Of a stretch of DNA of 64,000 nucleotides, positions 1 through 64,000 are shown in pieces. The notes under the pieces are model-generated. The model saw nothing but the letters and a program-made list of their open reading frames with translations. It had not been told where the DNA came from and did not search any database. The DNA comes from Verrucomicrobiales bacterium (lineage in GTDB: Bacteria; Verrucomicrobiota; Verrucomicrobiia; Verrucomicrobiales; DEV007): positions 18,733 through 82,732 of the forward strand of contig JARGPH010000011.1 in NCBI GenBank assembly GCA_029213065.1, in the 5' to 3' direction. The position numbers and the translations under genes were made by a program. Numbering within the stretch: position 1 is the stretch's first letter; every line of letters begins with the position of its first letter.

Positions 1-3000
1 GTCCCGCCTCCGACAGAGGCATTGGCGATCGCATCGTAATTATCACTGTAGATGTCAGCAGGATTCCCGAGGCCGGCAAAAAGTGAATCAGCTTCGCCAG
101 CAGGAGTGAGCGTGGTTTCAGCACCGGCTGCAGATGCCGAGTTGACTAAACCTCCCGTATCCACCCAATCCCATCGACTGTTCCTCGCGATGAAAGAACT
201 CATGAGAATTGTCGGCGTTTCGAGGTCTTCCCAAAAAGCGACTTCCGCTTCTCCATCAGCAAGATCGCCGCCACCGTTATCATAGTTCCCACTGTTCGTA
301 GTCCGACTGACAATGACCAAATCCGCTGAAGCAAGCAGTGCCTGGTCCGCGAAAGTGAGGGCGTTAAAAGTCCCCGTGGTCACATTGGCACCAAACTGAC
401 TCGTCAGGAAATCAATCGTATCCTGATCGGAGACTGCATTGTCTGTCACCAGAATCACATTGGGTTGCGACGATATAAAATTGACCGAACCGGTCACAAC
501 GAGTTGATCGTAGTTTCCTGCTCCGTCACCGGTCGTCGTACCATCGATGTCGACGATATATTCACCACCGAAGTTCAGATTACCTGTCGCTAAATCTCCT
601 GCGCCACCAACTCCGGGTGCAATGATTCCGGAAGATACGATCTCCGCATCAATAGAGCCGGTTCCTCCCAGGACCGCACCGTCGGCGACCATGTAGGTAT
701 CACCACCGGTATGGGTGCCATTCACATACAAGGTTCCCGATTCGATATCAGTCACGCCTGTGTAAGTATTCGTCCCGCTGAAAATGAAGTCAGAAGGTGC
801 CGCCGTCGAAAGCGACAGACCACCATTGGAAATGTCACCGGATATAATCTTATTCCCGGATCCCACCGAAGTAATCGCACGGGTCGCACCACCGAGATCG
901 ATCGCGTTACTGAAGGTAAATGGATTCACCGAGAGAATCGAGAAATCGCCTCCCACCAGCACTTCATTATCAACCACCGGCTGTTGGAAACCCTGTGCAG
1001 CAACCGTGCCGCCATTGATCGTAAAGGTCCCCGACCCGAGACCATCGCCATTCCCGCTCGTGAGGACGAGCGTGCCATCGTCAAGAGTCATGCCGCCGGC
1101 GAAGGTATTCAGCCCTCCCAGGTTGAGGAAGCCACTGCCGGCCTTCGTCAGGCCACCGGCCCCGGAAATGACACCGTTAATTTTAACAGCGAAATTTCCG
1201 TTGTTGGAAGAGTTGATTGTCGTGATCTGTCGGTCCGTAGCTCCGAGATCAACGTTTCCATCGAAGAACAATGGCCCCACAAAACCGAGTTCCCCCGTCG
1301 TGAAGTCTCCGTTCACGACGACATCATTCGCCAGGGTTACCGGACTGTTGCTATTAACCGTGTTGGTAATCGTGATGCCGTTTTGAAGAGTCAAAACACC
1401 GCTACCGAAACCTGTGTTCTGCGCAACGCGAACGGTGCCGGCGCCAATCGTTGTTCCACCTTCGTAGGTATTTGCCTGTGTAATTGAGAGTGCTCCTGCT
1501 CCGATTTTCCTGAGACTGCCCTGACCGCTGATGGTGTTGTTAAGCACCACATCGTTGCCATTGGTATCGATTGTTCCAGTCACCCCCGGGTTGATGACGA
1601 CGCTTTGAGGGACCGTCATGTCACTGTCCAACTGGACCGTCGCCGACCGGGTAAAGGTGATCGTGTTCGCGGCATTCCCCAGAGCGCCGGCATTGGAAAC
1701 CACCAGGGTACCATTACTGTTATCGAGATCGATACCGCCCGTGAAACTGTTTGCCGCGTTCGTGAGAGTAAGCACGAGACCGCCCTGATGTTCGAGACCG
1801 GTCGTTCCGCTTATGACACCGTTGATCGTAAGATCCCTTTGCAGGAAAATGTCAGACACTCCGGTTTGACTCAACTCAACGTCGCCATCGATCGTGATCG
1901 TTCCCGACGAACTGCCATCTATGATTGTTCCCCGAACAATAAAGCGTTGGGTATCAAGAATCAGATCGGAAGCGATCGTTCTGTCGCCACTGGCGATGAA
2001 CCACTGCTGACCGGAGTCAACATCTGTTCCCACTCGAACGGTATGGCCATCCGCCCCGAGGGCCGTATCGGTTCCCAGAGCCCATCGCGCATTGGAACCA
2101 TGAAGAGTCGTCGTGCCACTCAGGCCGCTGTTATCACCGTTAAAAAAGGCGGCGCCATTGCCGGCCGTTTTTCGGAAGTGGGCATTCGCGGCAGTGATAT
2201 CGGCCTCGATCTCGATAGGATTTCCTTCGGTCCCCAGACTGGTGCCGGGAACCTCATTTACATACACCTTCACCCCATCCGAAGTCAGGTTAAGGGCATG
2301 ACCGCCCGTCAAATTAGCCTCCAAATTCAGTGTTTCGACGTCGAGCGTTACAGCCCCGCCAAAATCGAAATCAACCTCGGAATTCAGCGGTCCGGCAAGG
2401 GTCAGCGTGTCGTTGCTTCCGACCGTATCCGCACCGTTCGCTGACACAAGGCTCAGCCCGGCTGTTACGAGACTCTTCGGAATCCGTACCGTATTGGCAT
2501 CTACGACAGTCACCCCCGCAGTGGAGGAAAACATAACAAGGCTCGAATCAGTGACGATGTAGTCCGTTCCATCATCGGTGATCGTGATATCATCCTGTGA
2601 GTCATTATTGATGTCGGTAATGATGAGCTGCCCGCCAACGACCTCGACACTCGTCTCCGCAAGACCGAAGCTCTCAAGGACAACGTTGTTTCCCGCGGCC
2701 GTCCCGTCTTCCGTGTTGTAACGGACCTGGAACATGTAGTCCTGACCTCCGAAAGTGAGACTGAAAACGTGTCCCTCCGGCATTCCTGTAAACGTGCCGG
2801 TAATCGCATCCGAGGTCGTATCGTTATCGATCAGAACAAAGACTTGTCCCGCCGTAGCAGCGAAATTCAAAGTCAGGTCGAGCGTGCTTCCGGTTAGGTC
2901 CAGCGCACCGTCGCCATCAGTGTCGGCAACAAGGATCTGATCGTGCCCGCCGGCAACACCTGCTCCGGCAGCGCCATCAATCTGAAGTTCAATCGTTCCC

Positions 3001-6000
3001 CCGCTCGCGGTGAAGTCGCCTTGAACCGTCATCGAATCGACCTCTCCGTCGCCCCCGATTTGAAGCGTTCCGCCCTCCTGTTCAAAATCAAAACCGAGCA
3101 CACTGACATCCTTCAAAATACCACCAGTGAGATTGTAATCGGCGATCCCAACTCCATCAGTGATCGATCCATCGAGAATATCGACTTCGCCACCACTCTG
3201 ATTGACCGTTCCGGTACTGCCCTCAGACGTTCCAATCGCCATCCGGACATCGCTTGTTTCGAAAATGGCATCACCGCCAACATTGAGAACGCCGAGGCCA
3301 CGCCCCTCGCCCTTCGTCGTAAGATCGCCATTCAAGGTCTTTATTCCCTCTCCGAGAATAACCGTATTTGCCGTCACCGTTCCGGAATCAAAACTGAGGA
3401 CACCATTGGTAACGGGATTGTAATCATCCCGGGCATCGCGGTATGCAATATCGAGAAGATCCAGCGTGGCATTGAAGGTGCCGCCATTCAGATCGATCGT
3501 TCCCCTCGTGGAATTGGTCGTGCCTCCCTGGGTTTCACCTATGACGAGGTCGGTTTCCGCCCCCGCAGAACCGGAAAGGGTCAGAACGCCACCGGCAGCA
3601 GCGAACTCGACAAGAGCGTTCCCCCTGTGTCCACCCACGGTAAACGTGTCCACCTTGAAGGTGTTCGCAGCTCCCAGCGTCAAGACGCTCTGAGGTTGCT
3701 CGCGATACATTTCCGACTGAGAAATCACGACCGTGGTCGAATCCACGTTATTCGCAGCCGCGAGGAATACATCACCGTCAGTGGTGCCATTGAGGCCGAC
3801 AGTCTTGCGTTCACCCAATACAAAGGTGTTCAGAAATGCGTCAAAAGTGGCCGCGTTTCCTAAATCTAAAACGCCGGTGGTATTGAGTGCTGTATTGCCA
3901 TTGTATCCCACATACAAATTCGCGCGATCCGAAGACGTTCCGACAGTCAGCACAGCGTCATCCTCAATCGTGAGCGTTCCATCCGAACCCTTCTTCCCGA
4001 TAAAAATATCATCAGCGAGAATGGTGTTGTCATCGCCGAGCTTCACACTCCCGAGCGATTTCAGGGCACTGGAAGACTGATTATCGGCGACCGTCACCGT
4101 TTCAACATCAATATCGACGGTACCAGCGGCGGAAAAATCGATCGTTCCCGTCGTCACTGCGGCGACAGCGGCGTCATCATTGATCGCGGCTGAAAGCTCT
4201 GTTCCGGCACCATCTCCAACCTGCACGCTGCTTCCAAGCACAGTGACAAGAGCAGATTTCCCGTTCTTCCCGGAAAGAAGATTATCCACCGCGAGATTTC
4301 CACTAACGGTGAAAGTTCCCCCTTCGATTAAAACAGAACTGGAACTGGTCGTGGGAAAGGTCTCTGCTGCTCCGGCATTAACGCCCCGAACAACATCACC
4401 GGAAACATCAAAAGAACCACCACCCATCGTGATCGTTCCCTCCGCGATTTTCGGAGAGCCTCCAGTCGTGTCGTTCGTCCCGTTTTTCGTATAGTTGCCC
4501 AGTAAGACCGAATTGGCAGTGATACTATTGCCCGCACTTTCGCCAATCGTCAGCGTTCCTCTTGCACTTCCCCGACCGGCTCCGGCACCTGCAATATCTG
4601 AAGCGTAATCCCCAATCACCAACTCATCAAGATCTGCTACGAAAACCCCACCGGAGAGATCCATCGTCCCTCTCGCGGTCGAAGACGTAATCGAATCGCT
4701 GTTATCCCCGACTCTCAAATCAGTCGCAGCATTAATCAACCCGTCCAGACTCAACGTTCCAGCGGATGCAAACGAGACATTTCCGGTCCCCTTATGCCCG
4801 CCCACAATAAAGGTATCAACCTTGAATGTATTGGAAGCGCCCAGGTTCAAATTACCGGTCACAGTCTGAACATTCCCGCCATCGATCTGTCCCATGATGA
4901 GAACAGATGCATCGACCGTGTTGTCGGCACTCAGATTCACGGTGCCAGTTACATCCCCCCCACCTGTATTGTTCGTCAGTTTGCCGGCCTGGAAGAGACT
5001 TACATCAGCAGTAAACGAATCTGCAGCCGAAACATCGAAAACACCCGTGGTGTGGGCTTCGAGACTCTGAGTCCGCTGGGCAATCATAATAACGTCCCCG
5101 GTTCCATCTCCGTTTCCGACAACAGCGTCTCCGCCGCTCACGGTCAAATTCGCGTCACCACCTTCGAGTGCGACATAAACGGAATCAGACGAGAATCCAT
5201 CCTGAAACTCAATCGTTCCCGTATATGTCAATGTCAGGACATCCAAGCCGGTCGCAGCACCGCTGAAGGTTCCGTTGCCGGTTCCTGTCGTCAGAGTAAG
5301 ATCCATACCTCCGCCGTTGAGAGTCCCGGTGACACTCACACTACCATTGGCATCTGAAGTATCCCAAACGACATCATTGATCAGGGTGACGTCACCATTC
5401 AAGGCAATCGAGTCGGCTTTGATGCCCGAAGCGACACGGATTATTTCCGCGTTGATCGTCACTGCTCCGTTGATGTCGGCGGGAAGACTTGAGATCGTCA
5501 CTTGATCTGTTTCCGTAGACGGCGTCGGATTCGCGGTTCCAACTTCCAGCCCACCTGTCACCGAACTCACTTTAACGTGAATCTCACTTCCGCTGACACG
5601 ATTCGCATCCGCAGCGGTGAGCGTTGTCGTGAGAGCAAGCGGAGTCGTGTTCGTATCCTTGATCACATAGTAATCCACTCCTCCAATATTCTGCACCGAA
5701 ATATCGATCTTGTCCGCAGACTCATTGTTGATGTCACTGATGACGAGATCACCACCGACGATTTCCACACTCGTATCAGCCGCTCCGAAACTTGTCAGGA
5801 CAACGTTGTTCCCCGCAGTGGTTCCATCCTCAGTCGTGTAATCGATCTGGAACACGTAATTCGCGCCCCCGAAGGCCAGCTCAAAGACATGGTCATCGGG
5901 CAAACCGGCAAAGGTCCCCGTCACCGCATCGGCAGTGGTATCATTGTCTATCAAAACAAAGCTCTGACCTGCCGCGGGAGCAAAATTCAGGACTAGGTCA

Positions 6001-9000
6001 AGCGTGCTTCCGGTGAGATCGACCGTCCCGTCGCCATCCGAATCTGCGACCACAATCTGATCGTGTCCTCCCGCGACCCCGGCACCTGCCGTTCCGTCGA
6101 GTTGAATTTCAATGGAACCGCCGCTCGCGGTGAAGTCGCCGGCAATCGTTGTGTCATCAGCTGCCCCGTCGGCGCCCACTTGAAAAACGCCACCCTGCTG
6201 AGTCGTTGCGAACTCAATCGTTTCGACATCTTTCAAGGTGCCGCCGGTGAAATTAAACACTTCGGTTCCATCTCCCTGTGGGATGACACCATCAGTGAGA
6301 TCAAGAACACCACCACTCAGGTTAATCGTTCCGATCGCAACACGGCCATCCGTCACCGTCGTCATGGAAAGAGTGTCATTTATCGTGAAAACACCGCCAC
6401 TGATATCAATCGTCGCCGTGGCAGCATTCCAGAATTGACCTGAGCGATTCGCCATATCGACGGTATTGGCAGTGAATGTGCCGCCATCAAACAGAAGTCG
6501 ACCACTCACCTGACCGTTCGGCGCAGGACTGATCGTCGAGTGCCATCCGGGCATCGTCCGGTAGGCTATCACCAACGCGTCCGCGAAAACGTCCACATCG
6601 TGTCCCCGCAAATCGAGCAGCCCCTGGATGTGAGCCCCCGTCCCCGCATTCGTATTCGCGCCGACGGTGATATCAGCACCGCTCACGCCATCTTTCGCCC
6701 GAATCGTAAGAGTCCCGGCACTACCGGCTGACTGTGAAGCAAACTTTACCGTACCGTTCCCTTTACTGATACCGAGGTCAAATGCATCGACATTGAACAC
6801 GTTGCTTCCAGCACCGAGAATCATTGTCGAACTTCCCGAATTCTGTCCCCTCGTATCACTGACATTCACCGTATCCGCAGTGATCGTGTTCGCTGTATCT
6901 GAAAGCGTGAACGTGCCGCGATTCTGCCGGCCATACCCGATTCGAAAATCGATCACGTTGGCACTCAAAGCGCCTAACCCTGACAGATCAACTGTCGTCG
7001 TATTGGCAATCGTATTGCTATCGCTCTCATCCCCGATCTCCACAGAATCTCCCGTGACGCTCAAAGTGCCATTTCCTGTCACGGTAACATCAGTGATCAG
7101 ACCATTGGTGTCACGTTCCCCGAAAAGCAAATTACCGATCACGCTCAACGTCTCGCCCGCGTCGATCGTAACGACACTGGCGCTCACTGTTTTGGATTGA
7201 AAAGCGACGTCCTCACCCGTGAGTGTGACATTACCGTCCAGGTCGACCGACCCGTCGTAGGTCTGAGTTCCTGTCGCAGTGACATCAGCCTCCAGATTGA
7301 TCACTTCCGCAGCAATGACGACATCACCGCCAAGCGTCAGCGCACTGGAAATGGTGAAGGTGTCGAGAGGCGTTCCCGCCGCCGCATTCTCCGTCACCAC
7401 TTGCAATCCTCCGGTCACATCAGAAACGAGGATCCGAATTTCGTTCGCACCGCCATGGAGCGCCCCGGGATGAGATGAAGTGAGAGCCAAAGTCGTATCG
7501 GCATCACGAACCACGTAGTAGTCGTTGCCACCGATATTCTGAATCGAAATATCGAGCTGATCAGCGGTCTCGTTCCCTATGTCGGTGATCACGAGATCAT
7601 TCCCCACAATCTCGACACTGGTCTCGGGAGCACCATTTGCGACGAGGACGACATCGTTTCCGCTTCCCGTTGCAAGGGTGGCTGCATTATTGATATCAAC
7701 GACCGATGCATCGACGTTGTAAAGAAGCGTGAACACGACCGGACCGGAACCATCATTCAGCTCGATCCCGGCGCCGTGAGGAAGATCGTTTCCGCCGGCG
7801 TCCTTGAAGAGCCCATCCACGGGATCGGTTGCGAAATCATTTCCATCGTTTTCGATGATCGTAAATTTCTCGCCACGAACCGCGCCATAGTTAAGCGTCA
7901 CATCAAGGATCGCACCGCCAAGATCGACGGAGCCGGTAACATCAAGTTGATCGTAACCGGTGTCAGGCGTGGCACTGTCCAACTGCACGCTGAACGTCGA
8001 ACTCGCGTCGAGCGTCACATCGCCTGTGGAAAGATCATCCGTGATATCAGCCGGAGCAGATAGACCGCTATCGATTTTCCCGCCGGTCGCAGTGACCGCT
8101 CCGGCAACAGCTCCGGTGCCTCCGAGAAGGGCCGTCGTCTCCACAACAACCTCTCCGGTTCCGGTCGCAGAACCGCTGGAGTTATTGGCCATCAGTGCTC
8201 CAGCCTTAACCGTAGTTCCGCCATTGTAAGTGTTCGCCGCATTGAGGGTCAGCGTTCCTGAGCCCTCCTTTACGAGAGAATTATCCGTCTCAACGACGCG
8301 AGGTTCCAACTCTTGAACCAGAATCGCCATTCTTTTCACCGAATAGCTGTCGATATTATTACTGAAGGTCCAATCAAGGTCTACGCTAGATTGGCTGCCG
8401 ATTCCCAAATCGCCCGACCCCCGCCAGTCGTTGTAAGCGAAGATTGTTTGGCCTGCCGTACCCGGTCCCGTGCCATCGAGATCATGGTTGTGAATCTGAA
8501 ATGAACCATAGCCCAAACTGGTGCTCGCGCCGCTGTCGCCAAAATCGAAACCTGATCCGGCATTCGGAATCGAATTCCCATTCGAACCGCCATAGTTCGA
8601 CGGCCAGATTTCAATATTTCCGGTCGATAATCCCGTTCCCGTTGTGATACCTGAACCCGCCGAAGCAAATACGTTCATGTTATTCACGATCTGCTGGTGA
8701 ACGAAGAGATCCGAACCGTTTGGAATTCCGATCTCAGCCAGATCTGTCGTAAAGGCATCCATCGAGACATAAACCCACTCCAAACCGCTACCGCTATCGA
8801 GTTCCAGGTAATACGCAACCCGATCAAATGGCTGAACCGTGGCCGTATTATTCACCGCGTAGGGAAATGGATTGCTGCCATTCACACCATCATCGGGAAT
8901 CAATTCGTATGCGAGAACATAGCCATTCGCCTCAGCCACATTCGTGAACACCTGACTCGCGGCGAGGCTGTTTTCAACGGGGTCCACCCCGACATCCATA

Positions 9001-12000
9001 CCCGCTCCGGAAATCTCTCCATTCACAACAACATCTCCCGAGCCATTTGCAACGAGCCTCGAGGATTTCAGATCAATATTGGAATCGATCGTCAAGGTAT
9101 CAGCCGAACATCCAATCCCGATCTGACCGAGGCTGACAACTTCAGCGAGAATGGAAGCACTCGCCGCGATCGTATTGTCCCCCCTCACATTCACGAGCGC
9201 GCCGTCTCCACTTCCAACCCCATTCAAGGTGATCGTCTCCCCCCCGATTGCAAGGTCAGCACTTCCATTGAGCATGCTGTCATCCGCAAGGTCGGCACAA
9301 GTGTTGTCGAGAGCCAGAACCGCTCCGTCTTTCACGGTGGTACCCCCATCGACAGTTCCCAGCGCGTTGTTATGTCCAACAACAAGGGTCCCTGCTTCGA
9401 CGCTGGTTTCACCGGTGTAACTGTTGTCACCGGCGAGGGTGAGCGATCCGGTGCCGAGCTTGGTAATGTCGTTGGCAAAAGAAACGGAAGCACTGTTTTC
9501 GAACGTTCCGGCAATACCGTATTTCACCGCAAGGTAGTTTTCGACGTACTGCCTTTCCGCAGTGCTCAAGGCGTGATCAAAAGCCAAAACCTCGGCCGTA
9601 TCAAAACGGGCATTGCTCCATGCATCTGTCCTCGTGCCCACAATATACTCTCTCTCCTGAGTCCCGTTGGCAGCTCCGGCAGCGACCTGGAGCACCATAT
9701 ACTCTCCGGCATCAATGCCGCCCATATCGAAATTGTTGGCAGAAGAAACCGAAACACCATTTCTCGTGACAGCGGAAGGCAACTCACTGCCCCAGAACCT
9801 GTCTTCATTCCCCTGAAACATCCACATGCGATCTGCTTCATCCTCGTCTTTGACACCAATGGGAGCTCCCCAGTCGGGACCGAAAGTTGTCCGCGTGGCA
9901 CCGTTTCCATCCTGCCCCGCACGGAAAACCAGATAGACATCCCCCGCAAAGTATTCCTTGCCGGGAAACTCCATCTGCAGGTTCTCGTTGTTGCCATTGA
10001 ACCTCACCGCAGGATTCCCGTTGATCTCATTTGTCTCAAACGTCGGCGTGCCGGTATAGCTGACGAGATCCCGCCCGTTACCGGATTGATCCGCCCACGC
10101 GGTCACAAGGTCCCCGTCGCTCAATGTCAGGGCGGAAGCATCATACCATGCCTCCAAACCGGGGATAGCAGCCGGACCGGGATCAGATCCGGGAGCCGCA
10201 CCGCTGATATTACCCTTGAGTGTAATGTCACCAGCGCCGTCAACAGTCAGTTCACTGAAGCCCAGGTTAAGCGAACCGTTCAGAGTCAATTCTGTACCCG
10301 CAGCGTCGTTCGCAATCTTGAAATCAAGCCCGCCGAATACAGCGATATCTCCTTCTATGGTATTATCGCCGCTTACATTCACGAGAACGCCGGACTGTCC
10401 GCTCGCCCCGATTCCACTCAGATTGATGGAAGCCGCTGTAATCTCAATACCCGGAGCGCCACCGTCGACTGCGAGAGTCGCATCATTATTTACGGTTACG
10501 GTTCCCTCACCATTACCCAGTGCGGTATCATGCGACACCACGAGAACTCCATCTTGAACCGTCGTGTCTCCGTTGTAGCTGTTCGCTCCCGCGAGAGTCG
10601 TCGTTCCGGCCCCGAACTTGGTCACATCGTTATCAATTGTCACGGGAATATATCCCGTCCACAAACCGGCTTGTGCCGGATCACCGGGATTAACATCGCT
10701 CAGCGAAGCACCGGACGGCAACTTGAATTGAAATCCGGCGGCCGAGTTTCCGCCACCTTCCAACTGAGTGAAGGCAACCAGATAACGGCCCGTGCCGAGT
10801 GGATTCGTTAAATTGACCGTTTTGAGGCCACCATCGTTATAGGCAACCTGCTCGCCGCGATTCGATCCTCTCCCCGGACTTGTCGATTCGAGAACACCGT
10901 CCTGATCGAGATCGATCCACATTCCGGTCCAGTCGTCCTGAAGGACTCGCTGCAATTGGAGGATACCGGTTTCTGTCGTGTTCAGATAGCCTACCCAGAC
11001 ATTAACGAAATTATCGGTGTAACCCGAAATGCTCGTGTCAAAAACGCCGGAAGCCAAAAGCGACGCTTCATCGGGGAAGCGCAGGGCTCCTGTCAAAAGT
11101 GCTTCGCCCGTGTACGAGGAATGCCCGGCGGGATCGCCCGAGTTCAAACCGCCGCCGTTGTTGTTTAAATCAAAAACCGCGTCACCGGAGTCGCGGCGGA
11201 ACCCATAGTGATTCAAAAAGTTCACGTCATTGGTTCCCGTTCCATTTCCGAAATCCGTGTTAACTGTCAGATCACCGGCGCCACCCAGTTTGATATCTCC
11301 GGTAAGCCCCAGATTCAGAGTGAAGGTGTCATCGAGAGTGACCTTACCGCTGATGACTTCAACGGTTCCGTCGTCGACATTAAGTGTCTTCAATGCGGTC
11401 GATCCATCGTAGGTCGCCGATCCGGTAAGCTGGAACTCAATCGCTTCTCCACTATCAACATTCAGAGACTCGGTCTGCCCGAGTCCATCACTCTTCAGAA
11501 TACGGAGCTGGCCGAAATCCAAAGTGACATTGCCAATCGTCGGGTTACTCCCATTCAAAATGAGACGACTCACCATGTTGGAGCCGGTCTTTGACAGAGT
11601 AAAGCCGCCGCCCACGACTTCATTCACGATCGTGAGAGTGCCATTGTAGACGTAGATCGACGCGTCGCCGGTCATTGTGACATTGCCCGACAGTACCCCG
11701 GTGCCACCCTCTTTTCGAATCGCCCCCTCAGTTCCACGGCCATCACCGCTGATCACAAAATCGTTGCTGTGATCGAGGTCACTACGCAAAATGATTCCCG
11801 CGTCACTGCCGTTGGCTATCGTCACGGTGTTGCCGACTCCGAGTGCTCCATCTTTAGCATGTACATCGAGGCGACCTAAATTTTCAGCAAGGCCGATCCC
11901 TGCCTCGCCAACCGTGACATCGCCCGTAAACTCTGAATTGATCGCGTGAAAATCAACCCGGTCACTGCCGACGACAAAGAGATCGCCGGTGCCCGTAATC

Positions 12001-15000
12001 GGTGAGTCCAGATTAATGCGACTGTCCGCATCGAGAGTCAGATCAAAAGCCCCCATCGTGATGCCATTCCGGATACTCAGTTCATTCCCATTGTCAGAAT
12101 GAATTCGCGCATCACCGGCAAGTGTGATCGGGCCGTTGAGCGCAGCATTGCCTCCGCTCTGCTTAACGATCGCCGCTCCAAATTTGGCGTTCCCTGTCCC
12201 GCTAATGGTGAGGACTTCGTCTACTGAGGTCCCGCCACCGATCGCGAGGGCACCGCCCGCTTCGACAGTGGTGCCTCCGTTTGCGATAGTGTTAGGTGAA
12301 GTCAGGAGGGTAAAATTATCCAAACCAATCCGCCCTCCGAGGTCGGTATCCGTTCGTCGGATCTCGATGACATTATCCCCGGTTGTCGCGAAGACATCTG
12401 CGCCGTTAAATCTCACGGTGCGAATATCGCCATCGGAAGCATGGGTACCGGTGAAGACCGTAACGCCGTTAACCGTCACTTCATACGGTATCGCCGCGAT
12501 CGGAACCCAAGAGGTTCCAAAGTCCATCTCAAGGCGGAAATCATTCGAAAGATCTCCGGCTGGCAGATTGAAGTGAATCGAGTTAGCGGGATCGCTGTTC
12601 GACAGCTCGCGCTCGAAGGTATTTGCGGCTTCATCTGCAGCGGGATTCAGGTCGGAATTTCCGTCAGCACGCGCCGCGTAGCTCCCCGCAAAGTAGTAGT
12701 GCTCGTCGCTGGAGTTACTGCTGAAACTGTTCCAGTTGTTCGTATTCGTTCCCAGCTGCCAAACCTGAGTAAACCCGGAGTCGTATCCCCCCAGCGAATA
12801 GTCTTCGTAAGTGATCACCGAGGAACCGTTGCCGATCGTGGTTTCGCCTGAGTAGCGGTTGTTCGTGGTGAGATGGACGCAGCCATCACCGCTGATTGCG
12901 AGATCCGAAGGGGAAGCGGTCTCAGTGATGTCCGGTAGCGTGACCGAGACCTCGTTTCCAAGGTTCACCGTCGCAGCATCGGTTATCTGCACACTCGCAA
13001 ATTCAAGAGACTTATTCTCCGTCTCCCCATTGATATTGATCGTGGCATCCGCCGCGATCGTCAAATCGCCCAGGGTCGCTGCCCCGACCCCACTCTGAAT
13101 TGTGATCGTGGAATTTCCAATCACGGTGACATCATTCGTCAGCGTCGTTGGACTACCGTAGTACTTGTCCATCAGATAAGCCTCCACCCCGAGACGGTCA
13201 GCAGCGCTGATGTTGTCATAGGCGATGATCTCGGCCGTATCGAAACGGCTGTTCGCCCACGCGTCGGTCCGGGTTCCTACAATATACTCACGAACCTGTG
13301 TACCGTTGTTAGGACCCGCCGTGACATTGAGCACCATGTACTCACCCATCGAGGCGTTCCCCGTGGCTGCCGACATATCGAAGTTACTGGAGGACGGAAT
13401 ATCGATACCATTCCATCTCACCCCCGAAGGCAGTTCGCTGCCCCAGAACCGGTCTTCGTTGCCCTGGAACATCCACATCCGATCATTGTCGTTTCCATCC
13501 TTCACCCCGATCGGAGCACCCCAATCAGGCCCGAACGTGGTTCTGTTTGAAGTGGCTGAGTCACCGTCCTGCCCCGCGCGGAATACGATGAAAACGTCCT
13601 TTGCAAAGTATTCGGTGGCAGTGGCAACCATCTGCAGATTCTCGTTGTTACCATTAAACCTGACCGCGGGCTGACCATTAATCTCATCAGTGGCGAGAGT
13701 CGGACTGCCCGTGTAACTGACTAGGTCGCGCCCGTTACCTGACTGGTCTGCCCAGCCCGTTACGAGATCTCCATCGGCAAGCCCCGTTATCGTCCCGGCA
13801 TCATACCACGCCTGCATGTTTGCACTCGTTGGCAATGCCGGCGGAGTCGAGACATCTGAAAGCGTCATCGTGCCTCCGTTCAAAAACACTTCAGCATCAC
13901 CGAGACCGCTGGCTCCGCCGTCCGTTCCAACGATCAGCTCGCCGCCGGTGCTTACCTGGATGTCGACCGCTGCGTCCAAACTGTTCGTTGAATTCGCGAG
14001 GTTGAGAGGTCCCGCATCCACAGTGATCCCTCCCCCGACGGACGTAATCTGCGCATCGACGGTGGACTCATCGACCACCGATACAGTCCATGTATTTCCG
14101 GCCAGATCGATGCTGCCCGTGGCCGAAAACTGATTCGCTGTGATAGCAAGATTACCACCGAGCGTAACCGCACCTGCAAAACTCTGATCCCCCGTTCCGG
14201 TGTTCACCATCGCGCTGTCGATATGGATCGACTCCACATTCAAAATAAGATCGGTATTGGATCCTGAGAGATCCAAGTCAGTCGAAAGTGTCAGGACATC
14301 TCCCGCCGCGCCATTCACGGTGATGGAATCAGATGGCGCCACGAAATCTGTCGACTCAAATGTCGGCACTGCGTCCGTGCTCTCGAGTGTGAAAATTCCT
14401 CCTGACTGACTTAACTGCGCATTGTCAGCTCCCGCAGGAAGGTTGAAAACGAATGCCGTCGCTGTGCTTCCAGTCATGTCGACCGGCTCCAAACCTGAGT
14501 ATTCCACCTCGATGTCGGTGTCTAAATCATTGTCGAGATCAAAGGTTCCACTCGAACCGTCAGTCATATTGTGCACGACTGTAGTGAATACCCCATTGGT
14601 AATCTTCAACTCATCGCCATTGCCGGCACCACCGAGGAAAACAATCTTCTGTTGAATGGAAGCGCCATTCCGATTCGCCGGATTCGTGATCTGACCAAAA
14701 TCGAGAGTGAGGACATCAACCCCGCCTCTCGTATCAAAATCAATCCGGTCGATCCCCGCCGCAGTGAGATCTGCGAAGGAGACAAAAATTTCGTTGGCCG
14801 AAATACGCTCCGCCCCCGGGATGGGGGTGTCCATGACTTCGTTTGAAGTAATGAGATAGCCATTATCGGTCAGTGTCAGGGTCAGCTCATCATCTGAATC
14901 GGCAGCGCCATTAACATCAGTAAGAACCAGACTGGTTCCTGAAATGGCCACCGAAGTTTCAACGGTCCCCGCGGAAGTCAGGCTCACTTCGTCGTTGAGA

Positions 15001-18000
15001 TAGGAAATCGTAAAGACCTCGCCGTCGATCGTTACGGCAGTTCCTTCCGGAAGGTCTTTAAATTCCCCCGTAAGCCCTTCACCGGCGCTGACAAGAACCA
15101 ACCTTGTCACACCGGGTGCCGGCGTAGAATCGAATGTGCCATTCAGCTCGAGTGTCGCTCCTCCAAGATCGACCACGCCGACCACATTGATATGGTCATG
15201 ACCGGAAGGGCCATCGTCTGCGCTGATGAAATCGAAGCTCAGAGTGGAGGTGCTGTCGAACGTGACATCGCGCGTGACGAGAGTTCCTATCTCACTTCCT
15301 GCCACACTACCGCCACTATCGATACCCGGAAGAACACTTCCCCCGCTACTTTCAAGATTGAGCTGAACCGTTCCCGTCCCTGATATTTGGTCACCGGAAC
15401 TGAGCGAAGCCGAACCCGTCGAAGCAGTGAAAATCTCAAATCCGTTCAGATTGACGTGCCCGCCTCCGGTTCGCGCCAACTTGATTAGCACAGGAGATCC
15501 CTGAACGACCGTGAAACGAAAAGTCTGAGTAAGGATCGCAACGGGCGAGAGCGGATCGACCGACTCAGTGAGCCCGGTCCCGATAATACGATCGCTTTCA
15601 ACGCCATCCGTCACCGAGAGATTAAAGACCCCGCCCTTGCCTGATTCAAAATTACCCGTGCTGTGATGGTAGGTCGTAATCTCATACTCCCCATCGAGCA
15701 GGTTATCGAGCTGGAGGGTCATGACGCCACCGCCATTGGTCAACACCGAATCGGAAAGCAGATTGTTCTGATTGACGTAGTCGCCGGAAGCGATCGAGTT
15801 GTAATCACGATAGTGGGTCGGATTGATAATCGTAACACCTACAGAATTTCCCGCACCGGCCAGTGTTTCATTGGCGTAGGATTGAGAGTGTGTGGCATTG
15901 CCATCGCCGGAACGGTTGAAACCTTCAAACCCATCCTGGAGAGGGTCATCGCCATTGGAATCCCTTCCAAAATCAACCGCAAGCGCTGGGGAATCGCTGC
16001 GAAGAAAGCCGTCGACTATCGTACTCGTTCCCAGCTCCGCGCCGTCTGCATCGCTGAAAGTAACGACGTCACCACGACCAACGACGAGTTCTCCCGCCGT
16101 CGCAAAACCATCGGCCGAACCGTCACCCAGTTTAAAATGGCCGTCTGCAGCGATCATCGAACCGGCCGCTCCATCAATCGCTGCGGCCACTTCACCGCCA
16201 CCGGTCAAGGTGGAACCACCTGCAAGGCTGACTTTCCCGGCTTCAATACGACCATCCACATCGAGACTGCCACCGGAGCTCACCGCAATGTCCCCCGGAG
16301 GAATCAGAGACAGGTCAAAACCATTCAGATTCATATGGCCTACACCTCCGGTTCGTTCCAGCAAGATGTCAGTTGTGGAACCGCCCACTACCGTGAACCG
16401 AAAAGTCTGTGTGATAATCGAGTCCGGCGCTGTCGGGTCGTTGGATTCGACCAGCCCCGTCGCGATCGATCTTTCCGTCGAAACGCCATCGGTAACAGAG
16501 AGATTAAACTCGCCACCCATCGCATAAGCCAGAGGTCTGCTGTTGTGATGATAGGTGGTAATTTCGTAGTCGCCGTCGAGTAGATTCTCGAGGCGCAGAG
16601 TCATGACACCATTGCTTGTCCGCAATGCCGAGTCGGAAAGGAGATTACTCTGATCGAGAAAACCTCCGGAGGCGATGTCATCATAATCGCGATAGTGAGT
16701 CGGATTCAGAATGGAAACATCCACTGAATTTCCGGCTCCTGCCAACTTGTCGTCTGCATAAGATTGAGTGTGATCAGCGGAGCCATCGCCGGTCCGGCTG
16801 AAGCCTTCAAATCCATCCTGTAGGGGAGTATCTCCATTGGAGTCCTGACCAATATCCACTCTCAAATCCGCAGCCCCGCCGGGTTTGAGGATTCGGAGTT
16901 CACCCGAAATCGTGCTGACGGGACCGAGATCCACTTGGTCTGAATCCAAAATGGTGACGTAGTACCCGGAATCAATCTGGAATGTTCCCAGGGTTGAAAA
17001 CCCATCAGGAGAGCCGTCTCCAAGAACGAGGTCGCCGTCAGCCGTAATCAGGGAACCTGCGGCCCCGTTGATTGCTGAATCAATAATCCCCCCACCCGTC
17101 AAGGTCGCTCCACCGGCAACGTTGACGACTGCGCTTTTCAACTCTCCATCCACGTCCAGACTACCGGCATTGACGTTGGTATTACCTACATAAGCGCTAT
17201 CCCCCGCCAGTAGAAGCAGACCATCACCAAGCTTTGTCAGCTCACCATTTAAAATCGGCACTTCAATCCTGAGATCTTCAGTGGCGCTGCCATCAGCAAC
17301 CGTAAAGGTCCGCTCCACACCACCCAAATCAATTCCGCCACTGGTAAAAGCACCTGAACTGAGACGAATCCTTGAAGTGCTACCGGAAGGCAGTGTCGTT
17401 AAATCCCCATTGAGAATCAACTGACTGGCGCCACCATTCATACTGATCGTGGCCCCCTGCATGGTGAGCCCTCCAGTCCCGATCTGCACCGTTCCACCAC
17501 CTCCTCCAATATTCAAATTACCACCGGTAAGGACTACAGTCTCAGCAATCACAGTGGATGGACTGTTGATATCGAAGCTGCTGCCTCCCGTCATATTCAA
17601 GGTATCGGAAACAGTGATAATCGCGCTGCTTCCTCCCGTTTGAGTGTAACCGTTCGATCGATTAAAGTGGGTGATCGTTTCTGACTTATGGCTGAAAAGA
17701 ACGGATCCGCCATTCTGAGTAAGAGTCGCCGAATCTGCGATCTGATGAGATTCGTTCCACCGCAACGTTCCGTCTTCTACTGTCACATTGCCACCAAGTG
17801 CGTTGGTCCCGCTTGAAGCTTTATCCAAAATCAGGGTTCCTTCACTGAGCGTGGTCGAACCGGTAAAAGTATTCGCAGATGCTCCCGCGAGAGTGAGGGC
17901 GCCAGCTCCGACTTTTTTCAAGTTTCCATTTCCTTCAATACTCGCGGAGATCGTCTGATCCCCCGCACTTCCGACCTGGAGTGTGGAACTGCCTTCGATT

Positions 18001-21000
18001 GCTATCGTGGTAGTTTCAGAAGCCGAAAGTGATGCGATAAAGACCTCCGAAGCCGCGTCTGGCCCGGTTATTTCCAACCTCTGATTTCCCGTCAGAGCAA
18101 CCGTCTCGTTATAGGTTCCCGCGTTCACGATGATAGTTGAATCCACACCCGCCACAGCGAGTGCGTCAGCGAGAGTCGCAAACGCATTGATCCCGAAATT
18201 CGCAGTCTCAGCCGCGGAAGTCCCGAGGTCCGCATCGGTAATATCCGCTCCCGGCCTCATCCCCGCCCAGTTGTCATCTACGTAGACAGTGGTTGTAGTA
18301 TCGTCGGCACTTTGAACGTTGATTGTCAGAGTAGCCGTGTTCGTCGCACCGGTCGGAGATTGAGAATCAACGATCTTGTAGGTAAAAACGTCTGCCGGAT
18401 CCGGATCAGCGGCATTCACCCCCGCCATGACAGCTTCATTCACCACGTAGCTGTAACTTCCGTCGGGTTCGATCGTCAATGTTCCATAAGCGCCGTCAAT
18501 GACCGTTGAACCATTCACTGACTGCGATTCATTAATCGCGCCGTCAAAGGCGGTTCCGCCGAAGGCGATACTCGAAACTTTAAGATCCGAAGCCGTTCCC
18601 GTCCCGACAGTATCTTCTGCATCAAAATCGCTATCCCCCGGCCCCGCACCAAAATGAGAAACGATTTGCTCATCAGTGAGCTGCGAATCGTAGAAAGCAA
18701 CTGAGTCCAACTCACCCTGCCATTTGGCCTGCGAATTGGCGGCGTTACTACCGAACTTCCATCCTCCGTTCCAATTGGTGAAATTAGAGCGCCCCGTATC
18801 AAAAACCTTATCCGTCCACACTTGCTCCAAATCGCCCCCCGCAACATCACCGACAAAAGCGTCAACCAACCATCCGGGTCCGGTTCCACCGGGAACCGTT
18901 CCGGTATGATAACTGAATCGAATCGCGACATAAGTCGGTTCATTGAGGTTGAAACGGGACGCGTCAATGACGGTTTGAAAATTGGCAGCATCCCCCAGAG
19001 CAAGACGGATCTCGTCGTTAAACTGCGCGAGATAGAACCGGTTCACATTAGCACCGACGGTGCTTATGATTTGACCTTCACTTACTCCGCTGTCCACCGT
19101 GGGAGTGATAACAAATTCCAACGTCATCTCGTCGATGGGCACACTGAGAGTCCCCTGGAGATACGACTTATTCGCTCCATTATCATTCCCTTCAAAAACA
19201 GCCTCTTCGCCATCGGTATTGACCGTGGCATTGCCAACCGTCACCTGCGTCAGGTTTCCGCTACCGGCCTTATCACTCAATGGATCCGTTCCTGAGAAAG
19301 TATATTGATGAAGCAGACTGCTATCTTCTTGCTGATTCGCTTCGATTCCCGCAATAACGTTTCCAGTTGCAGGAGTTCCGGCAGTGGCATTGTCAACACC
19401 ACCGGCTTCTGCAGCAAACGCAGTATCATTCGTTGCTACAGGAACCATGTTGGAAACAATCGCCTCGACAGCACCCGGCAGCAGAAGACAGTCATAAAAA
19501 AGCACATCGTCTACCAGCCCCGTCATGGGTCTGGTGCCATTAGCCTGATTGCCTACCACCAAATCCAAACCAGCGCTGAAATCCGGTCTTAGAGCACTCG
19601 TGTTCGCAGCGACCTGAACTCCGTCCACATAGGCACGGGCGACGCCGCGGCCATCGGTGCCGCTTGCATCTGAATCGAAGGTCAAAGCCAAATGATGCCA
19701 CCCCTGGGAAAGTGGAGCCGTCGTGTGAATTGCCTGTTCAGTCGTTTGAAATGAAACCGATGTGGTGTTGTCTTCAAATCGGAAAAAAGGATCGAGAATA
19801 CGATCAAACTGCGCCTGATTACCGTCGATGTAGACATTCACAGCCACGGTAAAATCACCACCCGCTTCGACCTCCCCCGCGGGAATGGTGTAAGACACGA
19901 GATTACTATCCTCGTCGAATTGCGCTGCAAGCTCCCCTTCGATCTTTCCATCCCCATACTCCACTGCCCCTGTCGACGTTGCGGTTCCTCCCAAAGATCC
20001 CAGATTGGAAGTGCTGACGTGCGAATCTCCCGATTCAGCCCCATCCGCATCGAAAGTTAAATTCACCAGTGGCACCGCGACCGCAGGGAGCGCAACGGCA
20101 CTCAAACTGATATTATCGTAGTAAACTTCAGCGCCGGCGGCACCGCCGGATGTGTTCCAGAAATCAATCCGAATATTACTGAAACCGCCCTGCTCAAAGA
20201 CACTCGCACCAGTGAGATCTTCTCCCGGAGCGACGATAGTCAAAATAGCAGGATTACGCGCACTCGTGTCGGCATTCAACTCAGTGGAGATCGCGACATG
20301 AGAAAAGGCGTTGTTCAGGGTTCTGTCAGACGGTTGGTTGCTCCCCCCTCCGTATCCAACATTGTGCACCGACCAGCTGTTACCACTGCCGTTGACACCA
20401 CTTAAAGAAAATCCGGTTTTCGGAGCGGTATCGAGTACATTCTGATCATACTCGAAGATCAATTGATAGTCGCCCGGAGGCAGAGCATTGAGAGCCGCAA
20501 TCGCTGATCCTGAATCGTAGGAATTCAGATTGAGAGAGGCCGTGGAGAATTCAGTATCCATCCCCCACACCTTATTCGAAGCGCCAGCTCCGCCCGCGTT
20601 GGTTGCCCCCAAAGCAGAAAGCGTTGTATCAATGCTACTGGGATCATTGCCACCCGATGCAAAAAGAGAAGAACCATCCACGTCTTCAAAGTCCAGGGTG
20701 AAGAGGGTCGTGGAAGATTCGGCCTCAGCAAAATGCCTTCCTTCGAGGCTGAGCGCCTCCGATCCTTCCGCCTGATCCTCCTCGATGATCCGGCGTTCGC
20801 CTTCATCAAACCGTCCGAACATCGAAGAATCGCGGAGCCCCAGTTCGTACTCGTCCAGCAAGCCCAATATATGTCCCTGCTCGTGCATGAGGACACTCAG
20901 CATATCGATCCCGGCGGAAGCGCCCCCGTCGAAGGCGAGGCCGTCAATATCGTCCCCGCTGATGGCGCGTAGAATCCCGTCAATCTCGACAAACTCTTCG

Positions 21001-21545
21001 TCGAGCCATTCCGTGTCATCGACAAACCAGTCTGCTCCCGCCGCATTGTAGTCGAGATAGATGGCGCTCCCCTCCGCAGCCCCGATCACTGATCCCTCAA
21101 GATCTGTGACTGCGTAAGTAATGCTCTCGAGAGCTTCCAATTGTTCAGCCGTCAGCCCGCTTTTCTCCCAACGGGAAATCGCTTCCTGCGCAAGCCGTTC
21201 AACGTCTTCCTCCGTATAATCAAATTCGATTCCCTCATCGAAAGTAATTGAACCCATGCCCTCTACGACAGAGTCCAGCTCCCCTGATGTCTGGGGGGTG
21301 GCTTCCTGCAACGCTTCTTCCGGGGGAGCTTCTTCAACCGGGGCAGGTGTCGCCGAGAACAAAACCCTCGGTTCCAGGGCCTCGGCAAACAAAGGCCGCG
21401 CTTTCGCTTTGGCAGATTTTACGCCACCGCGAACCCGGGTGCGTTTACTATTCAGGGAACGCTTTTCAAGCCACTCCTGATAAGCACGCGCCATTGAACG
21501 GGCAAAAAACCAGCGCTTACGACGATCAGAGGTCGTTTTCTTCAT
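1..21545 (-). CDS. Giant LEPR-XLL/metzincin-headed repeat protein A (3' end outside window)
   Basis: The reading frame starts at ATG 21545 and stays open to the left edge, giving about 7181 codons without the C-terminus. The N-terminus is basic (MKKTTSDRRKRWFF), followed by LEPRVLF at residues 57-63 and a metzincin-like domain with HEQGHILGLLD at 221-231 and SSMFG as a likely Met-turn near 242. Then come a jelly-roll-like segment, two LamG-like domains (19.5-20.1 and 18.6-19.3 kb), a VCBS/Ig-like unit (18.3-18.6 kb), beta-strand repeats, two HYRDY/YHH modules (15.4-16.9 kb), two SGNGRDL ConA-like domains, a PA14-like segment near 10.9 kb (DLDQDG), an IHNH/FAYNDW module (8.3-9.0 kb) and long beta-helix-type repeats. 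The frame ends in an alpha/beta domain at the window edge. Few cysteines are present. The start is supported by alignment of head and leader with giant B. No beta-barrel is visible in the part seen. Role inferred: a secreted or surface adhesive/glycan-binding fibre carrying a protease head. Confidence 0.88.
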   Translation of the reverse strand, partial: MKKTTSDRRKRWFFARSMARAYQEWLEKRSLNSKRTRVRGGVKSAKAKARPLFAEALEPRVLFSATPAPVEEAPPEEALQEATPQTSGELDSVVEGMGSITFDEGIEFDYTEEDVERLAQEAISRWEKSGLTAEQLEALESITYAVTDLEGSVIGAAEGSAIYLDYNAAGADWFVDDTEWLDEEFVEIDGILRAISGDDIDGLAFDGGASAGIDMLSVLMHEQGHILGLLDEYELGLRDSSMFGRFDEGERRIIEEDQAEGSEALSLEGRHFAEAESSTTLFTLDFEDVDGSSLFASGGNDPSSIDTTLSALGATNAGGAGASNKVWGMDTEFSTASLNLNSYDSGSAIAALNALPPGDYQLIFEYDQNVLDTAPKTGFSLSGVNGSGNSWSVHNVGYGGGSNQPSDRTLNNAFSHVAISTELNADTSARNPAILTIVAPGEDLTGASVFEQGGFSNIRIDFWNTSGGAAGAEVYYDNISLSAVALPAVAVPLVNLTFDADGAESGDSHVSTSNLGSLGGTATSTGAVEYGDGKIEGELAAQFDEDSNLVSYTIPAGEVEAGGDFTVAVNVYIDGNQAQFDRILDPFFRFEDNTTSVSFQTTEQAIHTTAPLSQGWHHLALTFDSDASGTDGRGVARAYVDGVQVAANTSALRPDFSAGLDLVVGNQANGTRPMTGLVDDVLFYDCLLLPGAVEAIVSNMVPVATNDTAFAAEAGGVDNATAGTPATGNVIAGIEANQQEDSSLLHQYTFSGTDPLSDKAGSGNLTQVTVGNATVNTDGEEAVFEGNDNGANKSYLQGTLSVPIDEMTLEFVITPTVDSGVSEGQIISTVGANVNRFYLAQFNDEIRLALGDAANFQTVIDASRFNLNEPTYVAIRFSYHTGTVPGGTGPGWLVDAFVGDVAGGDLEQVWTDKVFDTGRSNFTNWNGGWKFGSNAANSQAKWQGELDSVAFYDSQLTDEQIVSHFGAGPGDSDFDAEDTVGTGTASDLKVSSIAFGGTAFDGAINESQSVNGSTVIDGAYGTLTIEPDGSYSYVVNEAVMAGVNAADPDPADVFTYKIVDSQSPTGATNTATLTINVQSADDTTTTVYVDDNWAGMRPGADITDADLGTSAAETANFGINAFATLADALAVAGVDSTIIVNAGTYNETVALTGNQRLEITGPDAASEVFIASLSASETTTIAIEGSSTLQVGSAGDQTISASIEGNGNLKKVGAGALTLAGASANTFTGSTTLSEGTLILDKASSGTNALGGNVTVEDGTLRWNESHQIADSATLTQNGGSVLFSHKSETITHFNRSNGYTQTGGSSAIITVSDTLNMTGGSSFDINSPSTVIAETVVLTGGNLNIGGGGGTVQIGTGGLTMQGATISMNGGASQLILNGDLTTLPSGSTSRIRLSSGAFTSGGIDLGGVERTFTVADGSATEDLRIEVPILNGELTKLGDGLLLLAGDSAYVGNTNVNAGSLDVDGELKSAVVNVAGGATLTGGGIIDSAINGAAGSLITADGDLVLGDGSPDGFSTLGTFQIDSGYYVTILDSDQVDLGPVSTISGELRILKPGGAADLRVDIGQDSNGDTPLQDGFEGFSRTGDGSADHTQSYADDKLAGAGNSVDVSILNPTHYRDYDDIASGGFLDQSNLLSDSALRTSNGVMTLRLENLLDGDYEITTYHHNSRPLAYAMGGEFNLSVTDGVSTERSIATGLVESNDPTAPDSIITQTFRFTVVGGSTTDILLERTGGVGHMNLNGFDLSLIPPGDIAVSSGGSLDVDGRIEAGKVSLAGGSTLTGGGEVAAAIDGAAGSMIAADGHFKLGDGSADGFATAGELVVGRGDVVTFSDADGAELGTSTIVDGFLRSDSPALAVDFGRDSNGDDPLQDGFEGFNRSGDGNATHSQSYANETLAGAGNSVGVTIINPTHYRDYNSIASGDYVNQNNLLSDSVLTNGGGVMTLQLDNLLDGEYEITTYHHSTGNFESGKGGVFNLSVTDGVESDRIIGTGLTESVDPLSPVAILTQTFRFTVVQGSPVLIKLARTGGGHVNLNGFEIFTASTGSASLSSGDQISGTGTVQLNLESSGGSVLPGIDSGGSVAGSEIGTLVTRDVTFDSTSTLSFDFISADDGPSGHDHINVVGVVDLGGATLELNGTFDSTPAPGVTRLVLVSAGEGLTGEFKDLPEGTAVTIDGEVFTISYLNDEVSLTSAGTVETSVAISGTSLVLTDVNGAADSDDELTLTLTDNGYLITSNEVMDTPIPGAERISANEIFVSFADLTAAGIDRIDFDTRGGVDVLTLDFGQITNPANRNGASIQQKIVFLGGAGNGDELKITNGVFTTVVHNMTDGSSGTFDLDNDLDTDIEVEYSGLEPVDMTGSTATAFVFNLPAGADNAQLSQSGGIFTLESTDAVPTFESTDFVAPSDSITVNGAAGDVLTLSTDLDLSGSNTDLILNVESIHIDSAMVNTGTGDQSFAGAVTLGGNLAITANQFSATGSIDLAGNTWTVSVVDESTVDAQITSVGGGITVDAGPLNLANSTNSLDAAVDIQVSTGGELIVGTDGGASGLGDAEVFLNGGTMTLSDVSTPPALPTSANMQAWYDAGTITGLADGDLVTGWADQSGNGRDLVSYTGSPTLATDEINGQPAVRFNGNNENLQMVATATEYFAKDVFIVFRAGQDGDSATSNRTTFGPDWGAPIGVKDGNDNDRMWMFQGNEDRFWGSELPSGVRWNGIDIPSSSNFDMSAATGNASMGEYMVLNVTAGPNNGTQVREYIVGTRTDAWANSRFDTAEIIAYDNISAADRLGVEAYLMDKYYGSPTTLTNDVTVIGNSTITIQSGVGAATLGDLTIAADATININGETENKSLEFASVQITDAATVNLGNEVSVTLPDITETASPSDLAISGDGCVHLTTNNRYSGETTIGNGSSVITYEDYSLGGYDSGFTQVWQLGTNTNNWNSFSSNSSDEHYYFAGSYAARADGNSDLNPAADEAANTFERELSNSDPANSIHFNLPAGDLSNDFRLEMDFGTSWVPIAAIPYEVTVNGVTVFTGTHASDGDIRTVRFNGADVFATTGDNVIEIRRTDTDLGGRIGLDNFTLLTSPNTIANGGTTVEAGGALAIGGGTSVDEVLTISGTGNAKFGAAIVKQSGGNAALNGPITLAGDARIHSDNGNELSIRNGITMGAFDLTLDADSRINLDSPITGTGDLFVVGSDRVDFHAINSEFTGDVTVGEAGIGLAENLGRLDVHAKDGALGVGNTVTIANGSDAGIILRSDLDHSNDFVISGDGRGTEGAIRKEGGTGVLSGNVTMTGDASIYVYNGTLTIVNEVVGGGFTLSKTGSNMVSRLILNGSNPTIGNVTLDFGQLRILKSDGLGQTESLNVDSGEAIEFQLTGSATYDGSTALKTLNVDDGTVEVISGKVTLDDTFTLNLGLTGDIKLGGAGDLTVNTDFGNGTGTNDVNFLNHYGFRRDSGDAVFDLNNNGGGLNSGDPAGHSSYTGEALLTGALRFPDEASLLASGVFDTSISGYTDNFVNVWVGYLNTTETGILQLQRVLQDDWTGMWIDLDQDGVLESTSPGRGSNRGEQVAYNDGGLKTVNLTNPLGTGRYLVAFTQLEGGGNSAAGFQFKLPSGASLSDVNPGDPAQAGLWTGYIPVTIDNDVTKFGAGTTTLAGANSYNGDTTVQDGVLVVSHDTALGNGEGTVTVNNDATLAVDGGAPGIEITAASINLSGIGASGQSGVLVNVSGDNTIEGDIAVFGGLDFKIANDAAGTELTLNGSLNLGFSELTVDGAGDITLKGNISGAAPGSDPGPAAIPGLEAWYDASALTLSDGDLVTAWADQSGNGRDLVSYTGTPTFETNEINGNPAVRFNGNNENLQMEFPGKEYFAGDVYLVFRAGQDGNGATRTTFGPDWGAPIGVKDEDEADRMWMFQGNEDRFWGSELPSAVTRNGVSVSSANNFDMGGIDAGEYMVLQVAAGAANGTQEREYIVGTRTDAWSNARFDTAEVLAFDHALSTAERQYVENYLAVKYGIAGTFENSASVSFANDITKLGTGSLTLAGDNSYTGETSVEAGTLVVGHNNALGTVDGGTTVKDGAVLALDNTCADLADDSMLNGSADLAIGGETITLNGVGSGDGALVNVRGDNTIAASASILAEVVSLGQIGIGCSADTLTIDSNIDLKSSRLVANGSGDVVVNGEISGAGMDVGVDPVENSLAASQVFTNVAEANGYVLAYELIPDDGVNGSNPFPYAVNNTATVQPFDRVAYYLELDSGSGLEWVYVSMDAFTTDLAEIGIPNGSDLFVHQQIVNNMNVFASAGSGITTGTGLSTGNIEIWPSNYGGSNGNSIPNAGSGFDFGDSGASTSLGYGSFQIHNHDLDGTGPGTAGQTIFAYNDWRGSGDLGIGSQSSVDLDWTFSNNIDSYSVKRMAILVQELEPRVVETDNSLVKEGSGTLTLNAANTYNGGTTVKAGALMANNSSGSATGTGEVVVETTALLGGTGAVAGAVTATGGKIDSGLSAPADITDDLSTGDVTLDASSTFSVQLDSATPDTGYDQLDVTGSVDLGGAILDVTLNYGAVRGEKFTIIENDGNDFATDPVDGLFKDAGGNDLPHGAGIELNDGSGPVVFTLLYNVDASVVDINNAATLATGSGNDVVLVANGAPETSVEIVGNDLVITDIGNETADQLDISIQNIGGNDYYVVRDADTTLALTSSHPGALHGGANEIRILVSDVTGGLQVVTENAAAGTPLDTFTISSALTLGGDVVIAAEVINLEADVTATGTQTYDGSVDLDGNVTLTGEDVAFQSKTVSASVVTIDAGETLSVIGNLLFGERDTNGLITDVTVTGNGTLSVTGDSVEIGDESDSNTIANTTTVDLSGLGALSANVIDFRIGYGRQNRGTFTLSDTANTITADTVNVSDTRGQNSGSSTMILGAGSNVFNVDAFDLGISKGNGTVKFASQSAGSAGTLTIRAKDGVSGADITVGANTNAGTGAHIQGLLDLRGHDVDVFADALVIAYRTMPGWHSTISPAPNGQVSGRLLFDGGTFTANTVDMANRSGQFWNAATATIDISGGVFTINDTLSMTTVTDGRVAIGTINLSGGVLDLTDGVIPQGDGTEVFNFTGGTLKDVETIEFATTQQGGVFQVGADGAADDTTIAGDFTASGGSIEIQLDGTAGAGVAGGHDQIVVADSDGDGTVDLTGSTLDLVLNFAPAAGQSFVLIDNDTTADAVTGTFAGLPDDHVFELAFGGANYVFQIDYTTEDGTTAGNNVVLTSFGAADTSVEIVGGDLVISDINNESADKIDISVQNIGGVDYYVIKDTNTTPLALTTTLTAADANRVSGSEIHVKVSSVTGGLEVGTANPTPSTETDQVTISSLPADINGAVTINAEIIRVASGIKADSIALNGDVTLINDVVWDTSDANGSVSVTGTLNGGGMDLTLTTGTGNGTFSGAATGLDVLTLTYTGTIEFQDGFSSDSVYVALEGGDANLTVSGGDAVVGNGDGTGDVIMIAQRTQSLEAHTTGVFDVSAADSFTADVSLFQAGKLTNNTGGGDVTGTVNLSADNTVDASVLIMGQIDGGNVQTVTGNLNLGASNTFKVDTFIVGGHKGTGNVSFASAGTLSLDGLINAATDLRVGDNSDSITSSTARGTMDLSGGVFVADLDELVIGDYASDIAGAGAGRGSARGTLTIGESAGNSITANSVLLGNYTKNGTNDTTGGSPKIAEGTITMGGGSFDVSGDVVRGVNAGAAETFPTTSSSSVLIEGGTFTVSGNLAVDNLLSGKNGKSALVTVLGSSVQVGDGAGTELSAAINDDAAVAAVTTGTIDFSAAGTVDIDVETVTVADNQSSSALKSLGSVKLGDDNTILADDIFIGKKGSDGTLTIEDDAVLTVGTSSDRANLYVGYNGNTALNTTGVLDLGNAATFDAFLNTFVLGERKTVGLNGTTDGDVFLAAANNVDSTTVVISQSEMYREQPQSVLTLGAANTFKVDTFTVGGHRGNALVEFAAAGGVLTLSGSAGAETDLVIGETQGGTTNSTRGTIDLNGGTFNATLDLLDIAYRDARDDYNPVTNGVLSFDSGTVTANTVILGEGIKTLNGDLTTKGEGRGLGVLNVGGDAIFETSDVRMAIGTSEGSTGTVNQSGGEVDILDGSITDGVGIADYNLTGGILKDVSVLGFDFEQEGGTLQIGGDGEVDSMTVQGDFTASGGTIELQIDGAAGAGVAGGHDQILVADTDGDGALDLTGSTLDLTLNFAATAGQVFVLIDNDTTSDAITGTFTGMPEGHVFSLTFGGQDYMFQVRYNTEDGTAAGNNVVLESFGLAETSVEVVGGQLIITDINNDSQDDITITDDGTDYIVTDSSLVMFSSTAGVTVVDANTVRIPKSLVTAGLSLVSANGADTVGSNDTLTLAGPLNSEVDFDFGGAVTLDVETLNLEANLTGGHALNLTSDGVKVYVNEVPGTSLGTEGNPIEIEADITAANAHFRKTAGNGAAFFNGDNSGLSGTTTLHGSNARWALGTDTALGADGHTVRVGTDVDSGQQWFIASGDRTIASDLILDTQRFIVRGTIIDGSSSGTITIDGDVELSQTGVSDIFLQRDLTINGVISGTTGLEHQGGLVLTLTNAANSFTGGIDLDNSNGTLVVSNAGALGNAANTITFTRSATVQLDSDMTVPQSVVINPGVTGTIDTNGNDVVLNNTISGQGSLRKIGAGALSITQANTYEGGTTIGAGTVRVAQNTGFGSGVLTLQNGITITNTVNSNSPVTLANDVVVNGDFTTGELGFVGPLFFDGNVDLGATDRQITTINSSNNGNFAVKINGVISGAGGLTKAGSGFLNLGGLNTFAGGMTLDDGTLVLTSGNGDGLGSGTFTINGGTVAAQGFQQPVVDNEVLVGGDFSILSVNPFTFSNAIDLGGATRAITSVGSGNKIISGDISNGGLSLSTAAPSDFIFSGTNTYTGVTDIESGTLYVNGTHTGGDTYMVADGAVLGGTGSIDAEIVSSGIIAPGVGGAGDLATGNLNFGGEYIVDIDGTTTGDGAGNYDQLVVTGSVNFISSQPNVILVTDNAVSDQDTIDFLTSQFGANVTTGTFNALTFADQALLASADLVIVSRTTNSGNYDNGGGDLADGEAEVAFWEDLETPTILMSSFIARNSRWDWVDTGGLVNSASAAGAETTLTPAGEADSLFAGLGNPADIYSDNYDAIANASVGGG
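3..485 (-). other. Alpha/beta (class I GATase-like or flavodoxin-like) domain at the left edge
   Basis: After SVNFISSQ the protein leaves the beta-repeat style: VILVTDNAVSDQDTIDFLTS, then FGANVTTGTF, ADQALLASADLVIVSRTTNS, then EVAFWEDLETPTILMSSFIA. Strand, helix, strand, 'ADLVIVS', then 'TPTILMS' is the order seen in class I glutamine amidotransferase-like folds such as ThuA-type proteins. No catalytic Cys is visible. The domain runs off the window, so the assignment is tentative. Confidence 0.4.
1440..2760 (-). repeat. A/B shared block, copy in giant A
   Basis: This block of about 1.3 kb matches 30640-31960 in giant B along its length. Shared phrases are FFNGDNSGLSGTTTLHG, ARWALGTDTALGADGHTV, DIFLQRDLTINGVISGT, GLEHQGG, DLDNSNGTLVVSNAGALG and NNTISGQGSLRKIGAG. 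Sampled nucleotide stretches are roughly three-quarters identical. It suggests duplication or gene conversion between the two giant genes. Confidence 0.7.
8300..8965 (-). other. IHNH/FAYNDW module (sialate O-acetylesterase-associated type)
   Basis: Key phrases are FDRVAYYLEL, WVYVSMDAFT, IGIPN, NMNVFASA, NIEIWPSNYGG, YGSFQIHNHD, TIFAYNDWRGSGDLGIG, WTFSNNIDSYSVKRMAILV. I recognise this order (MDAFT, E-WP-NY, YGSMQ-HN, FA-NHW, DLGIG, DWTF-GNA-SY) as a C-terminal module in sialate O-acetylesterase-type and other carbohydrate-active proteins of PVC bacteria. Its function is not established to my knowledge. Here it sits inside a giant repeat protein. Confidence 0.65.
9535..10190 (-). repeat. ConA-like SGNGRDL domain, copy 2
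   Basis: This copy shares AWADQSGNGRDLVSYTG, NPAVRFNGNNENLQM, FGPDWGAPIGVKD, MWMFQGNEDRFWGSELPS and EYIVGTRTDAW with the copy at 13150-13815. The two are separated by roughly 3 kb of other repeats. Nucleotide identity is still obvious by eye across several blocks, pointing to a fairly recent internal duplication. Confidence 0.62.
13150..13815 (-). repeat. ConA-like SGNGRDL domain, copy 1
   Basis: The segment reads AWYDAGT, TGWADQSGNGRDLVSYTG, PAVRFNGNNENLQM, FIVFRAGQDG, FGPDWGAPIGVKDG and EYIVGTRTDAW, then AEIIAYD at the exit. It resembles the ConA-like domains widespread in PVC proteins (QSGNG..., PAVRF.G, AE-I-Y). A close second copy lies at 9535-10190. Confidence 0.6.
15430..15985 (-). 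repeat. HYRDY/YHH module, copy 2
   Basis: This is the second copy of the module at 16310-16870, in the same order and orientation, separated from it by about 100 residues of beta-repeat sequence. Reading the reverse strand gives ALAVDFGRD, THSQSYANE and IINPTHYRDY. The two copies clearly arose by internal duplication but have diverged at the nucleotide level. Confidence 0.6.
16310..16870 (-). repeat. HYRDY/YHH module, copy 1
   Basis: This is the first of two consecutive modules of about 187 residues. Conserved phrases in order are DxNGDxPLQDGFEGF, SQSYA-type, INPTHYRDY, LLDGxYEITTYHH, TQTFRFTV and HMNLNGF. The pattern suggests a beta-sandwich, possibly carbohydrate-binding. I know similar YHHD-containing segments from PVC proteins but cannot assign a family name. 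Confidence 0.6.
18640..19325 (-). other. LamG/ConA-like domain 2 of giant A
   Basis: A second lectin-fold candidate begins with LLHQYTFSGTDPLSDKAG and ends with GELDSVAFYDSQLTDEQI, the typical LamG exit. It is followed by a VCBS/Ig-like unit (18290-18600) with AYGTLTIEPDGSYSY and VFTYKIVD, a common tandem arrangement in large bacterial adhesins. Confidence 0.5.
19500..20090 (-). other. LamG/ConA-like domain 1 of giant A
   Basis: The segment opens with LTFDADGAESG, passes through a WHHLALTF-type strand and ARAYVDGVQVA, and closes with GLVDDVLFYD. This is the usual LamG/ConA-like order (FDGxD start, H-xx-xT middle, YVDG hairpin, DDV-FY end). Such folds commonly bind glycans or Ca2+; the ligand here is unknown. 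Confidence 0.55.
20730..21545 (-). other. Head of giant A: LEPR-XLL motif plus metzincin-like protease domain
   Basis: Residues 1-67 carry a strongly basic N-terminus and LEPRVLF (57-63). After a short Pro/Glu-rich linker, residues 100-272 form the protease-like domain. It contains SRWEKSGLTAEQLEALESIT, then AIYLDYNAAGADWFVDD, then the zinc motif HEQGHILGLLD with H221, E222, H225 and D231. M242 in SSMFG lies 11 residues beyond the motif, where metzincins place the Met-turn. HExxHxxGxxH/D is the established metzincin signature. Activity is inferred, not shown. The head is near-identical in layout to that of giant B. Confidence 0.72.
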
Positions 21546-21652
21546 AAATTCAGGAGGATTTTTATGGAAATTACTACAAATGCCAAAAATTACTCAAGCA
21601 AAAACTCTCAAGGGGCTACTTTTATCAGAAGCAAACCTGCAATCAAGATTGA
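21546..21652 (-). promoter_or_regulatory. Conserved leader/promoter region of giant A
   Basis: Four blocks match the region upstream of giant B at nearly equal distances from the ATG. On the plus strand they are TATGGAAATT (18-27 bp), ATTACTCAAGCA (44-55 bp), TATCAGAA (78-85 bp) and TCAAGATTGA (98-107 bp). A candidate -35 TTGATT (21641-21646) and weak -10 TAAAAG (21619-21624), 16 bp apart, read on the minus strand. No Shine-Dalgarno precedes the ATG; instead CCTCCT lies 7 nt upstream. Confidence 0.5.
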
Positions 21653-21723
21653 TTCGCAAGTTCGAGGACTTTTATATAGTTTCAACGCTGAATATTGCCT
21701 TGAAACGGCCCCCCTGTGATATA

Positions 21724-21778
21724 GGAAAAAACTAGATTTTTACTTATTACCCCTCCCGATACGATTTTGTATCGGGAG
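21724..21778 (-). terminator. Probable Rho-independent terminator of giant B
   Basis: A perfect 10-bp stem CTCCCGATAC/GTATCGGGAG (21753-21762 and 21769-21778) with a 6-nt loop lies about 95 nt past the stop of giant B. On the minus strand the T-rich stretch (complement of 21724-21740) begins about 12 nt after the stem, so the U-tract is not adjacent. It may terminate weakly, or protect the 3' end of the very long mRNA. Confidence 0.5.
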
Positions 21779-21873
21779 AGGAAATCCGATCCGCTTTCTC
21801 TATACTATTTGCCGAAGACGAGCTCTATCTCGAATCACCCCGGGCTCTCATTCGAAAAGCTCTCGAAAGCACC

Positions 21874-23625
21874 CTACTCAGTGATACCGTTGGCCTTCCT
21901 CCAATCAGCATTCGAGCCATTGGGATGCTGATTCCCTTCGATAATATCGTCGAAGGCGACCGAGTTCAATCGACGCCCCATGACCGAGTCCACCGTGAGA
22001 ACCTCGCCCTGCGCGTGAGAACCGTTAATGGCGGGGGCAAAGAACACCTCGAATGAGCCCTTAACCCCGCTGCTCCAGGCCGGAGCAGCGGTCTCCACTT
22101 TCACAAAGTAGGAGGTATTACCGATTTCAAGGCCGCTGAACTTCGCGATCCAGCCTCCTGACAAGTCGGCCACCACCGTCATCGATCCACCACGCAGCAC
22201 AGAGCCATCCGCTCCCATCACCGACAAAGTGATGACCGAGCCCGGCACCGCAGTTCCCGAATAGATTGGCATTAAGAGCAGCAATGGCGCGCCTGCATCC
22301 CCGCCATCAGTTCCTCTTGGCTCGGCAAAGCGGAACCCTTCGAGGATTCCCGACCCGCCCACTCCGAAGAACTCACCGATCCTGCCGCCGGTCGATCCAA
22401 CGACCCGAACCACGATCTGCTCTTCGACGAAGCCACCACTTCCGTCACTCACCCTATATATAAACGTTTCCACACCGACATCGCCGGCATCGAGTGCGCG
22501 GGTTGTAGGAAGATTGCTGTCCACTGTGTAAACAAAGTTTCCGTCAGCATCGATCGAAAGCGTTCCATAGAGACCGTCGACCTTGGTCATACTGCCTTCA
22601 ACGACCGCTCCGCCGGGGTTGGTCGACCCGCCAAACGGAGTTCCATCGAAACGGGTATTCACCACCTTGAGAACATCATCGATCCCCTCACCATTGATAT
22701 CAATGTCAGTATCATTCGCGAGCGCGTTTCCGCTTACCGTTTCCGAACCACCCTGAGCGCCTTCGAAGACGGTCACAACATCAGTGGTCAAGACCGGATC
22801 GTCGTTCGTGCCCGTGATCTTGATCGTTACCGTCTGGGTATCGGCTCCGGTTACTGAATCGGTTGCTGTGATCGTATAGGTCAGTGTCAGAGTTTCTCCG
22901 AGAGCAAGGAAGTCAAAGGTTGTCGCATTGCTGTCAAAGAGCCAACCGATCGTTCCAATCGTGCCGGGTGCGGTCACAATCGGATTCGGACTCGTAAGAC
23001 TGAACATCGCGAGAAAATCAGCATTGGTGAGAACATCCGGTGATCCCGCTACTCCTACAGTAGCGTTGATCGTCGCGTCCACATTTCCGAGGTCGTGCAC
23101 CGTGAGGGTGCCGGCAACGCTCAGTGCTGTGTCGGTCTCAGTAAGATTCTCTGCAGCAGAGTCCCCTCCTGTGACAACGATATCCGGAGCGAGGTTGTCG
23201 TTTTCGACCTCCTGAAAGTCGATCCGCTGCTGTCCGCCGCCGAAGGTGTAGGAGCCGGCGCCGGGAGTCCCTCCGGGAGTTGGATCAAAGTTCGCATCCA
23301 CCGCACCGACGAGATTGATAGTGTCTCCGGGCACATTCGTCGGGTCATTCCCGTCGATGTTCATTTCGGAATTCATGCTTGGCTTCACATTGAATGTGTC
23401 ACCGTCACTCCCGCCCTCGATGAAGACTTCGTCCCGGGCCGTCACGGTTCCTGACAAGTCAACCGTTCCGCCTCCCCCGTCAAACGGTCCCACCTGATCG
23501 ACCTTGATCTCAATCTTACCGCTGGCCGCAGCGAGCTCGCCGTCGGGATCGAGAATGAAATGATCCCCCGCGTTCAGAATAATATCCGCTCCGGCGGAAA
23601 TGTCTGAATCTCCAATCGTGATATC
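21874..23625 (-). repeat. B/C shared C-terminal block, copy in giant B
   Basis: About 580 residues match the end of giant C without large gaps. The order is ILNAGDHFILDPDGELAAAS, VFIEGGSDGDTF, YTFGGGQQRIDFQ, a VCBS-type unit (TLTVHDLGNVDATIN, FDFLALGETLTLTYTITATD), a cadherin-like unit (GNALANDTDIDING, YGTLSIDADGNFVYTV), then a tail with IGEFFGVGGSGILEGFRF, PGSVITLSVMG, FFAPAINGSH, LTVDSVMGRRL and GSNADWRKANGI. The tail could be a sorting or anchoring signal; I cannot name its family. Confidence 0.8.
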
Positions 23626-26600
23626 ATCCGAAGTGATCGCGATTTCACCGGCAATGGCAAGCGCTCCATTTGTCGTCACCGTAACACTGTCATTCGCGCC
23701 CACGACCGAAGAACCGGGATCGGTGGTATCAATCTCGATGGCAGTAATACCGACTGCGCTGATTACCACGCTGTTGGCGGTCCGGGAAATTACGGTGACT
23801 CCCGAAGTGCCTATTACGTTGGCGATATCCGCTTCGCTGATCGTGTAGGTATTCGCCGCCTCGTCGTAGACGACCGTGACAGCGTTAACGGAATCGCTCG
23901 TAATGTCGGTGATTGAGAGAACCCCACCTGTCAGATCGACCTGCGTTTCCGGCGTTCCCGCGAACAGCACGACATCATTGCCATCGTTACCCACGTAACT
24001 GATCACATAGTCATCCCCGTCATCATCCGTGATCGTTGAGCCCTCTGGCTGTCCCGTAAAAATGCCATCGACCAGATCCGTCGTACCATCATTGTTAATA
24101 ACCGTGATCGTCGTCCCGACATTTACCGAATCAGTGCCGGCAGTCAGTTCCTCAAGATCGAGAGTTCCGCCCAAGGTGACGGTGCCATTCACGGTAAGCA
24201 AATCGTGAACACCGGTATTCCCGTCGATTTCAAAATCAAAATCGCCTCCGAGATTCACCGTATTCGGTGCTGTCGCGCTATCGGTGTCGTCATTCGTGAT
24301 CGTAAGTGTTCCTACGCCATCATCTCCGGGTGCGATGCTGCCGGCTCCTGAAGTGGTCACCGTTTTCCCTGTAGCAAGAGTAACCGTTCCGGTGCCGCCG
24401 AGCACTCCGCCATTCACCGCGTAATCGTCGCCACCGGTATGGCTGCCGTTCACCAACCAGGTCCCCGCATCCACCGTCGTCGTGCCCGTGTAGGTATTCG
24501 CCGCTTCCGTTGAGAATGTTCCCGTGCCGGATTTGGTCAAAGTTCCCTTACCACTGATGACACCCTGAGCTTCACCATCCGTGCCGCTAACATTGACCGT
24601 GAGATTTTGCTCGCTGAGATCGACCGCTTTCGCAGTCGTGACATCTTCCGCGTTCATCGTCACATCCGCGGCAAGGCATACATCGTCATTGTAGGTCTGA
24701 TCCCCCGTCGTGGTGACCGAGATCGAACGGCCATTCGTGAATCCGGCCACTGCCGCGAAATTTCCTGCCGCTTCATCCGCGGTCACGATCTGATCGCGGT
24801 AAAGTTTGAAGATCGCAATCTGCCCGTCGAACGACTCGGTACTGGATTGCCCTCCGCCGATTCCACCGGTGTTAGCTGCCCCTCTTGTGCCGAGACCCGC
24901 AGCATCACCACCGGTCCAATCGTTTCCTCCAGGCGTTGCCGTTCCAACAGAGACGCCATTGATGAACAGCTCCATTATGCCTGTAGCAACATCGTAAGTC
25001 CCGATCGCCTGGATGAACTCATCTGTCGCAGGAGCAGCGAGAAGACTGCCCGGATCCGTACTCAGGTTGTAAGCGACATTTCCGCCACCGGGAGCTTTGC
25101 GCAGACGAAGCTCGTTGTTGTCGATAAAGAATCCAAATCCGGTTCCACCACCGTCTTCAAAGATGATCTGACCGTTGGTCGGGGAAGGAGTCAAATTGTC
25201 CGGCTTAAACCAGATTTCAATGGAGACATTCTCAGTGCTCCAATCTCCTGATGGAGTCTGGAAGGAAGCGTCGCTAGCGGAATCCTCCACTTTGAGAAGG
25301 GCTCCTCCGACATTGCCAGTGGCCCCGCCAGTGAAGTCATAAGCGCCCGTGATTCCGGGCAGGTTGCTTGTTCCCGTCACCCGACTGACGCCGTTTGCGG
25401 TATCGAGAAGAAAGTCGAGGCCGGAAAGACCGGACTCGTCTTCCCAGCGATCATCCCCGTCGGTATCAACACTGGCATCGCTGAACATATCTTCACCGGT
25501 CGCGGCAAGCGGCTGAAAGAGCGTTTTGCCGCCCGCGTCAGTCGTCAGTGTCGCCAATGCTTCAATCGAACCGACGTCTCCGGCAAACTGCGTAACGGCA
25601 TCATTCGGTGTTTTGATCTCCAAATTGGCTGTGTTCCCTGCAACCGTATCCACCGTTCCACCGAAGCCGATGAGGCTGTCAGCATTGCCATTTTGCGTGA
25701 TGGTCAGAGTTCCGTCGTTGGCGGAATCATCTCCGATTTCCACCGAATCAAAGAACGCGGCAGCCTCTCCATTGACGGTAAAGTCTGCGAGAATGCGGGT
25801 GGTCCCATCCGCATTCGTAGTCACATTCCCCAGTTCAAAATTGCCCCCCACGACTCCGGTGAATGTGGTAATGCCGTTGCCGGTAGTATTAACAATGAGG
25901 TTGCGATCCTCGTTCGCGTCGCTGGAATCGAGGGTCCCCCCGAAGGTGACGTTCACCCCGTTCATTTCCACATCCGACCGCAACTCGACGTCGTCACCAA
26001 AGAGCTGGTCGCCGGTCGTATTGATTTCGACGACGTGATTTACAACGGCATCGTAATTCGATTGAATGTTGCCGACACCCTGCGCGTTTTCATAGAACCG
26101 GAACTTGGCGATATCCCCTACAAAGGGCACCACGGGCAAGGGTGAACCTTCTCCAATCGCACCGTTGGCAGCACCGAGTCCAGCCCCGTCACTTCCCGAA
26201 AAGTCGTTCATCTCCGTGGTGTAGGGAAGGTCATCACCATCCAGAGTCAGGTTTGTCCCCGCCTGTGCCGTGACAATTCCGGTATCCGCACCATTCGCAA
26301 CCGCGCGCAGGATGCCACCGGATGTCAACGCAGTTCCGGCTCCGCCGTTTTCAATCAGAGCGATCACTTCGGCAGCTGTCGTCACTCCCGGATCAATCGT
26401 CACAGTGACGGTATCACCAGACTCGGAAATCGACGCGGGGTCTCCAACGGGACCATCCACGTAGATCACCGTGACAGGATTAACGAGATCGTCGGTCGTC
26501 AGGATGATCTCATTGTTGCCGGCCAACGTACCCGTCGCATTCCCCATCGAAGTGGCATCAAACAAGGATCCGGGATCGGTATCATCAAGGAGAACCCCGT

Positions 26601-29600
26601 CGACATAAAGACGGAACACATCCCGATTCGCCCCGAGGCCGTCGCGATCAAACACCACCGTAACCTGATGAAATTCACCATCCGCAGGAAGAGCGCCTCT
26701 CACCTGGTGTTGAATATTGAGGTCGTCGGCAGTGAAGACAATCTCACCGGCATCGGCATCATACACGAGGGTTGAGCCGTCGGTGGCTCCTCCTGTTTCG
26801 TAGACGAGGTAGTTTCCCGTTCCCGCCTCTGGCCGCAGCCAGAATTCCAGAGTGGCATCGGCATCGGATGGATTCCCCGGAAGCGAGTCGAGGCTTCCAC
26901 CCGTCATTCCCGAATTACCCGCCGCAAAACTGTAAGTGTTAGTGATTCCGGGGAAGGTCGAATCAGCCGGGCCGAAGCTCACGCCGGCGCCGGTATTGAA
27001 CAGCTCGGAAAAAGCCGCAGCCCCATCGACGCCTTCCCAGACACCCGAAGTCGCGGACGTCTCGTTATCAGCGTCAAAATTCAAGGTCAAGGTTCCCGTC
27101 GGGACGACCGACGCGCCACCGATCCTGGTCAATCCGGCCGCATCTGTCGTAACAGAACTCAATGCGGTAACTCCTCCGACTGATCCTTCAAAGAAGGTCG
27201 TTGCTCCTCCCGGTGTATTGATCGTCAAATCAAAGGCTCCGTCCACCGTGCTGCTGAAAGTGACGTCTCCTCCCGCATCACTGGAATCGATAGTTACATT
27301 CCCGGCGAGTTGAGCGGCGTCGTTGATCGTTACACCTCCGGCACCATCGACGGTCACGTTGGCGCTCAGCTCTGTGCTACCTCCTGCGTTAGTCGTCAAA
27401 GAAGCCAGAGCCGTCGATCCGCCGATGACTCCATTTAAATCAGTCAGTCCGCTCGCATTCAAGGTCAGGTCGAAATTTCCGTCGATCGTCGAGTTGGCAA
27501 TGATCGTCGTCGCGGTGACAACCGTGCTTCCGCCAAGATCAACCGTGTCGTCTAACGTAGCACTTCCGGCATCAACCGTCGCAACGTCACTGAAAGTCGC
27601 GCTTCCGGAGAACAGCGCATCACCGGCGGCATCAATATCAGCCGTTCCATTGAACAAACTGGTAGCACCAAAGGTCACCGTTCCGCCGTCTAAAGTCACA
27701 TCCACCGTCGCCGTGAAATCTTCATTGAAAGCAATCGGACCACTCGCGACGACGTTGCCACTGTTTAGCACCACTGTCCCATCCGCGTTGGTCGTCAGAC
27801 CCGCAAGCGCTACCGTCGTGCCGATATCGCCATTGAACGTGGTGACACCTCCACCTGAGGAATTCACGGTGAGAGCGCCAACCACCGGAGCAGCCGGGTC
27901 AACATTGACAGTCTTGTCAAAGGTCACGTCGTTGGCTTCAATCACAGTGTTAATACCGAGATCGACATCGTTTCCAAAAATCTGATCTCCCGAAGTGGTG
28001 ATCGTAATTTCCGTCGCGCCCCCGTTGAGAACCGCATCGAAATTCTGCTGAATATCGGCCTGGCTCAGAATCCCGCCATACAAACGCATCGCTGCGATTT
28101 GCCCGTCAAACGGACGGAAGCCCACGGAGCCACCACCGTAGCCACCCATATTGGCACCACCCACCGTTCCGAGACCGGAAGCATCACCACCGTCCCAGTC
28201 GCCGATGTTATCACCGATAAAAGAACCAACGGATACTCCATTGATGAACAATTCTATGGTTGCGTTTGCGGGGTCTATCGTTCCGCTAATCTGCATGAAG
28301 TCATCCGTTGCAAGTGCCCCCGCGAGAGCATTCGCATTGGCTGCATCAGTCGCCAAATCGTAGCGGATTTCCTCGGTAGCGCCGTCCCCGACAAAACGGA
28401 AAACCAACTCCGAATCTTCAAACGCAAAGCCCGTTCCCCTGCCACCGCCGGTTTCCCAAATCACTTCATCACCAACCAAATCATCCGGCTTGAGCCAGAA
28501 CTCGAAGGTCGCCGCAGCAAAGTCCGGAGCGCCCGCGAGAGATCCCGGTGCCCCGTCGACCCCGTTGATCTGGAGTTCCAATCCGCTGAGTCCGCGCACA
28601 CTGTCGGTAGTCCCGGTTAAATTCCCGGGCAAATCATACGCCCCTACGATACCGGCAAAAGAGGAACCTGTTACTGCGATGTAATTCACGTCATCGGCGA
28701 TCAATGACGAAACAGCAGTGCCTCCATTTCCGGTCGCTCCGGAAAGTTCCGGCAGGGTCGAATCGGTCGTATCAGAATCGAAGGAGGCATCAAAATTCAG
28801 ATTGAGCCCCGTGCCGGTGTCGAGATTGTTGAGATAGGTCTGCCCCGTGAAATAAGTCGTCCCCGTCGTGCCGGTATCGATCGAACTCAATGGACTGTTG
28901 CCGCCCACGTTGTCCGAAAAGGTCAACTTGCCGGAAACACTCGTCGTCAAACTCCGTTCCGTTGCATCCGAATCCACCGTTCCGGCGAAAGTAATATCTG
29001 CACCTGTCAGGGTCACGTCTGCGGTTAAGGTCACCGCACCGTTGTAGGACTGGTTGCCACCGGTAACGATGTCGGAATTCAGATTGATAGTTTCCGCATT
29101 GATCGTGATATCAGCCGGAATCGTATTCGGCGTCGTCGCCGCATTCGGCAAACTGTCAATCGTGACCGTGTCAACGGTCGCCGGCGTTCCATTTTCCGTG
29201 TTAACCACGATCGAGTTCACCACTGAAGCACTCACTCTCACAGTGTTGGCATCCGGACGTGAAAACTGGCCTGCAACCAGCCCCGTCGTCGTAAGGACCA
29301 GATTCGGATCGGTGATGACATACTCGTCATTCACATCGTCATAACTGATCGAAATGGCATCCGCATTTTCAGTGGTGATGTCACTGATCGTGAGTACTCC
29401 CCCGCTGAGATCAACATTTGTCTCCGCAACGCCTTCAAAAAGGACAACATCATTTCCATCAATCCCGACATAACTGATCGTGTATTCATTGCCATCGAGG
29501 CTGGTTACCGTAGAGCCCTCGGCCAACGGCGTCGTTCCGTCCGAAGTGAAGACTCCGTTGATGGCATCGCTTCCCTCATTGTCGATCACGAGAGTGGTAG

Positions 29601-32600
29601 AGTTCGCAGCAGGATCAGTCGCATCTGTGACGACGAGCGTAGCCGCACTCCCGAGCGTTACCTCTTCGGTTGGAACGGTCACAAGGAGAGTATCAGAGTT
29701 GGCCCCGTCGATTTCGAACTGGAACTGACTGTTGATCAAGATATCGCCATCCACCGTAAGAGCACCAATGCCTCCGGCCGTATCGGGATCGCCAGTCGCG
29801 AGAATGCCATCAACGGTCACCGTTCCTGTTGTAGTGATAGTGCCTGTGCCTCCGAGGACTGCCCCGCCGGCGACCGAGTAATCATCGCCACCGGTGTGGG
29901 TATTGTTGACCAACAGAGTGCCCGCCGAAACGGTGGTTGTTCCCTCGTAAGTATCGGCAGTTCCGTCAAGAATCAGAACACCCGTATCAATCTTCGTGAG
30001 CGACCCGGTCCCGCTGATGATTCCATTGGACGTCACGGTGACATTGGAAATGATTTCGAACCGGTTATTCGTTCCGGTCAATGTGATCCCCCCGTTCAGG
30101 GAAACGTTATCCCCGGCGGTGTTACTGTTCGTTTTAAACCTGCCATCGTTCATTGCGATCGGTGCCTCGATCGTGATATTCCTCCAGGTCGCAAGTGTTC
30201 CGCTCGCGTTTACCGTGATGGTGCCGGTGATGTTGTCCGCATTGTTGTTCTGAATACCGTAAATGCCATTGTCGACAACGATTTCCGCCACCTGAACATT
30301 CGAGCCGACCCAAACATCATTGCTGCCAACTTTGGTGAGGGTGAACGCGCCGGTCACGGTTCCACCGTTAAGACCGAAACGGATCGCCGGATTTCCAATC
30401 GAGGCATCGCTGCCGAGGACAAGATTGTCGACGCCGGCGTTCGCATCATTGGTGGGAACGCCACCACCAGTGTCACGGGTCATCGTCGCGCTCGTAAACA
30501 GTGCGCCGGTATCGGCAACTCCCGTTCCATTTCCATTGATCGTAATCACTTCACTTGGCTGATCAAATCCCGCCAAATCGAGGGCCGCGCCGCTTATAAC
30601 GGTCGTTCCTGCGCCTGAGTCTCCGAGGGCACTGAAGTTCCCAAGTCTCAAGGTTCCCGCCGAAACGATGGTTTCACCGGCGTAAGTGTTGGTGCCACTC
30701 AATTCCAGGGTTCCCGCACCTACTTTGGTGAGCGCTCCGTCACCACTGATGACATTATTCAGAGTCACATCGTTCCCGTTGGTATCGAAGGTACCGATTT
30801 GCCCCGTGGAAATGTCCACCGTCTGCGGCACCGTCATCGCACTGTTGAACTGAACCGTGGCTGAGCGAGTGAAGGTGATCGCATTTCCGGCATCGCCAAG
30901 CGCGCCCGCATTCGCGACGACAAGGGTGCCATTACTATTATCCAGATCGACTCCGCCAATAAAAGTATTGCCTGCGTTGGTTATGGTAAAGACCTGCCCA
31001 CCCTGATGCTCCAAACCGGTTGTGCCGCTGATCACGCCATTGATCGTCAGATTCCTTTGCAGGAAAATATCAGAGGGCCCGGCCTGGCTCAATGTTACGT
31101 CACCGTCGATCGTTATCGCTCCTGAGGCGGCTCCATCAATCGTTGCGTTCCGGATAATGAAGCGGCCCACATCGAGAATCAGATCCGAAGCGATCGTCCG
31201 GTTTCCCTTGGCCATGAACCACTGCTGACCGGGGTCGGCGTCAGTTCCGACCCGCACGGTATGTCCGTCCGCGCCCAATGAAGTATCCGTTCCCAATCCC
31301 CATCGGGCATTGTTGCCATGAAGAGTCGTCGTGCCGCTCAGACCGGAGTTATCGCCGTTGAAAAAAGCAGCTCCGAACGAAGTCGACTTCCGAAAATTGG
31401 CGTTCATCGCCGTGATATCGCCCTCAATCTCGATCAGATTATCTTCCGTCCCCAGGTCTGTGCCTGTAACCTGACTGACGAAGACATCCACCCCGTCTGC
31501 CGTCAAAGTGAGGGCATATCCTCCTACTAAATTAGCCTGAAGATTGAGGGTCTCCACATCAAGAGTGAGATCCCCGCCAAAATCAAAATCGACTTCCGTC
31601 ATCGCCGGACCGGCGAGGGTTAAGGTGTCATTGCTTCCCACCGTATCGGCACCGTTTGCCGAGACGACACTCAGTCCATCAGTGACCGACGTTTTCAAAA
31701 CCCGGATCGTATTCCCGTCCACCATGGTCACCCCGGCAGTGGTCGTGAACATGGCATTGTCAGGATCGGTAATGACGTAATAGGTGCCGTCGTCAGTGAT
31801 TGTAATATTATCCTGCGAATCGCTATTCACATCCGTGATCACGAGTTTTCCGGCCACCAGCTCCACACTGGTTTCAGCCGCCCCGTAGCTCTCGAGGACC
31901 ACATCATTACCGTCGCCTCCCGCATAATTAATCCGAAAGACATAGTCCTCTCCATCGGCGGTTGAAGTGAGAACAAACGCTTCACTAAACGTTCCCGCTC
32001 CCGCACCGTCAAAATCAGGATAACTCGCGAACGAGCCTGTCACCGCATCGGTAAGATTATTGGAAATCAGCACAATATCCGGATCTGTTGCAAGCGAGAC
32101 ATAATCGAGGTCGAATGTAATATTCCCGTTTACGGCGTCGAGGCTCACGACTCCGTTGACTATTAATTGATCATGAACCGTCGGACTCGTGAGATCGAAG
32201 TGAACCGTTCCCGCCGTCAGCGTGTAATCGCCTTCCACCGTCATCGTTCCGACCGCGTCTTCCGCACCGATATCAAGAAGGCTACCGCCTCCGTTCTGGG
32301 TCAGGTTGGCATTCGTAAAACTGCTGAAATTACGCAGCGTTCCACCCGTAAAAGCGAAGGCGCTGTCTGGGTGATTCTGCAGATTAATGCTGCCTCCACT
32401 GCCATTCAATAATCCGGCCTGCAGCGTAATCTGATCATTCGGCCCGTTGTTCCGGAAATCGATATTCCCGACTCCGGGTGTCCCCACGCCGACATTCACG
32501 GTACCGCCATTGATCGTGAGATCGAGCCCCGCATCAGGATCGCTCGAACTCCCCATGTTGATGTCATTCCCGACATTGATCGTGCCATTGGCGAGGACTG

Positions 32601-35600
32601 AGACGACCCCCTGTCCGGAATTGGTGTTCCAATCTCCATGGGTATTGACGCCGTTGAGATTAAGAAACGCTTCCCCGGTGTACCCACCAATGGTCACAGT
32701 TGCTACCGATCCGACATTCTGCCCGGTGATGAAGTTATTGTCCCCCAGATTGACCGTTCCACTCCTGAAATCGAGCGAACCATCCCCTGCGAGCGCCACT
32801 TCAAAATTACCACCGCTTACGGTAAGCGTCGGGGTCGACGTGCCATCGCCGATTTGGATGGTCCCGCTTGCACCTGTAACCGCAGCGTTATCGATTCCTC
32901 CCGCGATCACAGCCGTTCCGCCAAGGAACTTCGCCGTTCCGACGCCCGTCGCGGAATTCCCCATGTTGAGGTCTTTACTGACATCAAGCGAGCCACCGTT
33001 CTGTGTAAAGGTTCCGGTTCCCGAGTTACCCACATTGAGATCGGCTACCGAGATGACCAGTGATCCACTCTCGAGAGTGAGCGAACCGACTGCTCCTGCA
33101 TTCTGACCGATCACAATATTGTTGGTCTCCTGCGTGTGGGTTCCACCATCAATCGTATAACTCCCGTTTCCATTATCCCCCAGTTCGGTGTTGCCACCGT
33201 TCACATTGATTTGTCCGCTACCAGTGAGCGTGACATCCCCTGAAGAATTGGTTCCTGTGTTGGCGATCCTGAAACCTCCACTACTTCCGGTTCCGGTCAC
33301 ATTCACGACACCGGTTCCGGAGACATTCAGTTCGGCAGTGACCCCCGCCTCATCGAAGTTCCCGATAAACAATCCGGTATTGGCAGTTCCATCGGTTGCG
33401 ACATTCAGCACGCCACCACTGACGTTGACAATGCCGCTGGTCGCTCCCGCTTTGTTCACGACATCGAGCGTGCTATCAACGTTCACGATTCCACCGCTGA
33501 TATCGATCAGGCCCGTTCCGTGATTGATTCTCAGTTGGTTCTCCACCTCAACGAGACCGCCGGTCACCTCAAAGGTTGCGTTCGAATCGCTTTCCTGACC
33601 TACGATAATGTTGCTGTCATGCTGGTTATAGGTCCCGCTGTTGACCGTAATTTTACCGACACCAAGGAGTGCTGTTTCGGTATTTCCGCCGTTCACATTC
33701 ACGACCGGAGTGGTCGTGCCGTCTCCGACAACCAAATGACCATCACCGCCCGCAAGAACTCCCAGCTCGATTCCACCATTGGCATCGAGGGTTCCATCAG
33801 TTGCATTGACAACGCCTCTTCCATTATTCCCAATCGAGACGGCTCCCGTGATTTCCCATTCGGCAGTAGCATGGTTAATCGTAACGGTGCCGTTGCCGCT
33901 GGTAGTTTCGCCCACGAGTGCATTGCCACTGATCAACTTCGCTCCAGCCTCAGTGATAAAAAGCGTTCCGGTTCCGTTTGAACCGATCGATGTCGTTCCT
34001 GTGGAGATGACGGTTTGATTTGCCGCAATCGAATAGGTTCCGGTTGAACCACCATCCTGACCAACCGCAAAACGCTGCACCGTGATGTCGCCTCCAACCG
34101 TCAAAGCACCGCCATCAATTTGAAGCTGGGCACTGTTAACATTGGCATTCGCGTTCGTAAGCCCACCGCCCCCATCCGAGGCCCCTTCGATGATATTCCC
34201 GGTCACATTCAGCGAACCACCGTTCAGGTCATAAGTTCCTCCGAGATTGCTGCCCGTGGCGACACCTCCGAAAAGAAGATCACCGCCGACATTTACGGTT
34301 CCGCCGTCCTGACGAAGCACTCCCACTTGCCCTCCTGCCGATTCGCCACCCAGCTGAAGGTTGGCATCAACCTGAAGGGTTCCGCCGCCGCGCGTGTAGG
34401 TAATTCCTCCATCGTCATCAAGTGAATTGATAAAAAGATTATCCACCGTGATATCCTCAGCGCCGTCGCCGAGGGTTCCCGAATCAAAAACGATATTATT
34501 AACGCCCGAGGCACCGGCAAGGGTTTCGACGATTGATCCAAAATTCGTCACCGCTCCGGTTCCGGTAATTTCGATCGTGTTATTCCCCCCGTTAAATTGA
34601 ATCTCATGGGTATCCGGCGCATCAAAATCCAGAGTCGCGCCCGTGTCGATTTTAACGAGTTCCGCGCCGTTGAGAATCAAGTTCCCGTTCAAAGTGAAGG
34701 TCCCCGTGAAGTCGACCGTATCAATATCCGTCACGGTGGCACCGGCGTTACCAAGAGTATCGAGCGTGATACCTGCGATGGCACTTCCGGGGAATGCAGA
34801 TCCGGGAATGACAATGGTGTTCCCGTCAGGACGAGTTGCTCCGACAATCGAAGTTGTCAGGGCAAGATTCGGATCACTGATCGTGTAATTCGTTCCATCG
34901 AAATCGATCGTAATATCATCATTGGATACTTCGCCGTTGATATCGGTGATCACGAGATTCCCGCCTACGATTTCGACACTGGTTTCGGCAACGCCGAAGC
35001 TGGTCAAGACGACATCGTTGCCATCGCCACCGGCGTAGGTGATCCGGAACACGTAGTTCTTCGAATCGACGGTCGACTGAAGTTCGAAAACCTGCCCTTC
35101 AGGAAGACCATCGAAAGTCCCGTCGACGGTATCGGCAGCATCCAGATTGGAAACGATTACAAATTCATCACCGGCAGCGGGGACATAATCCAAGCTCAGC
35201 TCCAGAGTGGCGCCGTTCAGGCTTACGAGATCATCGCTCGCGTCATTCACGATGAGCTGATCGTGACCTCCCGCTCCGGGACCGGTATTCCCCTCCAACT
35301 CAATTTCCAGAGTGGCCCCTGCAGCAGAAGTAAAATCACCGTCCACCGTCATCGTGTCCGCGGTGTTGTCCGCGCCAATCTGGAGGGTGCCTCCGGTCTG
35401 GGTGTAGTCGATTCCGAAATCGTTGACGTCTTTGATCCGGCCATCGGTGATCGAGAAAGTTTCACCTCCGGCGCGGTCGACGATATTGACACCACTCAGA
35501 TCGAGTACGCCGCCGCTCAATGTAACCGTCGAAGGGCCTGCCGCGAGAGAATCAAGATTAAACGCCGAAGTCACTTTCACGGTACCATCGGTGATAGTGA

Positions 35601-38600
35601 CAGTCGAGGCGCCTTCCTCGAGGTTGACGGTTCCCACGGTGAGCGAACCGCCATTGTGGTTGAGTCTGCCTTGAGTGTTTTGCGGATTGGTCGAGGTATT
35701 CGTATCCGACAGTGAAATCGTGTTCGCTGTGATCGTGCCGGCCTCGTAGGTCAGCGTTCCCGTGCCGCTTCCGGAACTGGTGTTGTGCTGGCCGAGGATC
35801 ACCTCGTCGAGCGTCGCATTAAAGGTCCCCCCGCTCATGTCGAAAATGCCGACTGAGTTGTTTGCAGTCCCGATATTATTGTTACCGATGTGCAAATCCG
35901 TCTCCGGGTTCCCATCGCCGGAGAGGTTCAATGTGCCGCCGTTGGCGATGTCCACCGTTCCCCTGCTTTTAAACTTACCGACCTCAAAGGTATCGACGTT
36001 CACCGTGTTGATTTTGTCTCCGAAGGTCAATTTACTGAGGACCGCATCGTTGCCATTCTGATTGGAATTGCCAATTCGAATCGTGCCTGCAGTCACTGAG
36101 CTGTTGCCGACAGTGGAAAGAGTCACCGTGCCAAAGGTTCCGCTGCCACCGGCGCCGCCGCTCAGGTCGCCGATGAGCAGTTCGGTCACATCGATGGCAA
36201 CCGTATCCGCCGCCGTCAAATTCAGTGTACCAACTCCGGCAGGAATTCCATTGTCACTGCCGGTCCGCGTCCCCACCTCCAGGGTTTGGCCGCCATCTCC
36301 AATCGTCACGGCACCGCCCTGAACCGTCACGGTGGCATTCTTAGCAGCTTCTCCGGCATTGCCGGCGTCCTGCTTCGCGATATGCAAAGCATCCACCTGC
36401 AACCCGCCCGCAGTGACCGTGAAGGTGCCGTTCTCAATGTTCAAAGCACTGGTCTGCGTCTCTGTCACGCCATTGGCGACCGTAAAGGTTCCACCATTCT
36501 GATTAATGGTCCCGAAAGCGTTTCCAGCTCCGGTGCTGAGAGCCACTGTGTCAGCGGTAACCGTCCCCCCATCAAATGTCAGCGTTCCGGTTCCTTCACC
36601 GGAACCATCGACATGACGCCCCAAATTCAAGGCACCAAACGCGGCATTCAGTGTCGCGCCGGTGGCGTCTATGACACCGTGGGATTGATTTCCAGTAGTA
36701 CTGGTAACGTTCCACCCGAGATTGGCATCAGTGGTCGCACCGGTATCCCCGGAAATAGTCAGCTCACCGGTCGCATCGATCGTGATCTTGCCCTGGGCCT
36801 TCCCGTCGCCCAGAGTCAGAGTGTCTACATTGAGGGTATTGGTGCCCCCGCCGAATTGAATTTCAGATAGGATGTCAGCGGCATCAGAACCATCGTTGGC
36901 TTCATTACCGGAGCTCGGCGAAGCGCCCACAATGACAGAGGTCGAACTCACGTCATTGGTTCCCGAATCGGAAAGCAACAGAACGCCGTGCACCTGTGAG
37001 CCACCTGACGTCTTGATGGCACCCATCAGAGTGGAAACGACGTCAATGGTCACGTTCGATGCGGCGGAGAAATCAACCGTAGAGGTAGTGGTTACGCCGG
37101 GATTGGTATCATACGTTCCAATCTCGAGTGTTTCCGTGCCGTTACCGACAACGACCGCACCATTGCTGACAGTGACCCTCGAATTCGAAGCGCTGTTTGC
37201 ACCGACGCGCAAAGTGTCCACGGCAAGACCGTTGCCCACCGTCATAGATCCGTCATCAACCAATAGCGAACCCGCCCCGCCAAGATTGGACACGCCATTC
37301 GTCACCGTGACGCTGCCGCCATTGATGACTTGAAAAATACCTCCATTGATCGCCGCAGCAGTGATTGTCGTGGAGCCTCCCGTGACTCCGTCTACAACGA
37401 GAGTTCCCGCAGTAACAGTGGTGATGCCCCCGTAGTCATTTCCGCTACCGGAAAGTACCACCGTGCCATCTCCGGTTTTAGTGAGACCCGCGTCGCCTGC
37501 CGTAGGCACCGTTCTCGTAATGGAACCACTGAACGTCAGATCATCGTCAGCTCCCACATCGACAATAAAGTGTCCGGCAGTGTCTTCATGATGAGTAAAC
37601 GCTCCGGTGAAGGTGCCGCTGTTGGCTCCGGCAAGATCAAGGCTGATCGACTTGGCACCTCCAGCTGTGTTGCGAATGAAAAAATCGTTGGCGACAGTCA
37701 ACCCGTCGGCACCCAACTCGAGAGAGGCATTGTCATACAGATTGACTAAAGACGAGCTGCCGAATGAAGCACTCTGCGTGATGATCGTCGTCCCCCCGGT
37801 CAGTCTCGTCTCACCTGCGTAGGAGTTGGTCGCACTCAGGGTAAGGTCGCCCGTTCCATCTTTTATCAGTCTTCCGCTACCACTGACAGCACCTTTCATT
37901 TCAGTGCTCGCTCCGGCATTGCTTATCGTCAGCCAGCTGCTCCCGCCATCGAGATCGACGGTAGATTCAAAAAAGACATCTTTAGCGGTGCTCGTCACTA
38001 CATGCTGGCCGTCAACCGTCACCGCGCCATTAAAAGTGATGTCGCCCGTGTCGCTGGTCAGGCTCTGGCTCAAGACGGTGTTTTCAACATTCGCACTGAT
38101 CACGATATCACCCGCGAAGCGGATCGGATTGCCTCCGGCAAAAGTCACCACATCCGTCGCCCCATCCGAAATATCATCCCCGACCGTATCAACGATTAAA
38201 CCACCGGTGACTGCCGTTTTCAGAACTCGAATCGTGTTTCCGTCGACGCGTTCCGCATTGGCCGCACCGATTGCAGTTGTCAGAGCCAGGCTCGAATCGC
38301 TGATCACGTAATGGGTTCCATCATCGACGATCGTAATATCATCATCGGAAACACCACCATTGATATCAGTGATCACCAAATCGAAAAGGCCCGATCCATC
38401 ATTTACCAATTCAACACTGGTCTCGGCAGCACCATGACTGATGAGAACCACGTTGTTCCCCGCCGTGTCCGTTTCCGCGTTTTCCTTGTCGTAATGAATT
38501 GAAAATACGTAGTCAGTCGTTCCGTCGTTCAGATTAAAAAGAGAACCATTCGGGTATCCTGCGAACGCGGTCGTGATCGTGTCGGAATCGGCGTCATCAT

Positions 38601-41600
38601 TGTCAATCAGGACAAAAATCGCTCCGTCAGCCGGATTCACTCCGGCGTTCAATGTCAGGTTGAGAGTCGCTCCCGCGCCGGCATCCGAATTCAGATTAAC
38701 GCCTCCCGTGACATCGATCTGATCGTAACCCGCAGCAACGCCCGGAGTGAGACCGTTGATTTGAAAAGCAAGTGTCGAAGCGCTGTCCAGCGTCAGCGAT
38801 CCCGTTCCGAGATCTTCGGCCAGAGCCAGATCCGGACTGATTGTGCCGCCCACAGAGCTAACGGCTCCGGCAACAGCCCCGTCACCGGCGAGAGTCGTGC
38901 CGACATTGACGGCTACCGCCCCGGTTCCCGTCGCCGATCCGCTCGCATTGTTCGCAAGAAGCTCCCCGCCATCCACTGTCGTTCCACCGGTGTAGCCGCT
39001 CCCCGTCGCGCTGTTCAACGCAAAGGTACCCGCTCCGTCTTTGGTCAGACTGCCGCTTCCACTGATTTCACCCGAAGCAACACTGTCAGGTCCGGTAGTC
39101 AACAGGGTCAAGTCATTCGCTCCGAGAGACACGGTTGACCCGAAAATGACATCTTCCCCGCTTAGAGCTAACTCGTCCTCAAGAACCACCGCGTCGTTGT
39201 AGGTTTGATCGCCGCTCGTTTTCACCGAGACGGGTTTCACTCCCGTCACCGCCGAATAATTCTCCGCCACCTGAGTGGCATCCAGCACGGTGCTTTCGTA
39301 GACGACAAATTTAGCTATTTCCCCGGCGAAATTGGAATATCCCTGAGGACCTCCCGCGACACCTCCCATATTGGCACCTCCGAGTCGACCGATGCCACCC
39401 GCATCGCCTCCGCTCCATGCGGTTATGTTAGCCGCCGCGGTGGAAGAACCGGCCAAAACACCGTTGATATAAAGCGTGGAAGTTCCGTTCCCCGTGAAAT
39501 CAAACGTCCCGACGACATGGATAAATTCATTTTCCAACCCTGACAAATCAGCGGTGACAAAGGCGGTTTGGGTTCCGAAACTGTTTTGCGTAACACTGAA
39601 GACCAACTCGCTGTCCGCCACTCCGGAGAGACCGGAGTTCGTCCCTCCTCCGAGGAGCAGGCCGATACCATTTCCACCGCCTGATTCAAAAAGCACTTCA
39701 TCTCCGGTCAAATCCGATGGACGGAACCACATCTCAACACTCACGTCGGAATTCTCGTCTAGCCCGGCTAAAGAAGCGACATCTGCCCCACTGCCCGAAC
39801 CATCGAATTCATAGGCCGCAGTGATGCCCGGCAGGGTCGTCGTCAAAGTGCTGCCGGAAGTGGTGTTCCGTCCTGTCGTAACGAGACTGGATCCATTAAA
39901 ACCGCTTTGAGATCCTGTATTTTCCCAGGTGGTGTTGCCGTCGTCGTCCACCGCAGCGTCATACTCGAGGGTGGATGGTGGCGGGGAAATAGCAATCCCC
40001 TTGAAAAGGGTGGTCCCGTCACTGTTCGTCGTGATTGACGCCAACCCGCTGTCGTTCGAGAGAGCGTCGAGAGAATCCATCCCCACGTCTGAACCGAACT
40101 GAGTGGTTCCGCCCGCCTCCGTATTGATCGTCAGCGCTGCGTCAACACCGGCAGCCCCGTCGAGCGTGTTGGCAAAAACAACCGTTCCTGTTGCCCCTTC
40201 GTTGGTGAAGGTAACCGAACTCGAATTGAGGAGCACCGCATTGTCAAACCGGGTCGCACCGTCCGTTGTCACGGTGACAGCTCCGGAATTGTCTCCGATA
40301 ACAGTGCGGCCGTCCGAATTTGTCTGCAAATCTCCCAGCGAATTCACCGAGCCGACACTACCCGAAAAGAGAGTCACAGCGGAACCGGATGTGTTCACAG
40401 TTAAATCCCTGTCATAGTCTGAATTGCTGGAATCAAGCGTGCCCGAAAAAGTCACACCGCCCCCGTCGATCACCGCATCGGCAACCAGCCCGACAGCACC
40501 GCCGTAGGTTTGGGCGCCCGTCGTTTTGACCGAATACTGAAAATTGGCTACCGCATCATAATTCCCCGTAACATCAGCTGCGGTAAGTGCGCCTTCATAG
40601 AAACGGAATTTGGCAATATCGCCCTCAAAATTCCCATAGGGAGCAGGAGTGGCTGAGGCGATGCTTCCGCTGGAACCACCCAACCGGGCCTGATTTCCAC
40701 CATCAAACCCATTGATCGAATTCGTATCAACATCCGTCAGGTCATCGAAAGTGGTCGACGAGTCATTATCGTCCAGAAGCACTCCGTCGACATAGAGTTG
40801 CATGATGTCTTTTCCTCCCGTGTCTCTCGAGTAGACGAGGAAAATTTGATGGAACTCTCCGTCCGCTGGAAGCCCCCCCCGTATCTGCCCCACCTGAACA
40901 TCGCTGACGACATTGCCATTGGAATCGATCGTCCAAATCACTTCATCGGCGGTACCATCATAGACCACCGACATACCGGTTCCGCTGCCGCCCGTCTCGT
41001 AGATGACATCAATATCGGCATCATCCCCCGGACGAATCCAGAACTCAAAACTGGCACTGGCATCCGAAGGATTACCCGGCAAATCATTGATCCCGATATC
41101 GGCGGCCCCGCCGCTGTAAAAGTTGCCCGTTCCATCGAATTGGTAGGCAGTCGAAATCCCACTGTGGCCCGAATCAACGGAGCCGAAGGTGAAGCCACTT
41201 CCGCTGTCCAGCAATTCAGGAGCGGAAGTCGTTCCATCGACACCCTCCCATACAGCAGAGGTTGAGGCACTTTCCTGTTCCGCATCAAAATTCAAGGTCG
41301 GAGTCCCAACGGGCGCAGGTGCGCCTCCCAACTGAGCCGTTCCATTGCCATCTGTAGTCAAAGAAGCCAGCGCATTCCCGGCTCCAACGCTCCCTTTGAA
41401 AAAGGTATCACCACCGCCCGGCGTGTTCACCGCGAGAGCAAACGCTCCATCTACGGTAGTTCCAAAAGTAACATCTCCGGCGCCATCGTCGGTAATCGTA
41501 AGATCAGCGGAAAGGATCACCGCATTTCGGAAAGTCAAAAGGCCTGCGCCATCCACCCGAATCGTGGAGGCACCGATCGTGACCAAGCCGTCCTGATTCG

Positions 41601-44600
41601 TAATCAGTGAGTTCAGCGCGTCGGTGCTTCCCACCGCGCCGTTCAGGGTCGTCGATCCACCACCGGTGGTATTCAACACAACATCCTGATTGGTACCGGA
41701 AGAGGAATCCAGCGTCCCCCCGAATGTAATATCGTTGGCGGTAACCGTGCTTGCCCCGCCCACCGTTACCGGCCCGTCGAACGTGACATTGTCCGCCACC
41801 GTAAGATCCGAAGTGCCCAGAAAAGTCACCGCAGCATCGAAATCAAGATCGTTACTCAGCGAGAAAACGGCATCACCATCGAAATCGGAAGCCCCCGTAA
41901 AAGTAGCCGATTCACCATTGATCGTCGTCGTCGCCCCATCAAATGAGCTCGTGTCGCCATAGGTGATGAGATGGCCCGTGATCACCGTCGAAGCCGCGTT
42001 CGTATAAGTCACCGCATCGGCATACGATTGCGCCCCCGAAGTCGTGACCACGGTTCCGCCGAACTCTGTGACGCCGTTGGCATTGGTAGTGAGAGATGAA
42101 ATTGCCCCTGCCAAACCTACATTCCCGCTGAAAATCGTGGCGCCTTCGTCAAGATCCGTTTCCGTGGAATTCACTGTGATATTGCTGGAGCCGGTGCCCC
42201 CGTCGAGCGTCTCATCAAACCTCACATTGGCACCCTCAAAGGTCACGTTCGCATTCGCAGTCACCGCATCGCCAAAGGTCTGGTCACCAACGGTTACGAC
42301 ATTCAAATCGCGGTTCGCCAAGGCGGCAATTTCCGTCGCGGTCAAGGCACGCCCCCAAAGAGCCGCTTCGTCAATATTCCCGCTGAAATCGCGGGCGGAA
42401 CTGCCAGCGGTGGAATCTCTGCCGATGTGAACGTCTTCCCCGCCCGAACCGGGCCCGGTAACAGCGGCGTTGCTGTTGAGAGAAATAGTATCCAACTGAC
42501 CGTCCACGTAAAAAGAAATACTGCTGTGAGTATTCGCGGTTCCCAGGGAGGGGTCGTAAACGGCAACCACGTGATGCCATTTCCCGTCGTTCACAGGAAT
42601 CGTTCCCTCGATTCCGCCGTTGGCCGTTTCAATCCGCAAATTGTCGCCGCTGATTCGGAATACCCATTTCTTCCCAGAGCTGTCTAGCCCCCATGCCATG
42701 ATGGCATCATCCAAATTACCTCCGGATCCACTTGTTTTGATCCAGGCCGACATCGTGATCGGTGACATCCCCGTGTCATCGACAATGCCCTTGTACCCGG
42801 TCAACGCCACAAAATCATCGAGCCCGTCGAGACTGACCATATCACCTCCCACCGGGCTGGTGCTCGCTACCACAGCGGCATCACCGGCAAGGGTTCCGTT
42901 GTTCCCGTTGCCGGAACTATCCGCCACGCCGCCATCCATTGACAAATATGCCTCCAATCTCGCGGGCAGGCCTGCGGCGCTTGGCGCACTCTTCGTGAAA
43001 ATCGTTTCACCGGAAGCGTCCGTCGTCAAACTCGCCAACGCCTCGGAGAATCCAACATGATCGGAAAAGGTCGTCGTCCCCGCAGCATTCACCGTGAGCG
43101 CCCGTGCCGTCGTATCCGAATCGACCGTGCTAGGGAAAGTGATGTCCCCCCCTGTCAAAACAAGATCAGCCCCCAACGTCACCGTGCCGCTGTAGGTCTG
43201 GTCGGCGCTTCCCGTCGTAATCGCTGCGCCGTCCAAGGCGATCGTTTCCACGTTGATGATCAGTTCGGTGTCATTCGCCGAAAGATCCAAAGCGGTCGTG
43301 ATCGTGAGACTGTCACCGGCCTGCCCGTTGATCGTGATCGACCCGCTCGGTGGCGCAAACGTGGTCGACTCAAAAGTCGCTCCGTCCAGCGTGAGCATGC
43401 CGCCCGCTTCACTCAGGGTCGCACTGTCCGCTGTTCCTGCGGGAAGGTTAAAAACAAAATCGGTCACCGTTCCACTGTTGATCAGAACCGGCTCCAGTCC
43501 GCTGTATTCCACTTCGATTGCCGCATCGGCATCCAAATTGATCTCACCGCTGCTCGGATCAATCATCGTGTGAGTCACCGTCGCAAAGTTCACATTTTCA
43601 AATGCAAGCGTATCACCTGACCCTGCGCCGCCGTTAAAGACAAGCTTCTGTTGAAGTGCTGTTCCTGCCAGGCCTGCAAAGTCTATCGTTACGACATCAA
43701 CCCCATCGAGCGTGTTGATATCGATTTCAGTGACTCCGCCAAGAGAGGAAAACGGAATGAACACTTCGTACGCGTTATTCTGAACTGATCCTGCGATGCC
43801 ACTTCCGATCGGCATTGTACCGGTCGTTTCCGTGAGAGTGTAACCCGTCGCACTGATTGTCAGCTTGAGCCGATCTTCCGAATCGGCGCCCTGCGCATCG
43901 GTAATTACGAGCGCCCCACCTGTAATCGTAACACTGGTTTCGACCTCTCCGACAAATTTCAGAACGACGTCATTCCCCGTTCCACCGGTATAACTGATCG
44001 TGAATACCGAACCACCCACCGTAACGGCGGCTCCCTCGACCAATCCCGCAAAATTTCCGCTAACGCTTCCTGCACCGGTGAGATCGATCACCGTAATTTC
44101 GTCACCGGGGTTAAGGGCTGAAAAATCTGTTCCGCCTGCCTCAATGATATTCAAGGAGCCACTCAAAGTGACATTGCCGGTCACATTGACTTCGTCGTGT
44201 GTAGAGATGGTGTTGCCGGAAATATCAAAATCAAGTTCACCGTTGAGGGGGACGTTGCCGTCTATCGCGAGTTCCCCTTCACTGTTACTTCCCGGCTGCA
44301 AATCTGCCCCGGCGTCAATTGTCACAGCACTGCCAATCGTACCAATACCGCCGAGCGCTGCGCCATCAGCAACCGTGACATCACCGGTCACGTTTGAATG
44401 ATCTCCATTTACGAGGAGAGTTCCGACGCTCACTTTGGTTGTGCCAGTGTAGTCCGAAGTTGTCCCTGACAAAGTCAAAATCCCGCTGCCGATTTTCTCC
44501 AGATTAATGTTCTTATTGTTGGCACCGCCACCGCCGCCAATCTGCCCTGAATAGTCACTCGTGGCATTGCCGGAGCCAACTCGAAGCGTGGCCGGTCCAC

Positions 44601-47600
44601 CGGAATTCGAGGTAAAGACGCGACCATCCCCATCAAGCCCGGCGATGGTCTCAATGCGATTATCTCCCTCCAACCGGAGAGCATTGCCGTTCATGAAGAC
44701 TGTCGCGGTATCAGGAATGACTTCGCTTGCATCCAACCGCAGGTAGACACCGTCGCCGATCATGGCGAGGTCTCCCTGAAAATCGTTCATCGAATTTGAC
44801 AGAGCAAGGCCATCGGCTCCCCCTCCGACTTCAGCCACAGTGAGCCCTCCCACCCCGGTGATTTTTCCACTGAGAACGTGGTAGTTGTTGTCCACTTCGA
44901 CAATGTTGGAAGTGGTCGTAGTCACATCATTCAAACTGATGTCGTTGCTCAATGTCACTGCTGCCGGGCTTTTAGTAATCCGCAGAATACCTCCATTCAT
45001 GGCGACAGAACTGGTTCCCAAGGCGTCGGAAACGGTCACGACAAGGCGACCCGCGTCAATCGCCGTCGTCCCGCTGTAAGTGTTGGCATTGCTCAAAGTC
45101 AGTGTGCCAGTCCCTGTTTTGGCGAGATTGCCGCTTCCAGAGATCGCCGAGCTGATCGTTCCCGCGCCAAGGCTCAAGGTGGAACCACCTTCGATGATGA
45201 TTGACTCAGTCGAACCTCCATTCAGCGTCCCTATCGAGACAGTCGCGGTGAGGTCAGGGCCGGTGATTTCAATCGTTTTGTTATCTGCCAGGATAACGGA
45301 TTCTCCGGAGTAATCACCACCGTTGATGATGATGGTACCCCCGTTGTTAACCGCAGCGATCGCCTCGTCGACAGTCGCAAAAGCGCTCACACCGAACACC
45401 CCATTCTGATTTCCGCTCGTTCCCGAATCCGCATTGGCAATCGTCTCGCCATTGTTGAACCCGGTCGCCCAGGCATCGTCCACGTAAACGGTGGAAACAT
45501 TGGTGCTGGCAAGCACGACATCATTACCGTCACCACCTCCGTAGAAAATTTTGTAGAGCGTCCCGCCGATGTTGATGGAACTGCCCTCAGGATAGCCGCT
45601 AAACGTTCCTGAAACGGCATCAACAGCATCGTTGTCAATGATCGTAAAAAGAGAGGCGGTCGGATTGGCGATCACATTAAATACCAGTCCGCTCCCGAGC
45701 GTCACGGTTCCTGTTACCGCAAGGCTGTCCGCATTCGCACCGTTGACGTCCACAGTAAAGTCACCACTCAGGTTGACCGTATTGGTTCCGAGAGGATCGG
45801 TATCATCGCCCGAGACACTGATTGTCCCCACGCCGTTGACTCCCGCTGAGACACGTCCGCTCACCGATTTGCCACTTGCGAGAGTAATCACACCGTCACC
45901 TGACAATGTGGCACCGGTTGCGACCACGTAATCATCACCGTCCGTGTGAGTCCCCTCCACTTGAAGCGTGCCGTTCGACACCGTAGTCGCACCGCTGTAG
46001 CTATTGGAACCGGATAACCTCAATACATCGGAACCAGTTTTTTCGAGGGAGAGAGCACCAAAGCCCCCGTCAGAGAGAGTGCCTGAAAAATGCATATTGC
46101 CACCATCTTGATTTGGCGCCCCGATCGTGAGGGTAACAGGCGTGGCTGATCCACTCACGATGTCTCCGGAAAGCGTGTAATTCCCCGTTCCAATCGTGGT
46201 GTCACCGAGCAGGGTGATTTTCCCTGAAAGATTGCCCTGCAGACGAATCCCGCCGCGATTTTCGAGGTTCCCCGTTCCGGAAACTTCGATATCATTGGCA
46301 ATCGTTACCGCGAAGAGCTGGGCTCCTTCGTTGATTTTGATTTTGGCACTGGAATCAATCGTAAGGCCACTGGAGTTAAATTTGTTGCCGGTTGCTGTCC
46401 CTGCAATATTAACTTCAAGCAAACCGGTGAACCCGCCACTTGCGGCTGAATTCAGATAGGTATTTCCAGTAGTCGTTCCCGAAAGAGTCAGAAGAATGCG
46501 ACCATCTCCGGCGAATGAATTGCTATAAAAAATGCTGTTAACTCCCGTGATTGAGTGGCTGATTAAATTCAAGGTGGCACCCGCGTCAACCGTTGCCGCA
46601 CCGGCAAGAGATGATACCCCACTGACTACCACGGTACCTGCCTCAACCGCAGTGACTCCCGTGTAGGAATTGGTTTCACCGAGATCGAGAACTCCGGTGC
46701 CCTTCTTGGTCACTCCTCCGGTTCCTGAAATCTCACCGGCAATGAGATTGTCATTTGAGTTTGAGGTGACTTCCAAATCAACCGCCGAAGAGTGCGCACC
46801 CAGGACAATACTATCACCTGTTCGTGTTTTAATTGATCCAATTTGGACCACAGTTTCGCTATTCGACGAATCAGCGGCGAGACGAAACTCCACGTCCCCG
46901 CCGGCAGCGCCTAAAATCACGTCCTCGCTGCTGTAATCGCCTCCATTGATGATCACCGTTCCCGCATTTCCTCCGAATGCCGCGATGGCATCGTTGATAG
47001 TGGCGAATGCATCGACTCCAACGACGGCTGCTTGAACTCCGCTTTCATCCCGGTCTCCGTCGACGGCTCCCGCAGTAAAGCTGGAATCCACGTAGACCAC
47101 CGATGGTATAAGAGGATTCGAATCAGAGGTGTAAACAGTAAAGGAACCGTCACCATTGTCCTTCGCGTTCAACGCCCACCCACCGGTCGCGGTAAAGGTA
47201 GTATTAAGTGCCGCATTGACACTGGTGATATCGACAAAGCTGCCTCCGAAAGCAGCGGTGAACGAATTATCCGCCGATGTATCTGCGAAATCGATCACTT
47301 CCTCATGCACCGTAACCGCTCCAACATCCACGCGAGCCCCATTGGTCAAATTGAGAAAATTGGCATCGTTACCGGAACCGTCGCTCATGTTCCAGTCAGC
47401 CTCAGAGGTGAGAATCCCCCCCTTCACATTAATTTCCCAGGAGCGAGCTGCATGCCCGCCATAAGAATTCAGTTTCCCAGTCCCCGTCGCATTGACTTGA
47501 CCATCGGACTCGATATTCACCGTAAAGGTGCCGTTCGAGTGCCGGTCCATGGTCCATTCCCCTCCATCCACAATACTAACCGTGGCATCAGCACTTCCAG

Positions 47601-48675
47601 TCCCATCACCCACATTGAAAACACCACTGCTTCCCGTTTCAAAACGGGTGTTCAATTCGACTGTGCCGCTGTTAAGGTTTATCGTACCCTGAAAGGTGGA
47701 ACCAACCTCATAAAGATCTGTAGCCGATCCATCCCGATAGACATTGTCGAGAGTAGCAGCTGTATCGATGTTAAGAGTGCCCTGGGTCGAAGGAGCAGCT
47801 CCCCCCCAGTTGGCCGAATCATTCCAGCTATGCCCGTCTCCACCTCCGGTCCATGTCGCATTCACTGTCGCAAAATGCTGTCCTTCAAGACTCAAGGCCT
47901 CAGCGCCATCCGCCTGATCTGCATCCACGATCCGACGCTCACCATCCTCAAAAATGCCATACATTGTCGAGGTCTTCAGCCCGAGTTCATACTCGTCGAG
48001 CAAGCCGAGTATATGACCCTGCTCATGCATAATGACGCTGAGCATATCAACGCCATCACTCGCGAGACCGTCGATATCATCACCTGACACGGCTCTCAGA
48101 AGTCCATCAATCTCGACAAACTCCTCGTCGAGCCACTCCGTATCATCCACGAACCAATCCGAACCTGCAGCGTCGAAATCCAGATAGATCGCATTCCCCT
48201 CAGCAGCGCCAATGACCGATCCCTCCAGATCAGTGACCGCATAAGTGATACTCTCCAGCGCCTCAATCTGCTCAGCGGTGAGACCACTCTCCTCCCATCT
48301 CGAAACCGCCTCGCGCGCGAGTCTCTCAATATCCTCCTCCGTAAAATCAACGTCAGTCCCCTCATCGAAGGAAAACCGGGAAACCGCGTCGATCCCGTCA
48401 TCAAGAGCTTCCGAGGTCTGAGCGATCGCCTCAGCGCCGCTTTGATCCTCATTCGCGGCTTCCTCCACAGGCACCGGACTCCCGGAAAAGAGAACCCTCG
48501 GCTCAAGCGCTTCAGCAAACAGAGGCCGGGACTTCGCCTTGACAGGTTTTGGCCTGCTCGTTCCGAGTGATCGACCAACGGAGCGGGTCCGCTTTTCGAG
48601 CCATTCCTGATAGGCGCGAGCCATGGAGCGGGCAAAAAACCAGCGCTTACGACGAGATGATGTCGTTTTATTCAT
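21874..48675 (-). CDS. Giant LEPR-XLL/metzincin-headed repeat protein B, 8933 aa
   Basis: This is a complete gene of 26.8 kb, for a protein of roughly 0.9 MDa (estimate). Layout: basic N-terminus (MNKTTSSRRKRWFF); LEPRVLF at 57-63; metzincin-like domain with HEQGHILGLLD at 217-227 and STMYG Met-turn near 238; GDGHSWNDSANWGG repeat; two YVDD...FGVSAFATVDEAIAA beta-helix starts; many autotransporter-associated repeats (LTKTGTGTLTLSGxNTYxGxT); six LamG-like domains, three at about residues 1900-3150 and three at 6600-7980; six ETSVEIVGG..LVITDIN modules; VCBS and cadherin-like domains near 8500-8750; and a C-terminal Ig-like tail from about 8760. Repeated LTTxAxGxT phrases link the LamG units. 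Only one cysteine was noticed (near residue 8000). There is no beta-barrel, LPxTG or PEP-CTERM. The start is fixed by its match with giant A. It probably forms an extracellular fibre. Transport route is unknown. Confidence 0.92.
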   Translation of the reverse strand: MNKTTSSRRKRWFFARSMARAYQEWLEKRTRSVGRSLGTSRPKPVKAKSRPLFAEALEPRVLFSGSPVPVEEAANEDQSGAEAIAQTSEALDDGIDAVSRFSFDEGTDVDFTEEDIERLAREAVSRWEESGLTAEQIEALESITYAVTDLEGSVIGAAEGNAIYLDFDAAGSDWFVDDTEWLDEEFVEIDGLLRAVSGDDIDGLASDGVDMLSVIMHEQGHILGLLDEYELGLKTSTMYGIFEDGERRIVDADQADGAEALSLEGQHFATVNATWTGGGDGHSWNDSANWGGAAPSTQGTLNIDTAATLDNVYRDGSATDLYEVGSTFQGTINLNSGTVELNTRFETGSSGVFNVGDGTGSADATVSIVDGGEWTMDRHSNGTFTVNIESDGQVNATGTGKLNSYGGHAARSWEINVKGGILTSEADWNMSDGSGNDANFLNLTNGARVDVGAVTVHEEVIDFADTSADNSFTAAFGGSFVDITSVNAALNTTFTATGGWALNAKDNGDGSFTVYTSDSNPLIPSVVYVDSSFTAGAVDGDRDESGVQAAVVGVDAFATINDAIAAFGGNAGTVIINGGDYSSEDVILGAAGGDVEFRLAADSSNSETVVQIGSIKTRTGDSIVLGAHSSAVDLEVTSNSNDNLIAGEISGTGGVTKKGTGVLDLGETNSYTGVTAVEAGTVVVSGVSSLAGAATVDAGATLNLISHSITGVNSIFYSNSFAGDGRILLTLSGTTTGNTYLNSAASGGFTGLLEVNIAGTATGNKFNSSGLTIDSSAKIKINEGAQLFAVTIANDIEVSGTGNLENRGGIRLQGNLSGKITLLGDTTIGTGNYTLSGDIVSGSATPVTLTIGAPNQDGGNMHFSGTLSDGGFGALSLEKTGSDVLRLSGSNSYSGATTVSNGTLQVEGTHTDGDDYVVATGATLSGDGVITLASGKSVSGRVSAGVNGVGTISVSGDDTDPLGTNTVNLSGDFTVDVNGANADSLAVTGTVTLGSGLVFNVIANPTASLFTIIDNDAVDAVSGTFSGYPEGSSINIGGTLYKIFYGGGDGNDVVLASTNVSTVYVDDAWATGFNNGETIANADSGTSGNQNGVFGVSAFATVDEAIAAVNNGGTIIINGGDYSGESVILADNKTIEITGPDLTATVSIGTLNGGSTESIIIEGGSTLSLGAGTISSAISGSGNLAKTGTGTLTLSNANTYSGTTAIDAGRLVVTVSDALGTSSVAMNGGILRITKSPAAVTLSNDISLNDVTTTTSNIVEVDNNYHVLSGKITGVGGLTVAEVGGGADGLALSNSMNDFQGDLAMIGDGVYLRLDASEVIPDTATVFMNGNALRLEGDNRIETIAGLDGDGRVFTSNSGGPATLRVGSGNATSDYSGQIGGGGGANNKNINLEKIGSGILTLSGTTSDYTGTTKVSVGTLLVNGDHSNVTGDVTVADGAALGGIGTIGSAVTIDAGADLQPGSNSEGELAIDGNVPLNGELDFDISGNTISTHDEVNVTGNVTLSGSLNIIEAGGTDFSALNPGDEITVIDLTGAGSVSGNFAGLVEGAAVTVGGSVFTISYTGGTGNDVVLKFVGEVETSVTITGGALVITDAQGADSEDRLKLTISATGYTLTETTGTMPIGSGIAGSVQNNAYEVFIPFSSLGGVTEIDINTLDGVDVVTIDFAGLAGTALQQKLVFNGGAGSGDTLAFENVNFATVTHTMIDPSSGEINLDADAAIEVEYSGLEPVLINSGTVTDFVFNLPAGTADSATLSEAGGMLTLDGATFESTTFAPPSGSITINGQAGDSLTITTALDLSANDTELIINVETIALDGAAITTGSADQTYSGTVTLGADLVLTGGDITFPSTVDSDTTARALTVNAAGTTTFSDHVGFSEALASLTTDASGETIFTKSAPSAAGLPARLEAYLSMDGGVADSSGNGNNGTLAGDAAVVASTSPVGGDMVSLDGLDDFVALTGYKGIVDDTGMSPITMSAWIKTSGSGGNLDDAIMAWGLDSSGKKWVFRISGDNLRIETANGGIEGTIPVNDGKWHHVVAVYDPSLGTANTHSSISFYVDGQLDTISLNSNAAVTGPGSGGEDVHIGRDSTAGSSARDFSGNIDEAALWGRALTATEIAALANRDLNVVTVGDQTFGDAVTANANVTFEGANVRFDETLDGGTGSSNITVNSTETDLDEGATIFSGNVGLAGAISSLTTNANGVTEFGGTVVTTSGAQSYADAVTYTNAASTVITGHLITYGDTSSFDGATTTINGESATFTGASDFDGDAVFSLSNDLDFDAAVTFLGTSDLTVADNVTFDGPVTVGGASTVTANDITFGGTLDSSSGTNQDVVLNTTGGGSTTLNGAVGSTDALNSLITNQDGLVTIGASTIRVDGAGLLTFRNAVILSADLTITDDGAGDVTFGTTVDGAFALAVNTPGGGDTFFKGSVGAGNALASLTTDGNGTAQLGGAPAPVGTPTLNFDAEQESASTSAVWEGVDGTTSAPELLDSGSGFTFGSVDSGHSGISTAYQFDGTGNFYSGGAADIGINDLPGNPSDASASFEFWIRPGDDADIDVIYETGGSGTGMSVVYDGTADEVIWTIDSNGNVVSDVQVGQIRGGLPADGEFHQIFLVYSRDTGGKDIMQLYVDGVLLDDNDSSTTFDDLTDVDTNSINGFDGGNQARLGGSSGSIASATPAPYGNFEGDIAKFRFYEGALTAADVTGNYDAVANFQYSVKTTGAQTYGGAVGLVADAVIDGGGVTFSGTLDSSNSDYDRDLTVNTSGSAVTLFSGSVGSVNSLGDLQTNSDGRTVIGDNSGAVTVTTDGATRFDNAVLLNSSSVTFTNEGATGTVVFANTLDGAAGVDAALTINTEAGGTTQFGSDVGMDSLDALSNDSGLASITTNSDGTTLFKGIAISPPPSTLEYDAAVDDDGNTTWENTGSQSGFNGSSLVTTGRNTTSGSTLTTTLPGITAAYEFDGSGSGADVASLAGLDENSDVSVEMWFRPSDLTGDEVLFESGGGNGIGLLLGGGTNSGLSGVADSELVFSVTQNSFGTQTAFVTADLSGLENEFIHVVGTFDFTGNGTSTLYINGVLAGSSTAAANITAWSGGDAGGIGRLGGANMGGVAGGPQGYSNFAGEIAKFVVYESTVLDATQVAENYSAVTGVKPVSVKTSGDQTYNDAVVLEDELALSGEDVIFGSTVSLGANDLTLLTTGPDSVASGEISGSGSLTKDGAGTFALNSATGSGYTGGTTVDGGELLANNASGSATGTGAVAVNVGTTLAGDGAVAGAVSSVGGTISPDLALAEDLGTGSLTLDSASTLAFQINGLTPGVAAGYDQIDVTGGVNLNSDAGAGATLNLTLNAGVNPADGAIFVLIDNDDADSDTITTAFAGYPNGSLFNLNDGTTDYVFSIHYDKENAETDTAGNNVVLISHGAAETSVELVNDGSGLFDLVITDINGGVSDDDITIVDDGTHYVISDSSLALTTAIGAANAERVDGNTIRVLKTAVTGGLIVDTVGDDISDGATDVVTFAGGNPIRFAGDIVISANVENTVLSQSLTSDTGDITFNGAVTVDGQHVVTSTAKDVFFESTVDLDGGSSWLTISNAGASTEMKGAVSGSGRLIKDGTGDLTLSATNSYAGETRLTGGTTIITQSASFGSSSLVNLYDNASLELGADGLTVANDFFIRNTAGGAKSISLDLAGANSGTFTGAFTHHEDTAGHFIVDVGADDDLTFSGSITRTVPTAGDAGLTKTGDGTVVLSGSGNDYGGITTVTAGTLVVDGVTGGSTTITAAAINGGIFQVINGGSVTVTNGVSNLGGAGSLLVDDGSMTVGNGLAVDTLRVGANSASNSRVTVSNGAVVVGNGTETLEIGTYDTNPGVTTTSTVDFSAASNVTIDVVSTLMGAIKTSGGSQVHGVLLLSDSGTNDVSSTSVIVGASPSSGNEANDGSDAADILSEIQFGGGTNTLNVDTLTLGDGKAQGKITIDATGELTISGDTGATTDANLGWNVTSTTGNQSHGVIDATGATLNAAFGALNLGRHVDGSGEGTGTLTFDGGTVTADTVALSTGAGNAFGTINQNGGTFTVANGVTETQTSALNIENGTFTVTAGGLQVDALHIAKQDAGNAGEAAKNATVTVQGGAVTIGDGGQTLEVGTRTGSDNGIPAGVGTLNLTAADTVAIDVTELLIGDLSGGAGGSGTFGTVTLSTVGNSSVTAGTIRIGNSNQNGNDAVLSKLTFGDKINTVNVDTFEVGKFKSRGTVDIANGGTLNLSGDGNPETDLHIGNNNIGTANNSVGIFDMSGGTFNATLDEVILGQHNTSSGSGTGTLTYEAGTITANTISLSDTNTSTNPQNTQGRLNHNGGSLTVGTVNLEEGASTVTITDGTVKVTSAFNLDSLAAGPSTVTLSGGVLDLSGVNIVDRAGGETFSITDGRIKDVNDFGIDYTQTGGTLQIGADNTADTMTVDGDFTSAAGATLEIELEGNTGPGAGGHDQLIVNDASDDLVSLNGATLELSLDYVPAAGDEFVIVSNLDAADTVDGTFDGLPEGQVFELQSTVDSKNYVFRITYAGGDGNDVVLTSFGVAETSVEIVGGNLVITDINGEVSNDDITIDFDGTNYTISDPNLALTTSIVGATRPDGNTIVIPGSAFPGSAIAGITLDTLGNAGATVTDIDTVDFTGTFTLNGNLILNGAELVKIDTGATLDFDAPDTHEIQFNGGNNTIEITGTGAVTNFGSIVETLAGASGVNNIVFDSGTLGDGAEDITVDNLFINSLDDDGGITYTRGGGTLQVDANLQLGGESAGGQVGVLRQDGGTVNVGGDLLFGGVATGSNLGGTYDLNGGSLNVTGNIIEGASDGGGGLTNANANVNSAQLQIDGGALTVGGDITVQRFAVGQDGGSTGTYSIAANQTVISTGTTSIGSNGTGTLFITEAGAKLISGNALVGETTSGNGTVTINHATAEWEITGAVSIGNNGRGVVNATDGTLDANGGIELGVLAGGDGHLVVGDGTTTPVVNVNGGNTETALLGVGKITVNSGTYNQHDSNIIVGQESDSNATFEVTGGLVEVENQLRINHGTGLIDISGGIVNVDSTLDVVNKAGATSGIVNVSGGVLNVATDGTANTGLFIGNFDEAGVTAELNVSGTGVVNVTGTGSSGGFRIANTGTNSSGDVTLTGSGQINVNGGNTELGDNGNGSYTIDGGTHTQETNNIVIGQNAGAVGSLTLESGSLVISVADLNVGNSGTGTFTQNGGSLDVSKDLNMGNSATGVGTAKFLGGTAVIAGGIDNAAVTGASGTIQIGDGTSTPTLTVSGGNFEVALAGDGSLDFRSGTVNLGDNNFITGQNVGSVATVTIGGYTGEAFLNLNGVNTHGDWNTNSGQGVVSVLANGTINVGNDINMGSSSDPDAGLDLTINGGTVNVGVGTPGVGNIDFRNNGPNDQITLQAGLLNGSGGSINLQNHPDSAFAFTGGTLRNFSSFTNANLTQNGGGSLLDIGAEDAVGTMTVEGDYTLTAGTVHFDLTSPTVHDQLIVNGVVSLDAVNGNITFDLDYVSLATDPDIVLISNNLTDAVTGSFASYPDFDGAGAGTFSEAFVLTSTADGEDYVFRINYAGGDGNDVVLESYGAAETSVELVAGKLVITDVNSDSQDNITITDDGTYYVITDPDNAMFTTTAGVTMVDGNTIRVLKTSVTDGLSVVSANGADTVGSNDTLTLAGPAMTEVDFDFGGDLTLDVETLNLQANLVGGYALTLTADGVDVFVSQVTGTDLGTEDNLIEIEGDITAMNANFRKSTSFGAAFFNGDNSGLSGTTTLHGNNARWGLGTDTSLGADGHTVRVGTDADPGQQWFMAKGNRTIASDLILDVGRFIIRNATIDGAASGAITIDGDVTLSQAGPSDIFLQRNLTINGVISGTTGLEHQGGQVFTITNAGNTFIGGVDLDNSNGTLVVANAGALGDAGNAITFTRSATVQFNSAMTVPQTVDISTGQIGTFDTNGNDVTLNNVISGDGALTKVGAGTLELSGTNTYAGETIVSAGTLRLGNFSALGDSGAGTTVISGAALDLAGFDQPSEVITINGNGTGVADTGALFTSATMTRDTGGGVPTNDANAGVDNLVLGSDASIGNPAIRFGLNGGTVTGAFTLTKVGSNDVWVGSNVQVAEIVVDNGIYGIQNNNADNITGTITVNASGTLATWRNITIEAPIAMNDGRFKTNSNTAGDNVSLNGGITLTGTNNRFEIISNVTVTSNGIISGTGSLTKIDTGVLILDGTADTYEGTTTVSAGTLLVNNTHTGGDDYSVAGGAVLGGTGTITTTGTVTVDGILATGDPDTAGGIGALTVDGDILINSQFQFEIDGANSDTLLVTVPTEEVTLGSAATLVVTDATDPAANSTTLVIDNEGSDAINGVFTSDGTTPLAEGSTVTSLDGNEYTISYVGIDGNDVVLFEGVAETNVDLSGGVLTISDITTENADAISISYDDVNDEYVITDPNLVLTTTGLVAGQFSRPDANTVRVSASVVNSIVVNTENGTPATVDTVTIDSLPNAATTPNTIPADITINAETINLNSDIVTGGNQSYNGAVTLTADVTLTGADITFAGTVDSDATERSLTTSVSGKLTFSDNVGGNSPLSSIDTGTTGTTYFTGQTYLNNLDTGTGLNLNFDASFDSDTTDSTLPELSGATGNGGTAVSSLIADDVNYIAVTGSSFAGIVGAYDLPGNLTGTTDSVRGLSGLELQINGVDGAPGSLAGAPDFAAATFEFWLKPDDLVGDEVIWETGGGRGTGFAFEDSELVFRFVGDGATEEIRYDLATDAANANALAGALATDDFMQISGTIDPANATIELFINGVSVGSFIGDNIGDWDGGDASGLGTVGGANMGGYGGGSVGFRPFDGQIAAMRLYGGILSQADIQQNFDAVLNGGATEITITTSGDQIFGNDVDLGINTVIEANDVTFDKTVNVDPAAPVVGALTVNSSGGGVTTFNGDIGTTVALAGLTTNADGTVVLNSGNVVASGPIAFNEDFTATVDVTLDGGTVTFGATSLFNGTADIDAAGDALFSGSATFSDVATVDAGSATLDDTVDLGGSTVVTATTIIANSTIDGNFDLTLNASGLTDLNGVIGGSTALASLTTNAGGSTELSANVTVDGAGGVTINDAAQLAGNVTIDSSDAGGDVTFSSTVDGAFDLTINTPGGATTFFEGSVGGVTALSSVTTDAAGLTRIGGASVVPTGTLTLNFDADNETSATSGVWEGVDGAAAFSELFNTGAGVSFGPADSTFPGITNTYSFAAGNSGMTGGSLDSLPGNPSDADATLEFWLRPEAGTGNYLVYETGGATDGSTLVYDADAGEIVFTADDLNIQHQVRGALPADGEFHQVTVVFDRDGLGANRDVFRLYVDGVLLDDTDPGSLFDATSMGNATGTLAGNNEIILTTDDLVNPVTVIYVDGPVGDPASISESGDTVTVTIDPGVTTAAEVIALIENGGAGTALTSGGILRAVANGADTGIVTAQAGTNLTLDGDDLPYTTEMNDFSGSDGAGLGAANGAIGEGSPLPVVPFVGDIAKFRFYENAQGVGNIQSNYDAVVNHVVEINTTGDQLFGDDVELRSDVEMNGVNVTFGGTLDSSDANEDRNLIVNTTGNGITTFTGVVGGNFELGNVTTNADGTTRILADFTVNGEAAAFFDSVEIGDDSANDGTLTITQNGNADSLIGFGGTVDTVAGNTANLEIKTPNDAVTQFAGDVGSIEALATLTTDAGGKTLFQPLAATGEDMFSDASVDTDGDDRWEDESGLSGLDFLLDTANGVSRVTGTSNLPGITGAYDFTGGATGNVGGALLKVEDSASDASFQTPSGDWSTENVSIEIWFKPDNLTPSPTNGQIIFEDGGGTGFGFFIDNNELRLRKAPGGGNVAYNLSTDPGSLLAAPATDEFIQAIGTYDVATGIMELFINGVSVGTATPGGNDWTGGDAAGLGTRGAANTGGIGGGQSSTESFDGQIAIFKLYRDQIVTADEAAGNFAAVAGFTNGRSISVTTTGDQTYNDDVCLAADVTMNAEDVTTAKAVDLSEQNLTVNVSGTDGEAQGVISGKGTLTKSGTGTFSTEAANTYTGTTTVDAGTWLVNGSHTGGDDYAVNGGVLGGTGTVTLATGKTVTTSGAGSIAPGDDGVGTLTITNDDTDSATAPNTVNLGGDFDFEIDGNTGVHDLLTVNGTVTLGGTLDLEELTAGTDSVNVGTTITVINNDGTTDLVDGIFTGQPEGSTITDDDGDDYVISYVGNDGNDVVLFAGTPETQVDLTGGVLSITDITSDSVNAVTVVYDEAANTYTISEADIANVIGTSGVTVISRTANSVVISAVGITAIEIDTTDPGSSVVGANDSVTVTTNGALAIAGEIAITSDDITIGDSDISAGADIILNAGDHFILDPDGELAAASGKIEIKVDQVGPFDGGGGTVDLSGTVTARDEVFIEGGSDGDTFNVKPSMNSEMNIDGNDPTNVPGDTINLVGAVDANFDPTPGGTPGAGSYTFGGGQQRIDFQEVENDNLAPDIVVTGGDSAAENLTETDTALSVAGTLTVHDLGNVDATINATVGVAGSPDVLTNADFLAMFSLTSPNPIVTAPGTIGTIGWLFDSNATTFDFLALGETLTLTYTITATDSVTGADTQTVTIKITGTNDDPVLTTDVVTVFEGAQGGSETVSGNALANDTDIDINGEGIDDVLKVVNTRFDGTPFGGSTNPGGAVVEGSMTKVDGLYGTLSIDADGNFVYTVDSNLPTTRALDAGDVGVETFIYRVSDGSGGFVEEQIVVRVVGSTGGRIGEFFGVGGSGILEGFRFAEPRGTDGGDAGAPLLLLMPIYSGTAVPGSVITLSVMGADGSVLRGGSMTVVADLSGGWIAKFSGLEIGNTSYFVKVETAAPAWSSGVKGSFEVFFAPAINGSHAQGEVLTVDSVMGRRLNSVAFDDIIEGNQHPNGSNADWRKANGITE
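24740..28830 (-). repeat. C-terminal LamG/ConA-like triplet of giant B
   Basis: Three more domains of the same subtype lie at about 28020-28810, 26040-27080 and 24740-25480. Each has an E-WL-P entry (TFEFWLKPDD, TLEFWLRPEA, SIEIWFKPDN), a LFINGVSVG or LYVDGVLLD hairpin and a GQIAxxRLY or GDIAKFRFYE exit. The 28 kb and 25 kb copies share GDASGLGTxGGANMGG-type strings, so the triplets look like products of module duplication. Confidence 0.65.
30640..31960 (-). repeat. A/B shared block, copy in giant B
   Basis: Counterpart of 1440-2760 in giant A. It begins with one of the ETSVE modules near 31860 (ELVAGKLVITDVNSDSQDNI) and runs through FFNGDNSGLSGTTTLHG to NNVISGDGALTKVGAG. Order, length and flanking module are the same in both genes. 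Confidence 0.7.
39240..42960 (-). repeat. N-terminal LamG/ConA-like triplet of giant B
   Basis: Three lectin-fold domains occupy about 42310-42960, 40540-41310 and 39240-39990. The first is the clearest (YLSMDGGVADSSGNGNNGT, WHHVVAVYD, SFYVDGQLD, GNIDEAALWGRALT). The second and third use FEFWIRPGDD or VEMWFRPSDL, an FxQIFLVYSRD or FIHVVGTFD strand, and a G-IAKFRFYE or IAKFVVYE exit. They are joined by repeats of GGTTxFxGxVGxxxALxSLTT type. Glycan binding is inferred only. Confidence 0.65.
47872..48675 (-). other. Head of giant B: LEPR-XLL motif plus metzincin-like protease domain
   Basis: Residues 1-29 match giant A almost residue for residue, 30-50 are a variable basic linker, and PLFAEALEPRVLFS (51-64) is identical. 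The protease-like domain (about 101-268) has SRWEESGLTAEQIEALESIT, GNAIYLDFDAAGSDWFVDD and the zinc motif with H217, E218, H221 and D227. M238 in STMYG is the probable Met-turn. The putative ligands and general base are all present, so nothing in the sequence argues against activity. Confidence 0.74.
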
Positions 48676-48784
48676 AAAACAATAAGAAGGGGGTATGGAA
48701 ATTTTTACATTTCCGAAAATTACTCAAGCACTTTCGTGAAACTCTTAAAAATACTATCAGAACCGAGCTTGTTTTCAAGATTGA
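48676..48784 (-). promoter_or_regulatory. Conserved leader/promoter region of giant B
   Basis: The blocks TATGGAAATT, ATTACTCAAGCA, TATCAGAA and TCAAGATTGA (plus strand) recur 19-28, 44-55, 80-87 and 100-109 bp from the ATG, as in giant A. On the minus strand a -35 TTGAAA (48773-48778) and -10 TAGTAT (48751-48756) are separated by 16 bp, which would give a leader of about 70 nt. No purine-rich ribosome-binding site precedes the ATG. Confidence 0.52.
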
Positions 48785-48795
48785 AACCCGGGTTT
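48784..48795. promoter_or_regulatory. 12-bp perfect palindrome upstream of the giant B promoter
   Basis: AAACCCGGGTTT is a perfect 12-bp inverted repeat ending 5 bp upstream of the candidate -35 box of giant B. It fits the size of an operator half-site pair, but a single copy is weak evidence. Giant A lacks it at the equivalent position. Confidence 0.25.
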
Positions 48796-49001
48796 AATAA
48801 TTCGATAACAGTGAGCTCTTTATACCTGATTTTGCTACGATTAGGCGATATGTGACACCGCCTCGGTACAGCAGGATAAAACCCTGATAATCAGCGACAC
48901 GCTACTCGCCACCACCTGACCTCATCGAGAGGGACGGGTAGTGACAAATTTTTTGCCTCTCTTCCGCCCCGCTTAAAAGTCTCTCAGCTTCCTCCCATTG
49001 C

Positions 49002-50579
49002 CTACCACCGCGAAGCATTGGTATAGAAATCCTGATGCCAGGTCCAGTTCGCTGACCGGATCATCTCAAGTCCCTCCTTCATCGCCAGCCCCGCCTTCGC
49101 TTCAGCATTCAACTGACTTCGATACCTGCGCCAGGCTTCGATCTCTTCGGCAGACAGATCAAAAGAACGTTCAAAGGGAACCTTCTGCCCCACCATCATG
49201 ACGAGATAGCCCTCCCAGGTGAACGGGTCATCGGGGCCCATTGCGCTGCGCCCCCACAAAATAGAAGGCCCGCTCACCCGATAGTACTCGACGATATCCT
49301 CGGCCCCGGTGAGATCGGTATCCTCCTGACAGGCTTTCCAGAACGCCGTCTCAAGTCGATTGTTGAACTTGTAGTGAAGCGCCAGAAACCTGCGGATATC
49401 CTGCCAGGTCTTGTTGCAATACCGGTTGTAAAAATCGCGCGAAACGTGATCAATTTCGAGATAGGAGTCGGCAAGGCAGTGAATCAATTTCGCTGCATGG
49501 TCACAGATCACAGCCAGCCCCGTCGCCTCAAGCGGCTCTACGAATCCGGCAGAATTCCCCAGGGCAACGACATTCTTCACCCAGGTTCGCTTTCTAGCTC
49601 CCGAGCTGAATCCGATGATGCGGGTATCCTCTACTTTGGGATTCTTCCTGCGAAATTCCTCCTCAGCGTCGTTGTCACTGAGGAAGCTGCTTCCATAGAC
49701 ATAGCCGCGGTTGATGAGTTCATCGTGCTCGATCTGCCACGCCCATCCGGCATTCATCGTTTCGGCCGTGGTATAGGGGAGTAGCGGCTCTTCCTCGCGC
49801 GCCCATCCCCCTATGACCGCTTTGTCGCAAAAAAGACTCGATTGATATGACTCCAGCGGCTCGCCCAACGCATCGCCCAGCAAGAGCGAAGCAAATCCCG
49901 AGCAATCAATATAGAGGTGCCCGTCAGCCACTTCCCCGGACTCCAGAAGCAGGCCGGAAACGCCTTTTTCATCCTGCCGCACCTCGAGAATTTTATCATC
50001 GACGATCTTTACCCCGATCTCCGCCGCATACGTCTCAAGGAACCGGACAAAAGGCACATTCTCGAGATGGTAGGCGAGGTCGGTATTCACCACGGGTGCG
50101 CCGGTATCCGGATGCTTCACAAATCCCTTTCCATGGGCGGCCAATGCCGAAGAAAGATCTGCATACTCGAAATCTTCGAATGCATAGAATCCATTCGGTC
50201 GGGGCATTCCCCGGAGAAATTTGTCGAGCTGCGCGGAAAACGTGTAGAAGAACCGATCCCTCGGTCCCCAGAGGAAATTGATTCCCAGCTTGTATGTGGG
50301 CTTCACCTCGCGGTGAAATCGTGCCGGATCAATTCCGAGATAGCCGTGGAGATACACCGGCATCGTCAGGGTACTCCCTTCCCCCACTCCGATGATGGGA
50401 ATATCGGAAGAGTGAATCACCGAAACATCCAGAACCGGCATCCGCGCCTTCAGGGTGATCGCAGCAAGAAATCCAGCACTCCCTCCCCCCACGACGACGA
50501 TTCGCTTTTTCAATTTCGCTTCTCCGGATCTGACCGGATCGCCTTGAGTTGCCTTCTGGGGATCTGATGACATTGCCAT
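49002..50579 (-). CDS. Flavin-dependent (tryptophan halogenase family) halogenase, 525 aa
   Basis: The protein belongs to the tryptophan 7-halogenase family, FADH2-dependent enzymes that chlorinate or brominate electron-rich aromatics through HOX. The nucleotide-binding motif is GGGSAGF (31-37), preceded by RIVVV. GVGEGST (64-70) and the PTYKLGI segment, whose Lys97 corresponds to the catalytic lysine, are present, as are ALGNSAGFVEPLEATGL (339-355) and HYKFNNRLETAFW. The canonical WxWxIP motif reads WAWQIE (279-284), with Glu in place of Pro. Length is normal, with about 24 extra N-terminal residues; Met3 is an alternative start. AAGGGA lies about 10 nt before the ATG. No flavin reductase is nearby. 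It lies 130 bp after the sulfatase in the same direction. The substrate cannot be read from the sequence; a hydroxylase-like activity is an alternative. Confidence 0.9.
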   Translation of the reverse strand: MAMSSDPQKATQGDPVRSGEAKLKKRIVVVGGGSAGFLAAITLKARMPVLDVSVIHSSDIPIIGVGEGSTLTMPVYLHGYLGIDPARFHREVKPTYKLGINFLWGPRDRFFYTFSAQLDKFLRGMPRPNGFYAFEDFEYADLSSALAAHGKGFVKHPDTGAPVVNTDLAYHLENVPFVRFLETYAAEIGVKIVDDKILEVRQDEKGVSGLLLESGEVADGHLYIDCSGFASLLLGDALGEPLESYQSSLFCDKAVIGGWAREEEPLLPYTTAETMNAGWAWQIEHDELINRGYVYGSSFLSDNDAEEEFRRKNPKVEDTRIIGFSSGARKRTWVKNVVALGNSAGFVEPLEATGLAVICDHAAKLIHCLADSYLEIDHVSRDFYNRYCNKTWQDIRRFLALHYKFNNRLETAFWKACQEDTDLTGAEDIVEYYRVSGPSILWGRSAMGPDDPFTWEGYLVMMVGQKVPFERSFDLSAEEIEAWRRYRSQLNAEAKAGLAMKEGLEMIRSANWTWHQDFYTNASRW

Positions 50580-50664
50580 AACTGAACTTCCCTTTTATCA
50601 GCCAGTGCCCCTAAGGCAATGCGAACAACCGCATCCCGACACTGCATCAATCGGAAAAATGAGC

Positions 50665-50693
50665 ATTCTGTCGACAAAGCCCCCAACTGGCAA
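50665..50693 (-). promoter_or_regulatory. Candidate promoter for the halogenase
   Basis: On the minus strand TTGCCA (50688-50693) and CAGAAT (50665-50670) are 17 bp apart, five and four matches to the sigma70-type consensus, about 85 nt before the halogenase ATG. This is pattern matching only. The gene could equally be read through from the sulfatase. Confidence 0.25.
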
Positions 50694-50709
50694 GCCCGCT
50701 CTCCACGGA

Positions 50710-52332
50710 TCACTTTTTCCTTCGTTTTCCGTAAGGCTCAGTGAAGGGAGCGGCTTCAAAAGGAACCGGATCCTGAACGACACGGGGATCGTTGGCATTT
50801 GTCAGCTCTTCAAACAGAGCATCGTGAAGGGATTTTTGTATTTCGGCGAGGGTCTCATCTCCGGCCCGGTTGTTCATCTGGTCCGGATCATCGGACAACA
50901 CATAGAGCTCGACCTGCGGACGCTTCGCAAACCCGAGTTGATACGATTTCGCAAACTTAGGGTTCTCTCGATTCTCGACCATCCAGGCCTTGGTCGGGCT
51001 CGCATCAAGATCCGCGAAGCAAATAAACGTGTCATTGGAGAGAACGTCAGTCGAAGGCAGTTCGTCCTCTGCAGCCGCCCCCGGAGTGCCCATGGGCCAA
51101 CGATCCGGTTCGAAATTATAAATATAGAGATGATCCTTTGTTCGGATCGCTCTCTGAGGATATGGCTTGTTCCCCGTTCTCGCACCGGCAACATGGCGCT
51201 CGCGCCCCGTCACTACTCTGGTCCGTGTCTCGTCGACCAGGCCCGATTCAGCTGAAGTGAACACGTTCAGTAGGCTTTTCCCTGTCATCACTTCGGGAAT
51301 CGCCACTTCACCTGCTTCAAGAAACGTGGGCGCAAGATCCATGAGGTTCACAAAATCATCGACGACCCTGCCTTTGGGAATTTTCCCGTCCCCCCAACAT
51401 GCCGCGAGAGCGACCGCCTGACCAAAGTCATAAAGATTGCATTTCCCGCGCGGGAAACCGGGAGCGCCGTGATCTCCGCTCACGACGACAAGGGTATTCT
51501 CAAGCTCCCCCCGTTTCTCGAGCTCTCCCAGTAGAACACCAAGTGCCGCATCAAACGCCATTGCCTCGCCGAGGTAATCCGCAAAATCCTCACGGATCTC
51601 CGGCACATCAGGAAGGAAGGCCGGCAATTTTCCCTTGAGCCCATCCGGCTCCAGATCCCACAGTGCCTTCCCTGAACCCCGGGTCCACTTCCGGTGCACA
51701 TTGGTAGGTCCGAACCAGAAGAGAAATGGCGCGTCCCCGGGCTGAGCATCAAGAAAGCCTGCGAATTCACGTTCCACTTTTGAAAGCATCTCCTCTTTCG
51801 CCGCAGCCACCGTGACTCCCTTCGCGACCATTCTCGTAACCGACTGGGAAAAGGTATTCACATCCGGCCCCTTCAATTCGAATCCGTATTGCTGCGCGCC
51901 GAAGGGAGCATCTTTGATATCACCGGGACTCCACACCTTGTAGACCTTTCCAATGTGATAGCCGCTGTCCCGCAGCATCAGTGGAAAGACAGGAATCGTC
52001 TCATCCCAGATTGCCCCCTGTAAAATAGCGCCCTGCCCCGTTCTGAAAAAATACTGACCGGAAACAATCGAACTGCGACAGGGAGTGCAGCTCGGAGCCG
52101 TGACGAAGGCATTTTTGAAGAGCACACCCTCTCTCGCAACGCGGTCAAAATGGGGCGTTTCGATCAAGTCGTTCGCTGTCCCCGTCCCGTCCACTTCGCG
52201 ATACGCACTCGCATATCGCCCCCAGTCATCCGCAAACGCAAAAAGGATATTCGGACGATCCGCTGCGGACAGACTCGAGATCACCGACGTGGCGAAACTG
52301 AGTGTCAGGAAGAAACTTCGAAAGTAAGACAT
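50710..52332 (-). CDS. Exported sulfatase, heparan N-sulfatase-like, 540 aa
   Basis: A type I (formylglycine) sulfatase that hydrolyses sulfate esters or sulfamates, probably on a glycan. From ATG 52332 it starts with a signal peptide ([20 protein letters not shown], cleavage after SLSA), then [13 protein letters not shown] with the metal-binding Asp pair at 35-36. The formylglycine site is CTPCR at 82-86; the usual form is CxPSR, but the minimal maturation motif CxPxR is kept. GDHG (286-289) and the nearby Lys297 fit the metal/active-site region. [20 protein letters not shown] is typical of the heparan N-sulfatase-like group in PVC bacteria. A longer frame from 52449 is open, but its first 39 residues would hide the signal peptide. 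The gene is 126 bp downstream of giant C and upstream of the halogenase. The exact glycan is unknown, and no separate maturase is in the window. Confidence 0.9.
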
Positions 52333-52339
52333 GCGATGG

Positions 52340-52368
52340 ATTAAGCCGGTAGAACCAAAACCCGTCAA
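52340..52368 (-). promoter_or_regulatory. Candidate promoter for the sulfatase, possibly leaderless
   Basis: TTGACG (52363-52368) and CTTAAT (52340-52345) on the minus strand are 17 bp apart. Transcription would begin within a base or two of the chosen ATG (52332), giving a leaderless or nearly leaderless message. No ribosome-binding site is seen before this ATG, which agrees with that reading. Evidence is sequence pattern only. Confidence 0.3.
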
Positions 52369-52458
52369 CTCTTCGTTTGCAGCCTCAAAGGCGCGAACCC
52401 CTCGCAAGGCGGGAAATGAGAGATCAGCGACTTGACCTCGCCCAGTCAACTGGTGAAA

Positions 52459-54205
52459 TCAGTCAGCCATTCCATTCATTCTCCGCCAGTCGGAATTCGA
52501 ACCGGATGGATTTGCGTTCCCCAAATTCAAGCTGTCCATAGCCACGGAGCTTAAGCGGCGACCCATCACCGAATCCACCGTCAAGACATCGCTTTCGGTA
52601 TGCGCACCGTCAATTGCCGGAGCGAAGAACAATTCGAATGTGCCACTCACGCCCGTGCCCCATGACGGCGCAGCCGTCTCCACTCTCACATAATAAAACG
52701 AATTCCCGATCTCCAGCCCGCTGAAGCTCGCGACCCAGGCCCCTGAAAGATCGGCCACCACCGTGAGCGATCCGCCCAGGAGAGCAGAGCCGTCCGGCCC
52801 CATCACCGTCACCGTAATCACTGATCCCGGCTCGGCACTGCCTGTATACATCGGCATCAAGAGAAGCATTGGATCTCCGCTGCCGCCTCCATCCGAGTCC
52901 CGTGATCCCGCAAAACGGAATCCCTCAAGGATGCCTGAACCACCCACGCCGAAGAATTCACCAATCTTGCCTCCGGTCGAGCCTACGACCCGAACCACGA
53001 TTGCCTCCTCGACGAAACCACCACTGCCATCACTCACCAGATAGATGAAATTCTCCACGCCCACATCACCCGCGTCGAGAGCGCGGGTCGTCGGCAGATT
53101 GCCGTCGACGGTGTAGACAAAGTTTCCATCGGCATCAATTGAAAGGGTCCCGTAGAGACCATCAACCAGCTCGGGCGTTCCGGCCGCGACCGCTCCACCT
53201 CCATTGGCCGATCCGCCAAACGGGGTTCCGTCGAAACGGACATTGACCACCTTGAGCACGTCGTCGATGCCCTGCCCGTTAATATCAATGTCAGTGTCAT
53301 TCGCCAGCGCATTTCCACTGGCCGTTTCAGAGCCGCCCTGCCCGCCTTCGAACACCGTTACCACATCGGTGGCCAATACAGGATCGTCGTTCGTTCCCGT
53401 AATCTCAATCGTTACGGTTTGCGTATCCGATCCCGTAGCAGGATCAGTTGCTGTGATCGTGTAGGTCAGCGTCAGGGTTTCTCCGAGAGCAAGGAAATCA
53501 AAGGTTGTCGTGTTACTGTCAAAGGCCCAGCCGATCGTTCCGATCGTGGCAGGTGCGGTTACGATCGGATTAGGAGTCGTGAGACTGAACATCGCGAGGA
53601 AATCAGCATTTCCAAGGACATCCGGCGATCCGGAGATTCCCACGGTGCCGTTGATCGTCGCTTCAACATTTCCAAGATCGTGCACTGTGAGGGTGCCGCT
53701 CACGCTCAACGGCGAATCGGTCTCGGTAAGAGCCTCTGCAGCAGAATCGCCTCCCGCTACGACGATATCAGGGGCAAGATTGTCGAATTCAATTCCTTGA
53801 AAATCGATACGCTGCTGCCCACCGCCGAAAGTGTAGCTCCCCGCACCGGGTGTTGCTCCCGCCGCAGGGTCAAAATCAGGATCAATCGCACCGACGAGAT
53901 TGATGACATCACCGGGAACGGTCGCCGGATCGCCTCCATCGATGTTCATTTCGGTGTGGGTCGATGGCTTGATCTCAAAGGTATCCTCGTCGTCACCACC
54001 TTCGATAAAGACTTCGTTACCGGCTTTGACAGTCCCTGACAAATCAACTAATCCACCTCCGTCCGGCCCTCCGAATTGATCGACTTTGATTTCAATTTTA
54101 CCATTGGCGGCAGCCAGCTCGCCCCTGGGATCGAGAACGAAATTATCCTCCGCATTCAAAAGAATATCAGCTCCGGCCGAAACATCTTCATCTCCAATCG
54201 TGATG
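52459..54205 (-). repeat. B/C shared C-terminal block, copy in giant C
   Basis: Counterpart of 21874-23625, nearly the same length. Phrases include ILLNAEDNFVLDPRGELAAA, YTFGGGQQRIDFQGIEFDNL, LTVHDLGNVEATINGTV, FDFLALGETLTLTYTITATD, IGEFFGVGGSGILEGFRF, FFAPAIDGAH and LTVDSVMGRRLSSVA. The last 30 residues are the most diverged except for GSNSDWRRMNG. Confidence 0.8.
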
Positions 54206-57200
54206 TTCCCGCTTGAGGCCGTAACATCGAGGTTGCCGCCAACTGCCGATGTCGCCAATGCTACCGTCCCCGTATTCACAATCGTGGCATCGCTATCAAC
54301 ATCACCGGTGTTCACGCTGATCGTTCCGGTCGCATCGAGCTGATCCAGCGTAATATCGGCATCGGTTCCGGTCGTGGTAAGATCGACGGTGCCGTCGACA
54401 CTGATCGTGCCGCTGTCGGTGACATCATCCACTGCATCGATTTCAAGATTACCTGAAACATCCGAGGTCCCGAGGTCGATAGTATCTTCATCAACAAGAG
54501 TGACATCTTTCCCGCTCTCGATCGTGACGCTTCCAACGAAGTCGTTGTCCGATTCGTCGAGGGTGATGTCATTGCCCGCTCCGACGTCCAGATTCGTCGT
54601 TCCGGTGATATCAGATCCTTCGCTGTCAGTCAGAGCCGCATTGTTCGTGATCTCAAGATTGCCACCCACGGTGAGTCCGCTCGCGGTCGCATCAACATCG
54701 CCGATATTCAGCGCGCCCAGGTTTTCGATCTTAAAGTTTCCTCCTGTTGTTCCCTCCACGTTTGAAATCTGAGTATCAATCGCATCACCGATACCAACGT
54801 TACCAACGTCGCCGTTGGCTGCGTTGAACAGCGCCCTCAGTGAAACAACCTCTTTGTGAGAATCACCACCGTCGATGATATCGCCACTTGCCGTATCAAC
54901 TGTCACAAGCCCCGTGGTTTGCAATCCACCGAGAGTGATATCGTTTTCCGCATCCACATCGATGGTGCCGTCTCCGGCATCAACCAGTGCGCCGTCAGTC
55001 ATCTCGATCGCTCCGGTTCCTCCCTTCGCTGCCTCAATCGTGACAGTCCCACTGGCGGAACTCACATCGCCATCTGCGCCAAAGAAGATTTCATCGTCCG
55101 AGGCGAGAGTGACTGTTCCGGTGTTGCTGGTGATCGCAGAATTGATCTCAAATCCCACATCGCCACCGGCCGCATCAGGGGTGTCGGCGTGGCCGCATAT
55201 ATCAATATTCCCGATCCCGCTCGCCACGATCGCTGCCGTCGCTCCCGTGGAAAGTTCGACCCCGTCTTCGCCGCTACCGGTGATCGTGATATCACCATTG
55301 ACCACAGAGACCCTCGAACCTGCTCCAGTGATGATCACCCCGTTGCCCTCAGCGCCGCTTCCGCCTGTGCCATCGATCATGACCCCTGCCGCATTAGTCC
55401 CGCTGACGGTGGCGCCGCCGTTGATGCTGACGCCGTCATTGTTCGTCGGAGTGAGATCGGCATTGCCTGTGATGCTGATTAATCCGCCGCCCGAGGTGAC
55501 CACAGCAGACCCACCCGATACGGAAACCCCGCTGTTGAGCTCTCCTCCGGTGCCCCCGGTTCCCGTCAGAGTGATCGCGGCAGCGCCAGTCGAGCTGACG
55601 GTTCCCAGAACGAGAATGCCGTCATTATCCCTCGGGGTGTCCCGGTTGCCGGCGCCCTGACCCGTCAGGATGATGTCGCCGTCCAGACTCGTGACAGCCC
55701 CGGTGCCTGTAATTTCGATGCCGCGGTTGCGATAGCGCTGATTTCCGGCTGTGCCATCAATCTCAATTTCGCCGGTTCCGAGAGAGAGGACCGTGCCTCC
55801 GATCTGAACGCCGTCGTTGTCGTTCGCTCTTCCGCGGCCTCCTCCCTGTCCATCGATATCAATCAATCCGGAAGTGGTTTCCACGACCGCGTCAGGATTG
55901 ATAAGGACACCGACGCTGGCGTTGCCACCGGTACTCGTGCCGGCTCCACCCGTTCCGTTGAGAGTCACCGTTGCATTGGTCGAAGCGACTTTGGTATTTG
56001 CTCCATTGAGGAGGATCCCGTAGTGATCATTCCCGTTGGTGTCGGTCGTTCCGGTGCCTCTCAGAGTGACATTTCCATCAGTCGAGGTCAGGGTCGAACC
56101 GTCGGAAACAATGATCCCCCGGCGATTGTCCCCGCTGCCTCCAGCAGCACCTGAGCCGGTCAGGGAAATATCCCCACTGGCGGTGGTGATGTCTGCATCC
56201 GTCAGGGTAATTCCGGTGCTGCCGTTGGTGCCGATACCGTTTCCGTCAGCAGTGAGGGTCACAGCACTGTCATCTGTCGTGATACTGGAACCGGTATCCA
56301 ACGTAATGGAGCGATCTGCTGAAACCGTGACGGTGCCGCTTCCAGCCGCCTGACTGATCGCTGCGTTGGCCGCAAAAACGACATCGTCCGCTGTGATGCT
56401 GATATTTCCCGTTACAGAAAGCGGACCGTTGCTCGTCGCAATCGTGACGGTATCGTCATCTTCCACCCCGGGAGCAGGCCCGGCCGTGTCGATCTTGATG
56501 CCGGTGATGCCCGCAGCATCGATCGTGACGCTGTTCGCAGTTCGGGAGATCACTGTCACTCCCGAAGTTCCGATCACGTTGGCAATATCGGCTTCGCTGA
56601 TGGTGTAGGTGTTAGTCGTGGAATCAAACGTAAAGCTGATCGCATTCTCCGAATCACTGGTGATGTCAGTAATCTGAAGTTCGCCACCTGCGAGGGAAAC
56701 CTGTGTCTCGGGCGTGCCCGCGAACAGAACCACATCATTCCCGTCATTGCCGACATAGCTGATCACGTAGTCGTCGCCGTCATCGTCGGTAATCGTTGAA
56801 CCTTCAAGCTGCCCCGCGAAATTACCCGATACGAGATCCGTGGTGCCGTCGTTGTTGATCACTGTGATCGTCGTGCCCACATCGACTGAGGCTGTCCCCG
56901 CCGTCAGTTCGGCAAGGTTCAAACTGGAGTTAACCGCATCCAGCGTCACGGTGCCATCAACATCGAGAAGATCATGCGTCGCTGTATTGCCGTTAATCTG
57001 AAAATCAACATTCCCGTTGATCGTCGTATTCCCGGTAAAATTAAGCTCACCAATGTCATCCCCGCTGTTCTCACCCGGCTGAATCTCCCCGCTATTTGAG
57101 AGAGAGAAGATCCCGTTGATCGTTCCCGTTCCACTGACAACATTGCCAAAGGTATAGCTCCCCGCGGGAACTTCGGTGCGAGCGGTAACGTCGAAGAAAG

Positions 57201-60200
57201 CTCCACCGGCAACGGCGATTTCTTCACTCTCATCGATATCGGAAGTGCCTGACAAAGCAATCGTTCCGGCATCAATACTTGTCGTGCTTACGTAGGTGTT
57301 ATCCCCATTGAGAATGAGAACACCACTGCCGTTTTTGATCAATTCCCCTCCGGCGCTTCCTCCGAGAATCTGAGCACCGGTCCGGAAGGTGCCGGTCTGC
57401 CCCGCGTCGACTGTCACGGTCTGAGGGCCGCCCCCTGCCAGAGTAATGTCGACATCCACGTTGATGAGGTTCTGTCCGGCAAGATTCTGAATCACTCCAC
57501 CGCTCATGTTAAAAGTGGCAGTTCCCGAGGCATCACCTTTTTGCAGAGTGCCAACCTGGAATATTCCGCCTTCCATTCCGATAAACCCAACCGTATTCGC
57601 TGCTCCGGCACTGGTGCCCCCCTGGCTCGGATTCCCGAGGTTTGCCGTGTCCACTTTGATCGTCCCGTCATCGAAAAACAAACTACCGACACCGCGCCCG
57701 TTCGTGTTCGTGCTGCGACTGTGAATCCCGAGACTGATCTGATCGAAGTTACCGGTGACAGTGCCCCCCCGGAAATCTGCTGTTCCGATGGATTGCGTGG
57801 AGGTATTGACGTTGTTATCCCCGACGAGAAGGTCCGCCAATGTTCCCGCACCACCTCTACCGTTAATCGTAACGGCGCCGCCTGCAACGATGTCGAGAGT
57901 GCCGCGTCCCTTGTTGGCACCAACCGTAATCGTATCAATGTTCAGCGTGTTGCTGTTCCCCAGAATCACCGAACTCGGGAATCCCGAATTCTTACCTGAC
58001 TCCGCCTCCGATACTTCCAAACTCGCAGCAGTGACCGTGTTAGTGCCCACTGTCGAGAAAAACACATCACCCTGAGCGCTGTTGGCACTCGCACCCACGC
58101 CTGAGGAAACTCTCGCAATACCAACTTCAAACTTATCGACATCGATCGTTACGCTGGAAGCATTGGTGAAATCAACACTACCGTCCGAGTCACCCACTGC
58201 GACAACATCGTAGCCACCCACGATCATGTCCTCGATGCCGGTTCCGATGCGCACCGCACCGCCACTCACGGTGAGCGAACCACTGTTACCGGTATTCTCG
58301 CCAACGGTGAGAGTGTCAACACTGAGACCGCCGGCATTCACGGTGAAGGCCCCTGCTTGAATATCCAACTCGCTGCGACTCGCGCTGCCGCTTCCGGCAC
58401 TGTCTGAAACGCCGTTGGCAACCGTGAAACTGCCTCCGAGGATACGGAGAGTGCCTGCCGAATTTGCGGCATCTCCAGATCCGTCAATGGCGAGACCAAC
58501 GGTGTCAGCTGTCGTTGTTCCATCCCCAATGAGCAGTTCACCGGTTCCGTTTCCAACATTCGTCCCCGAGTCGTGGCGGCCGATGATGACTTCACCGAGG
58601 GTGCCGTTGAAAATCCCGTTCGCAAGATCAAGACTGCCAAACGAATTAGTCGACGTGTTAGTGTTGTTGTCACCGATGTAAAGGTCCGCCTTCAAATCCC
58701 CGGTGCGACCGGCGAGACTGAGTGTTCCTCCATTGACTATCGTTGCATCAGCGCTGCTTTTGCGACCCGCTATCGTCAATGCGTCAGTCACGAGATTGTT
58801 CGTCATTCCGAAGACCACCGTTGAAAGCAGCCCGGAATTGCCTGAGCCCGCGGCATCACCTACGATGATGGAATCAGCCGTGAGACTGTTCAATCCCGCT
58901 GCGGAAAGCGTCAAGTCAGCCGTCCCCTGATTTCCATCTGCTCCTCCGCCCATTCCGATACCGCCGGAAATCGTTGCGACGTTGATCGTCACCGAGTCCG
59001 CTCCGGAAAACAGTAACTGGCCACGCACGTCGATCTGCGGGATTCCTGTCTGACCGAAAATTACCGCGCCGTCACCATCACCAATCGAGACCGCACCGCC
59101 GACCACCTCGAGCGTCGAGGTATTCGCTCCTATATTATTAGTGCTGTTACCGGCAAGGGCCCGGCCGACAATCACTTCATCTGCGACGAACCCGTCTTCA
59201 GCAAGAGTGTCTCCAGCCGATTGATCGTAGAGACCGGAGGCAGTGAATTGCCCTTTGAATTTAACGTTGCTCGCTGTGTCGGTTTGCTCGAAAGCAACGA
59301 CATCGACGGCGGCGTTGAAGGTCACCACATTCGAATCTGGAATCGTGAGTTTAGCAAGCGGGCTTGTTGAACCCACAGCACCTGACACTTCAACATTACC
59401 GCTTCCGGTATTGAGAGTCAGTTCGAAGGCACCGTCGATCGTGCCGTTTACATCAACAGCGCCGTTCACATCGCTGGTATCCAGTTCAACATTATTGGTG
59501 AGTGTGACGTTTCCATTAAAAGTAACTGAGTCCGCTGCGATGTTTCCATCCAGACTGATTCCTTCAGCCGTCACTTCGAGACCACCTTTGCCATTTCCGG
59601 CGAGGTCGAGAGCTCCAAACGTAACCGCATCGGTATTCGTATCGGTGCCGTTTGTTTCGTTCGATGTCTCGACGATAACATTGCCGGTAAAGCCTGCGGT
59701 TGCGTAGGCTACGAAGACGCTGTTTGCGTCAGGCCTTACTGAACCGACGGCTGCAGAACGACCTGCGCTTGGTGAATTTGTCAGAATCAGCGCGGAATCA
59801 CTGATGAGGAGTCCGAGTTGCCCTCCTACGGTAGTTTCTCTGATAGTCAGGCTGTCAGCGCTGTCGGTGTTGATGTCTGTGATAACAAGATCCCCGGAAG
59901 CGTCGAGTGACACCTCGGTCTCAGCCTGTCCCGAAGCAATCAACGCGACATCATTCCCTGAGTTGTCATCCTGATTGGTATCAGCATTGTAATCATACTG
60001 AATCGTGAACACGTTGCCATTCACCTCGAAGACAAGTCCATCGGTGAGATTGGTCGCACCGGAGGTGAAGATTCCACTAACGGCATCGGTCATATCGTTA
60101 TCCACGATGACAAAGACATCCCCAAGCGCAGGCACGAAGGTCCCGAGAGCGATTTCAAGTTCTGCTCCGGCGAGGGTTACCGTCCCGTTAACATCCAGCT

Positions 60201-63200
60201 GATCGTAGCCGGTATTTTCCGTCGCGCTGTCGAGCTGGATTGAGTAGGTGCCGTTCGAATTGAACGTTACATTGCCAATGCCAAGTTCATTGGTGAGATC
60301 CCCGGTCTCAAGTCCCGGATCGAGAATGCCACCACTCTGAACACTGACTGGGCCTGAAATTGTACCGGTGCCGCCAAGAGTGGCTGCGTTGGCAACAAAA
60401 ACCGTACTCGTTCCCGTGCCTGACCCAACCGTGTTGTTCACGAGGAGCGTTCCCAGGGTAATCGTTGTGTTACTTTGATAGGTATTCTCACCTGACAAGG
60501 TCCACGTCCCAACACCCTCCTTAACAACACCGAATCCGCGATTGTTCGGTGTATCATGGAGAATCTGCCCCGTGATGATACCGTCACCGGCTCCACGCAG
60601 ATCAAGCAACCGGGTACCAGAAGCAATATTGTTCACATCTCCGGAAATCGTAAGAAGCCCGGCATCAGACTGAAGATTATACCCTCCACCGCCGGCGACG
60701 ATTTCAAGCTCTCCTGAAATTTCATTGTTCCCACTCGCATTCAGAACATGAGCCACAGTATCCGTCGCGCCCTGACGACCACCGATTCTGACATTCGGCT
60801 GTACTTCAACGTTGTTTTGGAGAATAAGCGTCCCTGTTTCACCACCGCCGCCGCCGGAAAGGAAAATCTCAGAATCCGCCCCGCCGTTTTGAGTGATGTC
60901 CACATTGGTTGTGAACGTACCACCGGTCATGCTGACCATTCCCCGGTCAGTCGCGCCACCATTGGTCGAACCTCCGTCGAGCACGTTCGCGATAGAAAAG
61001 CTGCCACCCGCCTCGACGGTGAAGTCACCGCCGGAGATAATAATAAATCCCGCCGCATCTCCGAAGAAACCCGCACTGCGCTCCGCCATATTAAGATCAA
61101 TCACCGAGACGGTGCCTCCGTCGAGATAGAAACGTCCTTCGGCTCCGGCACTACCGCTTCCGCCACGGCTGCGAACCCCAAGATCAAATGCATTGATCAG
61201 CAGGTCAGCATTGTGGCCACGCAGATCAAGTTCACCTTTTGTGGTCGCCGAAGTTCCCGCCGTCAAATTGTGCCCCAACCGAACATCAGCCCGACTCGTC
61301 CCGCCAGTCGCTCCGCGCAGAGTGAAGCTTCCCGTTCCGGGAGCGGTCGAAGCAAATTCGACAATGCCGTCGCCTTTTCCACCTCCAATAGTGAGGAGCG
61401 CGGTATTGAACTCGTTCGTCCCTTCACCTAGATAGAGGCGCCCGTTGCCGAAGTTGCTCGTCAACGAATCGCTAACCGCGATTTGGGTCGTTGCTGTGAT
61501 CGTATTCGATGAAGTAGCTCCCGTCGCTGTCGCCAGCGTCACTGTGGAAATATTTCGTTGCTCTGTGGAGATGAGAAAATTGTCCACCATTGCGCTGAAT
61601 GAGGACAACGCGGAAAGATCAACCGTCGTATTATTGTAAGGGTCACCATTACCTGCGGTCGGCACACCAAGAATAACATCAGCCGTTGCATCATCGATCA
61701 CAAGAGCACCACCTCCAAGTCCATGGAGGACCGTGGTTTTGCCCGAGGTGTTCTCTACCCCCACTGTGAAATCTCCGGTGACTGTCAGCGTGTTACCTGT
61801 ATCAATCGTGATCGTATTCGCCGCAGCATTGTCACCGAGAACTTCGAGGCTCGCGATGGTCTGATTAGATCCGTTGAGATCAAGGTGTGCTGTCGTCGTA
61901 TTGGAAACGTCGCCAAGCACAACGTCGGTAGACGTTGGAAGCGCGTTGTCGACGCCTGATATCAGTGTCCCCTCCTCGATGAGCGTATCGCCTGTGTATG
62001 TGTTGGCAACATTGAGCGTGAAGGTGCCGGGACCATTCTTGGTAAGATTTCCATCACCACTGATAATGGCATCAGCAGAGCCACCGGTTGCCGTAGTCAC
62101 CGTCAGGTCTGAGGTTCCCAGGGCAACGGAATCTCTGAAGAATACATTGTCGCCATCCAGAGTGGCGCTCGCACTCAGTGTCACAGGACCGTTGAATGTC
62201 TGCGTTCCACCACTGGTCAGGTTGGCTGCAATATCCGCAGAGTCAGATGCCACAGTGAGATCACCCTGAATTGAGGAAGCGGCAGTAAAATTGACCTGAT
62301 CCGTTCCTCCAGCCACATCGATGATCACATCGTTGAAAAAATCCGTTCCAAGCGATCCTACCGAGAGAGTCTCCACATCCCCCGATCCGGTGATCAATAT
62401 GTCGTGTTTACCATTGGCATTGGCGGGAGCTCCCGAGTTGTCGACACCGGCACCATTCGTGATCGCTGCATTCGGAATGGATCTCAGAAGAACGCCGTTC
62501 ACAATGATGTCGAGATCGGTGCCATTCAACTGCACCGTCATGGTATCATCAACGGCATCACCGCCGGGATTAGCGGCTGCGCTCCCCGGAGTAAAATCCG
62601 TTCCGGGAGCATAGTTGGGATTCGTATAACTGCCCGCATCAGCCGGCGGAAACACCTTGGTCATGTCGATCTCGATTGCCCCCTTACCGGTTACCGTAAT
62701 TGACACGGTTCCGGTGTCAGTTCCGCCATCACCGTCTTCAACCGTGTAGGTGAAGGTATCTACGATGGTTTCGCCTTCCGCCAGAGTCTGCAATACCGCC
62801 GAGTTGCTTGCGTCATAGGTGAAGCTGCCGTCAGCCATCATCACGACCGCTGCTCCAAAATCACTCAGGGCGCTGAATCCGCCGGAATTCTGAATCTGAG
62901 AAACGACTAACTGATCCTGATGGTCAGTTCCGTTTTCCGCATCATTCGGATGCTGAGTTCCCGTGTTTGCCGGATCGGTGTCGTTGGCCAGAACGCCGTC
63001 AGCCCGGTCAATCGTCAGAAGGGTGTCCTCGTCCGCTCCGTAGGCATCAGCCACCGCCGTCGGGTCGACGTTATTGATGGTGATGGTGAAAGATTTTTCC
63101 ACACGGTTACCATCGTCATCAACCAGCTTTACGTTAACCGTGTAAACCCCATCGTCGGCAGCGAAGGTATGAGTATTGGAAAGCGTGATATCCGTTCCTG

Positions 63201-64000
63201 CAACGTTGCCGGGAGGACCCATTGGAGTTTCAACAACGACGCCATCTTCCGCCGGACTTCCATCACCCCAGTCGATGATCGCGGTGTGAATATCAAGTGT
63301 TCCGAGATCATTGAAAGCACCGGCGGGAAAAGTGAATGGCGCCCCTTCACCGAGATTTGAATCAACCAGATTCTTCACAGTGGGTGCCGCATTGTTCACC
63401 GTAACCTCGAACGTTTCAGTAGTGGATCCGCCGTCGTCATCGGACAGGTTCACCGTGACCGTGTAAACGCCGTTGTCCGCGTAGACGTGGCTGCCATCAA
63501 TCGCTCCACTGGTAGCCACGCCCGCTGAACCGTTCGCATCAATCGTTGCTGCACCTGTGTCCGCTGCCGAGCCGTCACCCCAGTCAATCGAGTAGCTGAA
63601 CGTCTCGTTGGCGCCAAATCCCGGATCGGTAAAGGTCGCGAGATCGCTCAACGTCAGCATCATCCCTTCTGTCGTGGTCTGATCAGCAACCACACTCAGA
63701 GTCGGTGCGACATTATTGACCGTTACCGTTTTAGTGAGAACCGCTGCACTTTGCCCCACCGCTGATACTGTGATCGTCAAATCATCCTGCCCTGTCCCGG
63801 TTGCGGGAAAATCGTCGGCGAAGGTATGAGTCGCGGTGAAAGTGGCTGCCTCAGTCAGACTCGCCGGCACCGTAACTGTTTCAGGAGCACTTCCATCCCC
63901 CCAATCGATCACGACATCAAATGGATCCGCTCCATTGTTCCCCCCGGAGCCGAGACCATTAATCGTCACAGTTCCGTTCTCATTGATTTCCGTTCTGTCG
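52459..64000 (-). CDS. Giant repeat protein C (5' end outside window)
   Basis: The frame is open from the right edge to a TGA at 52459, about 3847 codons; the true start is outside. A GTG at 63969 is only an internal codon. In protein order: three PKD-like domains (three DWGDGS strings, 63.1-63.9 kb), a cadherin-like unit (GVLANDTD, FTYTVEDGDGG, 62.7-63.0 kb), autotransporter-associated repeats (LTKNGPGTFTLNVANTYTGD), composite NTxxVDTxxVG/DFTNASSVTIDV units (57.5-59.1 kb), two ETSVE modules (near 59.9 and 56.7 kb), eleven tandem 31-35 residue repeats (55.1-56.2 kb), a filamentous-haemagglutinin-like stretch (54.2-54.9 kb), and the C-terminal block shared with giant B. One cysteine was noticed (DICGH). 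Whether it carries the LEPR/metzincin head is unknown. A fibre or adhesin role is inferred from the repeats. Confidence 0.9.
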   Translation of the reverse strand, partial: DRTEINENGTVTINGLGSGGNNGADPFDVVIDWGDGSAPETVTVPASLTEAATFTATHTFADDFPATGTGQDDLTITVSAVGQSAAVLTKTVTVNNVAPTLSVVADQTTTEGMMLTLSDLATFTDPGFGANETFSYSIDWGDGSAADTGAATIDANGSAGVATSGAIDGSHVYADNGVYTVTVNLSDDDGGSTTETFEVTVNNAAPTVKNLVDSNLGEGAPFTFPAGAFNDLGTLDIHTAIIDWGDGSPAEDGVVVETPMGPPGNVAGTDITLSNTHTFAADDGVYTVNVKLVDDDGNRVEKSFTITINNVDPTAVADAYGADEDTLLTIDRADGVLANDTDPANTGTQHPNDAENGTDHQDQLVVSQIQNSGGFSALSDFGAAVVMMADGSFTYDASNSAVLQTLAEGETIVDTFTYTVEDGDGGTDTGTVSITVTGKGAIEIDMTKVFPPADAGSYTNPNYAPGTDFTPGSAAANPGGDAVDDTMTVQLNGTDLDIIVNGVLLRSIPNAAITNGAGVDNSGAPANANGKHDILITGSGDVETLSVGSLGTDFFNDVIIDVAGGTDQVNFTAASSIQGDLTVASDSADIAANLTSGGTQTFNGPVTLSASATLDGDNVFFRDSVALGTSDLTVTTATGGSADAIISGDGNLTKNGPGTFTLNVANTYTGDTLIEEGTLISGVDNALPTSTDVVLGDVSNTTTAHLDLNGSNQTIASLEVLGDNAAANTITIDTGNTLTVTGDFTVGVENTSGKTTVLHGLGGGALVIDDATADVILGVPTAGNGDPYNNTTVDLSALSSFSAMVDNFLISTEQRNISTVTLATATGATSSNTITATTQIAVSDSLTSNFGNGRLYLGEGTNEFNTALLTIGGGKGDGIVEFASTAPGTGSFTLRGATGGTSRADVRLGHNLTAGTSATTKGELDLRGHNADLLINAFDLGVRSRGGSGSAGAEGRFYLDGGTVSVIDLNMAERSAGFFGDAAGFIIISGGDFTVEAGGSFSIANVLDGGSTNGGATDRGMVSMTGGTFTTNVDITQNGGADSEIFLSGGGGGETGTLILQNNVEVQPNVRIGGRQGATDTVAHVLNASGNNEISGELEIVAGGGGYNLQSDAGLLTISGDVNNIASGTRLLDLRGAGDGIITGQILHDTPNNRGFGVVKEGVGTWTLSGENTYQSNTTITLGTLLVNNTVGSGTGTSTVFVANAATLGGTGTISGPVSVQSGGILDPGLETGDLTNELGIGNVTFNSNGTYSIQLDSATENTGYDQLDVNGTVTLAGAELEIALGTFVPALGDVFVIVDNDMTDAVSGIFTSGATNLTDGLVFEVNGNVFTIQYDYNADTNQDDNSGNDVALIASGQAETEVSLDASGDLVITDINTDSADSLTIRETTVGGQLGLLISDSALILTNSPSAGRSAAVGSVRPDANSVFVAYATAGFTGNVIVETSNETNGTDTNTDAVTFGALDLAGNGKGGLEVTAEGISLDGNIAADSVTFNGNVTLTNNVELDTSDVNGAVDVNGTIDGAFELTLNTGSGNVEVSGAVGSTSPLAKLTIPDSNVVTFNAAVDVVAFEQTDTASNVKFKGQFTASGLYDQSAGDTLAEDGFVADEVIVGRALAGNSTNNIGANTSTLEVVGGAVSIGDGDGAVIFGQTGIPQIDVRGQLLFSGADSVTINVATISGGIGMGGGADGNQGTADLTLSAAGLNSLTADSIIVGDAAGSGNSGLLSTVVFGMTNNLVTDALTIAGRKSSADATIVNGGTLSLAGRTGDLKADLYIGDNNTNTSTNSFGSLDLANGIFNGTLGEVIIGRHDSGTNVGNGTGELLIGDGTTTADTVGLAIDGSGDAANSAGTLRILGGSFTVANGVSDSAGSGSASRSELDIQAGAFTVNAGGLSVDTLTVGENTGNSGSLTVSGGAVRIGTGIEDMIVGGYDVVAVGDSDGSVDFTNASSVTIDVDKFEVGIARVSSGVGASANSAQGDVFFSTVGTNTVTAASLEVSEAESGKNSGFPSSVILGNSNTLNIDTITVGANKGRGTLDIVAGGAVTINGRGGAGTLADLLVGDNNVNTSTQSIGTADFRGGTVTGNFDQISLGIHSRSTNTNGRGVGSLFFDDGTIKVDTANLGNPSQGGTSAGAANTVGFIGMEGGIFQVGTLQKGDASGTATFNMSGGVIQNLAGQNLINVDVDITLAGGGPQTVTVDAGQTGTFRTGAQILGGSAGGELIKNGSGVLILNGDNTYVSTTSIDAGTIALSGTSDIDESEEIAVAGGAFFDVTARTEVPAGSYTFGNVVSGTGTINGIFSLSNSGEIQPGENSGDDIGELNFTGNTTINGNVDFQINGNTATHDLLDVDGTVTLDAVNSSLNLAELTAGTASVDVGTTITVINNDGTTDLVSGNFAGQLEGSTITDDDGDDYVISYVGNDGNDVVLFAGTPETQVSLAGGELQITDITSDSENAISFTFDSTTNTYTISEADIANVIGTSGVTVISRTANSVTIDAAGITGIKIDTAGPAPGVEDDDTVTIATSNGPLSVTGNISITADDVVFAANAAISQAAGSGTVTVSADRSITLDTGSSITTDDSAVTLTADGNGIGTNGSTGITLTDADITTASGDISLTGSGAAGGSGDNRRGIIVSDGSTLTSTDGNVTLRGTGTTDTNGNDHYGILLNGANTKVASTNATVTLNGTGGAGTSTGGNASVGVLINPDAVVETTSGLIDIDGQGGGRGRANDNDGVQIGGTVLSLGTGEIEIDGTAGNQRYRNRGIEITGTGAVTSLDGDIILTGQGAGNRDTPRDNDGILVLGTVSSTGAAAITLTGTGGTGGELNSGVSVSGGSAVVTSGGGLISITGNADLTPTNNDGVSINGGATVSGTNAAGVMIDGTGGSGAEGNGVIITGAGSRVSVVNGDITITGSGEDGVELSTGATAAIVASGIGNIDICGHADTPDAAGGDVGFEINSAITSNTGTVTLASDDEIFFGADGDVSSASGTVTIEAAKGGTGAIEMTDGALVDAGDGTIDVDAENDITLGGLQTTGLVTVDTASGDIIDGGDSHKEVVSLRALFNAANGDVGNVGIGDAIDTQISNVEGTTGGNFKIENLGALNIGDVDATASGLTVGGNLEITNNAALTDSEGSDITGTTNLDVGAGNDITLDESDNDFVGSVTIESGKDVTLVDEDTIDLGTSDVSGNLEIDAVDDVTDSGTISVDGTVDLTTTGTDADITLDQLDATGTISVNTGDVDSDATIVNTGTVALATSAVGGNLDVTASSGNITIGDEDVSAGADILLNAEDNFVLDPRGELAAANGKIEIKVDQFGGPDGGGLVDLSGTVKAGNEVFIEGGDDEDTFEIKPSTHTEMNIDGGDPATVPGDVINLVGAIDPDFDPAAGATPGAGSYTFGGGQQRIDFQGIEFDNLAPDIVVAGGDSAAEALTETDSPLSVSGTLTVHDLGNVEATINGTVGISGSPDVLGNADFLAMFSLTTPNPIVTAPATIGTIGWAFDSNTTTFDFLALGETLTLTYTITATDPATGSDTQTVTIEITGTNDDPVLATDVVTVFEGGQGGSETASGNALANDTDIDINGQGIDDVLKVVNVRFDGTPFGGSANGGGAVAAGTPELVDGLYGTLSIDADGNFVYTVDGNLPTTRALDAGDVGVENFIYLVSDGSGGFVEEAIVVRVVGSTGGKIGEFFGVGGSGILEGFRFAGSRDSDGGGSGDPMLLLMPMYTGSAEPGSVITVTVMGPDGSALLGGSLTVVADLSGAWVASFSGLEIGNSFYYVRVETAAPSWGTGVSGTFELFFAPAIDGAHTESDVLTVDSVMGRRLSSVAMDSLNLGNANPSGSNSDWRRMNGMAD
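54190..54900 (-). repeat. Filamentous-haemagglutinin-like repeat stretch in giant C
   Basis: The protein reads VGGNLEITNNAALTDSEG, DVGAGNDITLDESDNDFVGS, VTIESGKDVTLVDEDTIDLG, SDVSGNLEIDAVDDVTDSG. The alternation NDITL / NDF-G-V / VTL-D-D-IDLG / SGNL is the pattern of haemagglutinin-type beta-helix repeats found in large secreted proteins. Here it joins the tandem repeat array to the C-terminal block. Confidence 0.6.
55130..56190 (-). repeat. Eleven tandem ~33-residue beta-helix repeats in giant C
   Basis: Each unit has the form G-I-LTGxG, a Gly/Asn-rich loop, N-GIxI or DGVxI, then xGxxVTSxxG. Examples are GDISLTGSGAAGGSGDNRRG, GLIDIDGQGGGRGRANDNDG and GDITITGSGEDGVEL. Unit length varies from about 28 to 35 residues. 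The last unit holds DICGH with the only cysteine I noticed in this protein. The regular two-strand period fits a right-handed beta-helix. Confidence 0.65.
63050..63969 (-). other. Three PKD-like domains of giant C
   Basis: Three copies of DWGDGS occur at about 63270, 63585 and 63905. Each is followed by a H-YADNGVYTVTV or HTFAADDGVYTVNV strand and ends in VNN-APT or INNVDPT, the standard PKD order. PKD domains usually act as spacers or in protein/polysaccharide contact on secreted proteins. Confidence 0.75.

Follow-up and report, generated by a model that had tools for sequence, protein, structure and literature searches.

Why do two giant genes, whose neutral sites have long since drifted apart, still share identical blocks of non-coding DNA in front of their start codons, and what kind of control could these blocks exert? 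The window, by which we mean the whole stretch of 64,000 nucleotides analysed here, is part of contig C80 of a Verrucomicrobiales genome of 5.9 Mb; the related genomes named below are Verrucomicrobiales MAGs. It carries three giants on the minus strand. Giant A (3..21545) runs slightly beyond the left edge; giant B (21874..48675) encodes 8933 aa, with a LEPR-XLL motif, a protease-like HExxHxxGLxD stretch, PATR repeats, and LamG-like and bacterial Ig domains; and giant C (52459..64000) has its start codon past the right edge, at C80:96420, about window 77688. A tryptophan halogenase gene and a sulfatase gene lie on the same strand between giants C and B (49002-52449).

The giant family

The genome holds seven paralogous giants with a common N-terminal domain, and their open frames span 7213 (A), 8949 (B), 8752 (D), 9787 (E), 4674 (F), 7772 (G) and 8435 codons (H, or H80, which is giant C of the sequence-only reading). 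At the N-terminus, the LEPR-XLL motif scores over the NCBIfam cutoff, while the HExxHxxGLxD stretch shows a weak matrixin likeness under the Pfam cutoff; the bodies contain PATR repeats, LamG-like domains and one bacterial Ig domain, and the giants look like surface adhesins. Among known families the LEPR-XLL proteins (NCBIfam NF012209, LEPR-8K) come closest, their motif being over the cutoff in genes behind the leader described here; unlike that leader, NF012209 is a protein annotation. Paralogues A, B, D and E have N-termini that are 73-77% identical, and their genes are partly in tandem. The N-terminal tree is mostly unresolved, with F grouping with A, B, D and E at 87/95.

Adjoining genes for giant extracellular proteins are described for the Giant1-5 cluster of Apilactobacillus kunkeei (PMC12863079), which resembles the present case in its consecutive giant genes; the bacteria are unrelated, and in the part of that report concerned with the cluster, different promoters are raised merely as a possibility. 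In two other genomes (G004:C57 and G087:C8), the open frames of related giants are 18544, 16801 and 18596 codons long. The first 4 kb of the contig that carries giant E (G000:C52) hold the apparent tail of another giant upstream of it, with an identical C-terminal DWRKANG; giant G (C71) may overrun its contig end, and G and this tail may join.

Four blocks conserved before giants A and B

The ATGs of giants A and B lie at 21545 and 48675 on the minus strand. Block 1, TATGGAAATT, is found at 21563 before giant A and at 48694 before giant B; block 2, ATTACTCAAGCA, at 21589 and 48719; block 3, TATCAGAA, at 21623 and 48755; and block 4, TCAAGATTGA, at 21643 and 48775, every one of them an exact match. 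The distances from the A and B start codons that the sequence-only reading had given, 18/19, 44/44, 78/80 and 98/100 bp, are all exact. TATCAGAA and TCAAGATTGA have one further copy each in the window (28770 and 15352, respectively), as is usual for short words.

The similarity of the two leaders is not due to chance: local alignment of the 120 nt before each gene scores 33, whereas 300 dinucleotide shuffles average 10.7 and reach 21 at most. Over the first 260 codons, A and B are identical at 29 of 87 four-fold degenerate sites (33%), and A and D at 38 of 88. Since neutral sites are saturated, identical blocks of 8-12 bases are not leftovers of a duplication. This saturation, along with the recurrence of the leader at relatives in other genomes, bears out the earlier view that the blocks are under selection.

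Distribution of the leader

The whole leader stands before giants A, B, D and E of the genome. A sequence-only profile built from eleven leaders finds these four with E-values of 2e-20 to 9e-14, the next match in the genome (E-value 0.002) covering blocks 2 and 1 only; it also finds seven giants in five related genomes (1e-17 to 2e-10), with scores that include the profile's own training sequences. When only the seven relatives went into the profile, A, D, E and B ranked first to fourth of 711 upstream regions, a set that represents 1.35 Mb of the 5.9-Mb genome, taken in stretches and with rough ORF-based gene calls. The search of the genome and of relatives that the sequence-only reading had called for thus extends the pattern to D, E and the seven giants of related genomes, while limiting the whole leader to four of the seven giants.

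Comparison of the upstream sequences revealed no recognisable leader, and neither of the two modules described below, before giants F and G, even though at the protein start these two stand about as near to A as the giants of other species do; the region is therefore dispensable for a giant. Giants of other genomes have the leader in common at 43-62% protein identity, whereas F, at 65%, is without it; from its place in the tree, F has likely lost the leader.

A promoter-like module formed by blocks 4 and 3

Read in the sense direction, blocks 4 and 3 form the pattern CTTGnn-N16-TAnnnn, with a TG one base 5' of the TA; we refer to this module as P1. Before giant B (48751..48778, minus strand) it consists of a putative -35 element TTGAAA (48778-48773), a 16-nt spacer ending in TGA and a putative -10 element TAGTAT (48756-48751), and before giant A (21619..21646, minus strand) of TTGATT (21646-21641), a 16-nt spacer with the same ending and TAAAAG (21624-21619). 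Sigma70-type promoters with an extended -10 are built in this way, with TTG and TGnTA held at a fixed 16-bp spacing. P1 resembles such (TGn) promoters in its -35 TTG, the 16-bp spacer, the TG one base before the -10 and the initial TA; it differs in a -10 that compares poorly with TATAAT, in a start site predicted from sequence alone, and in being conserved as a block across paralogous giant genes.

The pattern TTG-N16-TGnTA occurs at -99 to -120 before five of seven giants of the genome and six of seven giants of relatives (11/14). In the control, it was present in 10 of 711 upstream regions, five of them giants, leaving 5 of 706 others, and the antisense control gave 1 of 711. The pattern first came to light in A, B, D, E, H and two of the relatives; four of the five relatives scored later hold it. 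The hexamers are 16 bp apart in 11 of the 14 giants, and the -10 hexamer has T at its first position in 10 of 11 and A at its second in 11 of 11, the remaining positions being poor matches. Hexamers such as TAAAAG, TAGTAT, TATGTA and TACAAA match TATAAT poorly, and the preceding TG may compensate for this. An automatic promoter scan found P1 at B and missed it at A, because it accepts a -10 only if the last base is T.

Giant C, which the sequence-only reading had singled out as a place to look for the four-block pattern, has P1 at -100 without blocks 2 and 1, so that only this half of the pattern extends to it.

Blocks 2 and 1 and a lineage-wide motif

Blocks 2 and 1 look like a second promoter-type module, P2. 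Before giant B (48693..48727, minus strand) it comprises TTGAGT (48727-48722), a degenerate -10 AAAAAT (48706-48701) and TTCCATAC (48700-48693), and before giant A (21562..21597, minus strand) TTGAGT (21597-21592), AGTAAT (21575-21570) and TTCCATAA (21569-21562). In outline the module runs CTTG, N17/18, a weak -10 and TTCCATAA, with a conserved core of CTTG(C/A)(G/A)T and AATTTCCATAA. The distance from TTGnnn to the six-base -10 position is 15-16 bp in nearly all leaders; TTG is present in 11 of 11 and the preceding C in 10 of 11, while the -10 core is degenerate.

Block 1 is not private to the giants but appears from its distribution to be a lineage-wide promoter-type motif, and by itself is thus no mark of a giant-specific regulon. 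Allowing one mismatch at most, ATAATTTCCATA is matched 39 times in the genome, and its reversed pattern 9 times; with up to two mismatches, TATAATTTCCATAA has 62 against 11. The excess of TATAATTTCCATAA is seen in every tested genome of the genus and family, and is weaker in other families of the order. As an upstream motif it is about 2- to 23-fold over the reversed control in the family (the genome itself and 21 related genomes were counted), and of 18 family genomes 16 reach 3-fold or more. In the 1.35 Mb, 14 of 15 block 1 motif sites are non-coding, while both control matches are coding; the site of giant A is among the 15, and that of giant B is one mismatch from ATAATTTCCATA.

In two other genera, profile matches precede relatives of one unrelated P-loop gene, at sites that read CTTGC, about 16-17 bp, TATAAT or TATATT, then TTCCA or TTTCA. 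Generic TATAATTTCCATAA sites have a TTG or GTG -35 at spacer 17 in only 9 of 53 cases, so the motif may also be an operator or initiator element. Two further candidates were discarded: a tandem array of 9-bp operators, as the peaks at plus/minus 9 are self-overlap of the motif, and CTTGAGTAA as a general upstream motif, a word that is not enriched once the giants are set aside. Separately, AACCCTGT/ACAGGGTT octamers exceed expectation 13- to 20-fold on both strands of the 711 upstream regions, and are perhaps a small interspersed repeat.

RNA structure, translation signals and the coding start

The sequence-only reading had left open whether the leader acts on transcription or translation. RNAalifold found no consensus pairs (0) on 11 leaders, and Rfam gave no match in the window; we thus rejected a structured RNA leader or riboswitch. 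Single leaders fold mostly near shuffled values, with one relative alone below a z of -2, and control by leader structure is unlikely. Inspection of the sequences revealed no Shine-Dalgarno before the giants; by the same means a conserved leader peptide was rejected, as the short TTG-started frames of A and B differ. Of the common control once proposed for the giants, shared transcription is a plausible part, whereas nothing in the leader supports control of translation.

The coding start itself is conserved at the level of nucleotides. Codons 8-16 of giant A (21498..21524, minus strand; CGT CGT AAG CGC TGG TTT TTT GCC CGT, encoding RRKRWFFAR) are more conserved in nucleotides than in protein, and those of giant B (48628..48654, minus strand) share the conserved 26-nt core of A. 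Synonymous identity over these codons is 0.87 among the genome's own paralogues and 0.78 among all, against 0.33 expected, and returns to near expectation after codon 16. The stretch, CGTCGTAAGCGCTGGTTTTTTGCCCG, is also present in D, E, F and the relatives, and nearly so in G. F keeps it and G nearly keeps it although both are without the leader; it appears to be a separate nucleotide-level constraint, apart from the leader. It includes a candidate 5-bp hairpin, ACGAC-N8-GTCGT, which is invariant, so that covariation is uninformative.

A strong hairpin (21746..21785, minus strand; -24.9 kcal/mol, z -4.5) lies between the giant B stop and the promoter region of giant A. It has no clean T-run behind it, and is a possible terminator of B.

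A model for the upstream region

We consider it likely, though well short of certain, that the blocks serve as recognition elements in a conserved promoter region, perhaps a tandem one, lying before one branch of the LEPR-XLL giant family. Block 4 would be the -35 element (CTTGnn) and block 3 the extended -10 (TGnTAnnnn), exactly 16 bp apart, together forming promoter P1, from which transcripts would begin some 65-70 nt ahead of the ATG. Blocks 2 and 1 would form the promoter-like P2, with CTTG(A/C)(G/A)T, 15-16 bp, a degenerate -10 and TTCCATAA, its 3' part corresponding to the TATAATTTCCATAA motif that is found lineage-wide before many unrelated genes. P2 may either start a short-leader transcript or bind a regulator that acts on P1. 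The earlier notion of a shared control region thus holds in its conservation across five other genomes and in the relatives-only profile, but the region reads as promoter DNA rather than as a single transcribed leader.

The position and spacing of the elements, their conservation across genomes, the rarity of P1 elsewhere and the lineage-wide enrichment of block 1 are properties of the DNA itself; what we infer from them is use of the P1 and P2 elements by RNA polymerase carrying the housekeeping sigma. If this holds, the giants would be transcribed together: common transcription of A, B, D, E and partly C is plausible, and one and the same general machinery probably turns on the giants with the leader. 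Within the phylum, Cappable-seq of Akkermansia muciniphila revealed -35/TATAAT promoters, with about 10% of transcripts leaderless (PMC4782308). The likeness extends to two-box promoters and common leaderless starts; as far as that report's account of promoter motifs goes, no conserved TTCCATAA 3' of the -10 is described.

The same blocks would read differently if P1 were the sole promoter and blocks 2 and 1 were a 5'-UTR RNA element that tunes translation of the giants, bound by a protein, a small RNA or ribosomal protein S1. Transcription from P1 would include both blocks, the UTRs are rich in pyrimidines close to the ATG and show no Shine-Dalgarno, and codons 8-16 are constrained at the nucleotide level. 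Yet no structure is conserved, the CTTG + TATAATTTCCA layout is found elsewhere as a promoter-like unit, and block 1 lies at a very variable distance from the start codon at other genes, as expected of DNA and not of a start-site RNA element; we regard this explanation as unlikely. We give slightly less credence still to block 1 (ATTTCCATAA, of which block 2 echoes one half) being the operator of a lineage-wide regulator, placed over the -10, with the giants in its regulon. That the giants keep TTCCATAA even without a -10 core, that the motif is enriched lineage-wide and that generic sites have a weak -35 signal would all fit; against this, no candidate regulator was identified, the sites precede functionally mixed genes, and the seeming 9-bp period arises from the motif overlapping itself.

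A passive origin, in which recent duplication or gene conversion of gene 5' ends left a functionless similarity, is very improbable. It could draw on the relatedness and partly tandem arrangement of A, B, D and E, but is hard to reconcile with saturated four-fold sites, with invariant P1 spacing, or with a leader that is shared by more distant giants of other genomes and missing from the closer F, and the relatives-only profile largely refutes it.

Going beyond the promoter model, one could imagine a dedicated, so far unrecognised regulatory unit for Verrucomicrobiales giants, made up of a tandem promoter ending in TTCCATAA and a signal in the first 16 codons. TTCCATAA would then be a lineage-wide initiator or operator, and the codon signal would control ribosome entry on mRNAs of 14-55 kb; we hold this combination to be unlikely. 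The promoter model predicts transcript starts for genes of 14-55 kb in an uncultured lineage, and indicates which of the seven giants are likely expressed together. It also brings to light TATAATTTCCATAA as a promoter-type motif of the whole lineage, whose conserved stretch 3' of the -10 has no ready explanation. If transcription does start at these sites, general promoters, and not a special leader RNA, would set the expression of the giant surface proteins.
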